A DNA stretch of 64,000 nt from an uncultured Pseudomonadota bacterium (GTDB lineage: Bacteria; Pseudomonadota; Alphaproteobacteria; RF32; CAG-239), in assembly GCA_949292335.1 (NCBI GenBank), contig CASEYY010000041.1:40955-104954 (forward strand), in the 5' to 3' direction. Under the pieces are notes generated by a model. It ran no database searches and was not told the DNA's origin. It worked only from the letters and a program-made list of their open reading frames with translations. Shown here piece by piece: positions 1 to 64,000 of the stretch. Each line of letters begins with the position of its first letter. Within the stretch, counting starts at the first letter, position 1. A program made the translations under genes and the position numbers.

Positions 1-420
1 ATGAATGCCTCCAAAAACGAAACCGTTTTGAAAAAAAATTTTAATAAGCTGGTCAATAAACTATTCAAAGATTCTTTAATAAAAATCTTACGCGATAATT
101 TGGATGATGACGACGATGACGACGATTTTGAGGAAACACTCAATGTCGAACTCAACAGAATCTTGGCAGAGGCCGGCTTGGCTCAAAATCTGGAGCAGAT
201 TCTGACGCCGGAAGTAATAAACAATTTTTTGATTAAAAGTACTCCCGGAGTGTCACAAGCCGAAATGGTGAAGAAAATTATGGCTTTGCGTGAAGTAAAA
301 ACAAATTATCGCGAAACACCAAAAGAAAGAGCCAAACGCGAACGAAATCGGAGAGAATATGAGCTGGCGAAAGTGCGTCAAAGAATGATGGAAAATTCTC
401 GCTCATATGAAAGAGGTTAA
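1..420 (+). CDS. Hypothetical protein with poly-aspartate tract
   Basis: The reading frame is open from the first base, so this ATG may be internal and the 139-residue product may be N-terminally truncated by the window edge. I do not recognise the family. It is lysine-rich at the N terminus, has eight consecutive Asp residues near positions 36–43 coded by alternating GAT/GAC, and ends in a highly charged Arg/Glu-rich, probably helical tail. There is no signal peptide or membrane segment. It converges on tsaB with only four bases between the stop codons. Confidence 0.6.
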   Translation: MNASKNETVLKKNFNKLVNKLFKDSLIKILRDNLDDDDDDDDFEETLNVELNRILAEAGLAQNLEQILTPEVINNFLIKSTPGVSQAEMVKKIMALREVKTNYRETPKERAKRERNRREYELAKVRQRMMENSRSYERG

Positions 421-424
421 TCTT

Positions 425-1090
425 TTATCGGGATTTGGGCATACTTACTTCGGCCGCTCTTAAATAAAGCGGCTTGGGGAAGTTTAGCTTCTTTTCTTTG
501 AGCATTTCCTCGCCTGCCGATAACAAGTTTTCAGCCGGCAGACAGTCGTACATTTTTATGGCGTGCAGACATAATCCGCTAGGTGAGGATAAAAACCTTT
601 CAACGCCATCACCTGATAATGAAACCAATTTTCCTTTGAGCGATGTTATTATCTCTTCTCTTGGTTTTGCATCAGGCTCAGATAGCGGTTGCAAGTGCTT
701 GTCAAATATCTGTACATAAAAATCATCTCTGCGGGTTTCGATAATTATGGCATTAAGCTCGGCTATGTCCTCCTCCGCAAATGTTTTTTTGTAGGCCTCA
801 AATGCCGAAACACCGCCGATGTTTAATTTTTCCGACGCCAACTTAAATACTCTGGCAGCAGAAATACCGGAACGAACGCCGGTAAAAGAACCGGGACCGA
901 CACAAACAAAAAGATTATCAACCGCGGTAAACCCTATGCCGTTTTGCCGCAAGGCTTTATCTATCTCCGGAAGCAAAAACTCAGATTGTCCGAATTCCAT
1001 CAAATTTTCGGATTTATACAATATTCTCTTATCCTCGCTCAATATTACACTGCAAGAGGCGGCTGTCGTATCAAATGCCAAACTTATCAT
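425..1090 (-). CDS. tsaB: tRNA N6-threonylcarbamoyladenosine biosynthesis protein TsaB
   Basis: TsaB is the non-catalytic ASKHA-fold partner of TsaD in the t6A37 tRNA modification complex. The family motif GPGSFTGVRSG is present about 70 residues in, and the N terminus has the typical strand MISLAFDTT. An upstream in-frame ATG at 1105 would add five residues (MVSGK). I prefer 1090 because the conserved family start aligns there and AGTGGA lies just upstream. The partner TsaE gene is in this window too, but 43 kb away (44189–44641). TsaD is not seen here. Confidence 0.93.
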   Translation of the reverse strand: MISLAFDTTAASCSVILSEDKRILYKSENLMEFGQSEFLLPEIDKALRQNGIGFTAVDNLFVCVGPGSFTGVRSGISAARVFKLASEKLNIGGVSAFEAYKKTFAEEDIAELNAIIIETRRDDFYVQIFDKHLQPLSEPDAKPREEIITSLKGKLVSLSGDGVERFLSSPSGLCLHAIKMYDCLPAENLLSAGEEMLKEKKLNFPKPLYLRAAEVSMPKSR

Positions 1091-1181
1091 TTTTCCACTT
1101 ACCATAACTTTTAGGTTTTAATAATCTGTTTTATATAATATTATCCCAAAATAAACAATGATTTTTTGCATATGGTCTTAG

Positions 1182-2879
1182 ATGTTGGATGTTGAACTGC
1201 TGCAAAATTTTTACTATGCCGCTCCGGAATTATGGATTTTAATCGCCGCCGTTTTCCTGTCGTTGCTATTGTCGGTTATATATTTGTCCGTGGTAAACCT
1301 CAGGCAAAAGCAAAAAAACTACTTTCTTAAAAGAGACAGAGAACGTTATGCCGAAACTCTCTATGCTTCTCATGACGGGTATTTCGCTTTTATATATCCG
1401 GATGAGAAGGTCAACGACCCCAGAAAAACAATCAAGGAAAGATGTTCCAGAAGATTGGCCGTAATCTTAAATTTGCCTACCGGAACTAAATCTTCTTTTG
1501 AAGATGTTATGAAAAATTTCTACAAAGATGATGTCAAAAAAATATATAAGTATGTTGCCCTGCTCAAAGAAGAAGGCGTCGCTTTTGAGGATTATTTTAT
1601 ATTGAAAAATTCCGAAAAATATATTCGCCTCGAAGGGGTAAGAATTAACGGTGCCGACGGTAATATATACTGCGATATGATCTGGTTTCGTGATGTCAGC
1701 TTTGCAACGAATCGTATCAAATCTCTGGAAGAAGAAAAATCCGATATCAAAAATAAATTAAATAAATTAGTTGATTTGATTGACAATTTGCCTTTGGCCA
1801 TTTGGTTGCGGGACAATAATTATAAAATCGTTTTTTGCAACAGAAAATACACGGAATTTTTGCCAAATAAATCCAGAGACGATGTATTAAACGACGGATG
1901 TGAAATTATCGGAACAAACGGAGAAAGTATTGCTTTGGAACTTGCAAAACGAGCTCATAAATCAAACCGCAAAGTAAAAACTCCGGTCGGGGTGATAGTG
2001 GACGGAAGCCGTGTGGCCATGGAAGCGTGCGAAACCCCTTTTTATGCCGAGCAGAACCTTGATAAAACTTATTCGGCAGGGTGCTTGATTAATATAAACG
2101 AGCTTGACCAGTTACGCAGAAACCTTAAACAACATCAAGAAGCTCAACTTGAAATATTAGGTGCGTTGGGTACGGCCTTTGCCGTATTTAATCAAAATAT
2201 GTTGCTCAATTTTTATAATCAGCCTTTCGCAAAATTGTGGAACCTCGACCCTGCTTTTTTGGATGATAAGCCTACTTATTCGGCATTTTTGGATGTCTTG
2301 CGAGAAAAAAGATTGTTACCGGAAGTTCCTGATTTCAAAGCTTTCAGACAAGATGAGGTTAAAAACTTCTCAAGAATTTTTGAGCCGACAAATGACTTGA
2401 TGCATCTGCCTAACGGAAAAACTTTGCGTAGAATGCGAGCCCCATATCCTTTGGGCGGAATCGTGTTTGCTTATGAAGATATTTCGGATCGTTTGGCGGC
2501 TACAAGTGCTTATAATGCCTTAATCTCGGTGCAAACCGAAATGCTGCAAAACCTTTTTGATGCCGTTATAATATTCGGAACTAACGGCAGGGTTAGTTTT
2601 TATAATCAGGCTTATCTCAATTTATGGAACGCCGATAAAACTTTTTTGGACAGCGAGCCAACATTCGAAGAGGTCTTGGATAGTCAAAAACATTTCTTTA
2701 CAACCAACGCCAACTGGGATGACATCAAAAAAGGTATCAGTGATAATATCTTAAATATGACAGCCAAAACAGTTTTCTTGCGTCGTAACGATGACAAAAA
2801 ACTTGAGCTGTCTATCGCCAATTTGTCCGACGGATCGTTGATGATAGCTTATCTGGCTAAAGAAATATCTGATAATTGA
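1182..2879 (+). CDS. Membrane-anchored multi-PAS protein lacking a histidine-kinase core
   Basis: The 565-residue protein has one N-terminal membrane segment (about residues 15–40), then several PAS-like modules separated by coiled linkers (for example around 190–300, 320–430 and 445–550). The arrangement resembles the sensory half of large alphaproteobacterial PAS histidine kinases of the DivL-like type. The frame stops right after the last PAS, where HisKA and HATPase domains would be expected, and the next 40 bases hold no continuation. No H-box, N-box or G-box is present. It may be a signalling scaffold or a kinase that lost its catalytic part. No clear Shine-Dalgarno precedes the ATG. 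Confidence 0.75.
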   Translation: MLDVELLQNFYYAAPELWILIAAVFLSLLLSVIYLSVVNLRQKQKNYFLKRDRERYAETLYASHDGYFAFIYPDEKVNDPRKTIKERCSRRLAVILNLPTGTKSSFEDVMKNFYKDDVKKIYKYVALLKEEGVAFEDYFILKNSEKYIRLEGVRINGADGNIYCDMIWFRDVSFATNRIKSLEEEKSDIKNKLNKLVDLIDNLPLAIWLRDNNYKIVFCNRKYTEFLPNKSRDDVLNDGCEIIGTNGESIALELAKRAHKSNRKVKTPVGVIVDGSRVAMEACETPFYAEQNLDKTYSAGCLININELDQLRRNLKQHQEAQLEILGALGTAFAVFNQNMLLNFYNQPFAKLWNLDPAFLDDKPTYSAFLDVLREKRLLPEVPDFKAFRQDEVKNFSRIFEPTNDLMHLPNGKTLRRMRAPYPLGGIVFAYEDISDRLAATSAYNALISVQTEMLQNLFDAVIIFGTNGRVSFYNQAYLNLWNADKTFLDSEPTFEEVLDSQKHFFTTNANWDDIKKGISDNILNMTAKTVFLRRNDDKKLELSIANLSDGSLMIAYLAKEISDN

Positions 2880-2932
2880 CTTGCAAATTTTTAGGTGTAA
2901 AATAGAAATGTTTTGTTTGTTTGAGGATGAAA

Positions 2933-3739
2933 ATGTTTAATGACGATGAACCCTTGAATGTCGATTGGGAACAGAAAAAAGGATTTGATAAAAACGAGAA
3001 AAACTCGCGGCGAATCGATGTAAAAAAAGCTTTAACCGCCGAGGTTAAAGATCGTAACAATTTTAAACAAACCGCTAAACAAGTCAAAAATCTTCCGCCG
3101 AACTTAAAAAAACTTAAAACTAAAATCCGTGATGTCTATGACGAAGATGATGAAGACGAGGAAGAAAATTCTACCGTTGTCTTTGATTTTGCTATTGAAA
3201 ACGAAAATTCGTCTTTACTTAGCGCCTTGAAAGATGAGGAAAAGGCCAAACTTGAGGTTAAACAAACTCTGGATAATCAAAAAATGCAGCAGGCCGCCGG
3301 AAAAATGGAGGCAATTCTGGCTGCAAATCGTACATCGAAACAACTTGGACTTAAAGGTATCAAAGGTAAAATCATTAACGAAAATATGCAGAGCATCGCT
3401 CAGGGAGCCGAAACTTTTGAACAGGTTTTGCAGCAAACAATTTCCGATAAAACCAAAATCAAAACTCAAAAACTCTCAAAAGCCGAGACCCAAAATTTGG
3501 TAAAAGGTATCGGTAAATTGCAAGATGCTTCTTTGTCGCAAAAAGACTTTTCCAAAAATTTGACCGATATGAAAACCGATGATTTGATTAAAATCGGAAA
3601 AGCCAAAACCGTAAAAGAAACTGCCGAAATCATTCTGGAAAAATCCGGTCGGAAAGAACCGAAAAAAGCCGAAAAAAGAATCAAAAATCTGCAAAAACAA
3701 AAAAACAGAAAAAATGTTAACGACCGCTCTCGGGAATAA
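2933..3739 (+). CDS. Hypothetical charged cytoplasmic protein
   Basis: This 268-residue protein belongs to no family I recognise. It has an acidic patch near residues 65–75 (EDDEDEEE), a long central region rich in Lys, Gln and Ala that is probably helical, and a strongly basic C-terminal tail (KRIKNLQKQKNRK). There is no signal peptide or membrane segment. The start is set at ATG 2933 because GAGGA lies six bases upstream; a TTG at 2921 is in frame but would absorb that ribosome site. It follows the PAS gene by about 50 bp and could be co-transcribed with it. Confidence 0.65.
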   Translation: MFNDDEPLNVDWEQKKGFDKNEKNSRRIDVKKALTAEVKDRNNFKQTAKQVKNLPPNLKKLKTKIRDVYDEDDEDEEENSTVVFDFAIENENSSLLSALKDEEKAKLEVKQTLDNQKMQQAAGKMEAILAANRTSKQLGLKGIKGKIINENMQSIAQGAETFEQVLQQTISDKTKIKTQKLSKAETQNLVKGIGKLQDASLSQKDFSKNLTDMKTDDLIKIGKAKTVKETAEIILEKSGRKEPKKAEKRIKNLQKQKNRKNVNDRSRE

Positions 3740-3740
3740 T

Positions 3741-4277
3741 TTATTCTATCTTCTTTAGTATCGTCTTGTATGAGGTACTGATAATTTTGAATTTTTCTTC
3801 CGCTTCCTTATTATCGGAGTTGATGTCCGGATGATATTTTTTAACTGCTTTTTTATAGGCTTTTTTTAGAATCGAAACATCTAAATCTTCAACTTCTATT
3901 TCCATAATTTTTAAGGCTTCATGTTCGGAAGGCGTGAGCTGTATGTGAGGATGTTTTTCGCTAAAAACAAAGTCGTCAAAAACATTGTATCCGCGATTGA
4001 AATCAAAACCAAAGTTATATTTAACCCGTGAGGAGAATCTGAAACGGCCGGAAGTATCTTCTTTGTCGGCAGCACTAAAGTCATAGCCGTAGTAATTCCA
4101 TTTGGAGTTATACTCTTGAACATGTTCCAAACAAAACCAGTAGTATTCTTTAAGAGTGCGATCTTTGGGTGCACGATATTCTCCGGCCTTGTGACAACCC
4201 GGATAATCACATATGTGTTCGTGGTTTTCGTTTTGCGGAGCAAAATATTTGCTCTGACGTTTGTTCTTTTTTATCAT
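3741..4277 (-). CDS. J-domain protein with N-terminal Cys/His motif
   Basis: The C-terminal residues (about 125–178) form a compact J domain with the HPD signature in KKYHPDINSDNKEAEEKF, so the protein should stimulate a DnaK-type Hsp70. The N-terminal part has CDYPGCHKAGEYRAP and, about 20 residues later, CLEHVQEY, a Cys/His arrangement that could bind zinc. It lacks the Gly/Phe region, the CXXCXGXG repeats and the C-terminal substrate domains of true DnaJ. Similar small proteins are common in alphaproteobacteria. It converges on the preceding hypothetical gene. Confidence 0.85.
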   Translation of the reverse strand: MIKKNKRQSKYFAPQNENHEHICDYPGCHKAGEYRAPKDRTLKEYYWFCLEHVQEYNSKWNYYGYDFSAADKEDTSGRFRFSSRVKYNFGFDFNRGYNVFDDFVFSEKHPHIQLTPSEHEALKIMEIEVEDLDVSILKKAYKKAVKKYHPDINSDNKEAEEKFKIISTSYKTILKKIE

Positions 4278-4413
4278 GGTTTCTTCTTTTTGCTTAACCT
4301 GATGAACTTATTACATTTACGACCTTAGTGCAACTGTTTATTTGTTGTTGTATTGGCAAAAAAATATATCTATACTGACGATAGTCTTATTTTGATGAAT
4401 AAAGGTTACTCTT

Positions 4414-5256
4414 ATGCCCGAATTACCCGAAGTCGAAACAATTAAACGAGCTATCGAAAAGGCTATATCCAAAGCCAAAATTGAGGATATATTCGTTTAT
4501 AATTCTAACTTGCGGAGTAAGGTGCCAAGCGAACTGACTTCTATAATCAAAGGTGCCACAATAAAAGCATATAGAAGAATCGCCAAATATATCGTCATTG
4601 ATTTGAATAATAACATAAGCTTGATTTGGCACATGGGGATGAGCGGAAAAGTTATTATCTGCGACGAAATTCCGAATCCTTTGGCTAAGCATGACCATAT
4701 CGTTATTAAAACCACAAACGGTGTTATGATTTATAATGATCCGCGGCGTTTTGGTCTATTTACCTATTGCAAAACTTCTGAACTGTCAAAGTCTAAAATT
4801 TTTACAAATACCGGCATTGATCCGTTTGATAAAGATTTAACCGCAGCTTATCTTCTCGCCAAACTTAAAACAAAGAAAAAAACAAGCATAAAAACAGCTT
4901 TACTGGAGCAGAACATTATCGCCGGAATCGGTAATATTTATGCCTCGGAAATTTTATATAAATCACGAATTTCTCCGCTGAGATCCGCCGAATCCGTTTC
5001 TTATGACGAGTGTGAAACTTTAATTCAAAAAACTCTTGAGGTACTAAACCAAGCTATTAAGGCCGGCGGCTCAACTCTCCATGATTATAAAAAACCGGAC
5101 GGCTCTTTGGGATACTTTCAAAATATGCATTGCGTATACAACAAAACCGGTCAAAAATGTCCTGACTGTATTTGCAATATTAACAAAACCGGCGGTATAA
5201 AAAAAATCGTGCAAAACGGTCGCTCAACCTTCTATTGTGAGAGTTTGCAAAAATGA
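4414..5256 (+). CDS. mutM: Formamidopyrimidine-DNA glycosylase (Fpg/MutM)
   Basis: This enzyme excises 8-oxoguanine and other oxidised purines. The mature N terminus PELPEVET carries the catalytic Pro2/Glu3, and the H2TH region (EQNIIAGIGNIYASEILY) is intact. The zinc finger is unusual: Cys appear at about 249, 252, 254 and 275, with six extra residues between the pairs, and the expected final Cys is replaced (CESLQK instead of CxxCQ). The extra CIC cysteine may compensate. The start of the next gene overlaps the stop. mutM upstream of a crotonase gene, rpsT and dnaA is a conserved alphaproteobacterial arrangement. Confidence 0.95.
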   Translation: MPELPEVETIKRAIEKAISKAKIEDIFVYNSNLRSKVPSELTSIIKGATIKAYRRIAKYIVIDLNNNISLIWHMGMSGKVIICDEIPNPLAKHDHIVIKTTNGVMIYNDPRRFGLFTYCKTSELSKSKIFTNTGIDPFDKDLTAAYLLAKLKTKKKTSIKTALLEQNIIAGIGNIYASEILYKSRISPLRSAESVSYDECETLIQKTLEVLNQAIKAGGSTLHDYKKPDGSLGYFQNMHCVYNKTGQKCPDCICNINKTGGIKKIVQNGRSTFYCESLQK

Positions 5257-5615
5257 AAAAACTTTATTTGTTGTTATTGTTTTTCACTCTTGTCTTTCCG
5301 ATAACGGGAAAGGCTGAATTCGTCGAAGGACTGGAAGATATTCCGATACCCGAGGGATTGGAGCAAATAGAAAACGGGAGCCTCAATTTCGGTAACGAGG
5401 AAATAAGACTTATTGAAACTTATTTGTCGTCTAAAAATCTGAGCTTTGATAAAGTTGTGAGTTTTTATGTCGAAACCTTACCGCAAATGGGGTGGACTCT
5501 AAAAAAGCAAAAAAATAATAAATTGTTGTTTGAACGCGAGGGTGAAACCCTTGAGATATCCAAGGAAGCACCAAATCCTCTAATGGTGCGTCTGACCGTT
5601 AAAAGTAAACTCTGA
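5253..5615 (+). CDS. Small secreted hypothetical protein
   Basis: The 120-residue product begins with a clear signal peptide (MKKLYLLLLFFTLVFPITGKA) and should be periplasmic. The mature part contains FYVETLPQMGWTLKKQ followed by alternating hydrophobic strands, which suggests a small alpha/beta fold. I cannot assign a function. Its ATG overlaps the mutM stop by four bases (ATGA), so it is translationally coupled to mutM, and the crotonase gene follows within 15 bp. The three genes probably form one operon. Confidence 0.7.
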   Translation: MKKLYLLLLFFTLVFPITGKAEFVEGLEDIPIPEGLEQIENGSLNFGNEEIRLIETYLSSKNLSFDKVVSFYVETLPQMGWTLKKQKNNKLLFEREGETLEISKEAPNPLMVRLTVKSKL

Positions 5616-5629
5616 AAAAGGTGGCAATT

Positions 5630-6379
5630 ATGGATGAAAATAATACTATTTTAGTTGCGGTTGAAGGGAAAATCGGCATTATTACTTTGAATCGTCCCGA
5701 AGAATCCAACTCCGTTAATCTTGAGATGCTCAATGAAATTGCATATCAGGTGCAAACTTGGGAATATGATGATAATATTCGTTGCATCATAATTAAAGGA
5801 ACCGACAAACTGTTTGCCGCAGGAATCGACTTAAAAGCCTTGGGAGAAGAAATAAGCCAACAAAGTCTGGCTCTTAAGGCTTGGCAAGATGAATTCAATA
5901 AAATTGAAAATTGCTGCAAGCCGATTATTATGGCGGTGGCCGGATTTGCTCTCGGGCTCGGATGCGATCTGGCTTTGGCCGGTGATATAATTTTAGCCGC
6001 CGAATCAGCTCAGTTTGGATATCCCGAACTTTCTATCGGTATCATTCCCTCCTTCGGCGGATGTTCAAACTTAATGCATCGGGTCGGAAAAGCCAAATCA
6101 ATGGAAATAATTCTGACCGGGAAAGCATTAAGTGCAGAAGAGGCTTCTTTGTGCGGCCTTATAAGCCGTGTCGTCCCAATGAAAGATTTATTTAACGAGG
6201 CTATGAAAGTAGCAAGACGAATCGCTTCTTTGCCGTATCAAGCCGTTTTGCAGGCCAAAGAGACTCTGAAGCAAGTGGAAAATATGAGCATCTTAAACGG
6301 ACGGGAATTAGAACTTAAAAGCTGCAGATTGAGCTTGAACGCCCAGGAATTTAAAGAAATTTCCGCTAAATTTAAATAA
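5630..6379 (+). CDS. Enoyl-CoA hydratase/isomerase family protein
   Basis: This is a crotonase-fold protein of 249 residues. The oxyanion-hole strand (AAGIDLKALG, about residues 63–72) and the GFALGLGCDLALAGD segment are present. Of the two catalytic glutamates of classical enoyl-CoA hydratases, the second is kept (Glu133 in FGYPEL), but the first is Asp (Asp113 in GCDLAL), so the reaction may differ. The start is set at ATG 5630, because AAAGG abuts the in-frame GTG at 5621 but is well spaced from the ATG. A crotonase gene between mutM and rpsT is typical for the class. Confidence 0.88.
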   Translation: MDENNTILVAVEGKIGIITLNRPEESNSVNLEMLNEIAYQVQTWEYDDNIRCIIIKGTDKLFAAGIDLKALGEEISQQSLALKAWQDEFNKIENCCKPIIMAVAGFALGLGCDLALAGDIILAAESAQFGYPELSIGIIPSFGGCSNLMHRVGKAKSMEIILTGKALSAEEASLCGLISRVVPMKDLFNEAMKVARRIASLPYQAVLQAKETLKQVENMSILNGRELELKSCRLSLNAQEFKEISAKFK

Positions 6380-6416
6380 TTTCGCTCAAGAATCGACCTG
6401 ATAGCTAAAATTGTTG

Positions 6417-6446
6417 TTGACTTATCGGGTACTTCAAGTTTATAAA
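6417..6446 (+). promoter_or_regulatory. Predicted rpsT promoter
   Basis: TTGACT (6417–6422) and TATAAA (6441–6446) are separated by 18 bp, a good match to a vegetative sigma-70-type promoter. A GAATC (GANTC) site lies just upstream at 6390–6394. Confidence 0.6.
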
Positions 6447-6499
6447 GCATTAACATTTGATGTTTTGGTATAACTTTTAGTTTGAAATGGAATAAAAAA

Positions 6500-6760
6500 A
6501 TGGCCAATCATAAATCTGCTAAAAGCAGAATCGTTAGAAATAATAAAAGAGCCGTTATTAACGGTGCTCGCAGAAGTCGCGTTCGTACCTTTATTAAAAA
6601 GGTTGAGGCTGCGATTGTTGCCGGTGATAAAGAGTTGGCTAACAGCTCTTTCAAAATCGCCGAATCCGAAATGATGAAAGCCGTCAGAAAAGGCGTGTTC
6701 AAAATGAATACTGCCGCTCGTAAGGTTTCTCGTCTTTCCCAAAAAATTAAAGCCCTTTAG
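6500..6760 (+). CDS. rpsT: 30S ribosomal protein S20
   Basis: S20 binds 16S rRNA early in 30S assembly. The 86-residue basic protein starts MANHKSAKSRI, the conserved S20 N terminus, and ends in SQKIKAL. An upstream in-frame ATG at 6482 exists, but the family start is clearly at 6500. It has its own promoter and is followed by a strong terminator, so it is a single-gene unit placed before dnaA as in many alphaproteobacteria. Confidence 0.96.
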   Translation: MANHKSAKSRIVRNNKRAVINGARRSRVRTFIKKVEAAIVAGDKELANSSFKIAESEMMKAVRKGVFKMNTAARKVSRLSQKIKAL

Positions 6761-6784
6761 TTTTTTGTTTTTATTTTATTTTTA

Positions 6785-6830
6785 ACGCAAGTCGGACTCT
6801 TATTTTAGAGGTTTTCGGCTTGCGTTTTTT
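6785..6830 (+). terminator. Rho-independent terminator of rpsT
   Basis: An imperfect ACGCAAGTCG / CGGCTTGCGT stem with a loop of about 20 nt is followed by TTTTTT, 25 bp after the rpsT stop. Confidence 0.8.
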
Positions 6831-6963
6831 GCTCTAAAAGCCAGAGAATCTGGGCGACTCCTTAAAATATACCTGTCAAGAAATTTAATTGCAATGTTCA
6901 ATAAAAGTTCTGTTGTTTTTATTTTTTTTTAACCTAATATCCAAATCACTTTGTTAGAGAATT

Positions 6964-6993
6964 TTGAAATTTATTTTTGAAATTTTTAGAATC
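6964..6993 (+). promoter_or_regulatory. Candidate dnaA-leader promoter with GANTC in the -10 box
   Basis: TTGAAA (6964–6969), a 17-bp spacer and TAGAAT (6987–6992) form a plausible promoter about 220 bp before dnaA. The GANTC site GAATC (6989–6993) overlaps the -10 hexamer. Four other GANTC sites lie nearby, at 6795, 6846, 6856 and 7044. Confidence 0.45.
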
Positions 6994-6999
6994 TACTAA

Positions 7000-7175
7000 G
7001 CAGACAGTATGGTCTATTTATTAGTTGTCAGCTTATACCTCGTGAATCCACTTGGGGTAAAACTTCTCTCCTAAATTTTATGCGGTCCGGGGAAGACTTC
7101 GTAAAAAAACTCTGATGGGAGACAGATGGTTGTTTTACCTAAAATGTGCCTTGCGAATTTGTTGTAAACTGGCTA
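7000..7175 (+). ncRNA. Possible structured RNA or dnaA 5' leader
   Basis: The 450 bp between rpsT and dnaA contain no gene. Downstream of the candidate promoter, GGTAAAAC (about 7055–7062) can pair with GTTTTACC (about 7132–7139), and inside it TCTCTCC can pair with GGGAGA, giving a long nested hairpin. A CGGTCCGGGG segment in the apical part is reminiscent of the conserved CGGUCCG of 6S RNA, but I cannot show that it is 6S. It could instead be a dnaA mRNA leader. There is no terminator before dnaA. Confidence 0.3.
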
Positions 7176-7210
7176 GGTTTTAATTTTTAAGAATGAATTG
7201 GGGAGTAAAA

Positions 7211-8656
7211 ATGGCCGAAGAAACAGTTGTTAATGACAAAACGGTTTTGGAACAATGGGGACAAATTTGTGACCAATTAAAAATTGAAATCGGCGAAACC
7301 GCTTTTGACAGTTGGCTCAAGCCTTTAACAATAGGTTCTTTCTCTGACGGGACTATGAATATTTGTGTACCGACCAGATTTATGAGAAATTGGGTAATTA
7401 CTAACTATAGCGACAGAATCCACAAAATCTGGCAGAAAAAAAATCCGCAAATCCAAAATATTAATTTCGTTATTCAATCGGGACAAGATGTTATCTCTGC
7501 TAAGGGGCTGTACAATCCGACTTGCCGTTCTTTGTTGAAAAAAGTTACATCTTCTCCTTCTCCGCAAAATATATACCAATCAGGTATTAATTCGGTCATC
7601 GCTAATGCAAACGAATCATCGTTGAATGACTCTTTGTCGGTGCCTTTGAATCCACAATATACTTTTGACAATTTTGTAGTCGGAAAAACCAATGAGTTTG
7701 CTTATGCAGCAGCTCGTAAGGTTGCAGAATCGAGAAATATTTCTTTCAACCCGCTGTTCTTATACTCAGGTGTCGGATTGGGAAAAACTCACCTCATGCA
7801 CGCGATTGCATGGCATATCAAACAACAAGATCCGTCGCGTAATATCGTATATCTTTCGGCCGAAAAATTTATGTATAAGTTTGTTAGAGCCTTGCGTTAT
7901 AAAGATACTACCGCCTTTAAGGAACAATTCCGTTCGGTTGATGTATTGATGGTTGACGATGTACAATTTATGGGCGGCAAAGACACCACCCAAGAGGAAT
8001 TTTTCTATACCTTTAACTCTCTTATTGAAGAAGGCAGACAAATCATTATTTCTGCCGATAAATCTCCGGCAGATTTGGAAGGAATCGAAGCCAGATTAAA
8101 ATCCAGATTGGGTTGCGGTTTGGTGGCTGATATTCATCCCACCGATTTTGATTTGAGAATGGGAATTTTGAACTCTAAAGCCAAACAACTCGGTTTGGAA
8201 TTACCCCAAAAGGTTGCTGAATTTTTGGCTACCAAAATCACCTCAAACATCAGAGAATTGGAAGGGGCTTTGCGTAGAGTTATTGCTCACTCTCAGCTCT
8301 TGAGTAATCACGAGATAACTCTGGATATGACCCAAGATATCTTGAAAGATATGCTCCGCTCTTTTGACAAGAGAACTACCATTGATGAAATCCAGAAAAA
8401 AGTTGCCGAGCACTTCAATATTTCGGTTAAAGAAATGCAGTCATCAAGAAGAGCTCGCACCGTTGCCAGACCTCGCCAAATTGCAATGTATCTGGCTAAG
8501 CAACTGACTTCTCGTTCTTTGCCGGAAATCGGACGCAAGTTTGACCGTGACCACACTACGGTTATGCATGCCGTAAGAAAGGTTGAAGAGCTTATCATGG
8601 AAGATATGTCTTTGGCCGAAAATGTGGAAACTTTGCGAAGAGCTTTGGAAGCCTAA
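7211..8656 (+). CDS. dnaA: Chromosomal replication initiator protein DnaA
   Basis: DnaA binds DnaA boxes at oriC and melts the origin. The 481-residue protein has the N-terminal DnaB-interaction domain, an AAA+ core with Walker A GVGLGKTH and Walker B VLMVDDVQF, and the domain IV helix-turn-helix signature (GRKFDRDHTTVMHAVRKVEE). The start is ATG 7211, preceded by GGGGAG at ideal spacing; the upstream ATG at 7193 lacks a ribosome site. It leads dnaA–dnaN–recF. The gene lies about 48 kb from the probable oriC at 55.4–55.9 kb. Confidence 0.97.
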   Translation: MAEETVVNDKTVLEQWGQICDQLKIEIGETAFDSWLKPLTIGSFSDGTMNICVPTRFMRNWVITNYSDRIHKIWQKKNPQIQNINFVIQSGQDVISAKGLYNPTCRSLLKKVTSSPSPQNIYQSGINSVIANANESSLNDSLSVPLNPQYTFDNFVVGKTNEFAYAAARKVAESRNISFNPLFLYSGVGLGKTHLMHAIAWHIKQQDPSRNIVYLSAEKFMYKFVRALRYKDTTAFKEQFRSVDVLMVDDVQFMGGKDTTQEEFFYTFNSLIEEGRQIIISADKSPADLEGIEARLKSRLGCGLVADIHPTDFDLRMGILNSKAKQLGLELPQKVAEFLATKITSNIRELEGALRRVIAHSQLLSNHEITLDMTQDILKDMLRSFDKRTTIDEIQKKVAEHFNISVKEMQSSRRARTVARPRQIAMYLAKQLTSRSLPEIGRKFDRDHTTVMHAVRKVEELIMEDMSLAENVETLRRALEA

Positions 8657-8677
8657 ATCTGCTTAAAAAGCTGTTGA

Positions 8678-8753
8678 CGACTTATTGTTTTGACTTTTGA
8701 TTTTGGCGGTTTATGCTATAATCCGGTCAACATTAACAATAAGTCGTTTTTTT
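8678..8753 (+). terminator. Terminator-like inverted repeat enclosing the dnaN promoter
   Basis: CGACTTATTGTT (8678–8689) and AACAATAAGTCG (8735–8746) are perfect 12-bp inverted arms followed by seven Ts. The loop is 45 nt and contains the dnaN -10 box. GTTGAC (8673–8678) and GTCAAC (8726–8731) form a second, crossing pair, so a pseudoknot or alternative fold is possible. Transcripts from dnaA would include the whole structure; those started at the internal promoter would lack its left arm. Confidence 0.45.
8714..8722 (+). promoter_or_regulatory. Extended -10 promoter of dnaN
   Basis: TGCTATAAT is a perfect extended -10 element (TGnTATAAT) about 45 bp before the dnaN start. The -35 region is weak, as expected for extended -10 promoters. 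Confidence 0.6.
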
Positions 8754-8766
8754 ATGGGTTGAAAAT

Positions 8767-9885
8767 ATGAGATTTACTATTGAACGTGCTAATCTACTTA
8801 AAACTCTGAGCCATGTTCAGAGCATCGTGGAAAAAAGAAACACCATTCCGGTTCTCTCAAATGTAAGAATCGAAGCTTTGGGTGACGGTATAAGCTTTAA
8901 GGCTACCGATATGGATACCGAAATCACCGAAATGGCTGATGCTAAAATTATCGAAACAGGTGCAACCACCGCTCCGGCTCATATGCTTTACGATATCGTA
9001 CGCAAGCTTTCGGACGGATCACAGGTTGAGTTGATTTATCCTGATGATAAAGGCCAGCTTACAATATCTTCCGGTCGCTCCAAATTCTCGCTTTCAACCA
9101 TTGCCGTAGAAGATTTTCCGGTTATTTCCGGTGATAAATTACCGACATCTTTTGTTATGGCCAAAGACGAATTAAAAGATGTTATTGACAGAACTCAATT
9201 CGCCGTTTCAACCGAAGAAACCAGATATTATTTAAATGGTTTGTTTGTTCATGCCAAAAAAGAAGGGGCTTCCGAAGTATTGCGTGTAGTTGCTACCGAT
9301 GGTCACCGCTTGGCTTGCGTTGAAACTCCGCTACCTAAAGGTGCCGAAAACCTCAACGGTGTCATTATCCCAAGGAAAACCGTCGCCGAAATCAGAAAAC
9401 TTATTGACGATAACTCCGTGGAGAATGTTACGGTTGAAATATCGGAGAATAAGGTTCGCTTCTCAATTACCGATATTACTTTGACCTCTAAATTAATCGA
9501 CGGTACTTACCCCGATTACGAAAGAGTTATCCCGACCGATAATGATAAATCTTTGGAACTTAATGTTAAAGATTTGGCGGCCGCCGTTGACCGTGTATCG
9601 GTGGTAGCAGAAAGAACCAGAGCTATTAAAATGCTCACTCATCCAAACAAAATAACTATCGTAACTTCAAGTCCGGATTTGGGCAGTGCATCCGAGGATT
9701 TGGAAGCTAAATATGATGCCGAAGCTTTGGAAATCGGTTATAACTTCCGTTATCTCTTGGATATTTTGGCCGAAATTAAAGGCGATACCGTTAAAATTTC
9801 TTTTGCCGACGCTTCTTCGCCTTCGGTTATCCATGATACATCGGATGCTAGTGCAATCTATGTTTTAATGCCAATGAGAGTATAA
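8767..9885 (+). CDS. dnaN: DNA polymerase III beta subunit (sliding clamp)
   Basis: The clamp tethers polymerase III to DNA. The 372-residue length, the N-terminal MRFTIERANLLKTLSHVQ, the VVATDGHRLA motif and the C-terminal YVLMPMRV are typical of bacterial DnaN. It lies 110 bp after dnaA with its own extended -10 promoter. Its TAA is followed immediately by the ATG of recF, so the two are likely co-transcribed and coupled. Confidence 0.97.
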   Translation: MRFTIERANLLKTLSHVQSIVEKRNTIPVLSNVRIEALGDGISFKATDMDTEITEMADAKIIETGATTAPAHMLYDIVRKLSDGSQVELIYPDDKGQLTISSGRSKFSLSTIAVEDFPVISGDKLPTSFVMAKDELKDVIDRTQFAVSTEETRYYLNGLFVHAKKEGASEVLRVVATDGHRLACVETPLPKGAENLNGVIIPRKTVAEIRKLIDDNSVENVTVEISENKVRFSITDITLTSKLIDGTYPDYERVIPTDNDKSLELNVKDLAAAVDRVSVVAERTRAIKMLTHPNKITIVTSSPDLGSASEDLEAKYDAEALEIGYNFRYLLDILAEIKGDTVKISFADASSPSVIHDTSDASAIYVLMPMRV

Positions 9886-11115
9886 ATGAATCAACTCGCA
9901 TATAGTTTGGCCAGTTTAACTAAGTTAAAGTCAGGTGTAAAACGCCTGACTTTAACTGACTTTAGAAACTACCAATCTTTGCGTATTGAAGCCGAAATCG
10001 CTCCCATTGTTATATATGGCGAAAACGGAAGCGGTAAAACCAATATTTTGGAGGCAATCTCTTTTCTAACTCCGGGAAGAGGTCTCAGAGCTGCCAGACT
10101 GGCTGATATAAAAAGATTTATTCCCCAAATTGCCGCCTCAAACGAAATATCTTTTATCTCTCCGCTTAATTGGGCGGTGGCCGCCGATATTTATTTGAAC
10201 GACGAAGTAGTCAACATTGCTACGGCAGTCGAAAAGTCTAATCGCGAAACATCAGATGACTTTGAGAGTACAACTTCTTTTGAAAGAAGAATTGTTAAAA
10301 TAAATGAGCAAAAAGCATCTTCGCAAGCCGAGTTGGGAAAATATTTTGCGGCAAATTGGATAACTCCGCAAATGGACAGGTTATTCAGGGGTGGAAGCCA
10401 ACCCAGAAGAGCCTTTCTAGACAGGCTGGTATATGCCTTTGATTTTGAACATGGCAAAAGAACCGCAAATTTTGAACACTTGTATCGTGAGTGGTTTCGC
10501 CTGATAAAGTCAGGAAAATCGGACAATATCTGGCTTGATTCTCTAGAAGAAAAAATGGCCGCGGAAGGAGTTGCCATCGCAGCGGCCAGAAAAGAGCAAA
10601 TTACCAGACTTAACGCCTTTATCGAAAATGAGCCTGATGATGTATTTCCTTCGGTAAAGATGGAGCTTTGCGGTATCATCGAAAACGCTTTGGATAAAAA
10701 AGCCGCCGTGGAAGTTGAATTTGACTATAAAAACCTGATAGCCAAACAACGATATAAAGCAATGGAAAATGAATCTCCGGACGGCGTTAACAAAACCGAT
10801 TTTAAGGTCTTCTTTAAAAAGAAAGGTATGCCTGCCGAGTTATGCTCTACCGGCGAACAGAAATCATTGCTTATCAGCATTATTTTAGCCCAAACCAAAT
10901 GCCAGACCTTGCACCAAGGATTTGCTCCGGTTATGTTGCTTGATGAAGTTGCGGCTCACCTTGATGATATAAAAAAAGAGGCTTTACTGAAAAAAATTAA
11001 AGATTTGGGTATTCAAGCTTGGATTACCACTACCAATCCGGAAATTTTTGCTTCCATTAAAAATGACGCACAGTTCTTTTGCCTAAAAAATAATAAGCTG
11101 CTGCAAACAGATTAA
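9886..11115 (+). CDS. recF: DNA replication and repair protein RecF
   Basis: RecF loads RecA at gaps together with RecO and RecR. The 409-residue protein has Walker A GENGSGKTN, the signature region CSTGEQKSLLISII and Walker B VMLLDEVAAHLD, as expected for an SMC-like ATPase. It begins directly after the dnaN stop. recR is also in this window (36814–37407). gyrB, often the next gene, does not follow; an autotransporter gene comes next. Confidence 0.95.
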   Translation: MNQLAYSLASLTKLKSGVKRLTLTDFRNYQSLRIEAEIAPIVIYGENGSGKTNILEAISFLTPGRGLRAARLADIKRFIPQIAASNEISFISPLNWAVAADIYLNDEVVNIATAVEKSNRETSDDFESTTSFERRIVKINEQKASSQAELGKYFAANWITPQMDRLFRGGSQPRRAFLDRLVYAFDFEHGKRTANFEHLYREWFRLIKSGKSDNIWLDSLEEKMAAEGVAIAAARKEQITRLNAFIENEPDDVFPSVKMELCGIIENALDKKAAVEVEFDYKNLIAKQRYKAMENESPDGVNKTDFKVFFKKKGMPAELCSTGEQKSLLISIILAQTKCQTLHQGFAPVMLLDEVAAHLDDIKKEALLKKIKDLGIQAWITTTNPEIFASIKNDAQFFCLKNNKLLQTD

Positions 11116-11141
11116 AATAAAAAAATAATCATCATAAAAAC

Positions 11142-11251
11142 GAATCGCTGCAACGATTTGCGGAGAATCGTCGGTTTTGTTTGCGGGAATCGGTAATTTT
11201 TTGTTAAGCATTGTTAAATAGAATCGACCATGTAATACTGATTCGCGATTC
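11142..11251 (+). promoter_or_regulatory. GANTC-clustered promoter region of autotransporter 1
   Basis: Six GANTC sites lie in 110 bp, at 11142, 11165, 11187, 11221, 11240 and 11247. The core TTGTTAA (11201–11207), 11 bp, TAGAATCGACC (11219–11229) resembles that of the second autotransporter. GAATC overlaps the likely -10 box TAGAAT. TGATTCG at 11239–11245 fits the YGAKTCG motif reported for the regulator GcrA. Confidence 0.55.
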
Positions 11252-11270
11252 TGTTTACGGTGTGACTTTT

Positions 11271-14200
11271 ATGTTGGTTGTTGAAAAAAAATATATGCTT
11301 TTTACAAGCCGGGCTTTGGCAACATTACTGTTGCTTTACGGAAGCTCCGCTTTGGCCGTTGAGGAAAGCAAAGATGTTTCCTCAGGTGAAACCGTAAACG
11401 ACTTAACCATTTCTACCGACGATACGGCCGACTACGCAATACTCAATGTAAACAGCGGGGGTACGGCTCAAAACACTACCGTAAGTACCGATGGTGTTAT
11501 GTATGTGGCCGGTTCGGCAACGCAAATAACCGTAAACAACCAAGGTGCTGTTGGAGTACAATCCGGCGGAATTGCAAATGACATTTCCTTAGATGAAGGA
11601 TACTTGAATGTTTCTGGTAGCGGCTCGGCGACCAATGTCACAGCTACCAACAATAGTACTATCGATGCTTCTGAAAGCGGAGCTAATATATCCGGTTTAA
11701 CGATGGATTCTTCAAGCAATTTCTATTTTTCGACCAATATTGAATTGTCTGCGGCAACTCTTGACGGTAGTGATATGGGAAGCATAAGTGCCAGTACAGC
11801 TACAGATTTGGTCATCAATAAAGGATCAAACCTTGAAGTAGACAGCGGCGGGTCTGCTAACAACACGACCGTCAACGGCGGAAGTCTTGATGTTATAAAT
11901 GGTGCCTTAATTACCGACACCACGGTAAATAGCGGCGGCACGGTAAATGTTACCTCGGGCTCGGCCGATACGATTACGGTGACCGAAAGCGGAACCGTCA
12001 ATGTTGACAGCTCCTCTACCGTAACCGATGTTACTTTAACCGGAACCGATAGCGATAATCTGGCAGTTATCAATATTAACGGAGGAACCGCACAGAGTAC
12101 TACCCTTAACCAATTTAGCGAGATGAATGTAAACTCCGGCTTGGCCGAACAAACTTCCGTCGGAAATAATGCCGTTATCAATGTCAACGGAGGAACGGCA
12201 AATAATACAACCATACAAAGCGGCGGAACCATTAATGCTACTGCCGCCGGAGTAACCATATCAGATGTTACACTGGAAGACGGAAGTATATTTAATTTTT
12301 CAACCGACGTTTATATCACAGATGTAAAAGCCGCCGACGGCTCGGTCACGGGTGCAACAGTCGAAAATAATACAGCTTCCGGATTTAATATTACCGATGG
12401 TTCAAACTTAACGGCAAATGCAGGCGGAACTATTACAAATTCCACGGTCAGCGGGGGAACGGCAACCGTGGAAAATAACGGTACCATTATTGATACGACT
12501 TTCGAAAACGGAGGCACCTTGGTAGCAAATCAAGCAGGTGCTCAAGTGGGAAACGGTGTTGTAATTGACACTGATACCGGTGCCGGTTTTAATTTGTCGA
12601 CCTCGGCTACGGTTAATGGCTTAACTTATGGGACACAAACCATAAATATTACCGATAATTCAACTTCTGATTTTGACATCTTAGCGGGATCGACACTGGC
12701 TGTTGACAATGCCGGCACTGCTTCAAATATTAATGTTAACGGTGGCACACTTAATGTAAATTCCGGCGGAACCACAAATACCATAACCGTCAATTCGGGA
12801 CAAATGAATATTGATGCCGCTGCGGCTTACAATACCGTAATCAACAATTCTGCCGTCGTTGCCGCAACCGGCAATTCTAGCTTATCTGATACAAATATTA
12901 ATTCCGGCGGAACACTAAACATTAGTTCAGGTACTGCGGCAAACACACTATACATCGGAAACGGCGGAGTATTGAATGTCAATCAAGACGCAACGGCAAA
13001 TGATATTAATGTGAGCGGAACGGCAAATATTAACAACGGAGGATTCGCTTCGGATGTTACGATTAATAATGCCGGTATTTTGAATGTTGCGAATGGGGCA
13101 ACAGCCTCAACGGTCACGACCAACAATGGCGGTATCCTTGTTACATCGGCAGGTGCCACCGTTGATAATCTTACCGCTAATGCAAATTCCATACTCAATT
13201 TGGGCACCGGAACAATACTCAAAAATGCTTTGGTAATCGACAAAGATGCAAATACCGCCGGTTCATCTCTTGACTTCGGCAATTTGTTCGGAACCGGTAC
13301 ACAGCTTACTTCTTTAACCTTAACCAATGGCGTAAATGAGGCTTTCGGCGGAGAACTTACCAGCCAAGCCGCAACAGACACCTCTTTAACCCTTTCCAAC
13401 GGAAATTATATTATTTCCGATAATGGCCAGAACGGCACCGTGCAAGTGAGCGGATGGAACAATGTTACTCTTGCAGAAGCAACCGTAAGATTGGAATCCG
13501 ATGTTACCTTAAACGGAACAGAACAGAACTTTATTATTAATAACGGAGCAACCCTTGATGTGTCCGGAACTTTAGGAAATGTCATAAATGCTTCAATCAA
13601 CGGTAACTTGGTTAATAACGGTACGGTTGATTTTAGTTTAACTTCCGACGGAAGTGCAAATGATATTCTTAACATATCCGGAAATCTTACCGGTGCTACC
13701 GGTTCAAATATTGTAATGAACATAAACACCTTGGCAAATTCTTCCGACAAACTGGTTGTTGGGGGGCAGGTGTCAGGTTCTAACAGTATTTATTTTAAGA
13801 CATCTTCTACCGCTTTGCCATCTGCAAACATCCTTTTCGCCGAAGCTACCGGCGGAATGGCCGATGCTTTCAGTATCTGGAGAGTGGAAGGGTCTCCTTA
13901 TGCTTGGGATGTATTATTTGAAAATAATAAATGGTATGCTTATGTCACAAACGGCAATCAACCGGATGTCGTGCCGGAGATGGCTGCTTATTATGGATTA
14001 ATTGATAATATGTTTATGCAGACTACCAACTTAGGAGCAAATTTACGGAACCTGATGACAGAAAGTTCGTTCCGTAAGGCTCCTTGTAGGGTTCCTAATA
14101 ATCTTAAATACACCAACCGTATTTGTTATAGCAATCGTCCAGTCCTTTCGGGTTGGTTCGCTCCGGTATATAGTTCGGCCGAGGTAAAATCTCCGTATAA

Positions 14201-14933
14201 TTATGAAGCCTCTCTATATGGGGCTGACGGCGGACTGGATATACTGGGTGACGGAAATACCAAATTCGGTATTATGGCTTCCTATCGCAACGGTTCTTAT
14301 AATTTTGACGATAACGGTACTAATTACGCTATTACAAATTCTGCCGAAACAACTCTTAACTCTTATATGGGCGGTATTTACATAAGACACGATAGTAATT
14401 ATCTGTCTTTGATTGCCGCAGCTTATGCCGGTAAAGTTGATGCCGATATCTCTACCGATGACAGGGTCAGTGCCGATACATCCGCTACCGTGACCGGTGC
14501 AACCCTTGATGTTAATTATATTTGGCAAAACATCAGCGGATTCCGCATTGAACCGGGGGTTAGAATTTCTTATACTAGGTTAGCGGTTGATGATCTTAAC
14601 GATAATGCCGGAAAATCCGTTGACTTTGGTAACAGCTCAAGAATTGAAGCCGAAGCCGGAATTAAATTTGCTCAAAGATGGGAATTCCGCGACGCAAAGG
14701 CCGAGATTTTCTTTAGACCGGCAATCTTGCAAACCATAAATGACGGTAATGATTTTGAGCTGATTATCGATAGATATTTCGAATCTCTGGAAGATCGCAC
14801 CCTTACCAGACTTGAACTGGGTACTTCTTTTGATATGCTTGGTAACTGGAGTGCGGCAATGTCGGGAGCTTACACCTTTGATTCCGACTACAGCGATATC
14901 TCCGCTAAATTAAGCCTGCAGTATAATTTCTAG
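11271..14933 (+). CDS. AIDA-type repeat autotransporter adhesin (paralogue 1)
   Basis: This is a predicted type V secreted surface protein of 1220 residues. It has a signal peptide ending near SSALA, then a long passenger made of about 20-residue strand-loop-strand repeats of the form VNSGGTANNTTV..GG, as in AIDA-I-like adhesins, ending at about residue 900. A linker with two Cys (APCR and ICYS, about 938 and 952) precedes a C-terminal autotransporter beta-barrel ending in LQYNF. WRVEGSPYAWD and NKWYAY before the barrel are shared with the paralogue at 37535. The start is placed at ATG 11271; ATG 11295 is an alternative. Its stop overlaps the convergent ABC transporter gene. Confidence 0.9.
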   Translation: MLVVEKKYMLFTSRALATLLLLYGSSALAVEESKDVSSGETVNDLTISTDDTADYAILNVNSGGTAQNTTVSTDGVMYVAGSATQITVNNQGAVGVQSGGIANDISLDEGYLNVSGSGSATNVTATNNSTIDASESGANISGLTMDSSSNFYFSTNIELSAATLDGSDMGSISASTATDLVINKGSNLEVDSGGSANNTTVNGGSLDVINGALITDTTVNSGGTVNVTSGSADTITVTESGTVNVDSSSTVTDVTLTGTDSDNLAVININGGTAQSTTLNQFSEMNVNSGLAEQTSVGNNAVINVNGGTANNTTIQSGGTINATAAGVTISDVTLEDGSIFNFSTDVYITDVKAADGSVTGATVENNTASGFNITDGSNLTANAGGTITNSTVSGGTATVENNGTIIDTTFENGGTLVANQAGAQVGNGVVIDTDTGAGFNLSTSATVNGLTYGTQTINITDNSTSDFDILAGSTLAVDNAGTASNINVNGGTLNVNSGGTTNTITVNSGQMNIDAAAAYNTVINNSAVVAATGNSSLSDTNINSGGTLNISSGTAANTLYIGNGGVLNVNQDATANDINVSGTANINNGGFASDVTINNAGILNVANGATASTVTTNNGGILVTSAGATVDNLTANANSILNLGTGTILKNALVIDKDANTAGSSLDFGNLFGTGTQLTSLTLTNGVNEAFGGELTSQAATDTSLTLSNGNYIISDNGQNGTVQVSGWNNVTLAEATVRLESDVTLNGTEQNFIINNGATLDVSGTLGNVINASINGNLVNNGTVDFSLTSDGSANDILNISGNLTGATGSNIVMNINTLANSSDKLVVGGQVSGSNSIYFKTSSTALPSANILFAEATGGMADAFSIWRVEGSPYAWDVLFENNKWYAYVTNGNQPDVVPEMAAYYGLIDNMFMQTTNLGANLRNLMTESSFRKAPCRVPNNLKYTNRICYSNRPVLSGWFAPVYSSAEVKSPYNYEASLYGADGGLDILGDGNTKFGIMASYRNGSYNFDDNGTNYAITNSAETTLNSYMGGIYIRHDSNYLSLIAAAYAGKVDADISTDDRVSADTSATVTGATLDVNYIWQNISGFRIEPGVRISYTRLAVDDLNDNAGKSVDFGNSSRIEAEAGIKFAQRWEFRDAKAEIFFRPAILQTINDGNDFELIIDRYFESLEDRTLTRLELGTSFDMLGNWSAAMSGAYTFDSDYSDISAKLSLQYNF

Positions 14934-16681
14934 TTTGATTGAATATATCCGTCGGATTGCATTTTAAACAGCTGGGCATAACGACCTTTTTGCCGCAATA
15001 AGCTAAGGTGCGAACCTTGTTCTACTATTTTGCCGTTTTCCAAAACAATTATCCTGTCCATTTCGCGAAGCGTGGAAAGGCGGTGGGCTATAGCTATTAC
15101 CGTTTTGTTTTTCATCAAGATTTTTAGGGATTCTTGAATATATTTTTCGCTTTCGCTGTCAAGTGATGAGGTCGCTTCATCGAAAATCAGAATCGGTGCA
15201 TTTTTTAGCAAAGCTCTGGCGATAGCTATTCTTTGTCTTTCGCCGCCGGATAAAATAACTCCTCGGTCCCCGACTTTGGTCTGATATTTGTCGGGAAACT
15301 TTTCTATAAACTTATCGGCGGAGGCTTGTTTGGCTGCTTTTATTACCTCGGCTTCGTCGGCTTGAGGATTACCGTATTTTATATTATCAGCCAAGCTGCG
15401 ATTGAATAAACAAACATCCTGCGGTATAACCGATATATGCTTGTGCAGAGAATCTTGCGTAATATCTCTGATATCATGGCCGTTGATGGTAATACTTCCA
15501 TTTTTTACATCAAAATAGCGGTCAATAAGCTTTATCAAGGTCGATTTGCCGGCTCCTGATGAACCAACAATGCCAACCTTTTCGCCGGCTTTTATGGTAA
15601 GATTAAAATTTTCAAATATTACCTGTTGGTCAGAGTAGAAAAATCCCACATCCTTAAATCTTACCGAGGCGGTTTTAATATTGAGCTCTTTTGCTCCGCC
15701 AGAATCTACTATTTCGGGCTCAACAGCCAAAGTTTCCAGTGCCGAATCTATTTGCCCGAAAAGACGCGACATATTGTTAAAAGCCCAGTTTACCGCAAAT
15801 ACAACTCCGCTTAGACGCCCGAATATCGTCAACAGAAAAATAAAATCTGTCGTTCCGATGTTCTTAAAATACAGCAAACCCAGACTTACAAAAACAAAAA
15901 ATGCAACCGACGAATCGGCAATCAATGAAAGATATAGGTTCATTAGGCATTTTTGCTTTTGCTCTTTACTTTCGGCTTGTCGCCATTGCCGCAGATTTTT
16001 AAGCAAATTGCTGCGTTCGTACTTATAGTTGGCAAAGCTTTTTATCTCGGAATAATTGGCTATCGAATCTATAACCACCGCACTGCAACGGCTTTGCTGA
16101 CTTGAAGTTTGCTTTGACAAGGCAGCACGGCGACAACCAAAATAGCGACCGGCGAAAAACATTATAACCAGCCATAAAACCAAAACGATACTCAGAATCG
16201 GGCTTATCCAAATTAAGATGCCTAAATTGACCAGCAAAAAGCAAAAATCAAACAAAACATTGCCCGATTGCATAAAGAAATCAACAACTCCGCTCTGCAA
16301 TAAACCGAATTTGTTAGATATGTTGCCGGCCATTTCATTGGTAAAATACGAAATTGAGTGTTTGTTTACATATGCAAAAACATCTTTGATTACAACTGAG
16401 CGAAGATGAGGTATTAATCTGGAAGCTATCCACATACTCAAGGCCTGTCCGCATGAGCCGATTAAGGATAATGAAATCGTAAACAACAGTAATTTTATCA
16501 GAGTTTCCCAATATTGCGGATTGGAAACTTCGGAAGAAGCGAAACTAAAAACACTGGCTAAAACATAAGCTCCGGATTGTATAGCTAAGCGAGATAATAT
16601 CGCCGTGAGCAAAACCATTAATAAAATATACTTAAAATCTTTGAGATAGCTCCAGATAAATTTTGCGGCGGTTTTTTGCAT
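14930..16681 (-). CDS. ABC exporter, fused permease and ATPase (MsbA/multidrug type)
   Basis: This is a half-transporter of 583 residues. The N-terminal part has about six membrane helices (residues 15–290), and the C-terminal nucleotide-binding domain has Walker A GSSGAGKST, Q-loop, signature LSGGERQR, Walker B ILIFDEATSSLDSE and the H-loop histidine (AHRLST). It should work as a homodimer exporting a lipid, drug or peptide; the substrate cannot be read from sequence. It is transcribed against the autotransporter gene, with the stop codons overlapping. Confidence 0.9.
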   Translation of the reverse strand: MQKTAAKFIWSYLKDFKYILLMVLLTAILSRLAIQSGAYVLASVFSFASSEVSNPQYWETLIKLLLFTISLSLIGSCGQALSMWIASRLIPHLRSVVIKDVFAYVNKHSISYFTNEMAGNISNKFGLLQSGVVDFFMQSGNVLFDFCFLLVNLGILIWISPILSIVLVLWLVIMFFAGRYFGCRRAALSKQTSSQQSRCSAVVIDSIANYSEIKSFANYKYERSNLLKNLRQWRQAESKEQKQKCLMNLYLSLIADSSVAFFVFVSLGLLYFKNIGTTDFIFLLTIFGRLSGVVFAVNWAFNNMSRLFGQIDSALETLAVEPEIVDSGGAKELNIKTASVRFKDVGFFYSDQQVIFENFNLTIKAGEKVGIVGSSGAGKSTLIKLIDRYFDVKNGSITINGHDIRDITQDSLHKHISVIPQDVCLFNRSLADNIKYGNPQADEAEVIKAAKQASADKFIEKFPDKYQTKVGDRGVILSGGERQRIAIARALLKNAPILIFDEATSSLDSESEKYIQESLKILMKNKTVIAIAHRLSTLREMDRIIVLENGKIVEQGSHLSLLRQKGRYAQLFKMQSDGYIQSN

Positions 16682-16772
16682 TTTTCTTAACCTAAAATTG
16701 ACAGTTTGGTGATATTGTTATACCATCGTAGAAGTTTTTGTGCAATATATTGCATTCTTGATACACAATCAT

Positions 16773-16787
16773 CTGCCCTTTGGGCAG
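16773..16787 (+). promoter_or_regulatory. Hairpin in the PTS-operon leader
   Basis: CTGCCC-TTT-GGGCAG lies nine bases before the AAAGGA ribosome site of the EIIA gene. A 14-bp perfect palindrome, TGCAATATATTGCA, is just upstream at 16741–16754, and TTGACA occurs at 16698–16703. The role is unknown; it could be an operator or a translation-control hairpin. Confidence 0.35.
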
Positions 16788-16805
16788 AAAATAAAGGACA
16801 ATAAA

Positions 16806-17204
16806 ATGATCGGATTAGTTTTGGTTACTCACGGAAATCTGGCCAACGAATTTATTTCGGCTATGCAACATGTCGTCGGGCCTCAGGAGCAGGTGCGTGC
16901 GGTATGTATCGGTCCGGAAGATGACATGGAAATGCGGCGAAACGAAATTTTGCAAAAGGTTGAAGAAGTTAACAGCGGTCAGGGCGTGGTGTTGTTGACC
17001 GATATGTTTGGCGGTACTCCTTCTAATTTGGCTTTGTCGGTTATGGATAGAGCAAATGTTGAAATTTTGGCCGGAATTAACTTGCCGATGTTGATTAAAA
17101 TTGCTTCGTTGCGAAAAGACTGCGATATGAAAAAAACCGTTGAGGGTGCTCAGGAAGCAGGCAAAAAATATATTAATATCGCATCGCAATTATTGGGTAA
17201 ATAA
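16806..17204 (+). CDS. PTS EIIA component, mannose family
   Basis: The 132-residue protein has the EIIA-Man fold signature (MIGLVLVTHG, phospho-acceptor His9; LLTDMFGGTPSN). In alphaproteobacteria this EIIA usually belongs to a regulatory phosphorelay without a sugar permease, and no EIIB/C gene is nearby. The start is ATG 16806 behind AAAGGA; the longer upstream frame has no ribosome site. HPr follows by one base, and HPr kinase is encoded at 43785–44192. Confidence 0.92.
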   Translation: MIGLVLVTHGNLANEFISAMQHVVGPQEQVRAVCIGPEDDMEMRRNEILQKVEEVNSGQGVVLLTDMFGGTPSNLALSVMDRANVEILAGINLPMLIKIASLRKDCDMKKTVEGAQEAGKKYINIASQLLGK

Positions 17205-17205
17205 G

Positions 17206-17481
17206 ATGACTGATAAATTAGTTAAAGATTTAGAAATTAAAAACATTAAAGGTTTGCACGCCCGTGCCGCCGCCGCCTTTGTAAAAACCGTAGAACCTTT
17301 TGACGCTACCGTCGAAGTTGAAAGAATCGGACAGTGTGTCAGCGGTACTTCAATCATGGGATTGATGATGCTGGCGGCCTCGAAAGGAACTACCATTAAA
17401 GTATCAACCTCTGGTAAACAGGCAACTGAGGTTATGAAAGCCATTGAGGAGTTGTTAAATAACAAATTCGGAGAAGAGTAA
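17206..17481 (+). CDS. ptsH: Phosphocarrier protein HPr
   Basis: HPr transfers phosphate from Enzyme I to EIIA. The 91-residue protein has the active-site motif GLHARAAAAF (His18) and a serine equivalent to the HprK target (Ser49 in GTSIMGLMML). The start is ATG 17206, two bases after the EIIA stop. Enzyme I (ptsP/ptsI) is not in this window. Its stop is followed at once by the GTG of the methyltransferase gene, which is an unusual partner. Confidence 0.94.
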   Translation: MTDKLVKDLEIKNIKGLHARAAAAFVKTVEPFDATVEVERIGQCVSGTSIMGLMMLAASKGTTIKVSTSGKQATEVMKAIEELLNNKFGEE

Positions 17482-18405
17482 GTGGCTAAGCTTAAAGCTC
17501 CCAGAAATAAAACTCTTTCTTTAAGCCCTGCGGAAACTAATCTTCTGCTTAAAAATGCCGTTAAGCTAAAAAACAAAGCTAATTTTGAAGGGGTAGAAAA
17601 TCGCATCATTTGGCAAGACGCCTTTAAGGCTATAGATTTGTTACCGGACAAATGTGTAGATTTGGTGGTTACCGACCCGCCTTATAATCTGACTAAAAAC
17701 TTTGGTTCATCAACTTTTCGTGAGATGAAAAATGATGAGTATTTGTCTTGGTTGGATAAGTGGCTAAAAAAGTTATCCAGAATCCTAAAAGATGATGCTT
17801 CTTTGTATATTTGTGCCGACTGGAAAACTTCGATTGCCGTGCCTTATGTCGCCGGAAAATATTTTGTTTTGCAAAATCGTATTTCTTGGGAACGCGAAAA
17901 GGGTCGCGGGGCAAAAAATAATTGGAAAAACTGCCTTGAAGATATTTGGTTCTTTACCAAGAGCAAAAATTACAAATTTAATCTCGATAAAGTTAAAATC
18001 TTAAGAAAAGTTATTGCTCCGTATCGCAATGAGGAAGGTAGTCCAAAAGATTGGTTCTCCCAAGGAAACGAAAAAATGCGACTTACTCATCCTTCTAACA
18101 TTTGGACCGATATATCGGTGCCGTTTTGGTCAATGAGCGAAAATACCCAACACCCAACTCAGAAGCCCGAAAAACTTATTGCGAAACTTATTTTGGCCTC
18201 CTCCGATGAAGGCGATGTCGTCTTTGATCCGTTTGTAGGCTCGGGAACCACCGCCGTGGTGGCAAAAAAATTAAACCGCAAATTTATTGCCATCGAAAAG
18301 GAAAAAGAATATGTCGCTCTTACTTTGAAAAGACTCGAATTGGCCGAAGAAAACCAGCAAATTCAGGGCTTTGAAAACGGCGTCTTCAGGCCGCGAAACG
18401 GTTGA
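17482..18405 (+). CDS. Beta-class DNA adenine methyltransferase (CcrM-like core)
   Basis: This protein should methylate adenine in DNA. The order of motifs is beta-class: DPPY (residues 65–68) comes before the AdoMet-binding FxGxG motif (FVGSGTT), and HPTQKPEKL lies between them. It resembles orphan alphaproteobacterial methylases, but at 307 residues it lacks the roughly 80-residue C-terminal domain of Caulobacter CcrM, and its central region differs, so the target site is unproven. No restriction gene is adjacent, which fits a solitary methylase. The start is GTG, with GGAGAAGAG upstream inside ptsH. Confidence 0.85.
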   Translation: MAKLKAPRNKTLSLSPAETNLLLKNAVKLKNKANFEGVENRIIWQDAFKAIDLLPDKCVDLVVTDPPYNLTKNFGSSTFREMKNDEYLSWLDKWLKKLSRILKDDASLYICADWKTSIAVPYVAGKYFVLQNRISWEREKGRGAKNNWKNCLEDIWFFTKSKNYKFNLDKVKILRKVIAPYRNEEGSPKDWFSQGNEKMRLTHPSNIWTDISVPFWSMSENTQHPTQKPEKLIAKLILASSDEGDVVFDPFVGSGTTAVVAKKLNRKFIAIEKEKEYVALTLKRLELAEENQQIQGFENGVFRPRNG

Positions 18406-18424
18406 TGTAATCAACCTCTTTTTG
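18400..18424 (+). terminator. Terminator of the PTS–methyltransferase operon
   Basis: GGTTGA-TGTAA-TCAACC followed by TCTTTTT; the methyltransferase stop codon lies within the stem. Confidence 0.6.
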
Positions 18425-18503
18425 AAAAACATTAAGTTTATCTGGACTTTAAGGCGAAAAATCTTATATTAATCTGCAGAATATGTTTTGCGGAGTTGTA
18501 AAA

Positions 18504-19112
18504 ATGAAAAAATTTCTGACCTTGCTGTTTTGTTTATTTGCTTCTGTAGCTCAAGCCCAAACCTCCGAGGATATCCAAAAAATCGAAAACTACCTCAATA
18601 ACATAAAAAGTATGGAAGCAACCTTTGTGCAAATGGCCTCTAACGGAGCTACCGCCGAAGGCCGCTTGTTTATTAAAAAACCAAATAAAATCCGCATGGA
18701 ATACGCTGAGCCGACCAATGTCTTAATAGTCGGCGACGGTGATTTTATCATATATAACGACATCGACTTAGACCAAGTGACACATATTGACTACGACGAT
18801 ATTCCGGCCTCTTTAATCCTTTCCAACCAAATAAAAATCGATGGTGATAAACTCAAAGTTATTGATTTTTACAAAGATTCCGGATCGACCTTGATTACCT
18901 TGGACTATACCGAAAAAGGGGATATCGGACCGATAACTCTTATTTTCTCAAACTCTCCATTTGAGCTTAAACAATGGAAAATAGTAGACCCGCAAAGCGT
19001 AGAGGTCACCGTTTCTTTGTATGACACCAAAAAAGATATTGAAATACCGGAGGATGTGTTCAAATTTAAAAATCCTAAAAATTCTTCGCGCAACTTCAAA
19101 AAGAAAAAGTAA
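18504..19112 (+). CDS. lolA: Outer-membrane lipoprotein carrier protein LolA family
   Basis: LolA shuttles lipoproteins through the periplasm to the outer membrane. The 202-residue precursor has a signal peptide (MKKFLTLLFCLFASVAQA) and the family pattern MEATFVQ, GRLFIKKPNKIRMEY and IPASLIL. The start is ATG 18504 behind GGAG. It is followed two bases later by xth, a pairing often seen in alphaproteobacteria. Confidence 0.9.
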   Translation: MKKFLTLLFCLFASVAQAQTSEDIQKIENYLNNIKSMEATFVQMASNGATAEGRLFIKKPNKIRMEYAEPTNVLIVGDGDFIIYNDIDLDQVTHIDYDDIPASLILSNQIKIDGDKLKVIDFYKDSGSTLITLDYTEKGDIGPITLIFSNSPFELKQWKIVDPQSVEVTVSLYDTKKDIEIPEDVFKFKNPKNSSRNFKKKK

Positions 19113-19114
19113 AA

Positions 19115-19921
19115 ATGGCAACGGCAAAACTTGTTACTTGGAATGTAAACTCCATACGAATCCGCTTGGAATTATTAAAATATTTGGTCGAAAAATACCA
19201 ACCGGATATTATTTGCCTGCAGGAAGTTAAAGCCAAGGAAGAAGATTTTCCGTTTGCGGAAGTAAAGTCTTTGGGGTTTGATAATATTGCCCTCTATGGT
19301 ATGCCGGGTTACAACGGAGTGGCTATTTTGGCAAAACCTATGCTAAAAAATATTACAAAAGTCGATTGGGTCGGAAAACAAGATGCCAGACATATTAAAG
19401 CAACCGTTTTTGACGACATCGAAATAAATAATATCTATATTCCGGCCGGCGGCGACATCCCTGACCCGATTGTAAATTTGTCTTTTGCCCATAAACTTTG
19501 TTTTATGGACGATATAAGCGAGTTTTATGAGCAACACAAAGCCTCTTTGGCCGGAAAAAAAATGCTTTTGTGCGGGGATTTTAATGTCGCCCCCAGTGAA
19601 AATGATGTCTGGAACCACAAACAACTGCTTAAAATTGTTTCGCACACGCCGATTGAAGTTGAAAGATTAACCAGATTGTTTAATTCGCTCGACTTTGTTG
19701 ACGCGGTCAGAAAATTCTACCCCGAACCGCAAAAAATATTTTCGTGGTGGAGTTACCGTAACCCAAACTGGCAAACCAATAACAAAGGACGGCGGCTTGA
19801 CCATATTTGGATTACGGCAAATCTCAGCAACCGTGTTGCGAACACCAAAATTCTAACGGAATTTCGTGCTCTCGACCGTCCCTCTGACCATGTGCCGGTG
19901 ATGACCGAAATTAAAATATAA
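19115..19921 (+). CDS. xth: Exodeoxyribonuclease III (Xth family AP endonuclease)
   Basis: This is a base-excision repair AP endonuclease and 3'-5' exonuclease of 268 residues. Motifs are TWNVNSIR, the metal-binding Glu in CLQEVKA, CGDFNVAP, the DHIW segment and the C-terminal SDHVP with its catalytic His. It is coupled to lolA. Confidence 0.94.
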   Translation: MATAKLVTWNVNSIRIRLELLKYLVEKYQPDIICLQEVKAKEEDFPFAEVKSLGFDNIALYGMPGYNGVAILAKPMLKNITKVDWVGKQDARHIKATVFDDIEINNIYIPAGGDIPDPIVNLSFAHKLCFMDDISEFYEQHKASLAGKKMLLCGDFNVAPSENDVWNHKQLLKIVSHTPIEVERLTRLFNSLDFVDAVRKFYPEPQKIFSWWSYRNPNWQTNNKGRRLDHIWITANLSNRVANTKILTEFRALDRPSDHVPVMTEIKI

Positions 19922-19924
19922 ATC

Positions 19925-20428
19925 CTATTTCTTCTTACCCGCCGTCGTTTGGGTATTACGCAAAGCCGCAATTAACTCGAAAAGACTGTCGGCAACATGA
20001 TTATTCGGCAAACGAATAAAGTTGTTTACCAGCTCTTGAATATGCGAACTCTTGAGAGGGTCTTTGCTTGCTATAAAATCTGCGGATATATTATCATATT
20101 TATTACTGCTTACTATAAAGCGAGGACTCTTGTTGGTAATTTCTTGCGGCATATCTTGGTAGAAATAATTTGTGTCTACACCTAGCAGCGATGCAAAATC
20201 ATATAATCTGCTCGCCGAAATACGATTTTGACCTTTTTCATATTTTTGAACTTGTTGAAATGAAATGCCCATTTTTTTGCCCAAAGTATTTTGGGACATT
20301 TTCAATGCCTTGCGTCGTAAAAGCAATCTCTTTCCGATGTAAATGTCAATTTGGTTGGGAGAACCGTCTATTTGGCGGCCGCGATTGTTTTTAAAATCCG
20401 AATTATATTCTGTTTTGGATATTTTCAT
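19925..20428 (-). CDS. XRE-family helix-turn-helix regulator
   Basis: The 167-residue protein has a Cro/CI-type HTH at about residues 30–85 (RRKALKMSQNTLGKKMG, then QVQKYEKGQNRISA). The C-terminal half matches nothing I recognise. The start is placed at 20428 because a strong GGAGG lies immediately upstream; a longer frame to 20488 has none. It converges on xth, three bases apart. The region behind the promoter side is very AT-rich. Small XRE proteins of this kind are common in alphaproteobacteria and often regulate the envelope or stress genes. Confidence 0.85.
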   Translation of the reverse strand: MKISKTEYNSDFKNNRGRQIDGSPNQIDIYIGKRLLLRRKALKMSQNTLGKKMGISFQQVQKYEKGQNRISASRLYDFASLLGVDTNYFYQDMPQEITNKSPRFIVSSNKYDNISADFIASKDPLKSSHIQELVNNFIRLPNNHVADSLFELIAALRNTQTTAGKKK

Positions 20429-20512
20429 GTTACCTCCTGCAAAATGTTTTATTTTTCTCGTTATGCTATATAATATATAAAACGGCAATATAAAGTTGCA
20501 AGGGGGTGTATA

Positions 20513-20545
20513 TAAAAAAACGACCCTCGTCTTAGGCGAGAGCCG
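20513..20545 (-). terminator. Terminator of rpsB–tsf
   Basis: A CTCG / CGAG hairpin (with extended flanking pairs) is followed on the minus strand by a run of seven Ts, 30–60 bases after the tsf stop. Confidence 0.5.
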
Positions 20546-20575
20546 TATGTTTTAAGCTGTCTTGCTTAATTTTGC

Positions 20576-21502
20576 TTATTTACCAAGCTGAGCGGCAACT
20601 TCGGCAGCAAAATCTTCTTCTTTTTTCTGCAAGCCTTCGCCAAGTTTGAAACGAACATAGTCAACCAATTTGATATCGGTGCCCATTTCTTTGGCAGCAT
20701 CGGCAATAACCTGTTTAACTTTTTTGTCAGGATCCATGATGTAAGCTTGTTCTTCAAGAACGACCTCGTCATAGTACTTACGAACACGGCCTTCAACCAT
20801 CTTTTCGATGATATTTTCCGGCTTGCCGGAAGCCTTAGCTTGCTCGGCAAAAATTGATTTTTCATGTTCTACGGCTTTGGCATCAACCGAAGCAATGTCT
20901 TTGAACAAAGGAGCAGAGGCGGCTATATGCATGGCAATGTGCTTACCCAGCTCTTCCAATTTTGCTTTGTCGCCGGTTGATTCAAGAGCAACCAAAACGC
21001 CGATTTTGCCGAGATTATTACCGCAGGCATTGTGCAAATAAGAAGCTATTACACCGTTGTTTACCTGTAACATGGCGGCACGACGCAAATTCATGTTTTC
21101 ACCGATTTTGGCAATCAAGTCGGTTAATCTTTCTTCAAAAGTTTTGTTGCATTTCGGGCAGTGGAAAGTTTTCATATCACAAATTTCGCCGGAAGACAAC
21201 AAGGCTACTTTGGCGGCATCGGCCACATATTCTTGGAATAATTCATTCTTAGCAACAAAGTCAGTTTCGGAGTTAACTTCAACAACGGCACCTTTATTTC
21301 CTTCAACACAAACCGAAACCAGTCCTTCGGCAGCGATACGGCTGGCTTTTTTGGCGGCAGAAGCCAAACCTTTTTTGCGTAACCAGTCTACTGCTTCATC
21401 CATATTGCCGTTTGCTTCAACCAAGGCTTTTTTGCAATCCAGCATTCCGGCTCCGGTTGCTTCTCTTAACTCTTTTACTTTTGCAGCTGTAATCTCTGTC
21501 AT
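20576..21502 (-). CDS. tsf: Elongation factor Ts
   Basis: EF-Ts recycles EF-Tu·GDP. The 308-residue protein has the N-terminal UBA-like domain with VKELREATGAGMLDCKKAL, and the core motifs SETDFVAKN and KIGENMNLRRA. An unusual cysteine group is present at the start of the core (ICDM, then CPKC), where most EF-Ts have a short polar loop. It lies downstream of rpsB, about 100 bp apart, forming the standard rpsB–tsf operon. Confidence 0.96.
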   Translation of the reverse strand: MTEITAAKVKELREATGAGMLDCKKALVEANGNMDEAVDWLRKKGLASAAKKASRIAAEGLVSVCVEGNKGAVVEVNSETDFVAKNELFQEYVADAAKVALLSSGEICDMKTFHCPKCNKTFEERLTDLIAKIGENMNLRRAAMLQVNNGVIASYLHNACGNNLGKIGVLVALESTGDKAKLEELGKHIAMHIAASAPLFKDIASVDAKAVEHEKSIFAEQAKASGKPENIIEKMVEGRVRKYYDEVVLEEQAYIMDPDKKVKQVIADAAKEMGTDIKLVDYVRFKLGEGLQKKEEDFAAEVAAQLGK

Positions 21503-21599
21503 TTTTTATTTCCTCTAATCTTGCTTTTCTCTTATCTGTTCGGGCGGCACTAACCTTATGATTAATGCCGCCTTGACTTATGCTTATTGTTAAAGAATA

Positions 21600-22406
21600 T
21601 TATTCTTCAACTGCTTCGGCTTTTTCGGCTGATTTTTTGGTTGTTCTTTTTCTAGCCGGTTTGGCTTCGGCTTTTTCGGCAACCATTTCTTCAACCTTAA
21701 CACCTTGAGCAGCTATGGCAGCTTGCATACCGTCCAAAACTGCTCCGGAAATCATTTCGGAATAGAATTGGATTGCACGGATGGCGTCATCGTTGCCGGG
21801 AACCGGTAAATCTACGGATTCCGGATCAGCATTGGTATCGCAAATTCCGATAACGGGAATACCGAGCTTCTTAGCTTCTTTGATAGCCAAAGACTCTTTG
21901 CAGGTATCAATTACGAATACCAAATCGGGCTGACCGCCCATGTTCATGATACCGCCGAGCTCAAGTTGCAATTTTTCTTGTTCTTTTTTCAAGCCTTGCA
22001 ATTCTTTTTTGGTGTAACCGGTCAAATCACCTTTTTCAAACATCTCGTTTAATTTAACCAAACGGGTGATTGATTTGTGAACGGTTTTCCAGTTGGTCAA
22101 CATACCTCCCAACCAACGTTGGTTGACAAAGTATTGACCGCAACGTTCGGCATTCTCTTTGATAATGTCTTGTGCCTGTTTTTTGGTAGCAACAAACAAT
22201 ACTTTTCCGCCCTGAGCTGCTATCTCTCTGGTAGTAGCCATTGCTGTATAAAGCATCGGATAAGTCTTTTGCAAATCAATAATGTGAATGCCGTCTTTTT
22301 TGCCGTAAATGTACGGAGCCATCTTCGGATTCCAACGACGAGCGTGGTGTCCGAAGTGTACGCCAGCTTCAATCATCTGACGCAATGTAAATGTAGGAAG
22401 AGTCAT
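21600..22406 (-). CDS. rpsB: 30S ribosomal protein S2
   Basis: S2 is a late-assembling 30S protein. The 268-residue sequence has the conserved N terminus TLRQMIEAGVHFGHHARRWNP, and GGMLTNWKT. The start is at 22406 behind GAAGGA; the longer upstream frame is not S2-like. It has a C-terminal extension rich in Lys/Ala/Glu. The 130 bases upstream on the minus strand contain hairpins (for example GACGCA/TGCGTT and AAGTAGC/GCTGCTT) that could be a regulatory leader. Confidence 0.96.
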   Translation of the reverse strand: MTLPTFTLRQMIEAGVHFGHHARRWNPKMAPYIYGKKDGIHIIDLQKTYPMLYTAMATTREIAAQGGKVLFVATKKQAQDIIKENAERCGQYFVNQRWLGGMLTNWKTVHKSITRLVKLNEMFEKGDLTGYTKKELQGLKKEQEKLQLELGGIMNMGGQPDLVFVIDTCKESLAIKEAKKLGIPVIGICDTNADPESVDLPVPGNDDAIRAIQFYSEMISGAVLDGMQAAIAAQGVKVEEMVAEKAEAKPARKRTTKKSAEKAEAVEE

Positions 22407-22682
22407 TTTTATTTTCCTTCTTTTCCGGTTAATCCTCCGCAAGTTCTGTGGTCTTTTTATCGACACCGGAGTGAGGCTTAAAGCAGCCCCCGCTACTTGC
22501 GTGTGAGTTATAAGAACGCACCATGCGTCCTTTTCGCGACTCTTTTTATACATAAATTACTAAATTTGCAAGAGTTTTTTCAAAAAAAAAGAATTGTTGA
22601 ATTGTAAAAGTTTGTACTTGTGATTTTTAAGCTTTTGTTTTATGTTACCCCTTGAATTGTAAAGCTTTGATGAAGGATTGTA

Positions 22683-24671
22683 ATGTCTGACCTGTTTGAT
22701 GAAAAAAATAATGATGTAAAAGATTATTCGGCTAACTCTATTGAAGTACTGGAAGGGTTGGAACCGGTCAGACATCGTCCGGGTATGTATATCGGCGGTA
22801 CCGATGAAACCGCTCTGCACCATTTGGTTGCCGAAATCTTGGATAACTCCATGGATGAAGCCGTTGCCGGTTTTGCCAGTAAAATTGATGTTATCTTAAA
22901 CGCTGATTTTTCGGTCACCATTGTTGATAACGGCCGCGGTATTCCGGTTGACCCTCATCCAAAATACCCCAACAAATCAGCTCTGGAAGTCATTATGACT
23001 ATGTTGCACTCCGGCGGTAAATTCGGCGGCGGGGCTTATAAAGTCTCCGGCGGATTGCACGGGGTCGGTCTTTCGGTGGTCAATGCCTTGTCGGAAAATT
23101 TGGTAGTGGAAATTGCCCGCGATAAAAAATTATATCGTCAGGTATATGCCAAGGGTATTCCGCAAACTCCCTTGGAGTTTATCGGAAATGCTCCTAACCG
23201 CCGCGGTACTTCAATCACATTTAAACCGGACCCCGAAATATTCGGCGTAAATTCGAACCTGCAACCTAACAGAATTTTCAGAATGGCTCGCTCAAAGGCT
23301 TTTCTGTTTAAGGGAATCAAAATTAACTGGCATTGTGCTCCGGAAGTTTTGGGCGAAGGTGAGGCTACTCCTTTAGATGCCGAACTCTGCTTCCCTAACG
23401 GTTTGCTCGATTTTCTTAATTATCAAATCGGTGCTAAAACCACCATCAACCGCCGACCGTTTACCGGTGAAGCGGAGCTTGATAATGACGAAGGAAAAGT
23501 CGAGTGGGCAATCACCTGGCCGGAAGATGAAAACGGTTTCTGCTATTCCTATTGCAACACCGTTATCACTCCCTTAGGCGGAACTCACGAAACCGGATTT
23601 AAATCGGCTCTTATAAAAGGTCTTAAAGAATACGGCGAAATGATAAATAACAAAAAAGCCGCCGCCGTTACCGCCGAAGATTTCTTGAGTGATGCCGCAA
23701 TTATGTTGTCGGTATTTATTCGTGACCCCCAATTTCAGGGACAAACCAAAGATAAGCTTACCTCAAACAAAGCCGTGCGGTTGGTAGAATCCGCAGTTAA
23801 AGATTCTTTCGATCACTGGTTGTCGTCAGATTTGGAAAACGCTGCCGCTTTGCTTGAATATGTTATTGAAAGAGCCGAGGCCAGAAAAAAGAAAAAAGAA
23901 GAAAAAGAAAAGGTGAGAAAAACTCCGACCAAGCGATTGCGTCTGCCGGGAAAATTGGCCGACTGCTCTCAGGCTTCGGCCGAAAATACCGAAATCTTCA
24001 TCGTTGAGGGTGATTCCGCCGGCGGTTCGGCAAAACAAGGTCGTGACCGCGTTACACAAGCAATCTTACCTTTACGCGGAAAAATTCTTAATGTGGCAAG
24101 TGCTTCTTTAGAAAAAATAACCCAAAACCAAGAAATTAAAGATATGATTGAAGCCTTGGGTTGCGGTACTAAAGAAAATTACAAAGAAGAAAACCTGCGT
24201 TATGAAAAAATCATCATTATGACCGATGCCGATGTTGACGGAGCTCATATCGCGTCTTTGCTGATGACTTTCTTCTACCAGCATATGCCCCAGCTCATTG
24301 CTAACGGACACCTCTTTATTGCAACTCCCCCGCTTTATAAAATTGCCGTCGGCGGTAAAAACTATTATGCCTTGGATGATGAGGATAAAGATAAAATCTT
24401 GGCTAAAGTTGTTAAAGGAAACCAAAAGCCCGATATCAGCCGCTTCAAAGGCTTGGGTGAAATGAGTGCTCAGCAGCTTAAAGAAACAACCATGGATAAG
24501 AAAAATCGTATGCTGCTGAAAGTTATGATACCTTCTACCACAACCGAAGAAGGTAAAGAAGAAGCCTTTGAAACCAGAAGACAGGTTGAAAGATTAATGG
24601 GTAAAAATCCGGAACTGCGATTCAAATTTATTATTGAACGAGCCAAATTCGTTAACGATTTGGATATTTAA
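22683..24671 (+). CDS. parE: DNA topoisomerase IV subunit B (ParE)
   Basis: ParE is the ATPase subunit of topoisomerase IV, which decatenates sister chromosomes. It has the GHKL ATPase (LDNSMDEAVAG, GRGIPVDPHPKY, GGLHGVGLSVVNALS) and the TOPRIM region (EGDSAGGSAKQGRDR, MTDADVDGAHI). At 662 residues it has ParE rather than GyrB length, and KRLRLPGKLADC is typical of ParE. It sits divergent from rpsB and is followed four bases later by the EamA gene. parC is not in the window. Confidence 0.92.
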   Translation: MSDLFDEKNNDVKDYSANSIEVLEGLEPVRHRPGMYIGGTDETALHHLVAEILDNSMDEAVAGFASKIDVILNADFSVTIVDNGRGIPVDPHPKYPNKSALEVIMTMLHSGGKFGGGAYKVSGGLHGVGLSVVNALSENLVVEIARDKKLYRQVYAKGIPQTPLEFIGNAPNRRGTSITFKPDPEIFGVNSNLQPNRIFRMARSKAFLFKGIKINWHCAPEVLGEGEATPLDAELCFPNGLLDFLNYQIGAKTTINRRPFTGEAELDNDEGKVEWAITWPEDENGFCYSYCNTVITPLGGTHETGFKSALIKGLKEYGEMINNKKAAAVTAEDFLSDAAIMLSVFIRDPQFQGQTKDKLTSNKAVRLVESAVKDSFDHWLSSDLENAAALLEYVIERAEARKKKKEEKEKVRKTPTKRLRLPGKLADCSQASAENTEIFIVEGDSAGGSAKQGRDRVTQAILPLRGKILNVASASLEKITQNQEIKDMIEALGCGTKENYKEENLRYEKIIIMTDADVDGAHIASLLMTFFYQHMPQLIANGHLFIATPPLYKIAVGGKNYYALDDEDKDKILAKVVKGNQKPDISRFKGLGEMSAQQLKETTMDKKNRMLLKVMIPSTTTEEGKEEAFETRRQVERLMGKNPELRFKFIIERAKFVNDLDI

Positions 24672-24674
24672 ATC

Positions 24675-25622
24675 ATGAAAATATCGGCTGTTTTACTTTC
24701 TTTGTTAGTGGTTTTTATATGGGGTATTAACCCCGCTACCAGTAAATTGGGACTGGAACAAATTCCTCCAATGACATATTTAACCATCAGGTATCTGATT
24801 ATCTCTTTGTTGGTGCTTCCCTTTGCTGATAAACCTTCAAAAAAAGAATTTTGGCAATTACTGATTGTTGCTCTCACTTCAAATGTCATTAATAATGTTC
24901 TGAGTTATGTCGCCTATAGTGTCTTGTCGCCGTCTGCAAGTTCATTATTGTTGCAAACCGAAGGTCCGATATCGGTTTTAATGGCTTGCATCTGGGCAAA
25001 AGAAAAAATTAATCTAAAGCAGGTTTTGGCGATTTTGCTGTCTTTCGTCGGGGTTGTTGTCATCTTGGGAGTACCAAATATGAATTTATTTGGCGTCCTG
25101 GCAATTATTGCTTCTCGCTTCTTTTGGGGCGGTTGCCAAATTATTTTTAAGGGAACTAAACATATGGCAACAACTACTTTTTTGGCTTATTCATACCTCT
25201 TTGCCGTCCCTTTTACCGCTGCCGGTTCTGTTTGGGTGGAAAATTACGACTACCATAATTTGGAGCTGGTCGATTGGAATATTGCTGGATGGGCTTTGGC
25301 TTACGAAGTTGTTGCTTTGTCTTTGGCTATGGTGTTGTGGCAAAAACTTATTGCCGCAAACGGGGTAAGTAAGATTGCTCCGTTTTGCACCTTGAGAATC
25401 GTCTTTGGTATTGCCGCCGGAGTGATTGTGTTTAATGATCCGTTAAATTGGCAAATATTATTGGGTGCCTTGCTGGTAACCTTTGGCGTTTTGCTGACGA
25501 TGAAAGAATTTAATATTATTTTGAAAGCACGGGTAAACTCCGTAGAAGTTTACCGAAATGCTCATAGAATTTTGATGGAAAGAAAGTTAAAAAGAATATC
25601 TTTAAGAAAGAAACACAGATGA
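24675..25622 (+). CDS. EamA/DMT-family transporter
   Basis: The 315-residue protein is almost entirely hydrophobic, with about ten membrane helices in two EamA repeats (for example VVFIWGINPATSKLGLEQIP near the N terminus and ALAYEVVALSLAMVLW in the second half). Such transporters move amino acids or metabolites; the substrate cannot be read here. It follows parE by four bases, and its stop overlaps the start of the GNAT gene. Confidence 0.85.
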   Translation: MKISAVLLSLLVVFIWGINPATSKLGLEQIPPMTYLTIRYLIISLLVLPFADKPSKKEFWQLLIVALTSNVINNVLSYVAYSVLSPSASSLLLQTEGPISVLMACIWAKEKINLKQVLAILLSFVGVVVILGVPNMNLFGVLAIIASRFFWGGCQIIFKGTKHMATTTFLAYSYLFAVPFTAAGSVWVENYDYHNLELVDWNIAGWALAYEVVALSLAMVLWQKLIAANGVSKIAPFCTLRIVFGIAAGVIVFNDPLNWQILLGALLVTFGVLLTMKEFNIILKARVNSVEVYRNAHRILMERKLKRISLRKKHR

Positions 25623-26086
25623 TCAGAAAATATCAGGCAAATGATGTTGAAAAAGTTTTGAATATTTGGCTTAAGGCGAGCGTGCAGTCGCATAAGTTTG
25701 TCAGCGAAGAGTATTGGCAAAATATGGTGCCGGTAATTAAAAAATATTATTTACCAAACACCGATAGCTTCGTGTTTGAAGACAAGCATAAAATAAAGGG
25801 TTTTATGAGTATTATTGATGAAAAGCATCTCGGTGCATTATTTGTTGCTCCCGAATTTCAAAATCAAAAAATCGGAACTAAGCTCATTAACTACGCCAAA
25901 AGAAGATATCCGGAGTTGACTCTTAAAGTGTTTATTAAAAACATTGATGCTCTGCGATTTTATCAAAGAAATAATTTCAAAATCATTGCCGAGCAAACCG
26001 ATGATGATACCAAAGAAATTGAGCTGTTGATGAGTTGGTCGTTGGAATCTAAAACCGGAAATCAGCGAAAACCCGGGGATTCTTAA
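25619..26086 (+). CDS. GNAT-family N-acetyltransferase
   Basis: This 155-residue protein is a probable acyl-CoA-dependent acetyltransferase. The acetyl-CoA-binding region is LGALFVAPEFQNQKIGTKLI, and ALRFYQRNNFKI is the typical C-terminal GNAT motif. It resembles the YjaB-type subgroup. The substrate is unknown. It is translationally coupled to the EamA gene (ATGA overlap). Confidence 0.85.
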   Translation: MIRKYQANDVEKVLNIWLKASVQSHKFVSEEYWQNMVPVIKKYYLPNTDSFVFEDKHKIKGFMSIIDEKHLGALFVAPEFQNQKIGTKLINYAKRRYPELTLKVFIKNIDALRFYQRNNFKIIAEQTDDDTKEIELLMSWSLESKTGNQRKPGDS

Positions 26087-26093
26087 ACAAAAA

Positions 26094-26134
26094 AAGCATA
26101 TTCACTCACAGAAGAGAGAATATGCTTATTTTTT
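26094..26134. terminator. Bidirectional terminator between GNAT and adk genes
   Basis: AAGCATATTC / GAATATGCTT form a perfect 10-bp stem with T-rich and A-rich flanks on both sides, between convergent genes. Confidence 0.85.
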
Positions 26135-26747
26135 AGCAATGCGCCATCACTTGTTTAATGATTTCGGCATTTTTTTCGGTTTCTGTTCCCTTAAATATTA
26201 AGGTAATTTCGCTCCAAGTCATCAAATCAGGCAATACGGCTTTGGTGACACGGTTGTAGTAACTAATGCGGTTTTTAATCCACTTGTCATCATCACGGAC
26301 AATCAATTCTCCGGCACATTTAACACATTTTCCGTTGCCGGCAAATTGGGTCGTTCCGCATTTTGAGCAAACTCTTCTTTGTTCTATACGCGACAAGATA
26401 AGCTTCTCCGGTGGATTAACATGTACGCATATAACCTGATAGTCGTTTTTCAGTTTGTTTTTCAGGTATTTCAACTGCGAAAAATTGCGAGGGTAACCAT
26501 CCAACAAAATATCGCCGTCAGTTTGCGTGAAGATGTCTAAAATCGGATTAATAACCGAATCTTCCACCAAAGAACCAGAGGTGATATAATCGGCTACTTT
26601 CTTTCCTAATAAAGTATCCTTTCTTACCTCTTCGCGCAAAATATCACCGGTTGAAACTTTGGTAATGCCTGTTTTTTCTACCAATACATCCCCGAGCAAC
26701 CCCTTTCCTGACCCAGGAGCTCCAAATAGAATAATAAGTTTTTTCAT
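26133..26747 (-). CDS. adk: Adenylate kinase family protein with zinc-type LID
   Basis: This enzyme should interconvert AMP, ADP and ATP. The 204-residue protein has the P-loop GAPGSGKG, the AMP-binding KVSTGDILREEV and LLDGYPRNFSQ, and a LID with CSKC and CVKC, a four-Cys zinc site more usual in Gram-positive enzymes. It is not in a ribosomal-protein operon here, so it could be a second or divergent copy. The start is at 26747 (MKKLIILFGAPGSG); the upstream extension is not conserved. Confidence 0.88.
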   Translation of the reverse strand: MKKLIILFGAPGSGKGLLGDVLVEKTGITKVSTGDILREEVRKDTLLGKKVADYITSGSLVEDSVINPILDIFTQTDGDILLDGYPRNFSQLKYLKNKLKNDYQVICVHVNPPEKLILSRIEQRRVCSKCGTTQFAGNGKCVKCAGELIVRDDDKWIKNRISYYNRVTKAVLPDLMTWSEITLIFKGTETEKNAEIIKQVMAHC

Positions 26748-26869
26748 AACATTGTATTTTGAGTTAATAATATTTTCTTTGAGTTTTTTATATAGGTTAA
26801 ATATTATTTTGTACAGCATTTTTTACGCTTGACTTTTTTATAAAAATTTATTACCTTGCTCTCGACTTT

Positions 26870-26945
<76 letters not shown>

Positions 26946-26987
26946 ATTTATGAAGGCTCGCATCCCAAGCGAGCCTTTTGTTTTTTT

Positions 26988-27008
26988 GGGGGTATAGCTC
27001 AGTTGGGA
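26988..27008 (+). pseudogene. tRNA-Ala 5' fragment (repeat of the next tRNA)
   Basis: A 20–21-nt match to the first quarter of the tRNA-Ala at 27149 (acceptor 5' strand through the D loop), with similar T-rich sequence before it. It then diverges into unrelated sequence with no anticodon, T arm or 3' acceptor strand, so it cannot fold as a tRNA. Confidence 0.8.
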
Positions 27009-27017
27009 TGGCTAAGT

Positions 27018-27043
27018 AAAATCAACAAAAGTTTGTTGATTTT
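27018..27043. repeat. Perfect inverted repeat after the tRNA fragment
   Basis: Two exact 12-bp arms (AAAATCAACAAA / TTTGTTGATTTT) are separated by two bases. The following bases to 27148 contain another imperfect, longer hairpin (TACCTTAATT … AATTTAGGTA). Together they make an approximately 140-bp palindromic insert between the tRNA fragment and the intact tRNA. Confidence 0.65.
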
Positions 27044-27148
27044 GTCTGTAACATCTTGGCTACCTTAATTGAGCAAAATCAGCGACAGCGATTGCTTGCG
27101 AAATTTAGGTACCCAAGGCGTCGCTCGACCTGATAACAAATAATTTTT

Positions 27149-27224
27149 GGGGGTATAGCTCAGTTGGGAGAGCGAATGGTTCGCAATCATTAGGTCAGCG
27201 GTTCGATCCCGCTTACCTCCACCA
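27149..27224 (+). tRNA. tRNA-Ala (CGC)
   Basis: This is a complete 76-nt cloverleaf with encoded CCA. The anticodon stem is AATGG/TCATT (one G-U pair) with loop TTCGCAA, giving anticodon CGC for the GCG codon. T arm AGCGG-TTCGATC-CCGCT. The acceptor stem GGGGGTA pairs with TACCTCC. Confidence 0.92.
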
Positions 27225-27315
27225 ATTAAAAGCCTGCTTTTTTCAAGCGGGCTTTAACTTTTTGTTATATCTTATGGTGGATTATATTCTTAGTTTGAAT
27301 TTGGGAGAAATTACA

Positions 27316-28524
27316 ATGTCTGCAGAACAAACTCCTCGTGCTTTGCGTTATAATATTGCTATCGTCGGCAAAAGAAATGCCGGTAAATCTTCTTTGATAA
27401 ATGCTATTTGCGGACAGGATGTTGCCATTGTTTCGGCAATAGCCGGAACCACAACCGATGCCGTGGCCAAACCTTATGAACTTTTACCTTTGGGGCCAGT
27501 GACTTTTTATGATACCGCCGGATTAGATGATGATTCCAATTTAGGTAAACAAAGAATCTCTGCAACTAAGAAAGTTTTGTTTCGTGCTGATGCCGCTGTG
27601 CTCGTGGTTGATGAAAAAGGTTTTGATAACCACGATTTTGAAATCGTAAATTCTCTGCAATGTATGAATATTCCTTTCATCGTAGTGTTTAATAAATGTG
27701 ATATAAACAACCCTTCCGCCGAAGATGTTTTGTTCTGTGAAAGAAACAAAATAGTTTACCTCTCTACCTCAACAGAGAAAAATATTGGAATTTCAGAGAT
27801 TAAAACAGAGCTTATTAAACTTATTCCGGAAGAAAAACAAAAACAATCCTTATTACTTGACGGACTGGTTAAAGAAGGTGATTGCGTAGTTTTGGTAACT
27901 CCGATTGACTCTTCGGCTCCTAAAGGAAGACTTATTCTGCCTCAGGTACAAATGCTAAGAGAAATTGTTGATTTGCATGCTTATGTCATTGTTGCACAAC
28001 CGGAAGAGCTCGAAAAAACTCTGGAAAATATTAAAAACAAACCTAAACTGGTAATAACCGACTCTCAGGCTTTTGCAAAAGTTGCCGCTACCGTGCCGCA
28101 AGATATTCCTTTGACTTCTTTCTCTATTTTGTTTGCCAGACTAAAAGGAGATTTTGATGTTTTGTTGCAAGGAACAAGAAAAATTGATGAACTAACCGAT
28201 AATGCAAAAGTCTTAATTGCCGAAGCCTGCTCTCATCATGCTCAGGACGATGATATCGCAAAAGTAAAAATTCCGGCTCTTATGAAAAAATATACCCAAA
28301 AAGATATCAATTTCTCTTTTTGTGTCGGAAGCGATTTTCCGGAAAATTTGGAAGAATTCGACCTGGTTATTCATTGCGGAGCTTGTATGCTAAACCAAGT
28401 TGAAATGCAAAGAAGATTGCGGGAATGTACTCGCCGTAATGTCCCCATTACAAACTATGGTATGACCATTTCAAAAACTCTGGGGATTTTGGAAAGAGCA
28501 ATCGCCCCGCTTATGCAAAAATAA
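27316..28524 (+). CDS. hydF: [FeFe]-hydrogenase maturation GTPase HydF
   Basis: HydF is the GTPase scaffold that assembles the diiron subcluster and delivers it to [FeFe]-hydrogenase, working with the radical SAM enzymes HydE and HydG. The N-terminal GTPase has Walker A GKRNAGKSS and DTAGLDD; the C-terminal cluster-binding domain keeps ACSHH and, about 50 residues on, HCGACM, the HydF metal-ligand signature, followed by VPITNYGM. The 402-residue length is normal. The start is ATG 27316 behind GGGAGA. hydE, hydG and hydA are not in the window. Confidence 0.94.
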   Translation: MSAEQTPRALRYNIAIVGKRNAGKSSLINAICGQDVAIVSAIAGTTTDAVAKPYELLPLGPVTFYDTAGLDDDSNLGKQRISATKKVLFRADAAVLVVDEKGFDNHDFEIVNSLQCMNIPFIVVFNKCDINNPSAEDVLFCERNKIVYLSTSTEKNIGISEIKTELIKLIPEEKQKQSLLLDGLVKEGDCVVLVTPIDSSAPKGRLILPQVQMLREIVDLHAYVIVAQPEELEKTLENIKNKPKLVITDSQAFAKVAATVPQDIPLTSFSILFARLKGDFDVLLQGTRKIDELTDNAKVLIAEACSHHAQDDDIAKVKIPALMKKYTQKDINFSFCVGSDFPENLEEFDLVIHCGACMLNQVEMQRRLRECTRRNVPITNYGMTISKTLGILERAIAPLMQK

Positions 28525-28547
28525 AAACCTACCTCCTTGTTTTTTGC

Positions 28548-28585
28548 TTAATACCGCTTATCTCTTTAAGCGGTATTAATTTTTA
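28548..28585 (+). terminator. Terminator of hydF
   Basis: TTAATACCGCTT / AAGCGGTATTAA form a 12-bp stem with a short loop followed by TTTTT. It lies between hydF and the BOF-protein gene. Confidence 0.85.
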
Positions 28586-28600
28586 CAAGGAGATGCTTGA

Positions 28601-28972
28601 ATGAAAAAAATCATAATTGCTCTTTTTTGCGTTATAATTGCCGCTACTGCCGCACAGGCAAAAAATAAACATAAAAATCAAGGTTTTGTCTTTGTTCCCA
28701 AAAATGTGGTTATTGAAACCGTGGCCGATGCAAAAGATAAAGATGACAATACTTTGGTCGTCGTACAGGGACAAATCGTAAAGGCTTTGGGTGATGACAA
28801 ATATATGTTTACCGATGAAACCGGTGAAATTATTCTTGATATAGATCAAGATGACTTTAACAATGTCACCGTTACCGAAGGTGAAATAATTCAGGTTACC
28901 GGTGATGTGGATAAAGAATTGATGAAACCTACCGAAATTAATGTAAAGCAAATCAAGAAGCTAAAAAAATAG
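28601..28972 (+). CDS. Periplasmic OB-fold (YgiW/YdeI-type, BOF) protein
   Basis: The 123-residue product has a signal peptide (MKKIIIALFCVIIAATAAQA) and a bacterial OB-fold domain. The pattern VVVQGQIVKALGDDKYMFTD followed by GEIILDID is typical of the NirD/YgiW/YdeI stress-tolerance family. It has an AAGGAG ribosome site and is bounded by terminators on both sides, so it is monocistronic. Family members bind ligands or affect stress resistance; the ligand here is unknown. Confidence 0.85.
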   Translation: MKKIIIALFCVIIAATAAQAKNKHKNQGFVFVPKNVVIETVADAKDKDDNTLVVVQGQIVKALGDDKYMFTDETGEIILDIDQDDFNNVTVTEGEIIQVTGDVDKELMKPTEINVKQIKKLKK

Positions 28973-28985
28973 TCTTCTTAGTTCG

Positions 28986-29015
28986 AAGCCCGCTATTACG
29001 GCGGGCTTGTTTTTT
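28986..29015. terminator. Bidirectional terminator between BOF gene and cca
   Basis: AAGCCCGC / GCGGGCTT 8-bp stem followed by TTTTTT, between convergent genes. Confidence 0.85.
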
Positions 29016-30249
29016 AAATAACTTCTTTCAAATTATCGACTTGAACCAAAAGTTGCTCTTTGGTCAAATCAAAATCGGAGTCAACCCAGATTTGCTCAAG
29101 TTCTTTTAGTATTTTTCCGACTTTGGCCGGGTCGGTAAGACCATTATCAATTATATCTTTACCCTTGAGCGGAAAAACAAGCTCAGGCAAATCATTGATA
29201 AAATCGTACACTTCTTTGATGTTGGCGGTTATTTCTTCTTCCTGTGCCGCCATGGTCAAAAATTTGGCCTGACAAAAATCATTGGTATATTCATAACAAA
29301 GTTTCAAAACCTTTTTATGATCAAGAAAATCATTGAAACGGATACTAGAATCGGCCAAAAACGTGAACAGATGTTTTTCTTGGCGACTCAATTTCAAACG
29401 AACCGCTAAATTTTCGGCCAAAGCAGAATCAGGACGGTATAATATAAAAAGTTTTACCAGTGCCTCGTATTCCAAAGACATTCCTTTAGATATTTCATTT
29501 AAGTGAGCCAAATCATCTATATGCTCGGCATCGGGCATTACATAGCTAAGTATGCCGTGGTCTTGCATTAATTTATAAACTTCGGGAGCTTTGGGTGTGT
29601 TGACAATCTTAAACAATTCGTCGCGTATTTTTTCAAGCGGTAATTTTTTCAAAAGCTGGCTATTTTCTTGACAAGCCTCTAGAGCCTTAACATTGGGTTC
29701 TCCTTTACCGAAAAGTGAATAAAAACGGAAAAAACGCAAAATTCTGACCGGATCTTCTTCAATGCGTTGTGTCGCCGAGCCGATAAAACGCACATTGCCT
29801 TTTTCCAAATCTTCAATACCGTTGTAATAATCAAAAACATTGCCGTTTTCGTCGGCATAAACAGCATTAATGGTTAAATCACGACGAGCGGCGTCTTCTT
29901 CCCAATTATCCGTGAACTCTATATCCCTGCTGCCATCATTTTTTATGACATATTTGTAGAGCGAACCGACTTTAAATTCCGTGCCGTCTATTATTACACC
30001 CATATTACTTTGTTTTATGCCCAAGGGGATGGTTTCTATATTTTCATCGGCACAGGCTTCGGCTAGTTCTTCGGGACTTAAATCAGTAGCCAAGTCTAAA
30101 TCAGCTCCTTTAATACCCATGAGGGCGTCTCTTACCGCACCGCCGACAAACCTTAAAACGCCTCCGTGCCTCGAAACCAACGCAAACAAATCTTTTACTT
30201 TGTCGTTTCTGATTAAATTGGATGTATCTATGTAATTATCTCTTATCAT
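29014..30249 (-). CDS. cca: CCA tRNA nucleotidyltransferase / poly(A) polymerase family
   Basis: This enzyme repairs or adds the tRNA 3' CCA end. The N-terminal nucleotidyltransferase head has FVGGAVRDALMG and the metal-binding DLDLATD, followed by RRDLTINAVYAD and EDPVRILRFFRF (motifs B–D). The C-terminal helical body is alphaproteobacterial in type. The start is at 30249 (MIRDNYID), since the longer frame is hydrophobic and lacks a ribosome site. 411 residues. Confidence 0.93.
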   Translation of the reverse strand: MIRDNYIDTSNLIRNDKVKDLFALVSRHGGVLRFVGGAVRDALMGIKGADLDLATDLSPEELAEACADENIETIPLGIKQSNMGVIIDGTEFKVGSLYKYVIKNDGSRDIEFTDNWEEDAARRDLTINAVYADENGNVFDYYNGIEDLEKGNVRFIGSATQRIEEDPVRILRFFRFYSLFGKGEPNVKALEACQENSQLLKKLPLEKIRDELFKIVNTPKAPEVYKLMQDHGILSYVMPDAEHIDDLAHLNEISKGMSLEYEALVKLFILYRPDSALAENLAVRLKLSRQEKHLFTFLADSSIRFNDFLDHKKVLKLCYEYTNDFCQAKFLTMAAQEEEITANIKEVYDFINDLPELVFPLKGKDIIDNGLTDPAKVGKILKELEQIWVDSDFDLTKEQLLVQVDNLKEVI

Positions 30250-30348
30250 ACAGGAACCTTTGATAAAAATTTTCTTGAAGTTAACATTTTTTATATATTT
30301 TGCAATTATTATTATCATGTCTGTAACTTTAAATGTGGGTATTTGAGG

Positions 30349-30858
30349 ATGAAAAAATCTTTATTTATTGCTTTGGCAAGCTTGTTGTTTACATCTCAAA
30401 CTTCTATGGCTGCGGCACCGCAGCTCATCGGTGAATATGGCGATTGGGCGGCTTATTACTATCGAGACAAAGCCGGTCCGGTATGCTATATGGCTTCGAC
30501 TCCTAAAAAAGATGAGGGAAAATATTCTAAACGCGGTGACATCTATTTTGTGGTTACCCACCGCCCAAATGAAAAAAGTTTTGATGTGGTGAACATAAAT
30601 GCCGGATACACATATAAATCAGGTGCTCCGGTTGAGATAAAAATCGGTGCCAAGACTTTTACCGATACTTTCACTAGCGGCGACAAGGCTTGGGCTATTA
30701 ATGAGAAAACCGACAAAGAAATTGTGGAAGCAATGAAAAGAGGCTCCAGAATGATTGTCGACGGCGTATCCTCCAGAGGAACCAAAACCAAAGATACTTA
30801 CTCTCTAAACGGCTTTACCGCCGCTTATAAGGCTATTTCAAACAAGTGCAAAAAATGA
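30349..30858 (+). CDS. Invasion-associated locus B (IalB) family periplasmic protein
   Basis: The 169-residue precursor has a signal peptide (MKKSLFIALASLLFTSQTSMAA) and an IalB-like domain: GDWAAYYY, one Cys in GPVCYMAS, VTHRPNEKSFDVV, and the C-terminal AYKAISNKC. IalB proteins are alphaproteobacterial; despite the name from Bartonella, most are of unknown function. It overlaps the start of rlmN (ATGA), the usual neighbour. Confidence 0.85.
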   Translation: MKKSLFIALASLLFTSQTSMAAAPQLIGEYGDWAAYYYRDKAGPVCYMASTPKKDEGKYSKRGDIYFVVTHRPNEKSFDVVNINAGYTYKSGAPVEIKIGAKTFTDTFTSGDKAWAINEKTDKEIVEAMKRGSRMIVDGVSSRGTKTKDTYSLNGFTAAYKAISNKCKK

Positions 30859-31922
30859 AAAATCTTATCGGTTTATCTAAAGAAGAATTAGCCAAGGAGC
30901 TTGCCGATTTGGGCGAAAAGCCTTTTCGGGCCAAACAACTGTGGCAATGGATTTATTTTCGCGGGGAATCCGATTTTGACAATATGAGTAATTTGTCAAA
31001 GGATTTACGTGCTAAGTTAAAAGAAAATTATACGGTTAAAAGACCTAAAATTGTTGCCGAACAAATTTCTAAAGACAAAACCCACAAATGGCTTTTGGAG
31101 TTTGATGACGGACAGCGAATCGAGACGGTATATATTCCCGAAGAAGACCGCGGAGCCGTGTGTATTTCAACGCAGGTAGGCTGTGCGGTGGGGTGTAAAT
31201 TTTGCCATACCGGAAGCCAAAAAATTACCAGAAATCTTACTGCCGGTGAAATTGTGGCTCAGTTTATGGTTGCACGCGATGCCTATGGCGAATGGCCTTC
31301 GCCGACCAATGAAACCAGATATCTTTCAAATATCGTGGTAATGGGGATGGGAGAGCCGCTACACAATAAGGAAGAAACCTTTAAGGCCTTAAAAATTTTA
31401 TCCGACGGTGACGGTATTGCCATCTCCAAACGCCGTATTACCCTTTCAACCTCGGGAATCGCTCCAAATATTGAAGCAGTGGCGGCAGAATTAGGTGTAA
31501 AATTGGCTGTTAGTCTCCATGCTCCGAATAATGAAAAACGTTCGCAAATAATGCCGATTAATAATCGTTACAAAATTGAAGAGGTTTTGGCGGCCTGTCA
31601 AAAATATCAGGCAATCATGGGCATGAGCAGAATGATTACCTTTGAATATCTTATGTTAAAAGATTTTAACGATACTCCGGACGATGCCAGAGAACTGATT
31701 GCTTTGATGAAAAAGTATAATCTGGGTGCCAAATTCAATCTTATTCCTTTTAATCCTTGGCCGGGATGTGATTTTCAACCAAGCTCCAACAATAAAGTTC
31801 ATGCTTTTGCCAGGATATTGGAATCAGCCGGCTATGAAGCCCCTATCAGAGTGGCGAGAGGACAAGATATTTTGGCGGCTTGCGGACAACTTAAATCAAA
31901 GAAACAAAATATTGAGGCTTAG
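30855..31922 (+). CDS. rlmN: 23S rRNA (A2503-C2)/tRNA (A37-C2) methyltransferase RlmN
   Basis: This radical SAM enzyme methylates A2503 of 23S rRNA and A37 of some tRNAs. The cluster motif is CAVGCKFC (CxxxCxxC), with GMGEPL and the conserved C-terminal Cys region (AACGQL). The start is ATG 30855, overlapping the IalB-family stop. 355 residues. Confidence 0.96.
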   Translation: MKNLIGLSKEELAKELADLGEKPFRAKQLWQWIYFRGESDFDNMSNLSKDLRAKLKENYTVKRPKIVAEQISKDKTHKWLLEFDDGQRIETVYIPEEDRGAVCISTQVGCAVGCKFCHTGSQKITRNLTAGEIVAQFMVARDAYGEWPSPTNETRYLSNIVVMGMGEPLHNKEETFKALKILSDGDGIAISKRRITLSTSGIAPNIEAVAAELGVKLAVSLHAPNNEKRSQIMPINNRYKIEEVLAACQKYQAIMGMSRMITFEYLMLKDFNDTPDDARELIALMKKYNLGAKFNLIPFNPWPGCDFQPSSNNKVHAFARILESAGYEAPIRVARGQDILAACGQLKSKKQNIEA

Positions 31923-32269
31923 AACGCGTCGATTATATGCTGCAGATGAAAAGGCGGTTTTACCAAAACCGCGTCGAATCTGATATCAAAATCGGAAAAT
32001 TGCGGATGTTTGGCAACAAAGTTTTCGGCAGCACGGCGAATCCGCTGTTGCTGTTTGGCTTGAATCGCATAGGCCGCTTTTGCCAAATCTCCTCGTTTTT
32101 TGACCTCGACAAAAACCAATAACTGTCTTTTTTTGACAATGATGTCCACTTCTCCGGCTCCGGTACCGCGGCCGGTTATGTAGTTGTGCTCTACCAGACG
32201 GTATCCTTTGATATACAAATAAAAAATTGCCATGTATTCGGCAAATTTGCCGCTAAAATCACTCAGCAT
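31919..32269 (-). CDS. YraN family (UPF0102) endonuclease-like protein
   Basis: This 116-residue protein has the restriction-endonuclease-like fold motif GEVDIIVKKRQLLVFVEVKKR, where D and ExK would bind metal. The cellular role is not established. It overlaps rsmI at its 5' end and converges on rlmN with a four-base overlap. yraN beside rsmI and an LpoA-like gene is conserved across proteobacteria. Confidence 0.9.
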   Translation of the reverse strand: MLSDFSGKFAEYMAIFYLYIKGYRLVEHNYITGRGTGAGEVDIIVKKRQLLVFVEVKKRGDLAKAAYAIQAKQQQRIRRAAENFVAKHPQFSDFDIRFDAVLVKPPFHLQHIIDAF

Positions 32270-33095
32270 CTTTCAGCTCCAAAGCCTTTTGATAAACCTC
32301 TTTTTTATTTAGCCCGTATTTTGAAACAATATGGTCGACAGCCGTACGCAATTTGTTGCCTGCAAGCTCTTTTTTGAGCTCATCAACATAATCTTCAATT
32401 ATCATATCTTCCGGCATTGCCGGCGAGATAAGCAAAACTATCTCCCCTTTGGGCTGGTTGTCGTTATAGTATGTTATAAGTTCTGCCGCCGTGCCGCTTT
32501 TGCTATCTTCATAAAGTTTGCTTATTTCTCTGACAACCGCAATTTCGCGGTCGCCAAAAATATCGGAAACTACCGACAAAGTTTTGAGTAAACGATTGGC
32601 GGTCTCGTAAAATATAAGTGTAGCATCCAATTCTTTGTAACGGCTCAAAACTTCTTGGCGGGCTTTTTCTTTGTTGGGAATAAAGCCTACAAACATAAAC
32701 TTATTGCTGGGAAGTCCCGACAGTTGCAAACCGCAAATTGCAGCACATGCTCCGGGAATCGTCGTAAAATAAACATTTTGGCGGCGGCAATGTTTTACCA
32801 ATTTATATCCGGGGTCGGAAATCAGCGGAGAGCCGGCATCTGATACATAAGCAACTACTTTGCCGGAAACAGCAAAATCTATCAGTTTTTGAGCTGTTTC
32901 TTCTTCGTTGTGGTCGTGCATTACAAAAAATTCTTTGTCGCTTTTGTTTAGCCCCAACAGTGTAAATAATTTTTTGGTTACTCTGGTATCTTCGCAAGCT
33001 ATGATATCCGCCGCTTTCAACACCTCCAAAGCCCTGATGGTAATATCTCCGATATTGCCGATGGGGGTGGCGACCAGATAAATACCGCTTTTCAT
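32259..33095 (-). CDS. rsmI: 16S rRNA (cytidine1402-2'-O)-methyltransferase RsmI
   Basis: RsmI methylates C1402 in the 30S decoding centre. The 278-residue protein starts SGIYLVATPIGNIGDIT and has ACEDTRVTKKL and SDAGSPLISDPGYKLV, the family signatures. It is divergent from the LpoA-like lipoprotein gene, as in many proteobacteria. Confidence 0.95.
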   Translation of the reverse strand: MKSGIYLVATPIGNIGDITIRALEVLKAADIIACEDTRVTKKLFTLLGLNKSDKEFFVMHDHNEEETAQKLIDFAVSGKVVAYVSDAGSPLISDPGYKLVKHCRRQNVYFTTIPGACAAICGLQLSGLPSNKFMFVGFIPNKEKARQEVLSRYKELDATLIFYETANRLLKTLSVVSDIFGDREIAVVREISKLYEDSKSGTAAELITYYNDNQPKGEIVLLISPAMPEDMIIEDYVDELKKELAGNKLRTAVDHIVSKYGLNKKEVYQKALELKDAE

Positions 33096-33169
33096 TAAGA
33101 CCTCTCTTTACAACAAAAGTTTTTTAAGCTAAAACTTATCGGTAAGATTGTTTTATATTTTAGGATAAA

Positions 33170-34639
33170 TTGCAAGTGTTTAAAAAATTTTCGCTTATTT
33201 GCCTGTGTCTCTTCATTTCCTCCTGTGCTTCCAACGCCATCAAAGATGAAGGCGGTGCCGAAAGCTACTCTACCGACATTGAAGAAATTGGTATTTCTGA
33301 TGGAAAAAGCTTTAGAACCGCCATGCTTTTGCCTTTAACCGGAGCTGACGCAAAGTATGGTCAAGGGTTAAAAAAGGCTTCAATGATTGCTCTTAACCAA
33401 ATAAATAATCCTAATTTAGTTTTGCAGTACTATGATACCCAAAGCACTCCTTCCGGAGCCAGAATTGCCATTGAAAACGCAGCTAACCAAGGTGCCGATC
33501 TTATTGTCGGGCCACTCAAAAGTCAGGAAGTTCAGGCCATTTCAAACGAAACTATCTACCGCGGCATTCCCGTTATTGCTTTTTCTACCGCACAGGAAGT
33601 GTTGCAACCGACAGTATATTCAATGGGTTTGTTGATTGAAGAGCAAGTTGACCGAATTATCTCTTATGCCGCAAAACAGGGACGCGTAAAATTTGCACTC
33701 TTGCTTCCCGATAACGGAACCGGTGCGGCGGTCGCCAAAGCCGCGGTTAAAGCAGCCCAAAAAAATAATGTCGAAATTACCAAAATAGGCTTTTTCGAAC
33801 CAGGAACATCAGATTTTTCATCCTTGGCAAAGCAAATGTCAAATTACGACAAACGGCATGCAAATGTCGCAAGAATTAAAGCTGCTTTACAGACTCAGGC
33901 AAATGCCGGAGATACAAAAGCGGCCAATGACCTTAAAAAACTGTCGACCCGCGAAGGCCTCGGCGATGTCGGCTTTGATGCCTTACTGATTGCCGAAAAC
34001 GGAGCCAAACTTACGGCCGCAGTGGCTATGTTCTCGTATTATGATGTGGCTTATCCGCAAGTACAGTTTTTGGGTACTTCAATGTGGGAAGGCTCTAAAC
34101 TCAATAATGAAGCTGTCTTTAGCAAAAGTCTGTACCCAACCATTGATAAAAACCCTACTTCCGACTTCGCAACCCAGTACTATATAGTCTTTAACGAAAA
34201 GCCAAGTAGTCTATACACCCTTGCCTATGACGGAGTGTTAATCGCTTCGCAACTGGCCTCATCAACAGCAGAAAATATCAATGATAATATTACCGATACT
34301 GCCGGATTTAGCGGGATTAACGGCAAAATAAGATTCTTTAAAGACGGCTCAAATCAACACTCCCTAAGTGTTGTTGAAGTCAGCCGTTTAGGCAATATGC
34401 CGGTTGACAACGGAAGTGCTTATTTTGAAACTGTATCACAGCCTTTGCCGGAGTTTGTCTTTGACAGCGATTATAAAGCTCCGCAAATTTTCGGTAAGGA
34501 TAATGCTTTGGCTCAGATTATCATATATGGACAAATGTTACCGCAACAACCAATCATGGAAGTTGAAAAATCAGAAAACGATGAAGCTGAAGTAATCAGG
34601 CAACAGCTTAAAAGCATGGGAATTTCAATAAATCAGTGA
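33170..34639 (+). CDS. Penicillin-binding-protein activator (LpoA-like) lipoprotein
   Basis: The 489-residue precursor has a lipobox (LFISSC, Cys about residue 19) and a periplasmic-binding-protein fold (MLLPLTGADAKYGQGLKKAS, YDTQSTPSGA, IVGPLKSQEV), like the C-terminal domain of LpoA. It should sit in the outer membrane and help activate peptidoglycan synthases. The start is TTG 33170 with TAGGA at good spacing; GTG 33176 is an alternative. A divergent rsmI–yraN pair upstream is the usual context. Confidence 0.87.
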   Translation: MQVFKKFSLICLCLFISSCASNAIKDEGGAESYSTDIEEIGISDGKSFRTAMLLPLTGADAKYGQGLKKASMIALNQINNPNLVLQYYDTQSTPSGARIAIENAANQGADLIVGPLKSQEVQAISNETIYRGIPVIAFSTAQEVLQPTVYSMGLLIEEQVDRIISYAAKQGRVKFALLLPDNGTGAAVAKAAVKAAQKNNVEITKIGFFEPGTSDFSSLAKQMSNYDKRHANVARIKAALQTQANAGDTKAANDLKKLSTREGLGDVGFDALLIAENGAKLTAAVAMFSYYDVAYPQVQFLGTSMWEGSKLNNEAVFSKSLYPTIDKNPTSDFATQYYIVFNEKPSSLYTLAYDGVLIASQLASSTAENINDNITDTAGFSGINGKIRFFKDGSNQHSLSVVEVSRLGNMPVDNGSAYFETVSQPLPEFVFDSDYKAPQIFGKDNALAQIIIYGQMLPQQPIMEVEKSENDEAEVIRQQLKSMGISINQ

Positions 34640-34656
34640 GTAGGATATAATTTGTC

Positions 34657-34685
34657 TTGAAATGAATGGCGTTTTTTGCTAATGA
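34657..34685 (+). promoter_or_regulatory. Predicted ffs promoter
   Basis: TTGAAA (34657–34662), 17-bp spacer and TAATGA (34680–34685) are placed so that transcription would begin at about 34691, the 5' end of the SRP RNA. Confidence 0.6.
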
Positions 34686-34690
34686 TGTTA

Positions 34691-34781
34691 GCGGAGGGAA
34701 ACGGGTTAGCTGGTCGCCAATCCGGTCAGGTTCGGAAGAAAGCAGCCGTAACGATTTAGCCTAAGGTCGTTTTTCCTCCGC
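34691..34781 (+). ncRNA. ffs: Signal recognition particle RNA (4.5S type)
   Basis: The gene forms a long hairpin closed by GCGGAGG/CCTCCGC. The conserved apical domain GGTCAGGTTCGGAAGAAAGC is intact, with the GGAA tetraloop and the asymmetric loop that binds Ffh. Length about 91 nt. Position directly before dnaX is typical for alphaproteobacteria. Confidence 0.93.
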
Positions 34782-34801
34782 CATCTTTTATAAGGTTGAC
34801 T

Positions 34802-36481
34802 ATGGCTGAAGATAAACAAGAAAATTATGTAGTTTTGGCTCGTAAATATCGCCCGCAGAATTTTAATGAACTGCTGGGGCAGGATGCATTGGTCAAAACC
34901 ATTACAAATGCCATAAAAAACAACCGTCTGCACCATGCCTATATCCTTACCGGAATAAGAGGTGTCGGTAAAACAACTACCGCCAGAATCATCGCCAAAG
35001 CTCTTAACTGTACCGGAAAAGACGCTTCTGCCGGTGCGACGATTAATCCTTGCGGAATTTGTGAAAACTGCCGTGCCATCGCCGAATCTCGCCATATTGA
35101 TGTATTGGAGCTTGATGCGGCCTCCAGAACCGGCGTCGATGATATCAGAGAAATTTTGGACGGGGTGAGATATAAACCCACCAATGCCCGTTATAAAGTA
35201 TATATCATCGACGAAATTCATATGCTGTCAAAACAAGCTTTTAACGCTCTGCTTAAAACTTTGGAAGAACCGCCTTCCCATGTTATCTTTATCTTTGCCA
35301 CTACCGAAATCAGAAAAGTTCCGGTTACAATTCTGTCACGTTGCCAAAGATTTGATTTGCAAAGACTTTCTATCGAGACTCTGGTTGCTCATTTTAAAAA
35401 TATTATCGAAAAAGAAAATCTTAAGGCCGAGGATGAGGCTCTGCATTTGATTGCCAAAGCTGCCGATGGTTCGTGCCGCGACGGTCTGTCAATGCTTGAT
35501 CAGGCTATCTCCTTGGGTGCCGGTGAAGTTAAGACCGATATCGTAAAAGACATGATTGGTTTGGCCGACAGAACTTTAACTTTCGAGCTGTTTGAAGCTT
35601 TGGTCGGCGGAAATATCGAAAAGGTTATGGAAAACCTTGCCAATCAACATCAAAACGGTGCTAATCCGCTGACTTTGTTACAGGATTTAATTAACTTGAC
35701 TCATATGCTGGCGAAGGTAAAAATCGTTCCCGAAGCACTTAAAAGCTCGGCTCTCTCGGAAAATGAGAAAGATTTTTGCAATCGCTTAGCCCCCAATATT
35801 CCTATTGCCGTTCTTTCTAAAATTTGGCAAATGCTAATCAAAGGTTTGAGCGAAATAAATATTGCTCCGCTGCAGGCCGATGCTCTGGAAATGATTTTAA
35901 TCAGAATTGCCTTTTCGGCAAATCTACCTACTCCGGCTGAGATTCTGGACGGCTTAAAAAAAAACTCTGACAGCCTGACCCCTGTCGCTTCGCTAAAAAC
36001 CGAGGATCTTTCTTTTGAAACAAAAAATTCCGAGGCTGTTGCAAAGATTGTTTTTTCCTCCCCAGAAGAAATGGTGGATTTTTTAATCGAAAACAAAAAA
36101 ATCATGATGGCTTACTCCATTAAAAATGATTTTTCTTTTAACCAATTTGCTAATGGTGAAATGTCGGTTAATACCAGCGAAAAGATAAATAATGATTTCT
36201 TGCTCAATCTGCAAAATACCTTGATTGAAGCTACCGGTATTAAGTGGAAAATAAATATTCAAAAAGGCCCCTTGGGTGAAACCATTGCCGATAAAGAGGC
36301 GGCCAAAGATTTAGAAAAGAAAAAAGATGTTATGGATTTACCTTTGGTTAAGGCTATAATGACCGAATTCAAAGGTGCTAAAATCGACACCATGACCAGA
36401 AAAATCATCAAACAAGATGATTCTGGTGAAGAACCTGCTTTCTTTGACGAAGAAACCACATATTTTGATGAGGATAGTTAG
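34802..36481 (+). CDS. dnaX: DNA polymerase III subunits gamma and tau
   Basis: This is the clamp-loader ATPase. The 559-residue protein has YVVLARKYRPQNFNELLGQ, Walker A GIRGVGKTTTAR, a four-Cys zinc module (CTGK…CGIC..C), Walker B IIDEIHMLS and the SRC motif (LSRCQRFDL). The start is ATG 34802 with ATAAGG at good spacing; a TTG at 34796 is in frame. No obvious frameshift signal for a separate gamma form was searched in depth. It leads dnaX–ybaB–recR. Confidence 0.95.
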   Translation: MAEDKQENYVVLARKYRPQNFNELLGQDALVKTITNAIKNNRLHHAYILTGIRGVGKTTTARIIAKALNCTGKDASAGATINPCGICENCRAIAESRHIDVLELDAASRTGVDDIREILDGVRYKPTNARYKVYIIDEIHMLSKQAFNALLKTLEEPPSHVIFIFATTEIRKVPVTILSRCQRFDLQRLSIETLVAHFKNIIEKENLKAEDEALHLIAKAADGSCRDGLSMLDQAISLGAGEVKTDIVKDMIGLADRTLTFELFEALVGGNIEKVMENLANQHQNGANPLTLLQDLINLTHMLAKVKIVPEALKSSALSENEKDFCNRLAPNIPIAVLSKIWQMLIKGLSEINIAPLQADALEMILIRIAFSANLPTPAEILDGLKKNSDSLTPVASLKTEDLSFETKNSEAVAKIVFSSPEEMVDFLIENKKIMMAYSIKNDFSFNQFANGEMSVNTSEKINNDFLLNLQNTLIEATGIKWKINIQKGPLGETIADKEAAKDLEKKKDVMDLPLVKAIMTEFKGAKIDTMTRKIIKQDDSGEEPAFFDEETTYFDEDS

Positions 36482-36483
36482 AC

Positions 36484-36804
36484 ATGATGAATATTCAGAA
36501 CTTGATGAAACAAGCCCAAATGATGCAGAAAAAAATGCAAGAAGAGCAAGCTAAATTGGCCGAGGAAGAAGTTGAAGGAATTTCCGGCGGCGGTTTGGTT
36601 AAAATAACTCTTAACGGGAAATTTGATATGACTAAGCTCAATATTGATAAATCTCTGCTAAACCCCGATGAAAATGATATTTTAGAAGATTTGATTTTGG
36701 CTGCTTATAACGATGCCAAAAATAAAGTTGACGCTAAAATGAGCGAGAGCGTATCTGCTCTGACCGGCGGACTAAACCTCGGTGGTATGAAATTACCCTT
36801 CTAA
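36484..36804 (+). CDS. YbaB/EbfC family nucleoid-associated protein
   Basis: This small (106-residue) dimeric DNA-binding protein starts MNIQNLMKQAQMMQKKMQ and has GGGLVKITLNGKFD, both family hallmarks. It lies between dnaX and recR with two- and nine-base gaps, the conserved order, and probably belongs to the same transcript. Confidence 0.94.
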   Translation: MMNIQNLMKQAQMMQKKMQEEQAKLAEEEVEGISGGGLVKITLNGKFDMTKLNIDKSLLNPDENDILEDLILAAYNDAKNKVDAKMSESVSALTGGLNLGGMKLPF

Positions 36805-36813
36805 GAGGTTGTA

Positions 36814-37407
36814 ATGGCAGGAAAAGATATTGAAGTATTGATAAAACAAATTGCAAAACTACCTTCTCTCGGCTCTCGTTCGGCCAGAAGGATTGTTTTG
36901 CACCTCTTGAATAAACGAGAGACCGCTTTTGAACCTTTGATTGCCGCATTAAACAATGTAGCTCAAAATATTAAAACCTGCGAAATCTGCGGAAATTTTG
37001 ATACCGTAAGTCCCTGCCCGATTTGTTCGTCATCCAACCGCGATAATTCGATTATTTGTGTGGTACGTGATGTTGCTGATTTGTGGGCAATGGAAAGGGT
37101 TTCCCTTTTTAAGGGAAAATATCATGTCTTGGGCGGCGTTTTATCGGCCATGGAAGGCATTGTTCCGGAAGACTTGAATATCGATAGCTTGGAAAAAAGA
37201 GTAGCCTCCGGAGAGGTGAAAGAGCTGCTCTTGGCATTACCTGCAACCATCGACGGACAAATTACTTCTCATTATCTGTTCTCTAAATTCAAAACTTATG
37301 ACCTTAAAATCACTACCTTGGCACAAGGTATTCCTATGGGAGCTGAGCTTGACTATATGGATGAGGGAACAATTCAGTTGGCTCTCAATTCCAGAAAAGT
37401 CTTATAA
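36814..37407 (+). CDS. recR: Recombination protein RecR
   Basis: RecR acts with RecF and RecO in gap repair. The 197-residue protein has a helix-hairpin-helix (IAKLPSLGSRSARRI), the zinc finger CEICGNFDTVSPCPIC and a Toprim domain (ICVVRDVADLWAMER, TIDGQITSHY). It is the last gene of dnaX–ybaB–recR. Confidence 0.96.
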   Translation: MAGKDIEVLIKQIAKLPSLGSRSARRIVLHLLNKRETAFEPLIAALNNVAQNIKTCEICGNFDTVSPCPICSSSNRDNSIICVVRDVADLWAMERVSLFKGKYHVLGGVLSAMEGIVPEDLNIDSLEKRVASGEVKELLLALPATIDGQITSHYLFSKFKTYDLKITTLAQGIPMGAELDYMDEGTIQLALNSRKVL

Positions 37408-37429
37408 AATACCTTTTTCAAACTAAAAG

Positions 37430-37529
37430 GAATCGACTTTTTTGGACTCCGCGAATCATAAAGATGAATCATAAATATTTTGTTAATATTTTTTTCCTAG
37501 AATCGACTCATAAGCGATTCGGAGGATTC
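37430..37529 (+). promoter_or_regulatory. Dense GANTC cluster upstream of autotransporter 2
   Basis: Eight GANTC sites occur in 100 bp, at 37430, 37445, 37453, 37466, 37500, 37505, 37516 and 37525; two are directly abutting (GAATCGACTC at 37500–37509). A TTGTTAA (37480–37486), 11 bp, TAGAATCGACT (37498–37508) core matches that of autotransporter 1. CGATTCG at 37515–37521 fits YGAKTCG. The GGAGG ribosome site lies inside the cluster. Confidence 0.65.
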
Positions 37530-37534
37530 TTGTT

Positions 37535-40042
37535 ATGATGTCTAAAAAAAGTTCGTTATTCCTTTTAACCACAACCTTTTTTAGCTTGTGTTCAACAAGT
37601 GTTTTGGCTGACAACTATACTTCGGGAACATATGATGATTATATCGTACATACCGGATATCCTCAACTTGGTATAGCTCAAGATGCAACTGCCGATGGTA
37701 CTATCGTTAATTCCGGCGGTAATTTTTCGGTTTTTGATAACGGTCATGTTACCAATACAACTGTCAATCAAGGCGGTAATTTCTATGTGGCTAATAATGG
37801 ATTTTCTGACGGAACAACCGTGAATGGCGGGGGATATGTCGAAGTGCAGGGTTCCGGAAATGCCAGTAATTTGACCGTGAGCGGGTCCGATATTACAAAT
37901 ACCGGACGAATTACCGTACAAGCCTTCGGAAATGTTGATAATGTAACTGTCAATGATAACGGTAATCTATATGTAAGCGGTGTCGCCACTGATGTAAACC
38001 AAAATGCCGGCTGGATTAATGTCCAGAACGGCGGCACAGTTAATAACCTTACTCTCAACAACGGCGAAACCTATTTGGAAACCGGCGGCATCATTAATAA
38101 TATGGTGATGTTCGACGGACAAGCCAGTGTTGCCAATAATTCTTCATTGTCGGGACTGACTATGACCGGCGGATCTATTACGTTGCATAATGCTTCAAAT
38201 TTGGAAAATGCTTCAATTTCTCAGGACGCCGTCGCGGATGTTTTCGGTAACGCAACTAATGTTACGGTAGATGACGGCGGTACATTAAATGGTAAGTTCG
38301 GCGCAACTATTGAAAACTTAAATGCCGGAAACGGTGCTCTTATTGATTTGGAAAACGGCGTTGTCTTACAAGGAAATAATGTTTTCTCAAATCAGGCACA
38401 GATGGGCGGGTCTTTTGACTATATTACTTTTGCTCAAAATATTACCGGAAATATCACTTTGGAGGGCGGAATAAATTCTGCTTTGGGTATTAGTTTCGGA
38501 ACTACTGCCGATGACACTTCCATTACCTTGAAAAATGGTGATTTTGACATTGGAACCGGAACCGTCGACATTATCGGTTTTGATAATATGTTTTTGTTGT
38601 CTGATAACCCTGAAACTTATCCGACAACGGTTTTGTTGTCGGGTGATTTGGACTTAAATACCGACAGTAATGTAACTATAGGATCCGGCGTAACCGTTGA
38701 AACCGCCAGTCAGAACCTATCTATGACCGGTAATCTGTTTAATAACGGGGTGCTTGATATTTCTTCCACATCTGCCGATAATGATTTTACTATTGAAGGA
38801 AATTATACTTCAAATAACGCTTTGTTGAAGCTAAATATTAATCCTGATGCAAGCTCCGCCGATGTCTTGACTATTGAAGGCGATGTACAAGGAACCACTA
38901 ATGTTCATTTGTTTGCAACTTCTAACAATATGAGTAAAGGTGAAATATTATTTGTTGACGCTCAAAATGATGATACTCACACCGCTTCTGATTTTAATAT
39001 TTGGCGTGTGGACGGAAGCTCATATGCTTGGGATACCATCAATCGCGGAAATAAATGGTATGCTTATTCGACTAATGTGATGAGCGAAGTTGCCGCTTAC
39101 GCCGGATTGTTAGAAAATGCTTTAATGCAAAATCATTCTTTGATTGCTGATTTGAGAAAAAATATTGCTCCAAATCATCTAAATGTCAGAACTTGTTTGC
39201 AAGAAACGCCTTTTTCAAAAGCTTTATATTGTAAGCCGGAAACCGCTCGCCTTTCTGCCTTTGTTTCTCCGGTATATTCAAAAGCAAATGTTGAATTCCC
39301 TTTGAGTTACGAAGCAGAAATCAGCGGTGTCGATGCCGGCTTAGACCTTGTATCTGACGGAACTCACAAAGTTGGTATTATGGCTTCGGTAAGAGATGGT
39401 TCGTACGAATTTAGCGGAAATTCCGATAAATATAACTTTAGCGGATCAGCAGAGACTTCTATCGACAGCTATTTGGCTGGAATATTCTACAGAATGGATA
39501 AAAATCATCTGTCTACAGTGGCTGCTATATACGGAGAAGTGCTTAAAGCCGATTTCTCTTCAAATGATGGTGTAACCGCCGATACCGACGGACACATTGT
39601 CGGTGCATCTCTTGATGTTTCGTATATTTTTAACGAAATTAAAGATATTTCAATCGAACCATCCTTGAGGATAACATACGAAATGCTTAATCTTGATGGC
39701 TTTACCGATAATGCCGGAAAATCCGTGGATTATGACAAGCTGCACTATGTGGAAGTTGAGTTCGGTACCAAATTTGCTAAAAACATGATGTTTGATAATG
39801 GTGCTTTGGCTCAAATCTATTTCAAACCTTCTCTTATCCAAACTTTTAACTCGGTCAAAGATATACAACTCAGCGATGGTTTAGTCCTTGACGGAACTCA
39901 AAACCGTACTTTAGGAAACTTAGAGATTGGTGCAAATTACCAGTTTAACACGGATTGGAGCTTTGGTGCTTTTGCTGATTATACCTTTGGTGACGAGTAT
40001 AGCGAGTGGTCTGCATCACTAAACTTATTGTATCATTTCTGA
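37535..40042 (+). CDS. AIDA-type repeat autotransporter adhesin (paralogue 2)
   Basis: This 835-residue protein is the shorter relative of the one at 11271. It has a signal peptide ending near SVLA, a passenger of repeats such as TTVNQGGNFYVANNG and VNVDDGGTLNG-like units to about residue 330, a non-repetitive beta-rich part, then WRVDGSSYAWD and NKWYAY, a Cys pair (RTC…LYC, 13 residues between), and a C-terminal barrel from about residue 570 ending in LLYHF. The barrels of the two proteins share many segments (for example APVYSSA versus SPVYSKA, DNAGKSVD in both). GGAGG precedes the ATG. It converges on cvpA with two bases between the stops. Confidence 0.9.
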   Translation: MMSKKSSLFLLTTTFFSLCSTSVLADNYTSGTYDDYIVHTGYPQLGIAQDATADGTIVNSGGNFSVFDNGHVTNTTVNQGGNFYVANNGFSDGTTVNGGGYVEVQGSGNASNLTVSGSDITNTGRITVQAFGNVDNVTVNDNGNLYVSGVATDVNQNAGWINVQNGGTVNNLTLNNGETYLETGGIINNMVMFDGQASVANNSSLSGLTMTGGSITLHNASNLENASISQDAVADVFGNATNVTVDDGGTLNGKFGATIENLNAGNGALIDLENGVVLQGNNVFSNQAQMGGSFDYITFAQNITGNITLEGGINSALGISFGTTADDTSITLKNGDFDIGTGTVDIIGFDNMFLLSDNPETYPTTVLLSGDLDLNTDSNVTIGSGVTVETASQNLSMTGNLFNNGVLDISSTSADNDFTIEGNYTSNNALLKLNINPDASSADVLTIEGDVQGTTNVHLFATSNNMSKGEILFVDAQNDDTHTASDFNIWRVDGSSYAWDTINRGNKWYAYSTNVMSEVAAYAGLLENALMQNHSLIADLRKNIAPNHLNVRTCLQETPFSKALYCKPETARLSAFVSPVYSKANVEFPLSYEAEISGVDAGLDLVSDGTHKVGIMASVRDGSYEFSGNSDKYNFSGSAETSIDSYLAGIFYRMDKNHLSTVAAIYGEVLKADFSSNDGVTADTDGHIVGASLDVSYIFNEIKDISIEPSLRITYEMLNLDGFTDNAGKSVDYDKLHYVEVEFGTKFAKNMMFDNGALAQIYFKPSLIQTFNSVKDIQLSDGLVLDGTQNRTLGNLEIGANYQFNTDWSFGAFADYTFGDEYSEWSASLNLLYHF

Positions 40043-40044
40043 GT

Positions 40045-40743
40045 TTAGTCAACACTGTCAATCAACCGCTCTAAGTCTTCGCGTTCGGACTGGTGGTAGC
40101 CTACCTCTTCGCTGATTTTTGATACTTGTTTCTTTACGCTCTTTTTGATTTGCGGGCGGGCTAGTTTTTCAAAGAGTTCTGACGAGCTGTCTTTTTCTTC
40201 ATCTTCTTTAGACGGCTCTTCGGCACTCAAAGCTTGAGTCTTCTCTTTTATCAAATCAAGAGTTTCTTGCGGTATCATCTCTTCTAATGGTTTGGCAAAT
40301 GAACCGGCCAACTGATAGTATTTTGACTCGGTTAAAACCTCGGATTGCTTGTCTTCGGGAATAATCCAACTTACCATTATATTAAATAATATAACCAGCA
40401 AAAAAGCTCGCATAATGCCGAAAAATAAACCCAAGAATCTATCTAGTCCATTGAGCTTGCTGGTGCGAATTTTACCAACAATACTACTGGTCGAATAAAT
40501 CCAAATGATGAAAAATACTATAAAGATGATTAATGTGGTCAGAATACCAGCTAAAAGCCCACTGGATACAAATTTTTGAGTTAGCGGCAGAAATACCGGC
40601 AACAGGTAAATTATTGATGCGGTGGCTAAAACCCAGCCTACTATCGATAAAACTTCTTTTATTAATCCCCTGTTTAATGCTATCAATGCGGATATAGCAA
40701 CAATTATCAGTATGATCACATCTAAATTATTCAGTTGGTACAT
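40045..40743 (-). CDS. cvpA: CvpA family membrane protein
   Basis: The 232-residue protein has four predicted membrane helices in the first 130 residues (starting LNNLDVIILIIVAISALIALNRGLIKE, with the CvpA-type GLIKEVLSI) and a charged cytoplasmic tail. E. coli CvpA is needed for colicin V production and bile resistance. It follows radA by nine bases; radA–cvpA is a conserved alphaproteobacterial pair. Confidence 0.88.
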   Translation of the reverse strand: MYQLNNLDVIILIIVAISALIALNRGLIKEVLSIVGWVLATASIIYLLPVFLPLTQKFVSSGLLAGILTTLIIFIVFFIIWIYSTSSIVGKIRTSKLNGLDRFLGLFFGIMRAFLLVILFNIMVSWIIPEDKQSEVLTESKYYQLAGSFAKPLEEMIPQETLDLIKEKTQALSAEEPSKEDEEKDSSSELFEKLARPQIKKSVKKQVSKISEEVGYHQSEREDLERLIDSVD

Positions 40744-40752
40744 CTCTAAGCC

Positions 40753-42126
40753 CTAATTAAGTAAATTTATTAATCTTTGAACATTTCCCATTTCGTGCAA
40801 ATCCATTTCAACCGAGTATTTTTTATCGGTTGAGCGGCCTTGCGGAATTATGGCACTGTGAAAACCGAGTTTTTTGGCCTCTTTTAGCCTTAGTGATGGT
40901 TGTGAGACCGCCCTAATCTCCCCTGACAAACCAATCTCGCCAAAAACAACCATATCGGCAGGTAAGGTCTTTTTGTTTAGTGATGATATTACAGCCAAAG
41001 CAACCGCCAAATCAGCTGCCGGTTCCGATATTCTTAAACCACCGGCAATATTTAGGTAAACATCTTGAGAGCTTAAATTCATTCCGCAACGAGCATCCAG
41101 AACAGCTAAAACCATGGCCAAGCGGTTGGAATCCCAGCCTACGACTGCTCTTTTGGGACTGGCATAACTGGTAGGGCTGACAAGTGCTTGTATTTCTACT
41201 AAAACCGGCCTTGACCCCTCTATACCGGCAAAAACGCAAGAACCATAAACATTGCCTTGCCTTTCGGCCAAAAACAATGCCGAAGGATTGGCAACCTCGA
41301 CCAAACCCTTATCTTGCATTTCGAAAACACCTATTTCATCGGTAGCACCATAACGATTTTTAACGGCACGCAAAATGCGGAAATGATGTCCCCTCTCGCC
41401 TTCAAAATATAATACCGTATCAACCATGTGTTCCAAAACTCTGGGACCGGCAATCTCCCCTTGTTTGGTTACATGGCCTACCAAGAACAGTGTAAACCCC
41501 TTGCGTTTGGCCAGTTTTATCAATTCGTAACTACAGGCTCTGACTTGAGTTACGCTGCCGGGGGTTGATTCAACTTCATCTAAGAACATGGTTTGGATGG
41601 AATCGATTATTACCACAGCAGCATTTGATTTTTCAAGCGTAGTTATAATATCCTTTATCTCAGTACTGGAAGCTAAATTTACCGGGGACTTTTCCAATCC
41701 CAGTCTTTTGGCTCTTAATCTGACCTGATCAACCGCCTCCTCTCCGGAGATATAATAAACTTCTGGCTGAGATGGTAAATCGGCAACTTTGGCACATACT
41801 TGCAAAAGCAGGGTGGACTTACCTATTCCGGGGTCGCCGCCGACTAGTATTACCGAGCCTGCTACCAAGCCGCCGCCGCAAACTCTGTCAAGCTCTTTAA
41901 TGCCGGTAGAAAGCCTGTCAAGCTGTTCTTGAGCCCCGCTTAAAGCAAAAAATTCTATCTCCCTGCCCTTGCTTTTGCGAGGGTTAAAATTGGAAAAACC
42001 GCCGCCGCCGATTATTTCTTCAACAATGGTATTCCATTCACCGCAAGTGTCACACTTTCCTTGCCATTTGGGATAAACGGCTCCGCAATTTTGACAAACA
42101 TATTGCCTAAGTTCTTTTTTTACCAA
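40753..42126 (-). CDS. radA: DNA repair protein RadA
   Basis: RadA promotes branch migration in recombination. The 457-residue protein has an N-terminal zinc finger (CQNCGAVYPKWQGKCDTCGEW), Walker A GGDPGIGKSTL, the KNRYG motif (AVKNRYGATDEIG) and a C-terminal Lon-like domain. It lies directly downstream of mlaF (two-base gap). Confidence 0.95.
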   Translation of the reverse strand: MVKKELRQYVCQNCGAVYPKWQGKCDTCGEWNTIVEEIIGGGGFSNFNPRKSKGREIEFFALSGAQEQLDRLSTGIKELDRVCGGGLVAGSVILVGGDPGIGKSTLLLQVCAKVADLPSQPEVYYISGEEAVDQVRLRAKRLGLEKSPVNLASSTEIKDIITTLEKSNAAVVIIDSIQTMFLDEVESTPGSVTQVRACSYELIKLAKRKGFTLFLVGHVTKQGEIAGPRVLEHMVDTVLYFEGERGHHFRILRAVKNRYGATDEIGVFEMQDKGLVEVANPSALFLAERQGNVYGSCVFAGIEGSRPVLVEIQALVSPTSYASPKRAVVGWDSNRLAMVLAVLDARCGMNLSSQDVYLNIAGGLRISEPAADLAVALAVISSLNKKTLPADMVVFGEIGLSGEIRAVSQPSLRLKEAKKLGFHSAIIPQGRSTDKKYSVEMDLHEMGNVQRLINLLN

Positions 42127-42128
42127 AG

Positions 42129-42893
42129 TTAAACTCCCGTTTTTATCGGTCCTTGCGAGCGACCGTTAATAAATTGAACAACATAGGGATTATCGGTTTT
42201 ATCCAAATCTTTCACCGTTCCTTGCCATATGATTTCACCCTTATATAGCATGGCGACGCGATCGGCGATTTTGCGAGCCGAGGCCATGTCGTGCGTGATG
42301 GTCAATGCCGTGGCTCCCAACCCTTTTACGGATTCAACTATCAAGTCATTAATTACATCGGCCATTATCGGGTCAAGACCGGTTGTCGGCTCGTCAAAAA
42401 AGATTATCTCCGGACGCGAAATTATGGCTCTGGCCAAGCCTACGCGTTTTTGCATACCGCCGGATAATTCTGCCGGTGATAAGTCGGCAACATCGGGGTC
42501 AAGACCAACCGAACGCAAAACTCTTATAGCTTCGTTACGAGCGTCTTTTTTGTTATACCCTTTGTTTTCTAACAAATCAAAAGCAACATTTTCCCAAACA
42601 CTCAAACTGTCAAATAAGGCTCCGCCCTGAAAGAGCATACCCATTTTGGAGTGCAAGGCTTCTTTGTCTTTTTCATCAATACCAACAACTTCTTGGTCAT
42701 CAACCAGTATGGAGCCGTCTTCAGGTGTTAAAAGACCTTGAATACACTTTATCAAAACCGATTTTCCGGTACCAGAACCTCCGATAACAACCAGAGATTC
42801 TCCTTTGCAAACATCAAGGTTGAGGTTGCGTAAAACAATCTTTTTACCAAATGATTTATTTACATTTCTTAATTTTATTTTTACTTCGGACAT
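42129..42893 (-). CDS. mlaF: MlaF-type ABC transporter ATPase
   Basis: This is the ATPase of a phospholipid-trafficking (Mla) ABC system. Motifs are Walker A GGSGTGKSVL, signature LSGGMQKRVGLARA and Walker B IIFFDEPTTGLDP. The start is at 42893, since AAAAGG is well spaced from this ATG but abuts the in-frame GTG at 42902. The permease mlaE is three bases upstream. MlaD (MCE) and MlaC partners are not next to it here. Confidence 0.9.
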   Translation of the reverse strand: MSEVKIKLRNVNKSFGKKIVLRNLNLDVCKGESLVVIGGSGTGKSVLIKCIQGLLTPEDGSILVDDQEVVGIDEKDKEALHSKMGMLFQGGALFDSLSVWENVAFDLLENKGYNKKDARNEAIRVLRSVGLDPDVADLSPAELSGGMQKRVGLARAIISRPEIIFFDEPTTGLDPIMADVINDLIVESVKGLGATALTITHDMASARKIADRVAMLYKGEIIWQGTVKDLDKTDNPYVVQFINGRSQGPIKTGV

Positions 42894-42905
42894 TTGGCTC
42901 ACCTT

Positions 42906-43700
42906 TTATCTGGAAAAAAATAGTTCGGTTACGATATAGTTGAATATCAAAATTAAAATGGAAGATGATACCACCGCATTGGTTGTGGCCTCACCAACTC
43001 CTTGAGCTCCACCCTTGGATTTATAGCCGTTATAACAACCCATCAATGAAATTATAAAGCCAAAAACCGCTGCTTTTACCACACCGGTAGTGATGTCCAG
43101 AGCTTGCAGTTCATCTAAAGTGGCGTTGATGTAGTTGGCTGGGTTGAAGCCTAACTTGTAGACCCCGACTACATAACCACCGAAAATTCCTATGACATCA
43201 CCAATTAATACCAAAATAGGCATTACAACCAAACCGGCCCAAATTCTCGGCGAAACCAAATATTTGAACGGGTTGGTCGAAAGAGTAGTTAGAGCATCTA
43301 TCTGCTCGGTAACACGCATGGTACCAATCTCTGCTGCCATGGCTGCACCGATACGACCGGCAACCATTAATGCCGATAAAACCGGAGCCAATTCCCTTGT
43401 TACGGATATTAATACAACACTGGCAACCATGCTTTCGGCTCCGACAGAGGCAAAACCTGAGTAACTTTGCAGGGCAATAACCATACCGGCAAAAATAGTG
43501 GTCAGCCCTACAACCGGCAAAGAATAAAAGCCCATATCTATAACTTGTCTGGTAAAGTTACGCCAATAAAACGGCGGGGTAAAACAGTTGTAAACCGTTT
43601 GGCTGATAAAGATAAAAAGCTCGCCGACCTTAAAGATAAAGTTTACCAACGGCTTGCCCTGGCGACGCAAAAATTTTTCGATTTTTATTAAGATAATCAT
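42906..43700 (-). CDS. mlaE: MlaE-type ABC transporter permease
   Basis: The 264-residue protein has about five membrane helices and the family signatures GMVIALQSY, LAPVLSALMVAGRIGAAMAAEIGTM and RVTEQIDAL. It forms the channel of the Mla phospholipid transporter, which keeps outer-membrane lipid asymmetry. It is followed by mlaF in one operon. Confidence 0.92.
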   Translation of the reverse strand: MIILIKIEKFLRRQGKPLVNFIFKVGELFIFISQTVYNCFTPPFYWRNFTRQVIDMGFYSLPVVGLTTIFAGMVIALQSYSGFASVGAESMVASVVLISVTRELAPVLSALMVAGRIGAAMAAEIGTMRVTEQIDALTTLSTNPFKYLVSPRIWAGLVVMPILVLIGDVIGIFGGYVVGVYKLGFNPANYINATLDELQALDITTGVVKAAVFGFIISLMGCYNGYKSKGGAQGVGEATTNAVVSSSILILIFNYIVTELFFSR

Positions 43701-43784
43701 GCTAATTTCCTGATATTGAAACTAAAAATTTGCATGTATATTAATACTCGGCTTCCAATTAATCAACCGAGATTTACCAAATCC

Positions 43785-44192
43785 TCACAGCAAACTTAAT
43801 CCGGCTAAAATTTTAGCCGGTGCGGAATGTTCTTGCGGGTTTATACTTATCTGCGGCATTTTTATACCGTCAAAATCGTAAAATTCTTTTTCCGGAAGAC
43901 GTTCAATTTTTTGATTGGTAAGTTTGACAACCATATCTACTTTGCTTTTGCGGCGGTATTTTAGCTTTATAATACCTATTCCTCTTACCTCAAGCAGACC
44001 GGCTAAAACTTGCGGCACGGATGCGTATACGCTTTGCTGTTTGATGGTTATATCAACGCGGTCATCGGCAACCAAAACCGCACCGTAATCATATATCAGC
44101 CTTAGGCACATTTCCGATTTGCCGAAACCGGAATCTCCCAGCAATAAAATTCCTTTTCCTTTGAAATTTACGCAAGAAGCATGAATGTTCAT
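43785..44192 (-). CDS. hprK: HPr kinase/phosphorylase (short alphaproteobacterial type)
   Basis: HprK phosphorylates HPr on serine. At 135 residues it lacks the N-terminal domain of Firmicute HprK, as is usual for alphaproteobacteria. It has Walker A GDSGFGKSE, the following VADDRVDI, and the HprK signature region EVRGIGIIKL. Its ATG overlaps the tsaE stop. Its targets, HPr and EIIA, are encoded 26 kb away at 16806–17481. Confidence 0.9.
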   Translation of the reverse strand: MNIHASCVNFKGKGILLLGDSGFGKSEMCLRLIYDYGAVLVADDRVDITIKQQSVYASVPQVLAGLLEVRGIGIIKLKYRRKSKVDMVVKLTNQKIERLPEKEFYDFDGIKMPQISINPQEHSAPAKILAGLSLL

Positions 44193-44641
44193 TTTATTTG
44201 TTCCAGACGGTTGTTTTTGCTTGTGGAATCGCTACTTATGCTAATTATTCGTTGGTCGCCGTCAGCGGAAAATTCAACCCGAAAAATATCTCGCGGTAAC
44301 CATGAACCGGCTTTTTCCGGCCACTCAATCAAGCATACCCCGCCATAAACCGCTTCTTCAAAACCAAGCTCAAAAACTTCATCAGGTGCTTTTAGGCGGT
44401 ATAAATCAAAATGGTATATTACAAAATCCGGAGCATCATATTCTTGGACTAATGTAAAAGTCGGGCTAGGCACCTCTTCGGCCTGACAAAGTGTTTGGAT
44501 AAACCCTCGGGCAAAAACACTTTTTCCCATGCCCAGCGTCCCGTACAAAGCAAAAACATCTCCTTTTTCGGCAACTTTTGCTATTTGAGCAGCAAGGGAT
44601 ATTGTTTCCGTTTCGGTTTTAGATATAAAGGTTTTCTTCAT
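44189..44641 (-). CDS. tsaE: tRNA threonylcarbamoyladenosine biosynthesis ATPase TsaE
   Basis: TsaE is the ATPase that drives the t6A complex with TsaB and TsaD. The 150-residue protein has Walker A GTLGMGKSVFARG, the PSPTFTLVQEY motif and IEWPEKAG. The start is at 44641 (MKKTF) just after the stop of the upstream nuclease-like gene. A TTG 12 bases further up is less likely. tsaE–hprK overlap is seen in several alphaproteobacteria. Confidence 0.92.
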   Translation of the reverse strand: MKKTFISKTETETISLAAQIAKVAEKGDVFALYGTLGMGKSVFARGFIQTLCQAEEVPSPTFTLVQEYDAPDFVIYHFDLYRLKAPDEVFELGFEEAVYGGVCLIEWPEKAGSWLPRDIFRVEFSADGDQRIISISSDSTSKNNRLEQIK

Positions 44642-44645
44642 TTCA

Positions 44646-45617
44646 CTACTCAAACGGATTAAACCAAACTTTGCGACGACCGCTGTTACTCTTTTTGTTT
44701 ATTATCTTAACATTGGCTTTACGTGCTTGAATTTTTTCCCAATCCCAAGGCATATAAAATTCGCCTTGCCACAGACCACGGCGGTTGGCTACGGCTTGCT
44801 CTTGATACGGTAAATATATTTTGGTTTGTCTGGTATCGGCAACCGCCCAACCGGAATTTACCAGAGCCGCTCCGATATCATAGGGGCCTAACATACATAC
44901 ACCGTAGGCGTTGCCTCGGTCGTCTTCAGATAAAATATGACATTTTACATCATTGTCAGCCAGCCAGTTACTTAACCATGATATTGACTGCTGTCCGCAT
45001 TTGTAGCCCTTGCCAGAAGAATCGGCACAAGTTTGTGATTTGTAGGGCGCGGCAACGCCATAGAGTTTAATTGCTCGACCGCCAAGAGCCAAAGTATCAC
45101 CGTTAATGACTCTGGTAACCCCTATGGTGTAAGGATAATTAAGCGGGTTAAATTCGTTGCTCTTTTTCTTCTTTTTCTCGGCTTTGGGCTGCAAAATATC
45201 GCCCATGTTTTCGCTGATTATGGGGTGCATATCTTCACCCACCAAATTTACCGTTCCGGTTTCTTCAAACTTAACTTCTTTTTCGGGCTCAACATTTGCA
45301 TTGGCTATAACCTCCGATGATGTCTTTACCCCTTGCCCCAAAAAGGTTTTGATATTATCACTTATGCCCCATATTCCGTCTTTTAAGGCTCCGATGGCAT
45401 AGAGAATGAAAAATACTACCGCCAGTAAAACTATTAATGAAGGCAAACATCCTATGGCTCGCCAGGCCATTTTGGCAAAAATGTAGAGAACCACAAGACC
45501 TATGATTAGTCCCAAAAAGCCGCCGCCTTGTAATAATGTATTATCACTCTGCGTTCCGGCTCCGCCGGCAAAAATAAGAAACATTGCAGCTGTTCCGAAA
45601 AGTATTTTCTTAATCAT
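44646..45617 (-). CDS. Membrane-anchored SNase-fold protein, probably inactive
   Basis: The 323-residue protein has two or three N-terminal membrane segments (within residues 1–80), a Lys-rich linker (AEKKKKKS) and a C-terminal staphylococcal-nuclease-like domain (TRVINGDTLALGGRAIKLYGVAAPY). In active thermonucleases the segment reads RLxGxDxPE and later DRYGR. Here the catalytic Arg, Asp and Glu positions are Lys, Ala and Tyr, and the second Arg aligns with Asn (DDRGN). The fold is likely but nuclease activity is doubtful. Several Cys could form disulfides. It is upstream of and nearly overlaps tsaE. Confidence 0.8.
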   Translation of the reverse strand: MIKKILFGTAAMFLIFAGGAGTQSDNTLLQGGGFLGLIIGLVVLYIFAKMAWRAIGCLPSLIVLLAVVFFILYAIGALKDGIWGISDNIKTFLGQGVKTSSEVIANANVEPEKEVKFEETGTVNLVGEDMHPIISENMGDILQPKAEKKKKKSNEFNPLNYPYTIGVTRVINGDTLALGGRAIKLYGVAAPYKSQTCADSSGKGYKCGQQSISWLSNWLADNDVKCHILSEDDRGNAYGVCMLGPYDIGAALVNSGWAVADTRQTKIYLPYQEQAVANRRGLWQGEFYMPWDWEKIQARKANVKIINKKSNSGRRKVWFNPFE

Positions 45618-45702
45618 TATGTTGCCCTCTTCTTTGCTCGTTTTTATCCGCTGTTCAAATCTTATTTTATATTAGGTAAAAATAATGTAAATGGCAATAA
45701 AA

Positions 45703-45730
45703 AAGGCTTCTTGAGTGAAGCCTTAATTTT
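45703..45730. terminator. Terminator after the FTR-like gene
   Basis: AAGGCTTC-TTGAGT-GAAGCCTT perfect 8-bp stem flanked by A- and T-runs, so it could act on both strands. It lies just past the minus-strand gene at 45736. Confidence 0.8.
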
Positions 45731-45735
45731 TGTTT

Positions 45736-45963
45736 TTATTTTTTGCAATAGCAGTGGCAGTGGCACTCCCCGTCGCGTTCAATATCGGCCCTACAGGTTT
45801 CGGAGATACAATATCTTTTGGGATTTTGACCATCACAGGGACATCTTTGCCACTCTTCGTCACCAAACATCATTTGCTTGGCACGGGCAATTTTTTCAAC
45901 ATTTTTTGTGGTGCCGTATCCGGCCTTAGCACAAGTATCCAGCATTTTTTCCAAAATAGTCAT
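45736..45963 (-). CDS. Ferredoxin–thioredoxin reductase catalytic-domain-like mini-protein
   Basis: This 75-residue protein has eight Cys in its C-terminal half: RCPCDGQNPKRYC, ISETC, and GECHCHCYCKK. Spacing resembles the catalytic (beta) chain of ferredoxin:thioredoxin reductase, which uses CPC…C…CHC to hold a [4Fe-4S] cluster next to a redox disulfide. Such small stand-alone versions occur in anaerobes. A good AAAGGA ribosome site precedes the ATG. It sits between parB and a terminator, and may be co-transcribed with the par operon. A metal-binding role is also possible. Confidence 0.65.
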   Translation of the reverse strand: MTILEKMLDTCAKAGYGTTKNVEKIARAKQMMFGDEEWQRCPCDGQNPKRYCISETCRADIERDGECHCHCYCKK

Positions 45964-45978
45964 TTTTTATCCTTTCTT

Positions 45979-46938
45979 TTATTCTACAAATTTGATTGAA
46001 AATTTTTCATTGGAAGCTTCCGGAGCTTTAAATACAGTGTTTTGAATGTTTAATTCCGCTGATTTTTTCTGTTCCAATATGTTAATAATCATATCAAGCT
46101 CGGCAACAGAAGCATATTGCAAGACAACCTTGCCGCCACCTTGCTTGTTGGGAGTTATTTTTATGCGTAAACCTAAATTTTTGTTTAAGTTTTGCTCTAT
46201 ATCCAAAATATCTCCGTTTTTTTGCAGGCGAGGTTTTTTGGTGTTAGTGGCAGGAGCCTCTTTTTGTTTGGCAACTAAAGCCTCGGTATCACGAACATTT
46301 AAATCTTCTTTGATTATTTTTTCGGCCAATGCTTCGGCATTGTCAAGTCCGACCAAACAACGAGCATGTCCGGCAGAAAGTTTGCCTTGACTTACCATTT
46401 CCTGAACTTTTTCCGGCAGGCTTAAAAGTCTTAGCGTATTGGCAACATAACTGCGAGACTTACCAACTGTTGAGGCGATTTTTTCTTGAGTATGTGAAAA
46501 ATTGTCTATCAGCTTTTGATAGGCGTTTGCTTCTTCTATGGCTGACAGGTTTTCACGCAAGAGGTTTTCGATAAGAGCTATTTCCAGAACTTCGTTGTCG
46601 GAAAGCTCTTTAATAATTACCGGTACTTCGGTTAATCCGGCAATTTTGGAGGCTCTTAATCTTCTTTCGCCGGCAATAAGTTCGTATCCTTCTGCGGTTT
46701 TGCGAACGATGAGCGGTTGCAACACCCCTTTTTCCTTGATGGAAGCGGCTAAGGCGTTTATCGCGTCTTCATCAAAGTCTTTACGCGGTTGGAAATTACT
46801 AATGTGAATGTCATTAACATTTACATTGTTATCTGCTTTTTGATATGAAGTTTCGCTGTTAACGATATCCTCGTTCATTTCACCGAGCAGGGCTTCGAGT
46901 CCGCGACCTAAACTCTTTTTTTTGTTTTCTTCTAGCAT
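45979..46938 (-). CDS. parB: Chromosome partitioning protein ParB
   Basis: ParB is the CTP-dependent clamp that loads at parS and spreads. The 319-residue protein has KSLGRGLEALLG, the CTP/arginine motif IAGERRLRA and ENLLRENLSAIEEA, and an HTH (TVGKSRSYVANTLRLLSLP). The start is at 46938, overlapping the parA stop by seven bases. Two candidate parS sites lie 1.4 and 3.3 kb upstream. Confidence 0.96.
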   Translation of the reverse strand: MLEENKKKSLGRGLEALLGEMNEDIVNSETSYQKADNNVNVNDIHISNFQPRKDFDEDAINALAASIKEKGVLQPLIVRKTAEGYELIAGERRLRASKIAGLTEVPVIIKELSDNEVLEIALIENLLRENLSAIEEANAYQKLIDNFSHTQEKIASTVGKSRSYVANTLRLLSLPEKVQEMVSQGKLSAGHARCLVGLDNAEALAEKIIKEDLNVRDTEALVAKQKEAPATNTKKPRLQKNGDILDIEQNLNKNLGLRIKITPNKQGGGKVVLQYASVAELDMIINILEQKKSAELNIQNTVFKAPEASNEKFSIKFVE

Positions 46939-47711
46939 GCGATTAACTCTCTTTCTCTTTTCAATACTTCTTTGGTAAGGCCGATGTAAGCTTGGGAGCC
47001 CGGACATTTGAAATCATAAATCAAAACGGGTTTACCGTGTGAGGGGGCTTCTGATATACGAACATTGCGCGGAATTACAGTATCATACACCTTTTTACCA
47101 AAAAAGTTTCTGACATCATCTTCAACCATTTGAGTTAAGTTGTTGCGTTTGTCATACATGGTGAGGACAACACCTTGCAAAACCAGTGAAGGGTTGAAGT
47201 TTTTCTTAATGACATTTATGTTGCGGATCAGGTCAGAAATGCCTTCAAGGGCTAAAAATTCGCATTGTAACGGAACGATAACAGCATCGGCAGCAACCAA
47301 AGCATTAACGGTTATAAGACTTAATGACGGCGGACAGTCTATGAGAATGTAGTCATAGTTTACCGCTTCTTTGCCCAAAGCCTTTTTGAGAGAAAATTCG
47401 CGTTTTTCGACATCAACTAATTCTATTTCGGCGGCAGCCAAATCAGGTGATGACGGGACTATCGAAAAATTGGGTATTTCGGTCCAAACTACGGCGTCGG
47501 TGAGACGGCGAGTACCCAGCAAGACATCATATGAAGACGGCATACTGCCTTTTTTATCAACTCCCATGGAAGTTGAGGCGTTGCCTTGCGGGTCGAGGTC
47601 GATTACCAAAACCTTTTTTCCGGCCGCCGCCATGGCTGTGGCTACATTGACCGTGGTTGTGGTTTTGCCGACGCCGCCTTTGCGGTTGGCAACAGCTAAA
47701 ATTCTTGGCAT
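46932..47711 (-). CDS. parA: Chromosome partitioning ATPase ParA
   Basis: ParA is a Walker ATPase that moves ParB–parS complexes. The 259-residue protein has the deviant Walker A KGGVGKTTTT, DLDPQGNAS and DCPPSLSL. It overlaps rsmG at its start and parB at its end, forming rsmG–parA–parB. Confidence 0.97.
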   Translation of the reverse strand: MPRILAVANRKGGVGKTTTTVNVATAMAAAGKKVLVIDLDPQGNASTSMGVDKKGSMPSSYDVLLGTRRLTDAVVWTEIPNFSIVPSSPDLAAAEIELVDVEKREFSLKKALGKEAVNYDYILIDCPPSLSLITVNALVAADAVIVPLQCEFLALEGISDLIRNINVIKKNFNPSLVLQGVVLTMYDKRNNLTQMVEDDVRNFFGKKVYDTVIPRNVRISEAPSHGKPVLIYDFKCPGSQAYIGLTKEVLKRERELIAC

Positions 47712-48337
47712 TTATTTCCTCCTTTTTTCTTTGCTATATCGGTTATTATCAAGATTTTGCCGTCGGGCGAAAAGTCGCTTGCGGCAATTTGACATTTAAA
47801 TTTCCAAAGACTGTGTGCTTCTTTTAATTCTTGAGCATAACTTTGACCTTTAGGAAAAAGACAAACGGTTTTTTGATGGCAAAAGGGCAAGGCATATTTG
47901 AGCAAATCGGAAAGATTGGTCATGGCTCTTGATGTTATCACATCAAACTTACGATTCTTTATATTTTCGATTCTGTCGTTGATTATTTCGACATTGGTAG
48001 AGGTTTTTACGGCCACTTCATTTAAATACAGCGTTTTCTTTTTTATGCTTTCAACCAGTGTAACTTTTAAATACGGCGTTCTATCTTTAGAAGCGATAGC
48101 AATTACCATCCCTGGAAATCCAGCACCTGAGCCAAAATCAGCCAAAGTTTTTGCCTGTTCGGGGAGGTATTGCAGAAGCTGTAAAGAGTCAAGAAAATGC
48201 CTGTTCCATGCGTCAGCCAAACTCGAATTGCTCACCAAATTAAACTTCTGCTGCCACTCATTGAGTAATGACTGGTAGGTTTTTAATTGGTCGATTGTTT
48301 CACATGAAACATTGTATTTTTCTGCTAAATTTTTCAT
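47696..48337 (-). CDS. rsmG: 16S rRNA (guanine527-N7)-methyltransferase RsmG (GidB)
   Basis: RsmG methylates G527 of 16S rRNA. The 213-residue protein has WNLVSNSS-like RsmG N-terminal features (FNLVSNSSLADAWNRHFLDS) and the AdoMet motif DFGSGAGFPGMVIAI. It overlaps parA. A parS-like site lies within its first codons (48296–48311). It is separated from mnmG by two unrelated hydrolase genes. Confidence 0.95.
   Translation of the reverse strand: MKNLAEKYNVSCETIDQLKTYQSLLNEWQQKFNLVSNSSLADAWNRHFLDSLQLLQYLPEQAKTLADFGSGAGFPGMVIAIASKDRTPYLKVTLVESIKKKTLYLNEVAVKTSTNVEIINDRIENIKNRKFDVITSRAMTNLSDLLKYALPFCHQKTVCLFPKGQSYAQELKEAHSLWKFKCQIAASDFSPDGKILIITDIAKKKGGNKCQEF
48296..48311. promoter_or_regulatory. 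parS-like site in rsmG
   Basis: TGTTTCACATGAAACA differs from the widely conserved parS TGTTTCACGTGAAACA by one base at the centre. It lies near the 5' end of rsmG, next to parAB. Confidence 0.8.
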
Positions 48338-48456
48338 AACTTATTTTTATAAAAATTATAAAAAATTTAAAACACAAAAAGACAACTTATAAACACTATT
48401 TTTAGTAAAAACAAAAACAGCTATATTTTCAATAACTTAAACAGTGATAATTGAAT

Positions 48457-49284
48457 CTATTTATGAAAAGAAAAACGATTCTTACAACCAAATTCCGATA
48501 ACTTAGCCTCAACTTCGGCAAAATAAGAACCAACATGATTTGCAAAATGAGAGTCATCACTAATCAACAAAGGAATGTCCCGCTTTATCATTTCTTTCAC
48601 CAGCCACCAATCAGGGTAGGGACGGCCAATCCGTCTTAGGCCGTTTGTATTGACTTCACAGGCGGTTCCGGTTGCAGATAAGGCTTCAACTACCTTATAT
48701 TTATATTCATTCCAAGATTCTGTTATACATAAGTCAAACTGGCAGCAATAGTCAAAATGAGCTATAAAATCAAAATATCCGCTTTTTATGCTTGCTTCGG
48801 TGTTTAGCCAGTAGTTTCGCAATAACTCTTCTTTTTCTTCCGTGGTAATGCTTTCCGGAAGATTGTTGAGATGATAAATGTTACACATGAAACTTTCGTC
48901 GGCACTTCTGATAAAATGCGTGGCTCCGATTATATAATCAGGTTTTAGCTCCTTTATGGCTTTTTCAAAACTGTTACGCCACTTTGCGGACGGAAAAAAG
49001 TCTACTTCCATACCTTTGAGAACTTTTATTTTATGGTGTTCGGAGGCCTTGTCTATATCTTCATAATTTCGTTTATATACATCAATGAGCTTATTTATAT
49101 CACCAAACATTTGCGTATGAATAAACGGAATTTTGGCAAGGGTAGGGTGATAAATAAAATGATTGCTGATACCAAACTCTTCAAAACCAAAAGCTTCGGC
49201 AGCAGAAATCATCTCATCGGCAGTGTTGCGACCGTCAAATATTCCGGCAAAATTGGTATGACTATGGTAATTAAATCTTTGCAT
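48457..49284 (-). CDS. PHP-domain phosphohydrolase (histidinol-phosphatase-like)
   Basis: The 275-residue protein has the PHP motif FNYHSHTNF, DEMISAAEAFGFEEFGISNH and MEVDFFP, with later metal-binding His/Asp (FIAHFDYC, ISDDSHF). It resembles HisK-type histidinol-phosphatases, but the substrate is uncertain and no his genes are adjacent. A degenerate parS-like 16-mer (two mismatches) occurs within it at 48879. Confidence 0.82.
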   Translation of the reverse strand: MQRFNYHSHTNFAGIFDGRNTADEMISAAEAFGFEEFGISNHFIYHPTLAKIPFIHTQMFGDINKLIDVYKRNYEDIDKASEHHKIKVLKGMEVDFFPSAKWRNSFEKAIKELKPDYIIGATHFIRSADESFMCNIYHLNNLPESITTEEKEELLRNYWLNTEASIKSGYFDFIAHFDYCCQFDLCITESWNEYKYKVVEALSATGTACEVNTNGLRRIGRPYPDWWLVKEMIKRDIPLLISDDSHFANHVGSYFAEVEAKLSEFGCKNRFSFHK

Positions 49285-49345
49285 ATATATTCTCTCATTA
49301 TTCTATAATGGGGGTAATATTATGAGATTTTGTTTAATATTTTCT

Positions 49346-49951
49346 TTATATGCCTAAAATTTTATAAATATCGCAACCGCATTTTTCATCAAAGTACTTT
49401 TTATTGGCGGCGGTATATTTTTCTAAGTTTGCCGTTTGTAATACAGATAAATTATATCTTTGGCGAATTCCTGCAATTCGCTCTTGAAATGATATCTTAT
49501 TCATACCCTCAAAAAACATATCACAGAGCTGTATTAAACGGTCATAATCATCATATTCTAGCTTTGAAATAATTGATTTTGCCTCTTGCAAATCTTTGAT
49601 ACTATATGAAGAGTACTCGTTAAAAGCAAAACTATGATCAGGAAATGAGTGGGTGATACATATTCTGGCAACATCATCAAAACCTTTTCTCTTCATTTCT
49701 TGGTAACCAAAAATAAAATGTGCGGTTCTTGATTTCTTTTCATTTTGAATTTTTCCGTAATCATGAAGCAATCCCAAAACATAAGCCTTGTTACCTTCAA
49801 TACCGCAAGATAATGCAATCTTTTCGGCGGATTCTGCAACACCTGATGTGTGAAATATGTATTCTTTGGCTTTCTCTTTATTCCATTTACAGTTTCCGCT
49901 TAAACTTTCTTGCCAAAGAGATATAGCTGTTGTTATATCTGGGTAACTCAT
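49346..49951 (-). CDS. HD-domain phosphohydrolase
   Basis: The 201-residue protein has the HD-superfamily metal motif GLLHDYGK preceded by [13 protein letters not shown], and ICITHSFPD later. Such proteins hydrolyse nucleotides or other phospho-compounds; the substrate is unknown. Its ATG overlaps the mnmG stop, so it is coupled to mnmG. It and the PHP gene interrupt the usual mnmG–rsmG order. Confidence 0.82.
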
Positions 49952-51792
49952 TTTTTGATGTATCCTAAAAGTGCGGTGATTGCTGCCGGAGTAACTCCGG
50001 GGATGCGAGAGGCTTCACCTATGGTTGCAGGACGGACAGCTGAAAGCTTGCTTGTCATCTCGCGTGAAAGTCCGCCGATTTTGGTATAATCAATATCTTC
50101 TCTTATTCTTAAATTCTCGTCTTTTTTGAAGACTTCAATATCAGCAAGTTGTCTTTTTATATAGCCGGAATATCTGGCCTCTATTTCTACTTGTTCGTAT
50201 ACATCCAAAGGAATTTTGGCAACTTCAGGAAACATTTTGCATATTGTTTCATGTGAAACATCGTTGTATGAAAGAATGTTGAATAAGGTGCGTTTGCTAC
50301 CATCCTTCTTAACATTTATATTGTTATCCGCCAGAACATCGTAGCTTACAAAAGTTTCTTCACTAAACTTTTTGAAATCGGAAACAGCTTGTTTTTTAGC
50401 TTTAAATACACCGTATCTTAATTCTGAAACACAACCTTTTTCATAACCTTTTTCGGTTAGCCGCATATCGGCATTGTCCGAGCGCAAAAATAATCGATAT
50501 TCCGAACGCGAAGTAAACATACGATACGGTTCATCGACACCCTTGGTGATTAAATCGTCTACCATTACTCCAATGTAGGCTTCACTTCGGTCAATAACAA
50601 ACTCGCCACCGTCTTTAGTTTTAAGAGCAGCATTGATACCGGCTAATAAGCCTTGGGCTGCAGCTTCTTCATAGCCGGTAGTACCGTTAATCTGACCAGC
50701 CAAAAATAATCCGGAAATCTTTTTGGTTTCTAAGCAATGGTTTAATTCTTTGGGGTCTACATAGTCGTACTCAATAGCATAGGCCGGACGCAGAATTTTG
50801 ACATTCTCCAAGCCTTTTATGGTGTGTATGAAGGCATCTTGGACATCTGCCGGCAAAGAGGTTGATATACCATTGGGGTAGACAACATCGGTGTTTAATC
50901 CTTCCGGTTCCAAGAAAATTTGGTGACTGGTTCGGTCGGCAAATTTTACTAATTTATCTTCGATACTGGGACAATACCTCGGTCCAATACCGGTTATCAG
51001 ACCGGAAAACAGTGCACATTTAGAGAAATTATCACGGATTATCTTATGAGTTTCTTCATTGGTATGTGTTATGTAACAACTTATTTGCGGTGTGGTAATC
51101 TCGGTAGTTAAAAAAGAAAAAGGGCAGGGTACTTCATCACCGTCTTGTCTTTCTAATATATCCCAGTTTATGGTTTTACCATCAAGTCTGGCCGGTGTGC
51201 CGGTTTTGAGACGACCGACTTTTAGTCCTTTTTGCTTTAAATACGGTGTTATGCCGCTACAAGAAACTTCTCCAACCCTACCGCCAATGGTTGCTTCGTG
51301 TCCGGTAAACATTACGCCGTTGAGGAATGTTCCGGTGGTGAGAACTACTGCTTTTGCTCTTATCTCACTCTTATCGGCCAAAATAACTCCGCAAACGCTA
51401 TCTTCGGCAAAAATTAAACCTTCTGCGGCTGCCTCTATTATTTCAAGATTTTTTTGTTCAATCAAAGCTTCTTGCATATACTTCTTGTACAATTCACGGT
51501 CGGCCTGAGCCCTGGGGCCTCTTACCGCAGGTCCTTTAGATGCATTGAGCATACGAAACTGGATGCCGGCCTTATCGATTACTCTGCCCATCAAACCATC
51601 AAGAGCATCTATTTCTCTGACCAAATGTCCTTTGCCTAATCCGCCGATTGCCGGATTGCAAGACATTTCTCCGATAGTACTTATCTTATGGGTTATAAGT
51701 GCCGTATCGGCTCCCATCCGTGCCGAAGCTGCCGCAGCTTCACATCCAGCATGTCCGCCGCCGATAACTATTACATCGTAAAAATCTTTCAT
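49948..51792 (-). CDS. mnmG: tRNA uridine-5-carboxymethylaminomethyl modification protein MnmG (GidA)
   Basis: MnmG acts with MnmE on wobble U34. The 614-residue protein has the FAD motif [34 protein letters not shown], the TGTFLNG and [10 protein letters not shown] motifs, and [18 protein letters not shown]. mnmE is upstream on the same strand. A parS-like site lies inside the gene (50245–50260). Confidence 0.97.
50245..50260. promoter_or_regulatory. parS-like site in mnmG
   Basis: TGTTTCATGTGAAACA is the reverse complement of the site in rsmG, so the two match exactly in opposite orientation. One base differs from consensus parS. Confidence 0.8.
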
Positions 51793-51870
51793 TTTTTATG
51801 AGGCCTTAAAAAATTTTACCTAAATCTTGCCGGCATTATAATCAAAAAAATTTATAAATCAATAAAAGCC

Positions 51871-51903
51871 ATAAAAAAAGAGCGTCACCAAAACGCCCTT
51901 TTT
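51871..51903 (-). terminator. Terminator of mnmE
   Basis: On the minus strand AGGGCGT-loop-ACGCTCT is followed by seven Ts, about 20–50 bases after the mnmE stop. Confidence 0.75.
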
Positions 51904-51921
51904 ACAAAATTTAACAAGATT

Positions 51922-53265
51922 CTATTTACCAATGCAAAAATCACCGAATATTTTATCTAAAATCTCGTCAACTTCTATCCGACCGGTGATTTTACCTAAA
52001 GCTCTGGCGGCAAGACGAACATCTTCCGCCGTCAGCTCAATCTCTTTATCAAAACTAAAGTTTTGCAGATTTTCCAAAACATCTTTCAAAGCTTCTCTAT
52101 AACGGCTTCTGGTAATCAAAAGATTGGAGTTTGAAGTAAAACGGTCTTTGATATTTTGGAATATCGCCTGCAAAACCTTATCTACCCCTTGCTTTTGTTT
52201 GGCTGAAATGACCAAACATCCTGCTTTTTCCAATTCAAAACATTGTTCCGGAGATATTTTATCACTCTTATTGGCAACAAAAAGAGCCTTATCTTTTAAT
52301 GAATCTCTTATTTTGTCAAACACTTGAACCGTGTCCGATGAAGCATCAAATAAACATATTACCAAATCTGCATCATGAATTTTACCATAGGCTATATCTA
52401 TGCCTTTCTTTTCGATTTCCTCTTCGGTTTCTCTTAAACCTGCCGTATCGGTAAACATTACCGGATAACCGTTCAAATCTAAGTGGACATCTATGGCGTC
52501 GCGTGTAGTACCGGCAATATCAGAAACAATAACCGCGTCTCTTTTTACTATGGCATTTAATAAACTTGATTTGCCGGCATTGGGAGCTCCGACAATTACC
52601 ACTCTAAAGCCTTCGCGTAATCTTTCTCCTATAGAATCACTGTTCAAATGTTCTTTTATGCCGTTTTCTAGTTTAAATACAGTGTTATTCATATTATCTA
52701 TTACCGAAGAAGGTATGTCTTCATCAGGAAAATCTATGTATGCTTCCAAATGAGCCAATATCTTTACCAGCTCGGAACGCCAATTTTCATATAAGTTCTT
52801 TAATCCGCCTTCCATCTGACGCATGGCATATTTTTGTTGTTCTGAGGTTTCGGAATCTATTAAATCAGCCAAACCCTCTGCTTCGGTCAAATCCATTTTA
52901 CCATTATAAAAAGCGCGTTTGGAATATTCTCCTGGTTCGGCCATACGAAAACCTTCGATTTGCGACAAACAATTCATAACCGAACTTATTACAGCCTTGG
53001 AACCGTGAGTTTGAAATTCAACAATATCTTCTCCGGTAAAAGAATTCGGCGCCTTAAAATACAAAACCAAACTCTCATCCAAATTTTCGGTTCTATCCAA
53101 ATTGTGAAGTTTGGAAAAATAGGCATAACGCGGTTTGATATTTTTTATATCAATATCGGTCATCTGTTCAACTGCTTTTAGTGCTTCGGCTCCGGAAATT
53201 CTGATTACGGCAACACCAGATTTTCCGTAAACCGTCGATAAAGCATAAATAGTTTGGTTTGTCAC
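51922..53265 (-). CDS. mnmE: tRNA modification GTPase MnmE (TrmE)
   Basis: MnmE is the GTPase partner of MnmG. The 447-residue protein has TIYALSTVYGKSGVAVIRISG, SFTGEDIVEFQTHG, the G1 motif GAPNAGKSSLLN, DTAGLRE, NKSD and the conserved C-terminal CIGK. It lies about 120 bp upstream of mnmG, with its own terminator. Confidence 0.96.
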   Translation of the reverse strand: MTNQTIYALSTVYGKSGVAVIRISGAEALKAVEQMTDIDIKNIKPRYAYFSKLHNLDRTENLDESLVLYFKAPNSFTGEDIVEFQTHGSKAVISSVMNCLSQIEGFRMAEPGEYSKRAFYNGKMDLTEAEGLADLIDSETSEQQKYAMRQMEGGLKNLYENWRSELVKILAHLEAYIDFPDEDIPSSVIDNMNNTVFKLENGIKEHLNSDSIGERLREGFRVVIVGAPNAGKSSLLNAIVKRDAVIVSDIAGTTRDAIDVHLDLNGYPVMFTDTAGLRETEEEIEKKGIDIAYGKIHDADLVICLFDASSDTVQVFDKIRDSLKDKALFVANKSDKISPEQCFELEKAGCLVISAKQKQGVDKVLQAIFQNIKDRFTSNSNLLITRSRYREALKDVLENLQNFSFDKEIELTAEDVRLAARALGKITGRIEVDEILDKIFGDFCIGK

Positions 53266-53455
53266 TTTTTCTCTCCTCTTATTGCTTTTTTATAACGAGA
53301 TTGTTTCATTAAAGCAAGTTTTAAAAGCGACTCCAAAAAAAAGCCGTTTTTTTGACTTCTGAGAGATGATTTATGTTTTTTTAATAAAACTATCATAGAC
53401 TAATTAAAAAACCTCCGTACGGCCTTTAGAATTAATCGATTTTTTTGGGGTAAAA

Positions 53456-54112
53456 ATGAAAAAATTAGTAATCTGGGATTTTGACGGTGTAATTGCTGAT
53501 ACCGAAAAATTGTGGGTCTTATCGAGAATGGACCTGCTTAATAAATATTTTAATCTTAATTGGAATTTTGAAACCACAAATAAAAATATCGGCGGTCTTA
53601 GCGATAAAGATAAAAAAGCCGTGTTGCAAAAAATGGGAATAAATATCTCAGATGATTTTTGGAATGAAGCCCTAAAGCTCGATATGCAAAAATTAAAACA
53701 AGGTGTTGCTTTAACCGACGGTATTGAAGAAATTTTTAAAATAAACGATTTTGAACAATGCATTGCAACCGGAGGTACTTTCGCCAAAACCGAATTGAAA
53801 ATTAAACAAGTCGGTATTGAAAAATATTTTCCGCCGGAAAAGATTTTTACGGTTGATTTGGTTAAGTATGGAAAACCGGAGCCTGATATCTTTTTGTTGG
53901 CTGCCGATACTCTCGGTTTTAGTCCATCTGATTGCATAGTTGTCGAAGATTCAATTCCCGGAATTATTGCAGCTCAAAAAGCTAAAATGAATATTGTTGC
54001 TTTTGTAAAATATAGTACACCGCAATACATAAATGAAATCAGAAAACTTAATATTCAAAATATTTTTGATAACATGGCTGATGTTAAAAACTTTATTTTA
54101 AAAATGAAGTAA
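53456..54112 (+). CDS. HAD-superfamily hydrolase (beta-phosphoglucomutase-like)
   Basis: The 218-residue protein has the HAD motif I WDFDGVIADTE, motif II IATGG, the KYGKPEPDIF lysine motif and VVEDSIPGIIAA. The helical cap and length fit phosphatases or mutases of subfamily I. The substrate is unknown. It is the only plus-strand gene among the minus-strand block from cvpA to rho, and it has a clear GGGG ribosome site before the ATG. Confidence 0.83.
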   Translation: MKKLVIWDFDGVIADTEKLWVLSRMDLLNKYFNLNWNFETTNKNIGGLSDKDKKAVLQKMGINISDDFWNEALKLDMQKLKQGVALTDGIEEIFKINDFEQCIATGGTFAKTELKIKQVGIEKYFPPEKIFTVDLVKYGKPEPDIFLLAADTLGFSPSDCIVVEDSIPGIIAAQKAKMNIVAFVKYSTPQYINEIRKLNIQNIFDNMADVKNFILKMK

Positions 54113-54140
54113 AAAAGCTTCCACTCGGGAAGCTTTTTTA
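54111..54140. terminator. Bidirectional terminator between the HAD gene and rho
   Basis: GCTTCC-ACTC-GGGAAGC stem flanked by A6 and T6 runs, placed between convergent genes. Confidence 0.85.
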
Positions 54141-54142
54141 TC

Positions 54143-55396
54143 TTAAGAATTCATATTAGCAAAGAAATCTTTGTTATCTTTGCTTACTCTTAATTTATCA
54201 AGCAAGAACTCCATGCCGTCGGTCATACCCATCTGCATTAATACTCGACGCAATACCCACATCTTGGTTAATGTATCTCTATCAACCAATAACTCTTCTT
54301 TACGAGTACCAGAACGAGTTATATCAATGGTTGGGAATAATCTCTTGTCGGTTAATTTCCTATCCAAAATTATTTCCGAATTTCCGGTTCCTTTAAATTC
54401 TTCGAAAATAACCTCATCCATTCTTGATCCGGTATCAATTAAAGCTGTGGCTATAATAGTTAAAGAACCACCTTCTTCTACATTTCTGGCCGCTCCTAAA
54501 AGCCTTTTCGGTCTTTGTAAAGCATTGGCATCAACACCACCAGTTAAAACCTTACCAGATGAAGGAATAACAGTATTATAAGCTCGACCTAAACGAGTGA
54601 TGGAATCCAGTAAAATAACGACATCTTTCTTGTTTTCAACCAACCTCTTGGCTTTTTCTATTACCATCTCGGCTACTTGTACATGCCTTGAAGCAGGCTC
54701 ATCAAAGGTTGATGATATAACTTCGCCTTTAACCGAACGTGTCATATCGGTAACTTCTTCCGGTCTTTCATCTATCAACAATACCATTAAATAGCATTCC
54801 GGATGATTGGTTGCTATGGCGTGTGCTATATTTTGCAACATTACCGTCTTACCTGTTCTAGGAGGGGCTACAATCAAACCTCTTTGACCTTTACCTTGCG
54901 GTGAAATTAAATCAATCACCCTGGTAGTGTAATCTTTGTCGCCGCATATAATGTCAAAATTTAATTTCTCAGTCGGATATAAAGGAGTTAAGTTATCAAA
55001 ATTAACTCTTAATTTTGATTTTTCTGGGTCGTCAAAATTTATTCTGTCTACTTTTACTAAAGCAAAGTATTTTTCATTTTCTTTCGGAGCCCTAATTTCT
55101 CCTTCTACAGTATCACCGGTCCTTAATCCGAATCTTTTTACTTGAGAAGGGGATACATATATATCGTCAGGTCCTGCCAAATAATTTGATTCCGATGATC
55201 TTAAAAATCCAAACCCGTCTGGCATTACTTCAATCGTACCCTCTCCGGTAATAGCTTCATCTTCACCAACTATTTTTTTTAATATACCAAACATTAAGTC
55301 TTGTTTACGCATTGAAGAAGCATCTTCAATACCTAATTCTTCGGCTTGAGCTAATAGCTCAGCGGGAGATTTCTGTTTTAAATCTTTTAAATTCAT
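54143..55396 (-). CDS. rho: Transcription termination factor Rho
   Basis: Rho is the hexameric RNA helicase that ends transcription. The 417-residue protein has an N-terminal Rho-N domain ([22 protein letters not shown]), the RNA-binding cold-shock-like domain with [16 protein letters not shown], Walker [11 protein letters not shown] and the [14 protein letters not shown] (R-loop) segment. rho beside mnmE and the origin is a conserved alphaproteobacterial position. The gene starts at the left edge of the putative oriC. Confidence 0.97.
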
Positions 55397-55510
55397 GTGT
55401 ACCTTTTTTGGGAAATTTAGTAAGAAAAGTGAATATCAGATTACTCTGCTTTTATATATTGTTTTTTTGCTTGTTTGTCAATTTATTTTATCAACACTCT
55501 GCTTTCCCTA

Positions 55511-55534
55511 TCAATATATTTTAAAATATATTGA
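55511..55534. repeat. Perfect 24-bp palindrome in the origin region
   Basis: TCAATATATTTT followed directly by its reverse complement. It is pure AT except at the ends, so it may be part of the DNA-unwinding region or an operator for rho. Confidence 0.6.
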
Positions 55535-55633
55535 TGTTATTTGTATATTATTGTGAGTCTTGTGGATTAATTTTTTGTTTGCAGAAATATACACAGATTT
55601 TAGTGTTGTTTATAATTTGATAGAATCCGTATA

Positions 55634-55648
55634 TTAACCTTTTTTTAA
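55634..55648. promoter_or_regulatory. CtrA-type box 1 in oriC
   Basis: TTAA, seven bases (CCTTTTT), TTAA: exact match to the CtrA consensus TTAA-N7-TTAA. CtrA represses initiation at the Caulobacter origin by binding such sites. Confidence 0.6.
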
Positions 55649-55663
55649 TATTTTGAATCATCG

Positions 55664-55678
55664 TTAATATTTCGTTAA
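55664..55678. promoter_or_regulatory. CtrA-type box 2 in oriC
   Basis: TTAA, seven bases (TATTTCG), TTAA: a second exact TTAA-N7-TTAA, 15 bp beyond the first. A GANTC site (55655–55659) lies between them. Confidence 0.6.
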
Positions 55679-55877
55679 TAATTGTTTTTTTTCCTACTGT
55701 TGATAATTTAACATATCAACAACCTTGTGATAAAAAAATCTTCTGTTCATAAGTGGTAAAATTAAATTTTATATTGCGAGAATAAGTTAAACTGCATAAC
55801 GGGGTTTGCTTGATTTATACACAGGAAAACCGTTAATTGTGTAAAACTTATTTAACTTATTGATTGGTGGTAAAAAA

Positions 55878-56462
55878 ATGAAGCTTGTTGCTATTACCGG
55901 TTCAATAGGATGCGGAAAAACTACCTTGGCAAATATTGTAAGAGGTCTTGGTTATGCCGTGTATGATGTCGATGCCTGGGTTAGAAAAATATATAATAAT
56001 AAAAATTTTTTAATTAGGCTTAAATCATTGTTTCCCGAAAGTGTTAAAAACGGAATTGCCGATAAGAGATATTTAAGAAATATAGTATTTTCCGATAAAG
56101 AAAAATTAAAAAAATTGGAAGATATTATATATCCTATTCTTAATACCAAGATTAAAAAAATTATAAATAAAAAAGCTAAAGATAATTATATTGCTTTTTT
56201 AGATATAGCATTGCTTTTTGAAAAAAATTGGGATAAATACTGTGATGTCATAGTTTTAGCCGATGTTGATTATAATACACAAAAGCAACGCGTTATGAAA
56301 AGAGATAATATTTCGGCTGAAGATTTTGATAAGATAAATAATACTCAAATGAATAATAATCATAAAAAATATTTGTCTGATATTATAATTGATACTAATC
56401 GTCCGCTTAATATCCTTAAAACAGAATTAATTAACATTATAAGTGCTTTGGAAGAAAATTAA
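55878..56462 (+). CDS. coaE: Dephospho-CoA kinase
   Basis: CoaE performs the last step of coenzyme A synthesis. The 194-residue protein has Walker A GSIGCGKTT, DVDAWVRKIY and FLDIALLFEKNW. The start is ATG 55878 behind GGTGG; the upstream in-frame TTG is less likely. The gene is markedly AT-rich compared with genes on the left, as is common next to origins. It overlaps dnaQ by one base. Confidence 0.93.
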   Translation: MKLVAITGSIGCGKTTLANIVRGLGYAVYDVDAWVRKIYNNKNFLIRLKSLFPESVKNGIADKRYLRNIVFSDKEKLKKLEDIIYPILNTKIKKIINKKAKDNYIAFLDIALLFEKNWDKYCDVIVLADVDYNTQKQRVMKRDNISAEDFDKINNTQMNNNHKKYLSDIIIDTNRPLNILKTELINIISALEEN

Positions 56463-57148
56463 TGGTCAGAGAAATTGTTTTTGATACAGAAACTACAGGT
56501 TTTGAATATGCTAAAGGTCATAGATTGATTGAAATAGGGGCGGTGGAGTTGATTAATCATCTACCTACCGGTAAAACTTTTCATCAGTATATTAATCCGG
56601 AAAGAGAAGTTCCGGAAGATGCTGTTAAGGTACATGGTCTTACTTATGAAATTTTAAAAGATTATCCGACTTTTGATAAAATTGCCGATAAATGGTTGGA
56701 TTTTATAGGTGATGATAAATTAGTGGCTCATAATGCTTCTTTTGATATGAATTTTGTTAATTATGAGTTAAAGCAAATTAATAAAAAACAAATGTCTTGG
56801 GATAATTGTATTGATACTTTGGAAATTGCCAGAGCTATGTTTCCGGGGGCAAGGTGCAGCCTCGATGCATTATGTAAAAGATTTGAAATTGATAATAGTG
56901 CTCGTACTTTTCACGGGGCTTTGCTTGATGCTCAACTGTTATCTGAGGTTTATCTTGAATTGTTAGGCGGAAAAGAGCCAAGTTTGTTGTTGGATGCTAA
57001 AAAACAACAAAATAAAATAGAATTAGTAAACAAAAGTGATGGAAATAATTTTAGAAAACCCAGAGTTTTTAATATTGATGAAAATTTTGAGGAACAACAT
57101 CAACAGTTTTTGGAAAAAAATGTAAAAAATCCAATTTGGAATCTTTGA
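56462..57148 (+). CDS. dnaQ: DNA polymerase III epsilon subunit (proofreading exonuclease)
   Basis: This is the 3'-5' proofreading exonuclease. Motifs are ExoI EIVFDTETTGF, ExoII AHNASFDMNFV and ExoIIIe FHGALLDAQLLSEVY with its catalytic His and Asp. The 228 residues include a C-terminal tail for polymerase contact. coaE–dnaQ beside the origin is conserved in alphaproteobacteria. Confidence 0.95.
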   Translation: MVREIVFDTETTGFEYAKGHRLIEIGAVELINHLPTGKTFHQYINPEREVPEDAVKVHGLTYEILKDYPTFDKIADKWLDFIGDDKLVAHNASFDMNFVNYELKQINKKQMSWDNCIDTLEIARAMFPGARCSLDALCKRFEIDNSARTFHGALLDAQLLSEVYLELLGGKEPSLLLDAKKQQNKIELVNKSDGNNFRKPRVFNIDENFEEQHQQFLEKNVKNPIWNL

Positions 57149-57215
57149 TTTTTATTGATTTTTAAGTATTTTTTTATTACAATCCCGCTGTTTGTGCTAA
57201 CAAAAGGATAATAAT

Positions 57216-57887
57216 GTGGTTTTAGGTAAAAATATTGTTATTTATGATTTAGATGATACTTTGTATAATAAAACAGAGTATTTTGCCGATATTCTCGATA
57301 CCGTTATGGCTGAGGCTTTGGTCTATGATTTGGGCCTTGATATGGATGTAGAAAAAGCTAAAAAATTAGTTACCGAATCATATAAAATTTATCGTGACGG
57401 CGGTGAGATTTTTTATCAAAATTACAATATAAAACCAAAAGATTTGTTTATTGCTTACCATAAGAGAAAGCCGGTTGAAAAAATAGTTCCATACGATAAT
57501 CTATTGGAAAAAATCGAAAAGGTTCCGGCAGAACAATATGTGTTTACCGCCAGTGACCGTTATGCTTCGGAAAAAATTCTTAAACATCTGGGTTTGTATG
57601 AATTTTTTAAAGACAGATATTATTCGGTGGAAGATTTTGGTGTATATAAAAAAAATGAAAATTCAAAGGTTTATAAAGAATTTTGTAAAAAAATAAATGT
57701 GAAACCGGAAGATTGTGTATTTGTTGATGATAGCTATTCTAATCTTGAATTTGCCAAAGAGGCAGGAATGACCACAGTGAGAATTTATTATCACAATAAC
57801 TCAACAAAAGATAAAACTTTTATTGATTATGCCTATAAGGGGATAGAAAGCTTTTTGGAAGAGGTATTAAGCGGCAGAGCTTCTTAG
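57216..57887 (+). CDS. HAD-superfamily pyrimidine 5'-nucleotidase-like protein
   Basis: The 223-residue protein has HAD motif I YDLDDTLYNKTEYF, FTASDRYASEKILKHLGLYEFF, and VFVDDSYSNLEFAKEAGM, the pattern of SDT1/Pyr-5-nucleotidase proteins. The start is GTG 57216, with AAAGGA at good spacing; an overlapping ATG at 57214 is in another frame and closes after three codons. It converges on the next gene. Confidence 0.83.
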   Translation: MVLGKNIVIYDLDDTLYNKTEYFADILDTVMAEALVYDLGLDMDVEKAKKLVTESYKIYRDGGEIFYQNYNIKPKDLFIAYHKRKPVEKIVPYDNLLEKIEKVPAEQYVFTASDRYASEKILKHLGLYEFFKDRYYSVEDFGVYKKNENSKVYKEFCKKINVKPEDCVFVDDSYSNLEFAKEAGMTTVRIYYHNNSTKDKTFIDYAYKGIESFLEEVLSGRAS

Positions 57888-57889
57888 CT

Positions 57890-58549
57890 TTATTGACAAA
57901 GCTTACTTTCAAATTTGTAGTTTTGGGGTTTATCAAGTCTTTGTTGTTGATTGATAATCTCTTTTTTTATGTAGTTTACTAAAGGAAGCAGTTTTTGATT
58001 AAATTCTATAGTCATTTGTGAAATATTTTCTTGAGTATTATTTAAGTTATCGGTTTTTATCGGAGTTATTTTTTTCGATAATTTTTCGGCGGCATCCTTA
58101 AATAAAGGAAGATAGTATTCAAGGGTTGCAACATTTATTTGATGATGAACCTGTTCGTGGTATAATACAATATTGTACTCGCAGCTTTCTGCTTGCAGTT
58201 CTTTTGAAAGATAAATTGTTGGATTACTCAAACCTAAAAATAAATTTATTTTTGCCGGTATTATACAATATGTTTTTTCATCAATTTGAACACCTTCTGC
58301 TTCAAGAGATATGTCAAAATCAATATTTACCGTTGATAAACCAGAAGCAAAAAGTCCGTGTTCTATACTATTTAATTTTTCTGCCAAAGATGATATTTCT
58401 TCTTGGCTTTTATCATAAACACCGGTCAGTTTGCCAAAAGAAGAAGTTAGTTCTATTTCCGGGTTTATTGGTAAAGATGAGCAGTCGGCCGCTAAGGCAA
58501 AACGGCTTAAAAAAATTAAATTTGTTAATATAAAAAAAATCTTTTTCAT
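57890..58549 (-). CDS. Secreted protein with HExxH metallopeptidase-like motif
   Basis: The 219-residue precursor has a signal peptide ending near ALAA. It carries HEQVHH at residues 131–136, preceded by hydrophobic NIVLY; HExxH is the zinc-binding signature of zincin peptidases. A third ligand was not identified with certainty. Four Cys may form disulfides. I do not recognise a family. It begins a group of small envelope genes unique to this stretch. Confidence 0.68.
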   Translation of the reverse strand: MKKIFFILTNLIFLSRFALAADCSSLPINPEIELTSSFGKLTGVYDKSQEEISSLAEKLNSIEHGLFASGLSTVNIDFDISLEAEGVQIDEKTYCIIPAKINLFLGLSNPTIYLSKELQAESCEYNIVLYHEQVHHQINVATLEYYLPLFKDAAEKLSKKITPIKTDNLNNTQENISQMTIEFNQKLLPLVNYIKKEIINQQQRLDKPQNYKFESKLCQ

Positions 58550-58594
58550 GATAACATGATGCTATCGTTTAATTGTTAATTTATGGTTATAAAT

Positions 58595-58984
58595 ATGCGA
58601 AAAATTTTATTGTTTTTAATTTTAGTGATGGCTTGTCAATTTGCTGAAGCCAGATATGTACGACAGTTAAAAGAACCTGATTTTTTTATTCCGGAAACAG
58701 ATAAAATGCACAAAGTCGAAAAATTGCCGGACAGTAAAAAATTTATTGAATATGACAGAAAAATAAATATGCCGGATTATAAGAAAAAATATGATGTTTA
58801 TCTGTCAAATCTAAAAAAATTTGCTGACAGTGGTGAGTTGGTTTTAGATGACAATATAGCCGTTGATATTGCCAAAATGACAACCGGAGAAGTTTTTGTG
58901 ATTGAGGCAGAAACATTACCGCATATCAACACGCAAGAACAAAGAGAGTTCTATCTTTTGGTTGATAAATTGTCAGAAAATTAA
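58595..58984 (+). CDS. Small secreted hypothetical protein
   Basis: The product (129 residues from this ATG) has a signal peptide (MRKILLFLILVMACQFAEA) and a charged mature part without Cys. An in-frame ATG 12 bases upstream (58583) would add MVIN. No family was recognised. It is divergent from the HExxH gene and converges on the lipoprotein gene, where the two ends overlap by four bases. Confidence 0.6.
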   Translation: MRKILLFLILVMACQFAEARYVRQLKEPDFFIPETDKMHKVEKLPDSKKFIEYDRKINMPDYKKKYDVYLSNLKKFADSGELVLDDNIAVDIAKMTTGEVFVIEAETLPHINTQEQREFYLLVDKLSEN

Positions 58985-59448
58985 AATTCTACAGCATACA
59001 TATCTATTATATGCCATTTGGAATCGTAATTTTTCATGACATATATGATGTTTCCGTTGCACAGACCAAACCAACTACCATTGCATGAACTTTGGGTATA
59101 TACCTCAACGGCGCCGTCATCACGAGGTTTCATTTTGGTAATTTGGTATGATTGAAATGTTGGTCGTTGCAGAGTTTCATCCTGCATAAAGATAAAATCA
59201 GGTAAAATATTTTTGTTTTTTTCGCATTCGGCAAAATTAGGGTCAATTATACATTTAACTGCCAAACTTATGGTACATACAACTTCTGATGAGCTACTGC
59301 AACCTGCCGTTAAATTGTCGGAAGAAAAAGAAAAAACCGTTTCTTTATCCAGGGTTTGATCAGCTTGGGCTGCTTTTTCGGCGGTGGTGTCCTCTTTTGA
59401 GCAAGCAAAAAGCATAAGCAATAAAAAAGAGAGAAGAAATTTTTTCAT
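58981..59448 (-). CDS. Putative lipoprotein of unknown function
   Basis: The 155-residue precursor has a lipobox (LLMLFAC, Cys about residue 16), so it should be a lipoprotein. The mature part has several further Cys (AGCSS, VVCTI, VKCII, AECEK, SSCNG, GLCNG), pointing to a disulfide-rich periplasmic domain. No family was recognised. It lies 10 bp downstream of the OMP gene and probably shares its transcript. Confidence 0.65.
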   Translation of the reverse strand: MKKFLLSFLLLMLFACSKEDTTAEKAAQADQTLDKETVFSFSSDNLTAGCSSSSEVVCTISLAVKCIIDPNFAECEKNKNILPDFIFMQDETLQRPTFQSYQITKMKPRDDGAVEVYTQSSCNGSWFGLCNGNIIYVMKNYDSKWHIIDMYAVEF

Positions 59449-59458
59449 TTTTTATTCC

Positions 59459-59992
59459 TTAAAAAACATATTTTAAATTAAGTGAAAATTCGGATATATG
59501 ATCCATTCCGTCGAGCTTATCGGTTAAGATATAGCGGCCGAGTGCTCTGACAGCTATATTGTCGGTTATTTTATATTGTAGGCCTCCGCCCATACGGTAA
59601 CCAAGCCCCCAGTCTTTGTTGTCTTTACCGAATTCATATCCGGAGATACCAAGTGTGGCAAAGGGTGCTATTCTTTGTTCACAACCTAAAGGAAGATAGG
59701 TATAGGTATCAAGACCATAGGCGTAGAAATCACTGCTTATTTTGGTGCCATCAACAACCTTGTGCCAGGTCGTACTTTGTTGGTAAAACACCTCGGTACC
59801 AAAATATTTGTTGTATTCACTTCCGACAAAAGCAGTGTAAGAATTCATATTTATGTTGGTAGGTGTTGCTTTATAATTGATGTGGTCGGCACTGTAGCCA
59901 ACACCGACATAAGGTCTGTAATCAAGAGCCTCCGCTTCTTGTAACAAGGCTAATGTTGAAAAAAAGCTTAAAAATGTAAAAAATTTCTTCAT
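59459..59992 (-). CDS. Small outer-membrane beta-barrel protein
   Basis: The 177-residue precursor has a signal peptide (ending EAEA) and alternating beta-strands typical of an eight-stranded barrel (YRPYVGVGYSADHI, GLGYRMGGGLQYKITDNIAVRALGRYI), ending in LNLKYVF with the C-terminal Phe needed for BAM. The function is unknown. A short palindrome (ATTGCC-ATT-GGCAAT, about 60020–60034) lies in its promoter region. Confidence 0.8.
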   Translation of the reverse strand: MKKFFTFLSFFSTLALLQEAEALDYRPYVGVGYSADHINYKATPTNINMNSYTAFVGSEYNKYFGTEVFYQQSTTWHKVVDGTKISSDFYAYGLDTYTYLPLGCEQRIAPFATLGISGYEFGKDNKDWGLGYRMGGGLQYKITDNIAVRALGRYILTDKLDGMDHISEFSLNLKYVF

Positions 59993-60068
59993 TTTAATCT
60001 CCAGATGAAAAAGATATAATTGCCATTGGCAATATTATATATATAATATATCAATAAAAGTAAAACAA

Positions 60069-60090
60069 AAAACAACAAGATTGTTGTTTT
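60069..60090. promoter_or_regulatory. Inverted repeat between the OMP and pilin genes
   Basis: AAAACAACAA-GA-TTGTTGTTTT, two perfect 10-bp arms around two bases, placed 30 bp before the pilin gene and between divergent genes. It may be an operator. Confidence 0.4.
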
Positions 60091-60119
60091 AATAAAAAAA
60101 TTGAAGAAGAGGGGTTAAA

Positions 60120-60719
60120 ATGTCCGGCATAAATAAAATAAATCAGTCCGGTGCAACCATGCTTGAAGCTATTGGTGTTTTAACGATTATAATAATGCTC
60201 GGAGTTTCAATCATTAAGCTTATAAACAGTATTTATGCCATATTTACACAAAATATGGTCTCGGGTGAAGTCAGAGATTTGCAAAAAGCAATTTCCGATA
60301 TTTACAGATTTGAGGGAAATTATAATGTGCTGTTTGACAACGGTGACACTTCAAAGTATTTGTGCGATAATAAAATTGCCCCTTTTCAGATGTGTGTTAA
60401 CAATAAATTGCGAAGTCGCAGCGGCGGAGAAGTGAGAATTGATAAGGATCCTAATGCGGAAAATAACGATAGGTATGCAATTATTTTTGAAGATTTATCG
60501 CAAAAAATTTGTGTAAATGCAGCTCAAATAAATTGGAGTAAAGACCAAAGGTCAAGTATATATAGTTTGACCATAAATAATAAGACTGTTGATTTACCAA
60601 AAAACGCTCCAAGCGGCTGTGATAACAACGGTAACTACTGTTTTCCGATATCGGCAAGTGTTGCAATGAAGTTGTGCAATAAAGAAAAAGATAATGATAT
60701 GGTATTTGTTTTCTACTAG
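60120..60719 (+). CDS. Type IV prepilin-like protein
   Basis: The 199-residue protein has a short basic leader and a prepilin cleavage site: QSG then ATMLEAIGVLTIIIML, with Glu at +5 and a 20-residue hydrophobic helix, as in type IVb or PilS-like pilins. A C-terminal region with Cys (SGCDNNGNYC) fits a pilin disulfide loop. Ribosome site GAGGGG is strong. No assembly ATPase, platform protein, secretin or prepilin peptidase gene is in this window, so it is an orphan here. Confidence 0.75.
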   Translation: MSGINKINQSGATMLEAIGVLTIIIMLGVSIIKLINSIYAIFTQNMVSGEVRDLQKAISDIYRFEGNYNVLFDNGDTSKYLCDNKIAPFQMCVNNKLRSRSGGEVRIDKDPNAENNDRYAIIFEDLSQKICVNAAQINWSKDQRSSIYSLTINNKTVDLPKNAPSGCDNNGNYCFPISASVAMKLCNKEKDNDMVFVFY

Positions 60720-60730
60720 GAGTAAATTTT

Positions 60731-61153
60731 TTGATTAAGATAGATGATTTGGGAAAAACCGGTGAATTATCAAAGAGCAAGGGAATAAAAAAATCTTACT
60801 CCGGTGAAAGTTTTGCAACTTACCTTAAAACGGGCAGTACTTCTCAGACCGAAAATTTACAACATACGGCGGCAATGACCTCGGCTGATGCCATTTTTGC
60901 GGCACAGATGGTTAACGATGAGGAAGAAAGACAAAAAAGAAATAAGATGGTGAAAAAAGGAAATGATTTGCTGGATGGTCTGGAAGATATAAGGCAGTCA
61001 TTGTTGGCCGGTGAAATTGATAAAGATAAATTGATTAACATTTCGCGGCTTGTTAAGCAAAAAGATACCGAAACCAGCGACCCCAAGTTGCAGGAAATAA
61101 TACAAGAAATCGAACTGCGGGTTGAGGTCGAATTGGCAAAACTTACAAGGTAG
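60731..61153 (+). CDS. fliX: Flagellar assembly regulator FliX
   Basis: FliX links flagellar basal-body assembly to late flagellar gene transcription in alphaproteobacteria. The 140-residue protein has the conserved central ADAIFAAQ and LLDGLEDIRQSLLAGE, and the C-terminal SDPKLQEIIQEIE…VELAKL, a close match to Caulobacter FliX. The start is TTG 60731, with AGGAG at good spacing. It precedes dksA, a typical arrangement. No other flagellar gene is in the window. Confidence 0.85.
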   Translation: MIKIDDLGKTGELSKSKGIKKSYSGESFATYLKTGSTSQTENLQHTAAMTSADAIFAAQMVNDEEERQKRNKMVKKGNDLLDGLEDIRQSLLAGEIDKDKLINISRLVKQKDTETSDPKLQEIIQEIELRVEVELAKLTR

Positions 61154-61252
61154 AATTAGCAAAGGAAAAAGCAATAATTTTACTTGAATTTTTATTTGTT
61201 TATTATATCTTGAGTTAAAATTTTTATAATTGCTTTTTAAGGAGTTGGAATA

Positions 61253-61678
61253 ATGGACAGTGCCATTTCTTTGCCGCCTGATTATAGGCCTTCGGAAGAT
61301 GAAGAATATATGAATGAAATGCAACTGGAGTATTTCAGACAGAAGTTATTGGAGTGGAAGAAATCTTTAATCGGTCAATCAAAAGATACTTTGGATGATT
61401 TGAAACAAGGCGGTCTTAACCAGCCCGATCAGATTGACAGAGCTTCTTTGGAATCCGATAAGGCTTTGGAATTGAGAACTCGTGACAGAGCAAGGAAGCT
61501 GATTGTAAAGATCGATGAAGCTTTGAAAAGAATTGAAGATAAGACTTACGGTTATTGCGAGGAAACCGGTGATCCGATTGGGCTTGAAAGACTTGAGGTC
61601 AGACCGGTTGCAACTTTGTCTATCGAAGCTCAGGAACGTCACGAAAGAATGGAAAAAACTTACGACGACGAAGTGTAG
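61253..61678 (+). CDS. dksA: RNA polymerase-binding transcription factor DksA
   Basis: DksA enters the RNA polymerase secondary channel and acts with ppGpp. The 141-residue protein has the coiled-coil with DRASLESDKALELRTRDRA and the C-terminal zinc-finger region GYCEETGDPIGLERLEVRP, in which most of the four Cys are missing, as is normal for alphaproteobacterial DksA. GGAG precedes the ATG. Confidence 0.93.
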   Translation: MDSAISLPPDYRPSEDEEYMNEMQLEYFRQKLLEWKKSLIGQSKDTLDDLKQGGLNQPDQIDRASLESDKALELRTRDRARKLIVKIDEALKRIEDKTYGYCEETGDPIGLERLEVRPVATLSIEAQERHERMEKTYDDEV

Positions 61679-61689
61679 TTTTTATTAAG

Positions 61690-61724
61690 GTTGAGGGTTT
61701 TTAGTTTTTGCTAAAAACCCTTTT
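61690..61724 (+). terminator. Terminator of dksA
   Basis: AGGGTTTTTAG / CTAAAAACCCT stem followed by TTTTTG, 12 bp after the dksA stop. Confidence 0.8.
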
Positions 61725-61751
61725 TGTTTTTAAATAAATAGGATTTAATCT

Positions 61752-62318
61752 ATGAAAGATTTTATTTTGGCATCACAATCGCCACAAAGAATAGCTTTGC
61801 TTAAACAAATAGGTTTCGAACCCAAAAAAATTGAGCCCGCAGATATTGACGAAACACCAAAAAAAGGTGAAAAGGCAAGCCAATATGTTAAAAGAATGGC
61901 TAAAGAAAAAGCTTGGGCGGTGGCTCAAAAAAATGGTGGTGAAGTTGTTTTGGCTTCGGATACGGTGGTGGTGTGCAATAATAAAATAATTCAAAAATCC
62001 AAAAATGACGATGAGCAGGTTGCCGTTATGCGGTTGCTTTCCGGTAAAAGCCACAGAGTTTTAACTGCGGTGTGTGTGGTTGATAAAAATAAAAATATAG
62101 CTATCAGATTAAATACTACCAAAATAAAAATGAAACATATGTCGGAAAAGGAGATTGAGGAGTATGTTGCTTCAAAAGAGTGGGTCGGTTGTGCCGGATA
62201 CAAAATAGAGGGCTGTTTGGCCGCTTTGGTTTTGAATATGAACGGATCTTACAGCGGAGTGGTAGGGTTGCCGCTATATGAAGCTAAATCTTTGCTAAAC
62301 GGAGCCGGAGTAAATTGA
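61752..62318 (+). CDS. maf: Maf family nucleoside triphosphate pyrophosphatase
   Basis: Maf proteins hydrolyse non-canonical or modified nucleotides. The 188-residue protein has FILASQSPQRIALLKQIGF, the catalytic ASDTVV and KSHRVLTAV, and YKIEGC. Its stop overlaps the start of rng. maf–rng–yacG is a standard alphaproteobacterial operon. Confidence 0.93.
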   Translation: MKDFILASQSPQRIALLKQIGFEPKKIEPADIDETPKKGEKASQYVKRMAKEKAWAVAQKNGGEVVLASDTVVVCNNKIIQKSKNDDEQVAVMRLLSGKSHRVLTAVCVVDKNKNIAIRLNTTKIKMKHMSEKEIEEYVASKEWVGCAGYKIEGCLAALVLNMNGSYSGVVGLPLYEAKSLLNGAGVN

Positions 62319-63472
62319 TGATGATTGATAAAATTGTGGTCGAAGAAAAAGGTTCGGTTAAGAAAATTGCCGGATTGTGTGACGGAAAATTGACCGAATT
62401 TGTAGTTGGTGATAAAAATAATGCCGGTGAGGGGGATATTTTTATCGGCAAGATAGTAAAAAAAATTAAGACCGCCAATAATCATGAAGGATATTTTGTA
62501 AATATCGGCGATGAAAAAGAAGCTTTTATTAATGCCGCAGAAAGAGATTTAGAAGATTTGCGTGCTAATGAGGGGCAAGACATTATTGTTCAGGTTATAC
62601 AAGAAAAAAGGGCCGAAAAAGGGGCTAAATTGTCGAGATTTTTGCAGCTAGCAGGGCAGTATGTGGTTTTTTGTCCGTATGGTTGCGAAATTCAGGTTTC
62701 GAGCAAAATTACCGATGAAGAAAAAAGGGATGAGCTTTTTGGACAGGCGACGGACAGGCTTGGCGAGGGTGGTTGGATTGTCAGAACCGAAGCGGCAGAG
62801 GTTGATTTTGATAAAATTATTGATGAAAGTAAGGTTTTGGAAAATGTTTTTGCCGATATTATAAGCAAGGCAAAGACTGCCAAAGCTCCGGAAAAATTGT
62901 TTTGCCGCGACAATGCTTTAGATGAGATGATAAACCGTAATATAAGTTATTTGCAAAAAGTGGTGGTCAATTCTCATCTGCTTGAGGGTGAGCTTAAAGA
63001 AAAGGTTGATGTTGAGTATGATGTGAAAGCCTTTGAAAATGCCGGAATCGATGAAATGGTTGGTGAGGCTTTGGCAAAAATTGTAAAGCTAAAGTGCGGC
63101 GGCAGAGTCATTATAGAAGAAACTAAAGCGTTTGTTGCCATAGATGTTGACAGCGGAGAGGGATGTTTGCAAGGAAATGTCGGTCTTTTGAATAAAGAAG
63201 CGGCAGAAGAAATTGCCAGGCAGATAATTTTAAGAAATTTATCGGGTAAAATAGTTATAGATTTTGCCGGACTTACCGATTTTAAGTTTTTAAGAAACAT
63301 TATTGAGACCTTAAACAACTGCTTGGCCGATGACCCTATGAAAGCAACCGTTTTGGGGTTAACCAGAGCCGGTAATGTAGAGATTATAAGATCGAGAAGA
63401 AGACCGACTTTGACAGATTTGTTTACCGAAGAATGTACATCTTGCAGAGGAACGGGGAGAGTGGAAAAATGA
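62315..63472 (+). CDS. rng: Ribonuclease E/G family protein (short form)
   Basis: This is an endoribonuclease of 385 residues. It has an S1-like domain near residues 35–95 ([26 protein letters not shown]), the catalytic metal-binding VAIDVDSG and KIVIDFAGL, and the zinc-link CTSCRGTG at the C terminus. It lacks the long C-terminal scaffold of RNase E, so it is RNase G-like. It is shorter than E. coli RNase G (about 490 residues), as is usual for this alphaproteobacterial form. It overlaps maf and yacG. Confidence 0.9.
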
Positions 63473-63657
63473 AATGTCCGATTTGTAAAAAAGAAGTTGA
63501 AGATATGAAATATCGTCCTTTTTGCTCAAAAAGATGTGCCGATATTGATTTGGGAAATTGGTTTAACGAAAAATATAAGTTTGAAGCGACGGAAGTTGAT
63601 GAAGAAGATTTGGCCGAACTTGAAAAAATGAAGAACGGCGGCGAGGAGCAAGAATAA
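63469..63657 (+). CDS. yacG: DNA gyrase inhibitor YacG
   Basis: This 62-residue zinc protein has CPICKK and, 15 residues on, [16 protein letters not shown], the YacG signature. In E. coli it inhibits gyrase. It starts at ATG 63469, overlapping the rng stop (ATGA); the upstream in-frame sequence in rng is not YacG-like. Confidence 0.93.
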
Positions 63658-63706
63658 TTGCAGTTATTTTGAGTTGGCAAAAAAATTTAGCCAAACTAAG
63701 AAAAAA

Positions 63707-63731
63707 TTAACCTTTCATTAAATAGAATCGA
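63707..63731 (+). promoter_or_regulatory. CtrA-type box and GANTC core at the window end
   Basis: TTAA-CCTTTCA-TTAA (63707–63721) is an exact TTAA-N7-TTAA match and runs into ATAGAATCGAGG, with TAGAAT at 63723–63728 and GAATC at 63725–63729. TTAAATAGAATCGA is also present before autotransporter 1. A second GANTC is at about 63756, within a GGCAGAA/TTCTGCC hairpin. Confidence 0.5.
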
Positions 63732-63831
63732 GGAAATGAGGCAGAAGAGGAGCGATTCTGCCTTAAGGTTTTGGTATGTAGTTGTAAGAGATTGATTTTT
63801 AACAAAAGGTTTGTTTTAGAGAAATACGATG

Positions 63832-63860
63832 TTGTTTTGGTGCAGAAAAAGTGGTATTAT
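63832..63860 (+). promoter_or_regulatory. Predicted promoter of a small RNA
   Basis: TTGTTT (63832–63837), 17-bp spacer, TATTAT (63855–63860). Confidence 0.4.
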
Positions 63861-63865
63861 AAGCA

Positions 63866-63976
63866 ACGATATTGAAAGTCAAGCATAAAAATCACGTAAT
63901 CGAGCATTTAATATCGTAATCATTTTATGCACAACAGCAATAACGGCAAGCTTTCCAGGTTTGCCGTTATTTTTCA
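63866..63976 (+). ncRNA. Candidate small RNA
   Basis: No open frame of useful size was seen between yacG and the window end (343 bp). Downstream of the promoter, ACGATATT (63866–63873) pairs with AATATCGT (63910–63917), and GCATAAAA (63883–63890) with TTTTATGC (63923–63930); the two pairings cross, giving a pseudoknot or alternative folds. It ends in a strong terminator. The size would be about 110 nt. Confidence 0.4.
63939..63976 (+). terminator. Strong Rho-independent terminator
   Basis: AATAACGGCAA / TTGCCGTTATT, a perfect 11-bp stem with an 11-nt loop, followed by TTTT. Confidence 0.85.
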
Positions 63977-64000
63977 GCCTCAAATAGAAATCTCTTAAAA

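Follow-up and report, generated by a model that had tools for sequence, protein, structure and literature searches.

What is a crowd of GANTC motifs doing in the short gap before an autotransporter gene of an uncultured alphaproteobacterium? The question was raised by a window of 64,000 nucleotides (the whole stretch of DNA that was analysed), in which eight GANTC sites, counted as a motif without strand, occur at 37430, 37445, 37453, 37466, 37500, 37505, 37516 and 37525. The preliminary description of this DNA had reported eight sites at 37430 to 37529, and all of them fell within exactly those coordinates. The details that it gave could be confirmed as well: sites 37500 and 37505 abut, site 37500 lies inside a TAGAATC at 37498 to 37504, and site 37525 shares one base with a Shine-Dalgarno-like GGAGG (37521 to 37525, forward strand, read from the sequence) that precedes the ATG at 37535. 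The gene starting there (37535 to 40042, forward strand) was indeed an autotransporter gene. Its 835-aa product matched PF03797, PF16168, TIGR01414 and TIGR04415 (84 bits for the Pfam Autotransporter family and 32 bits for AIDA), and it has an N terminus that by eye resembles a signal peptide, a passenger of AIDA/strand-loop-strand repeats, and a C-terminal beta-domain at about residues 591 to 812. Upstream of it lie dnaX, ybaB and, as the immediate neighbour, recR (36814 to 37407, forward strand, identified by family search).

The motif count also revealed a second cluster, with six sites at 11142, 11165, 11187, 11221, 11240 and 11247 (11142 to 11251, again without strand). It precedes another autotransporter gene (11271 to 14933, forward strand), for which the ORF was listed from a TTG at 11211; the ATG at 11271 seems to be the likelier start. 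The genes dnaA, dnaN and recF (7193 to 11115, forward strand) are found just upstream. The two autotransporters are 34% identical over 868 aligned columns and, judged by that identity, are paralogues. Neither of them reached the Ag43/Cah equivalog profile NF033177, with 40.0 bits for the 835-aa protein and 71.8 bits for the other against a cut-off of 1200. Five further GANTC sites were noticed in the 450-bp gap before dnaA (6743 to 7192).

Over the whole window, GANTC occurred 154 times, compared with 203 expected from dinucleotide shuffles. The motif is therefore under-represented overall, in agreement with published findings on Alphaproteobacteria that have CcrM (PMC3973325). Simulated 64-kb sequences (Markov-1, 300 runs) had at most five sites per 100 bp, a number reached once. 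The rate in 412,910 bases of the window's own genome (about 28% of it) was one site per 570 bp, and the densest 110-bp stretches of this sample were those at 37430 to 37529 (eight sites) and 11142 to 11251 (six sites), the next separate ones holding four. Intergenic regions of the same sample were delimited with a simple in-house ORF caller, which gave 208 gaps of at least 40 bp. The gap before the gene at 37535 had both the most GANTC sites and the highest density of them (6.3 per 100 bp). Second by density was the gap before the recF-linked autotransporter gene (3.2 per 100 bp), with three of its six sites counted because the TTG start shortens the gap, and the third-ranked value, 2.5, came from a single GANTC in a gap of 40 bp bordering the end of a sampled stretch. 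The preliminary description had proposed such a ranking as a check; within the roughly 28% of the genome sampled, the array is an outlier and not of ordinary density. GANTC exceeded the window rate 26-fold and 16-fold in the recR- and recF-linked autotransporter gaps, respectively, and when 16 pentamers with palindromic ends were compared, GANTC alone was strongly enriched, the next best values being 2.1 and 3.4. It was not raised in intergenic DNA generally (one per 632 bp, versus one per 563 bp in coding DNA of the own-genome sample).

The same genome encodes a RAMA-domain methylase resembling CcrM (597 bits) and a GcrA-like protein (115 bits). Both scores are below the NCBIfam equivalog cut-offs (830 and 280, respectively), and the matches to the RAMA domain (PF18755) and to PF07750 exceed their own cut-offs. 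CtrA is encoded as well, with 402.8 bits for NF045991 against a cut-off of 350. GcrA matches were found in 32 of the 39 genomes searched, including this one, and RAMA matches in 33 of 36.

A comparison across relatives, also proposed at the outset, showed that the layout of the array is kept in a recF-linked and a recR-linked set. The comparison set comprised 36 genomes of the genus, with the window's own genome designated G000. The recF gene was found in 33 of them, and 30 recF loci were read. An autotransporter gene follows recF in eight (G000, G011, G002, G039, G044, G005, G042 and G010), and in these loci the first 250 bp past recF contain six to nine GANTC sites, whose positions are fixed. 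In G050 (L132, 1393 to 1845), five GANTC sites, most of the motif described below and a CtrA-like box follow recF without an autotransporter, and an ABC transporter gene converges on them. The remaining 21 recF loci have zero to three sites. For recR, likewise found in 33 of the 36 genomes and read at 30 loci, an autotransporter gene follows only in G000 and G048, the two proteins being 75% identical. The orthologous recR promoter of G048 retains seven of the eight GANTC sites. In G011, where RecR is 98% identical, recR and a colicin-V-production-like gene lie 3 bp apart with no autotransporter between them. This tight junction indicates that the promoter-plus-autotransporter unit was gained or lost whole.

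Are the sites conserved beyond what descent alone would leave? Membership of the recF-linked set was decided by protein synteny, independently of the motif, with the sites defined from one reference row, which introduces a mild circularity. Across its nine species, G050 included, all 12 fixed letters of the three core GANTC sites and all eight half-site letters of the CtrA-like box were invariant, compared with 24 of the 75 remaining columns (the box spacer, with two of seven, is among these). When all four GANTC sites of the set were considered, 13 of 16 letters were invariant (Fisher P = 0.0004 against the other columns, the rows being related). One explanation is that the similarity is inherited or due to chance and has no function, the recR promoter being a recent copy and its sites leftovers. 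The autotransporters are indeed paralogous, and the recR promoters of G000 and G048 are still identical at 115 of 130 aligned positions, but the core sites stayed fixed in nine species in which the non-site promoter columns were on average 67% identical. Barring an unusually low mutation rate there, this contradicts leftover similarity, which we consider very unlikely.

The association with autotransporters is partial. The upstream region could be read for 27 autotransporter-like ORFs, of which 15 had at least four GANTC sites and 12 had zero to two. Sites were counted between about -200 and +60, both window genes were included, and L088, L095 and the first ORF of L093 were omitted since they are cut by contig ends. 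A motif scan of GTDB genomes matched 50 stretches, 27 of them with at least four GANTC sites around the match; 25 of these 27 are in assemblies labelled uncultured Alphaproteobacteria, proteobacterium or Azospirillum, several of them from gut. On the best reading, an unusually dense array has stayed together with Ag43/AIDA-like autotransporters in some members of the genus.

To describe the promoter anatomy, 22 elements were aligned, nine after recF, two after recR, six by polA and/or gyrB (neighbour names assigned by eye) and five others. Eleven came from a motif search, so that their GACTC...GAATC letters are fixed by construction, those of the box are not, and these elements cannot count for conservation of the GACTC-GAATC pair. 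The five others were located before an autotransporter gene found by protein search (P0001, in G013), before a partial ORF with an AIDA match (G008), before two ORFs in G003, one partial with a Chlam_PMP repeat match and one with no Pfam match, and at L252, with no large secreted ORF seen downstream. A CtrA-like box was present in all 22 elements, starting 26 to 27 bases before the putative -10 sequence, which corresponds to -38/-39. It matched TTAA-N7-TTAA at eight of eight letters in four elements (two of which are near-identical G003 copies), at seven in 17 and at six in one, whereas letter-shuffled sequences reached at least seven letters in 3.3% of cases in the same search. In the recR-linked promoter of the window, the box is TAAA-N7-TTAA (37472 to 37486, forward strand; seven of eight letters), with its 5' base at about -38 as counted from a putative -10 sequence, TAGAAT (37498 to 37503, forward strand), that was placed by the alignment and overlaps the GANTC at 37500 to 37504. 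Transcription would then start near 37510. In the recF-linked promoter, the box is GTAA-N7-TTAA (11193 to 11207, forward strand), with one mismatch, and the putative -10 sequence TAGAAT (11219 to 11224, forward strand) overlaps the GANTC at 11221. Caulobacter CtrA full sites have their 5' base at -39 in the examples at activated starts given in PMC4287350. Thus, a TTAA-N7-TTAA box near -39, as in promoters of the CtrA regulon, is found in both window promoters, with one mismatch in each and at a distance reckoned from the inferred -10.

GANTC sites recur at about -99, -89, -83 (in some elements), -66, -44/-45 and -10 relative to the putative -10 sequence, and in many elements again past the start. 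The recR- and recF-linked promoters of the window share the same 34-bp spacing between the -44 and -10 sites. Eleven of the 22 elements have TAGAATC where the alignment puts the -10, and seven of the nine recF-linked ones have a poorer TTAgCCT-like sequence there, without GANTC. No sigma-70 consensus pair was found in 37380 to 37560. Given the putative -10, GANTC lies at or near -10/-35, as in GcrA/CcrM promoters, and in Caulobacter its placement relative to these elements goes with timing, a position between them going with activation at 40 to 60 minutes (PMC4287350). The middle base of the motif is also skewed: in all 22 elements it was A 75, C 20, G 10 and T 1 times upstream of the start and T 17 and C 1 times downstream, and in the 11 elements found by synteny, it was A or C at 48 of 49 upstream sites and T at 13 of 14 downstream sites, these sequences being related and not independent. 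An extended GcrA motif, YGAKTCK, is given in PMC7987155, and the orientation of the sites here would fit it on the lower strand. The likely CtrA box, which is absent from the preliminary description, strengthens the cell-cycle part of its proposal, and this anatomy suggests that adhesin expression is timed to the cell cycle.

Part of the motif, however, is not confined to adhesin genes. A short form, GACTCAAAMNGARTC, was found at 33 places in 22 of the 36 genus genomes, compared with none for the reversed control; outside the genus, in the other 238 genomes sampled from the class (240 in all), it occurred at nine places versus 13 control matches. Many of the places in the genus precede the S10 ribosomal operon (rpsJ by eye). 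In the window's own genome, for example, four GANTC sites and GACTCAAACAGAGTCTGAGTC lie at L113 (G000:C9, 10344 to 10392), about 300 bp before the S10 operon. The 14 distinct S10 elements have two to six GANTC sites each, and none has a perfect CtrA box; at the matching place, four box letters are present in nine of them, five in four and six in one. A second ribosomal-protein operon with a cluster was noticed at L214 (G012:C1, 3325 to 3418), where four GANTC sites precede an rpsL-like gene (by eye).

Alternatively, the array might serve as operator for a different sequence-specific regulator, which would use GACTCAAAMMGARTC-N10-TTTG as its site at autotransporters and the S10 operon; GANTC would then belong to the motif of that regulator, methylation being incidental. 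Conservation of the central N, invariant at three of four sites of the synteny-found recF set, would fit such an operator, as would conservation of some GANTC-flanking letters, the occurrence of the GACTCAAAMMGARTC-N10-TTTG piece upstream of the S10 operon in elements that lack a perfect CtrA box, and the concentration of the shorter form in the genus. Against this, the sites at -66, -44, -10 and past the start are GANTC too, and GANTC is the only pentamer of its class with strong enrichment. Moreover, the recR promoter lacks GACTCAAAAC and keeps GANTC at about -80, -65, -57, -44, -10, +6 and +15 in both species. We regard a regulator of this kind as unlikely.

Six of the aligned elements adjoin polA and/or gyrB (L234, L258, L269, L274, L275 and L278), and no autotransporter was seen at them. 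The downstream gene converges in most cases, and L275 is followed by a gene of another kind. These stretches are noncoding, with up to ten GANTC sites followed by a conserved hairpin and an invariant CAAAGCTTTG. The hairpin comes just after the putative -10 sequence and is supported by the alignment (alifold value of -7.1, versus -0.2 with an SD of 0.4 for 30 column shuffles; six sequences, two of them near-identical), so an RNA may be made from it, and we regard the stretch as a candidate small RNA. A known RNA was not recognized there; the two Rfam matches, obtained with four of the six loci (L173, L180, L184 and L185), were both far under the gathering score. The motif part before the S10 operon and the elements without an autotransporter show that the array is not specific to adhesins, and a reading confined to adhesin genes was ruled out by the S10 and polA/gyrB elements.

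The neighbourhood of the elements raised another question, namely, whether the GANTC element is a replication origin or an origin-control sequence with the autotransporter as a passenger. It adjoins dnaA-dnaN-recF or polA/gyrB, it is kept in G050 without an autotransporter, and GANTC motifs have been reported in the Caulobacter origin (PMC3973325). In G002, moreover, the element (144 kb) lies inside a flat plateau of the cumulative GC skew at about 50 to 190 kb, with the numerical minimum at 126 kb. The box searches covered 400 kb in G002 and, with 72 kb masked, 394 kb in G012. The only sites combining three DnaA-like boxes with two perfect CtrA boxes were at 188.9 kb in G002 (L203, on C1) and 202.2 kb in G012 (L224, on C1), between rho and coaE-dnaQ (flanks named by Pfam for G002 and by eye for G012). 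These likely oriC regions contain two of the nine perfect CtrA boxes found in 400 kb of G002 and two of the nine found in 322 kb of G012, and they are 45 kb and 53 kb, respectively, from the GANTC element. In G002, the skew is steadily positive from 190 kb onwards, and in G012, it has its minimum at 205.6 kb. The placement is less sharp in G002 than in G012 because of the flat skew, and a second cluster of three DnaA-like boxes at 319 kb in G012, without a CtrA pair, is adverse to it. No DnaA-like box was found within the elements of the six relatives scanned, and the two clusters of the window genome are each located at an autotransporter. The element thus does not show the DnaA-box cluster at a GC-skew turn expected of a chromosomal origin, the turn being sharp in G012 and broad in G002. 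With the DnaA and paired CtrA boxes located elsewhere in two relatives, the GANTC elements are near, and not at, likely origins, and we hold an origin function to be highly improbable.

Taken together, we read the array as a composite CtrA and CcrM/GcrA cell-cycle promoter for Ag43/AIDA-like autotransporters, and we assign this reading a probability of about 0.6 on the basis of sequence comparison. CcrM would methylate the GANTC sites of the array, and the methylated array would recruit GcrA, which would bring sigma-70 RNA polymerase to a promoter without a good consensus. Phosphorylated CtrA bound at the box could add activation or repression. Passage of the replication fork would leave the whole array hemimethylated at once, and we propose that adhesin output is thereby set in a replication-dependent window. 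Such a window might be early and long, since in two relatives the likely origin is no more than about 55 kb from the element. The recR-linked copy is a paralogous promoter-plus-autotransporter unit with unchanged core spacing.

In Caulobacter and Brevundimonas, promoters of the GcrA/CcrM type (mipZ, podJ, ctrA P1) likewise have GANTC at or around -10/-35 and occur with CcrM- and GcrA-like genes, and alteration of GAnTC crippled several GcrA-dependent promoters by 60 to 80% (PMC3667746). Here, TAGAATC overlaps the putative -10, which is a further likeness; a difference is that the recF- and recR-linked elements have five to nine sites. More than one GANTC within 50 bp was reported for 11 of the 96 Caulobacter cell-cycle starts having a GANTC (PMC4287350); the mipZ promoter has two (PMC3667746) and P169 four (PMC5172544). 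The likeness to CtrA-activated Caulobacter promoters consists of the TTAA-N7-TTAA-like box, whose 5' base is at -38/-39 counted from the inferred start, and of a CtrA scoring over the cut-off, but here the box is mostly one letter off and is embedded in the GANTC array. With genes for large adhesin-like surface proteins placed behind promoters so rich in CcrM sites and bearing a likely CtrA site, a link between surface display and chromosome replication is suggested. We found no paper in the open-licence literature that ties GANTC or CcrM to autotransporters.

Ag43 of Escherichia coli (agn43/flu) is controlled by Dam and OxyR. The likeness to this system lies in an autotransporter of distant family resemblance and in adenine-methylation sites clustered at its promoter; the enzyme and site differ here, GATC being absent from both gaps, and a CtrA-like box is present. 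Could the array be an epigenetic ON/OFF switch of the kind described for Ag43 (PMC13076061), in which a protein blocks remethylation and expression becomes heritably bistable? The weak Ag43-like matches to NF033177 and the many sites within one promoter point that way, as does a Caulobacter promoter with four GANTC sites kept hypomethylated by MucR, which keeps some GANTC sites unmethylated (PMC5172544). The MucR family, however, had no match in the 36 genus genomes, with a control that matched in Caulobacter, and a switch of this kind seems improbable to us. The bistability put forward in the preliminary description was not borne out, with no evidence of a switch found. Its broader proposal, cell-cycle- or methylation-gated expression, held in part: the CcrM-, GcrA- and CtrA-like genes, the outlier density and the conserved layout favour it, and the S10 and other non-autotransporter elements and the 12 autotransporter-like ORFs with few sites do not. 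A bolder version, that in this gut lineage a CcrM-based equivalent of Dam-controlled Ag43 arose independently, with the GANTC array and CtrA box giving replication-timed, possibly heritable display and the piece in common with the S10 operon coupling adhesion with growth, is speculative and rather unlikely.

If the composite CtrA and CcrM/GcrA promoter is real, chromosome replication would time surface adhesion in uncultured gut bacteria. The conserved array would then offer a natural system for studying how the response depends on the number of methylation sites, a question not easily answered with promoters that have one or two sites.

Two further observations concern other parts of this genome. 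GC skew was strongly positive at 56000 to 64000 of the window (0.07 to 0.35 in 2-kb steps) and mostly negative at 40 to 56 kb. At L106 (G000:C1, 13733 to 13806), tandem repeats with GAATCATTTTGA are present in an ORF that by eye resembles a plasmid or phage replication protein.
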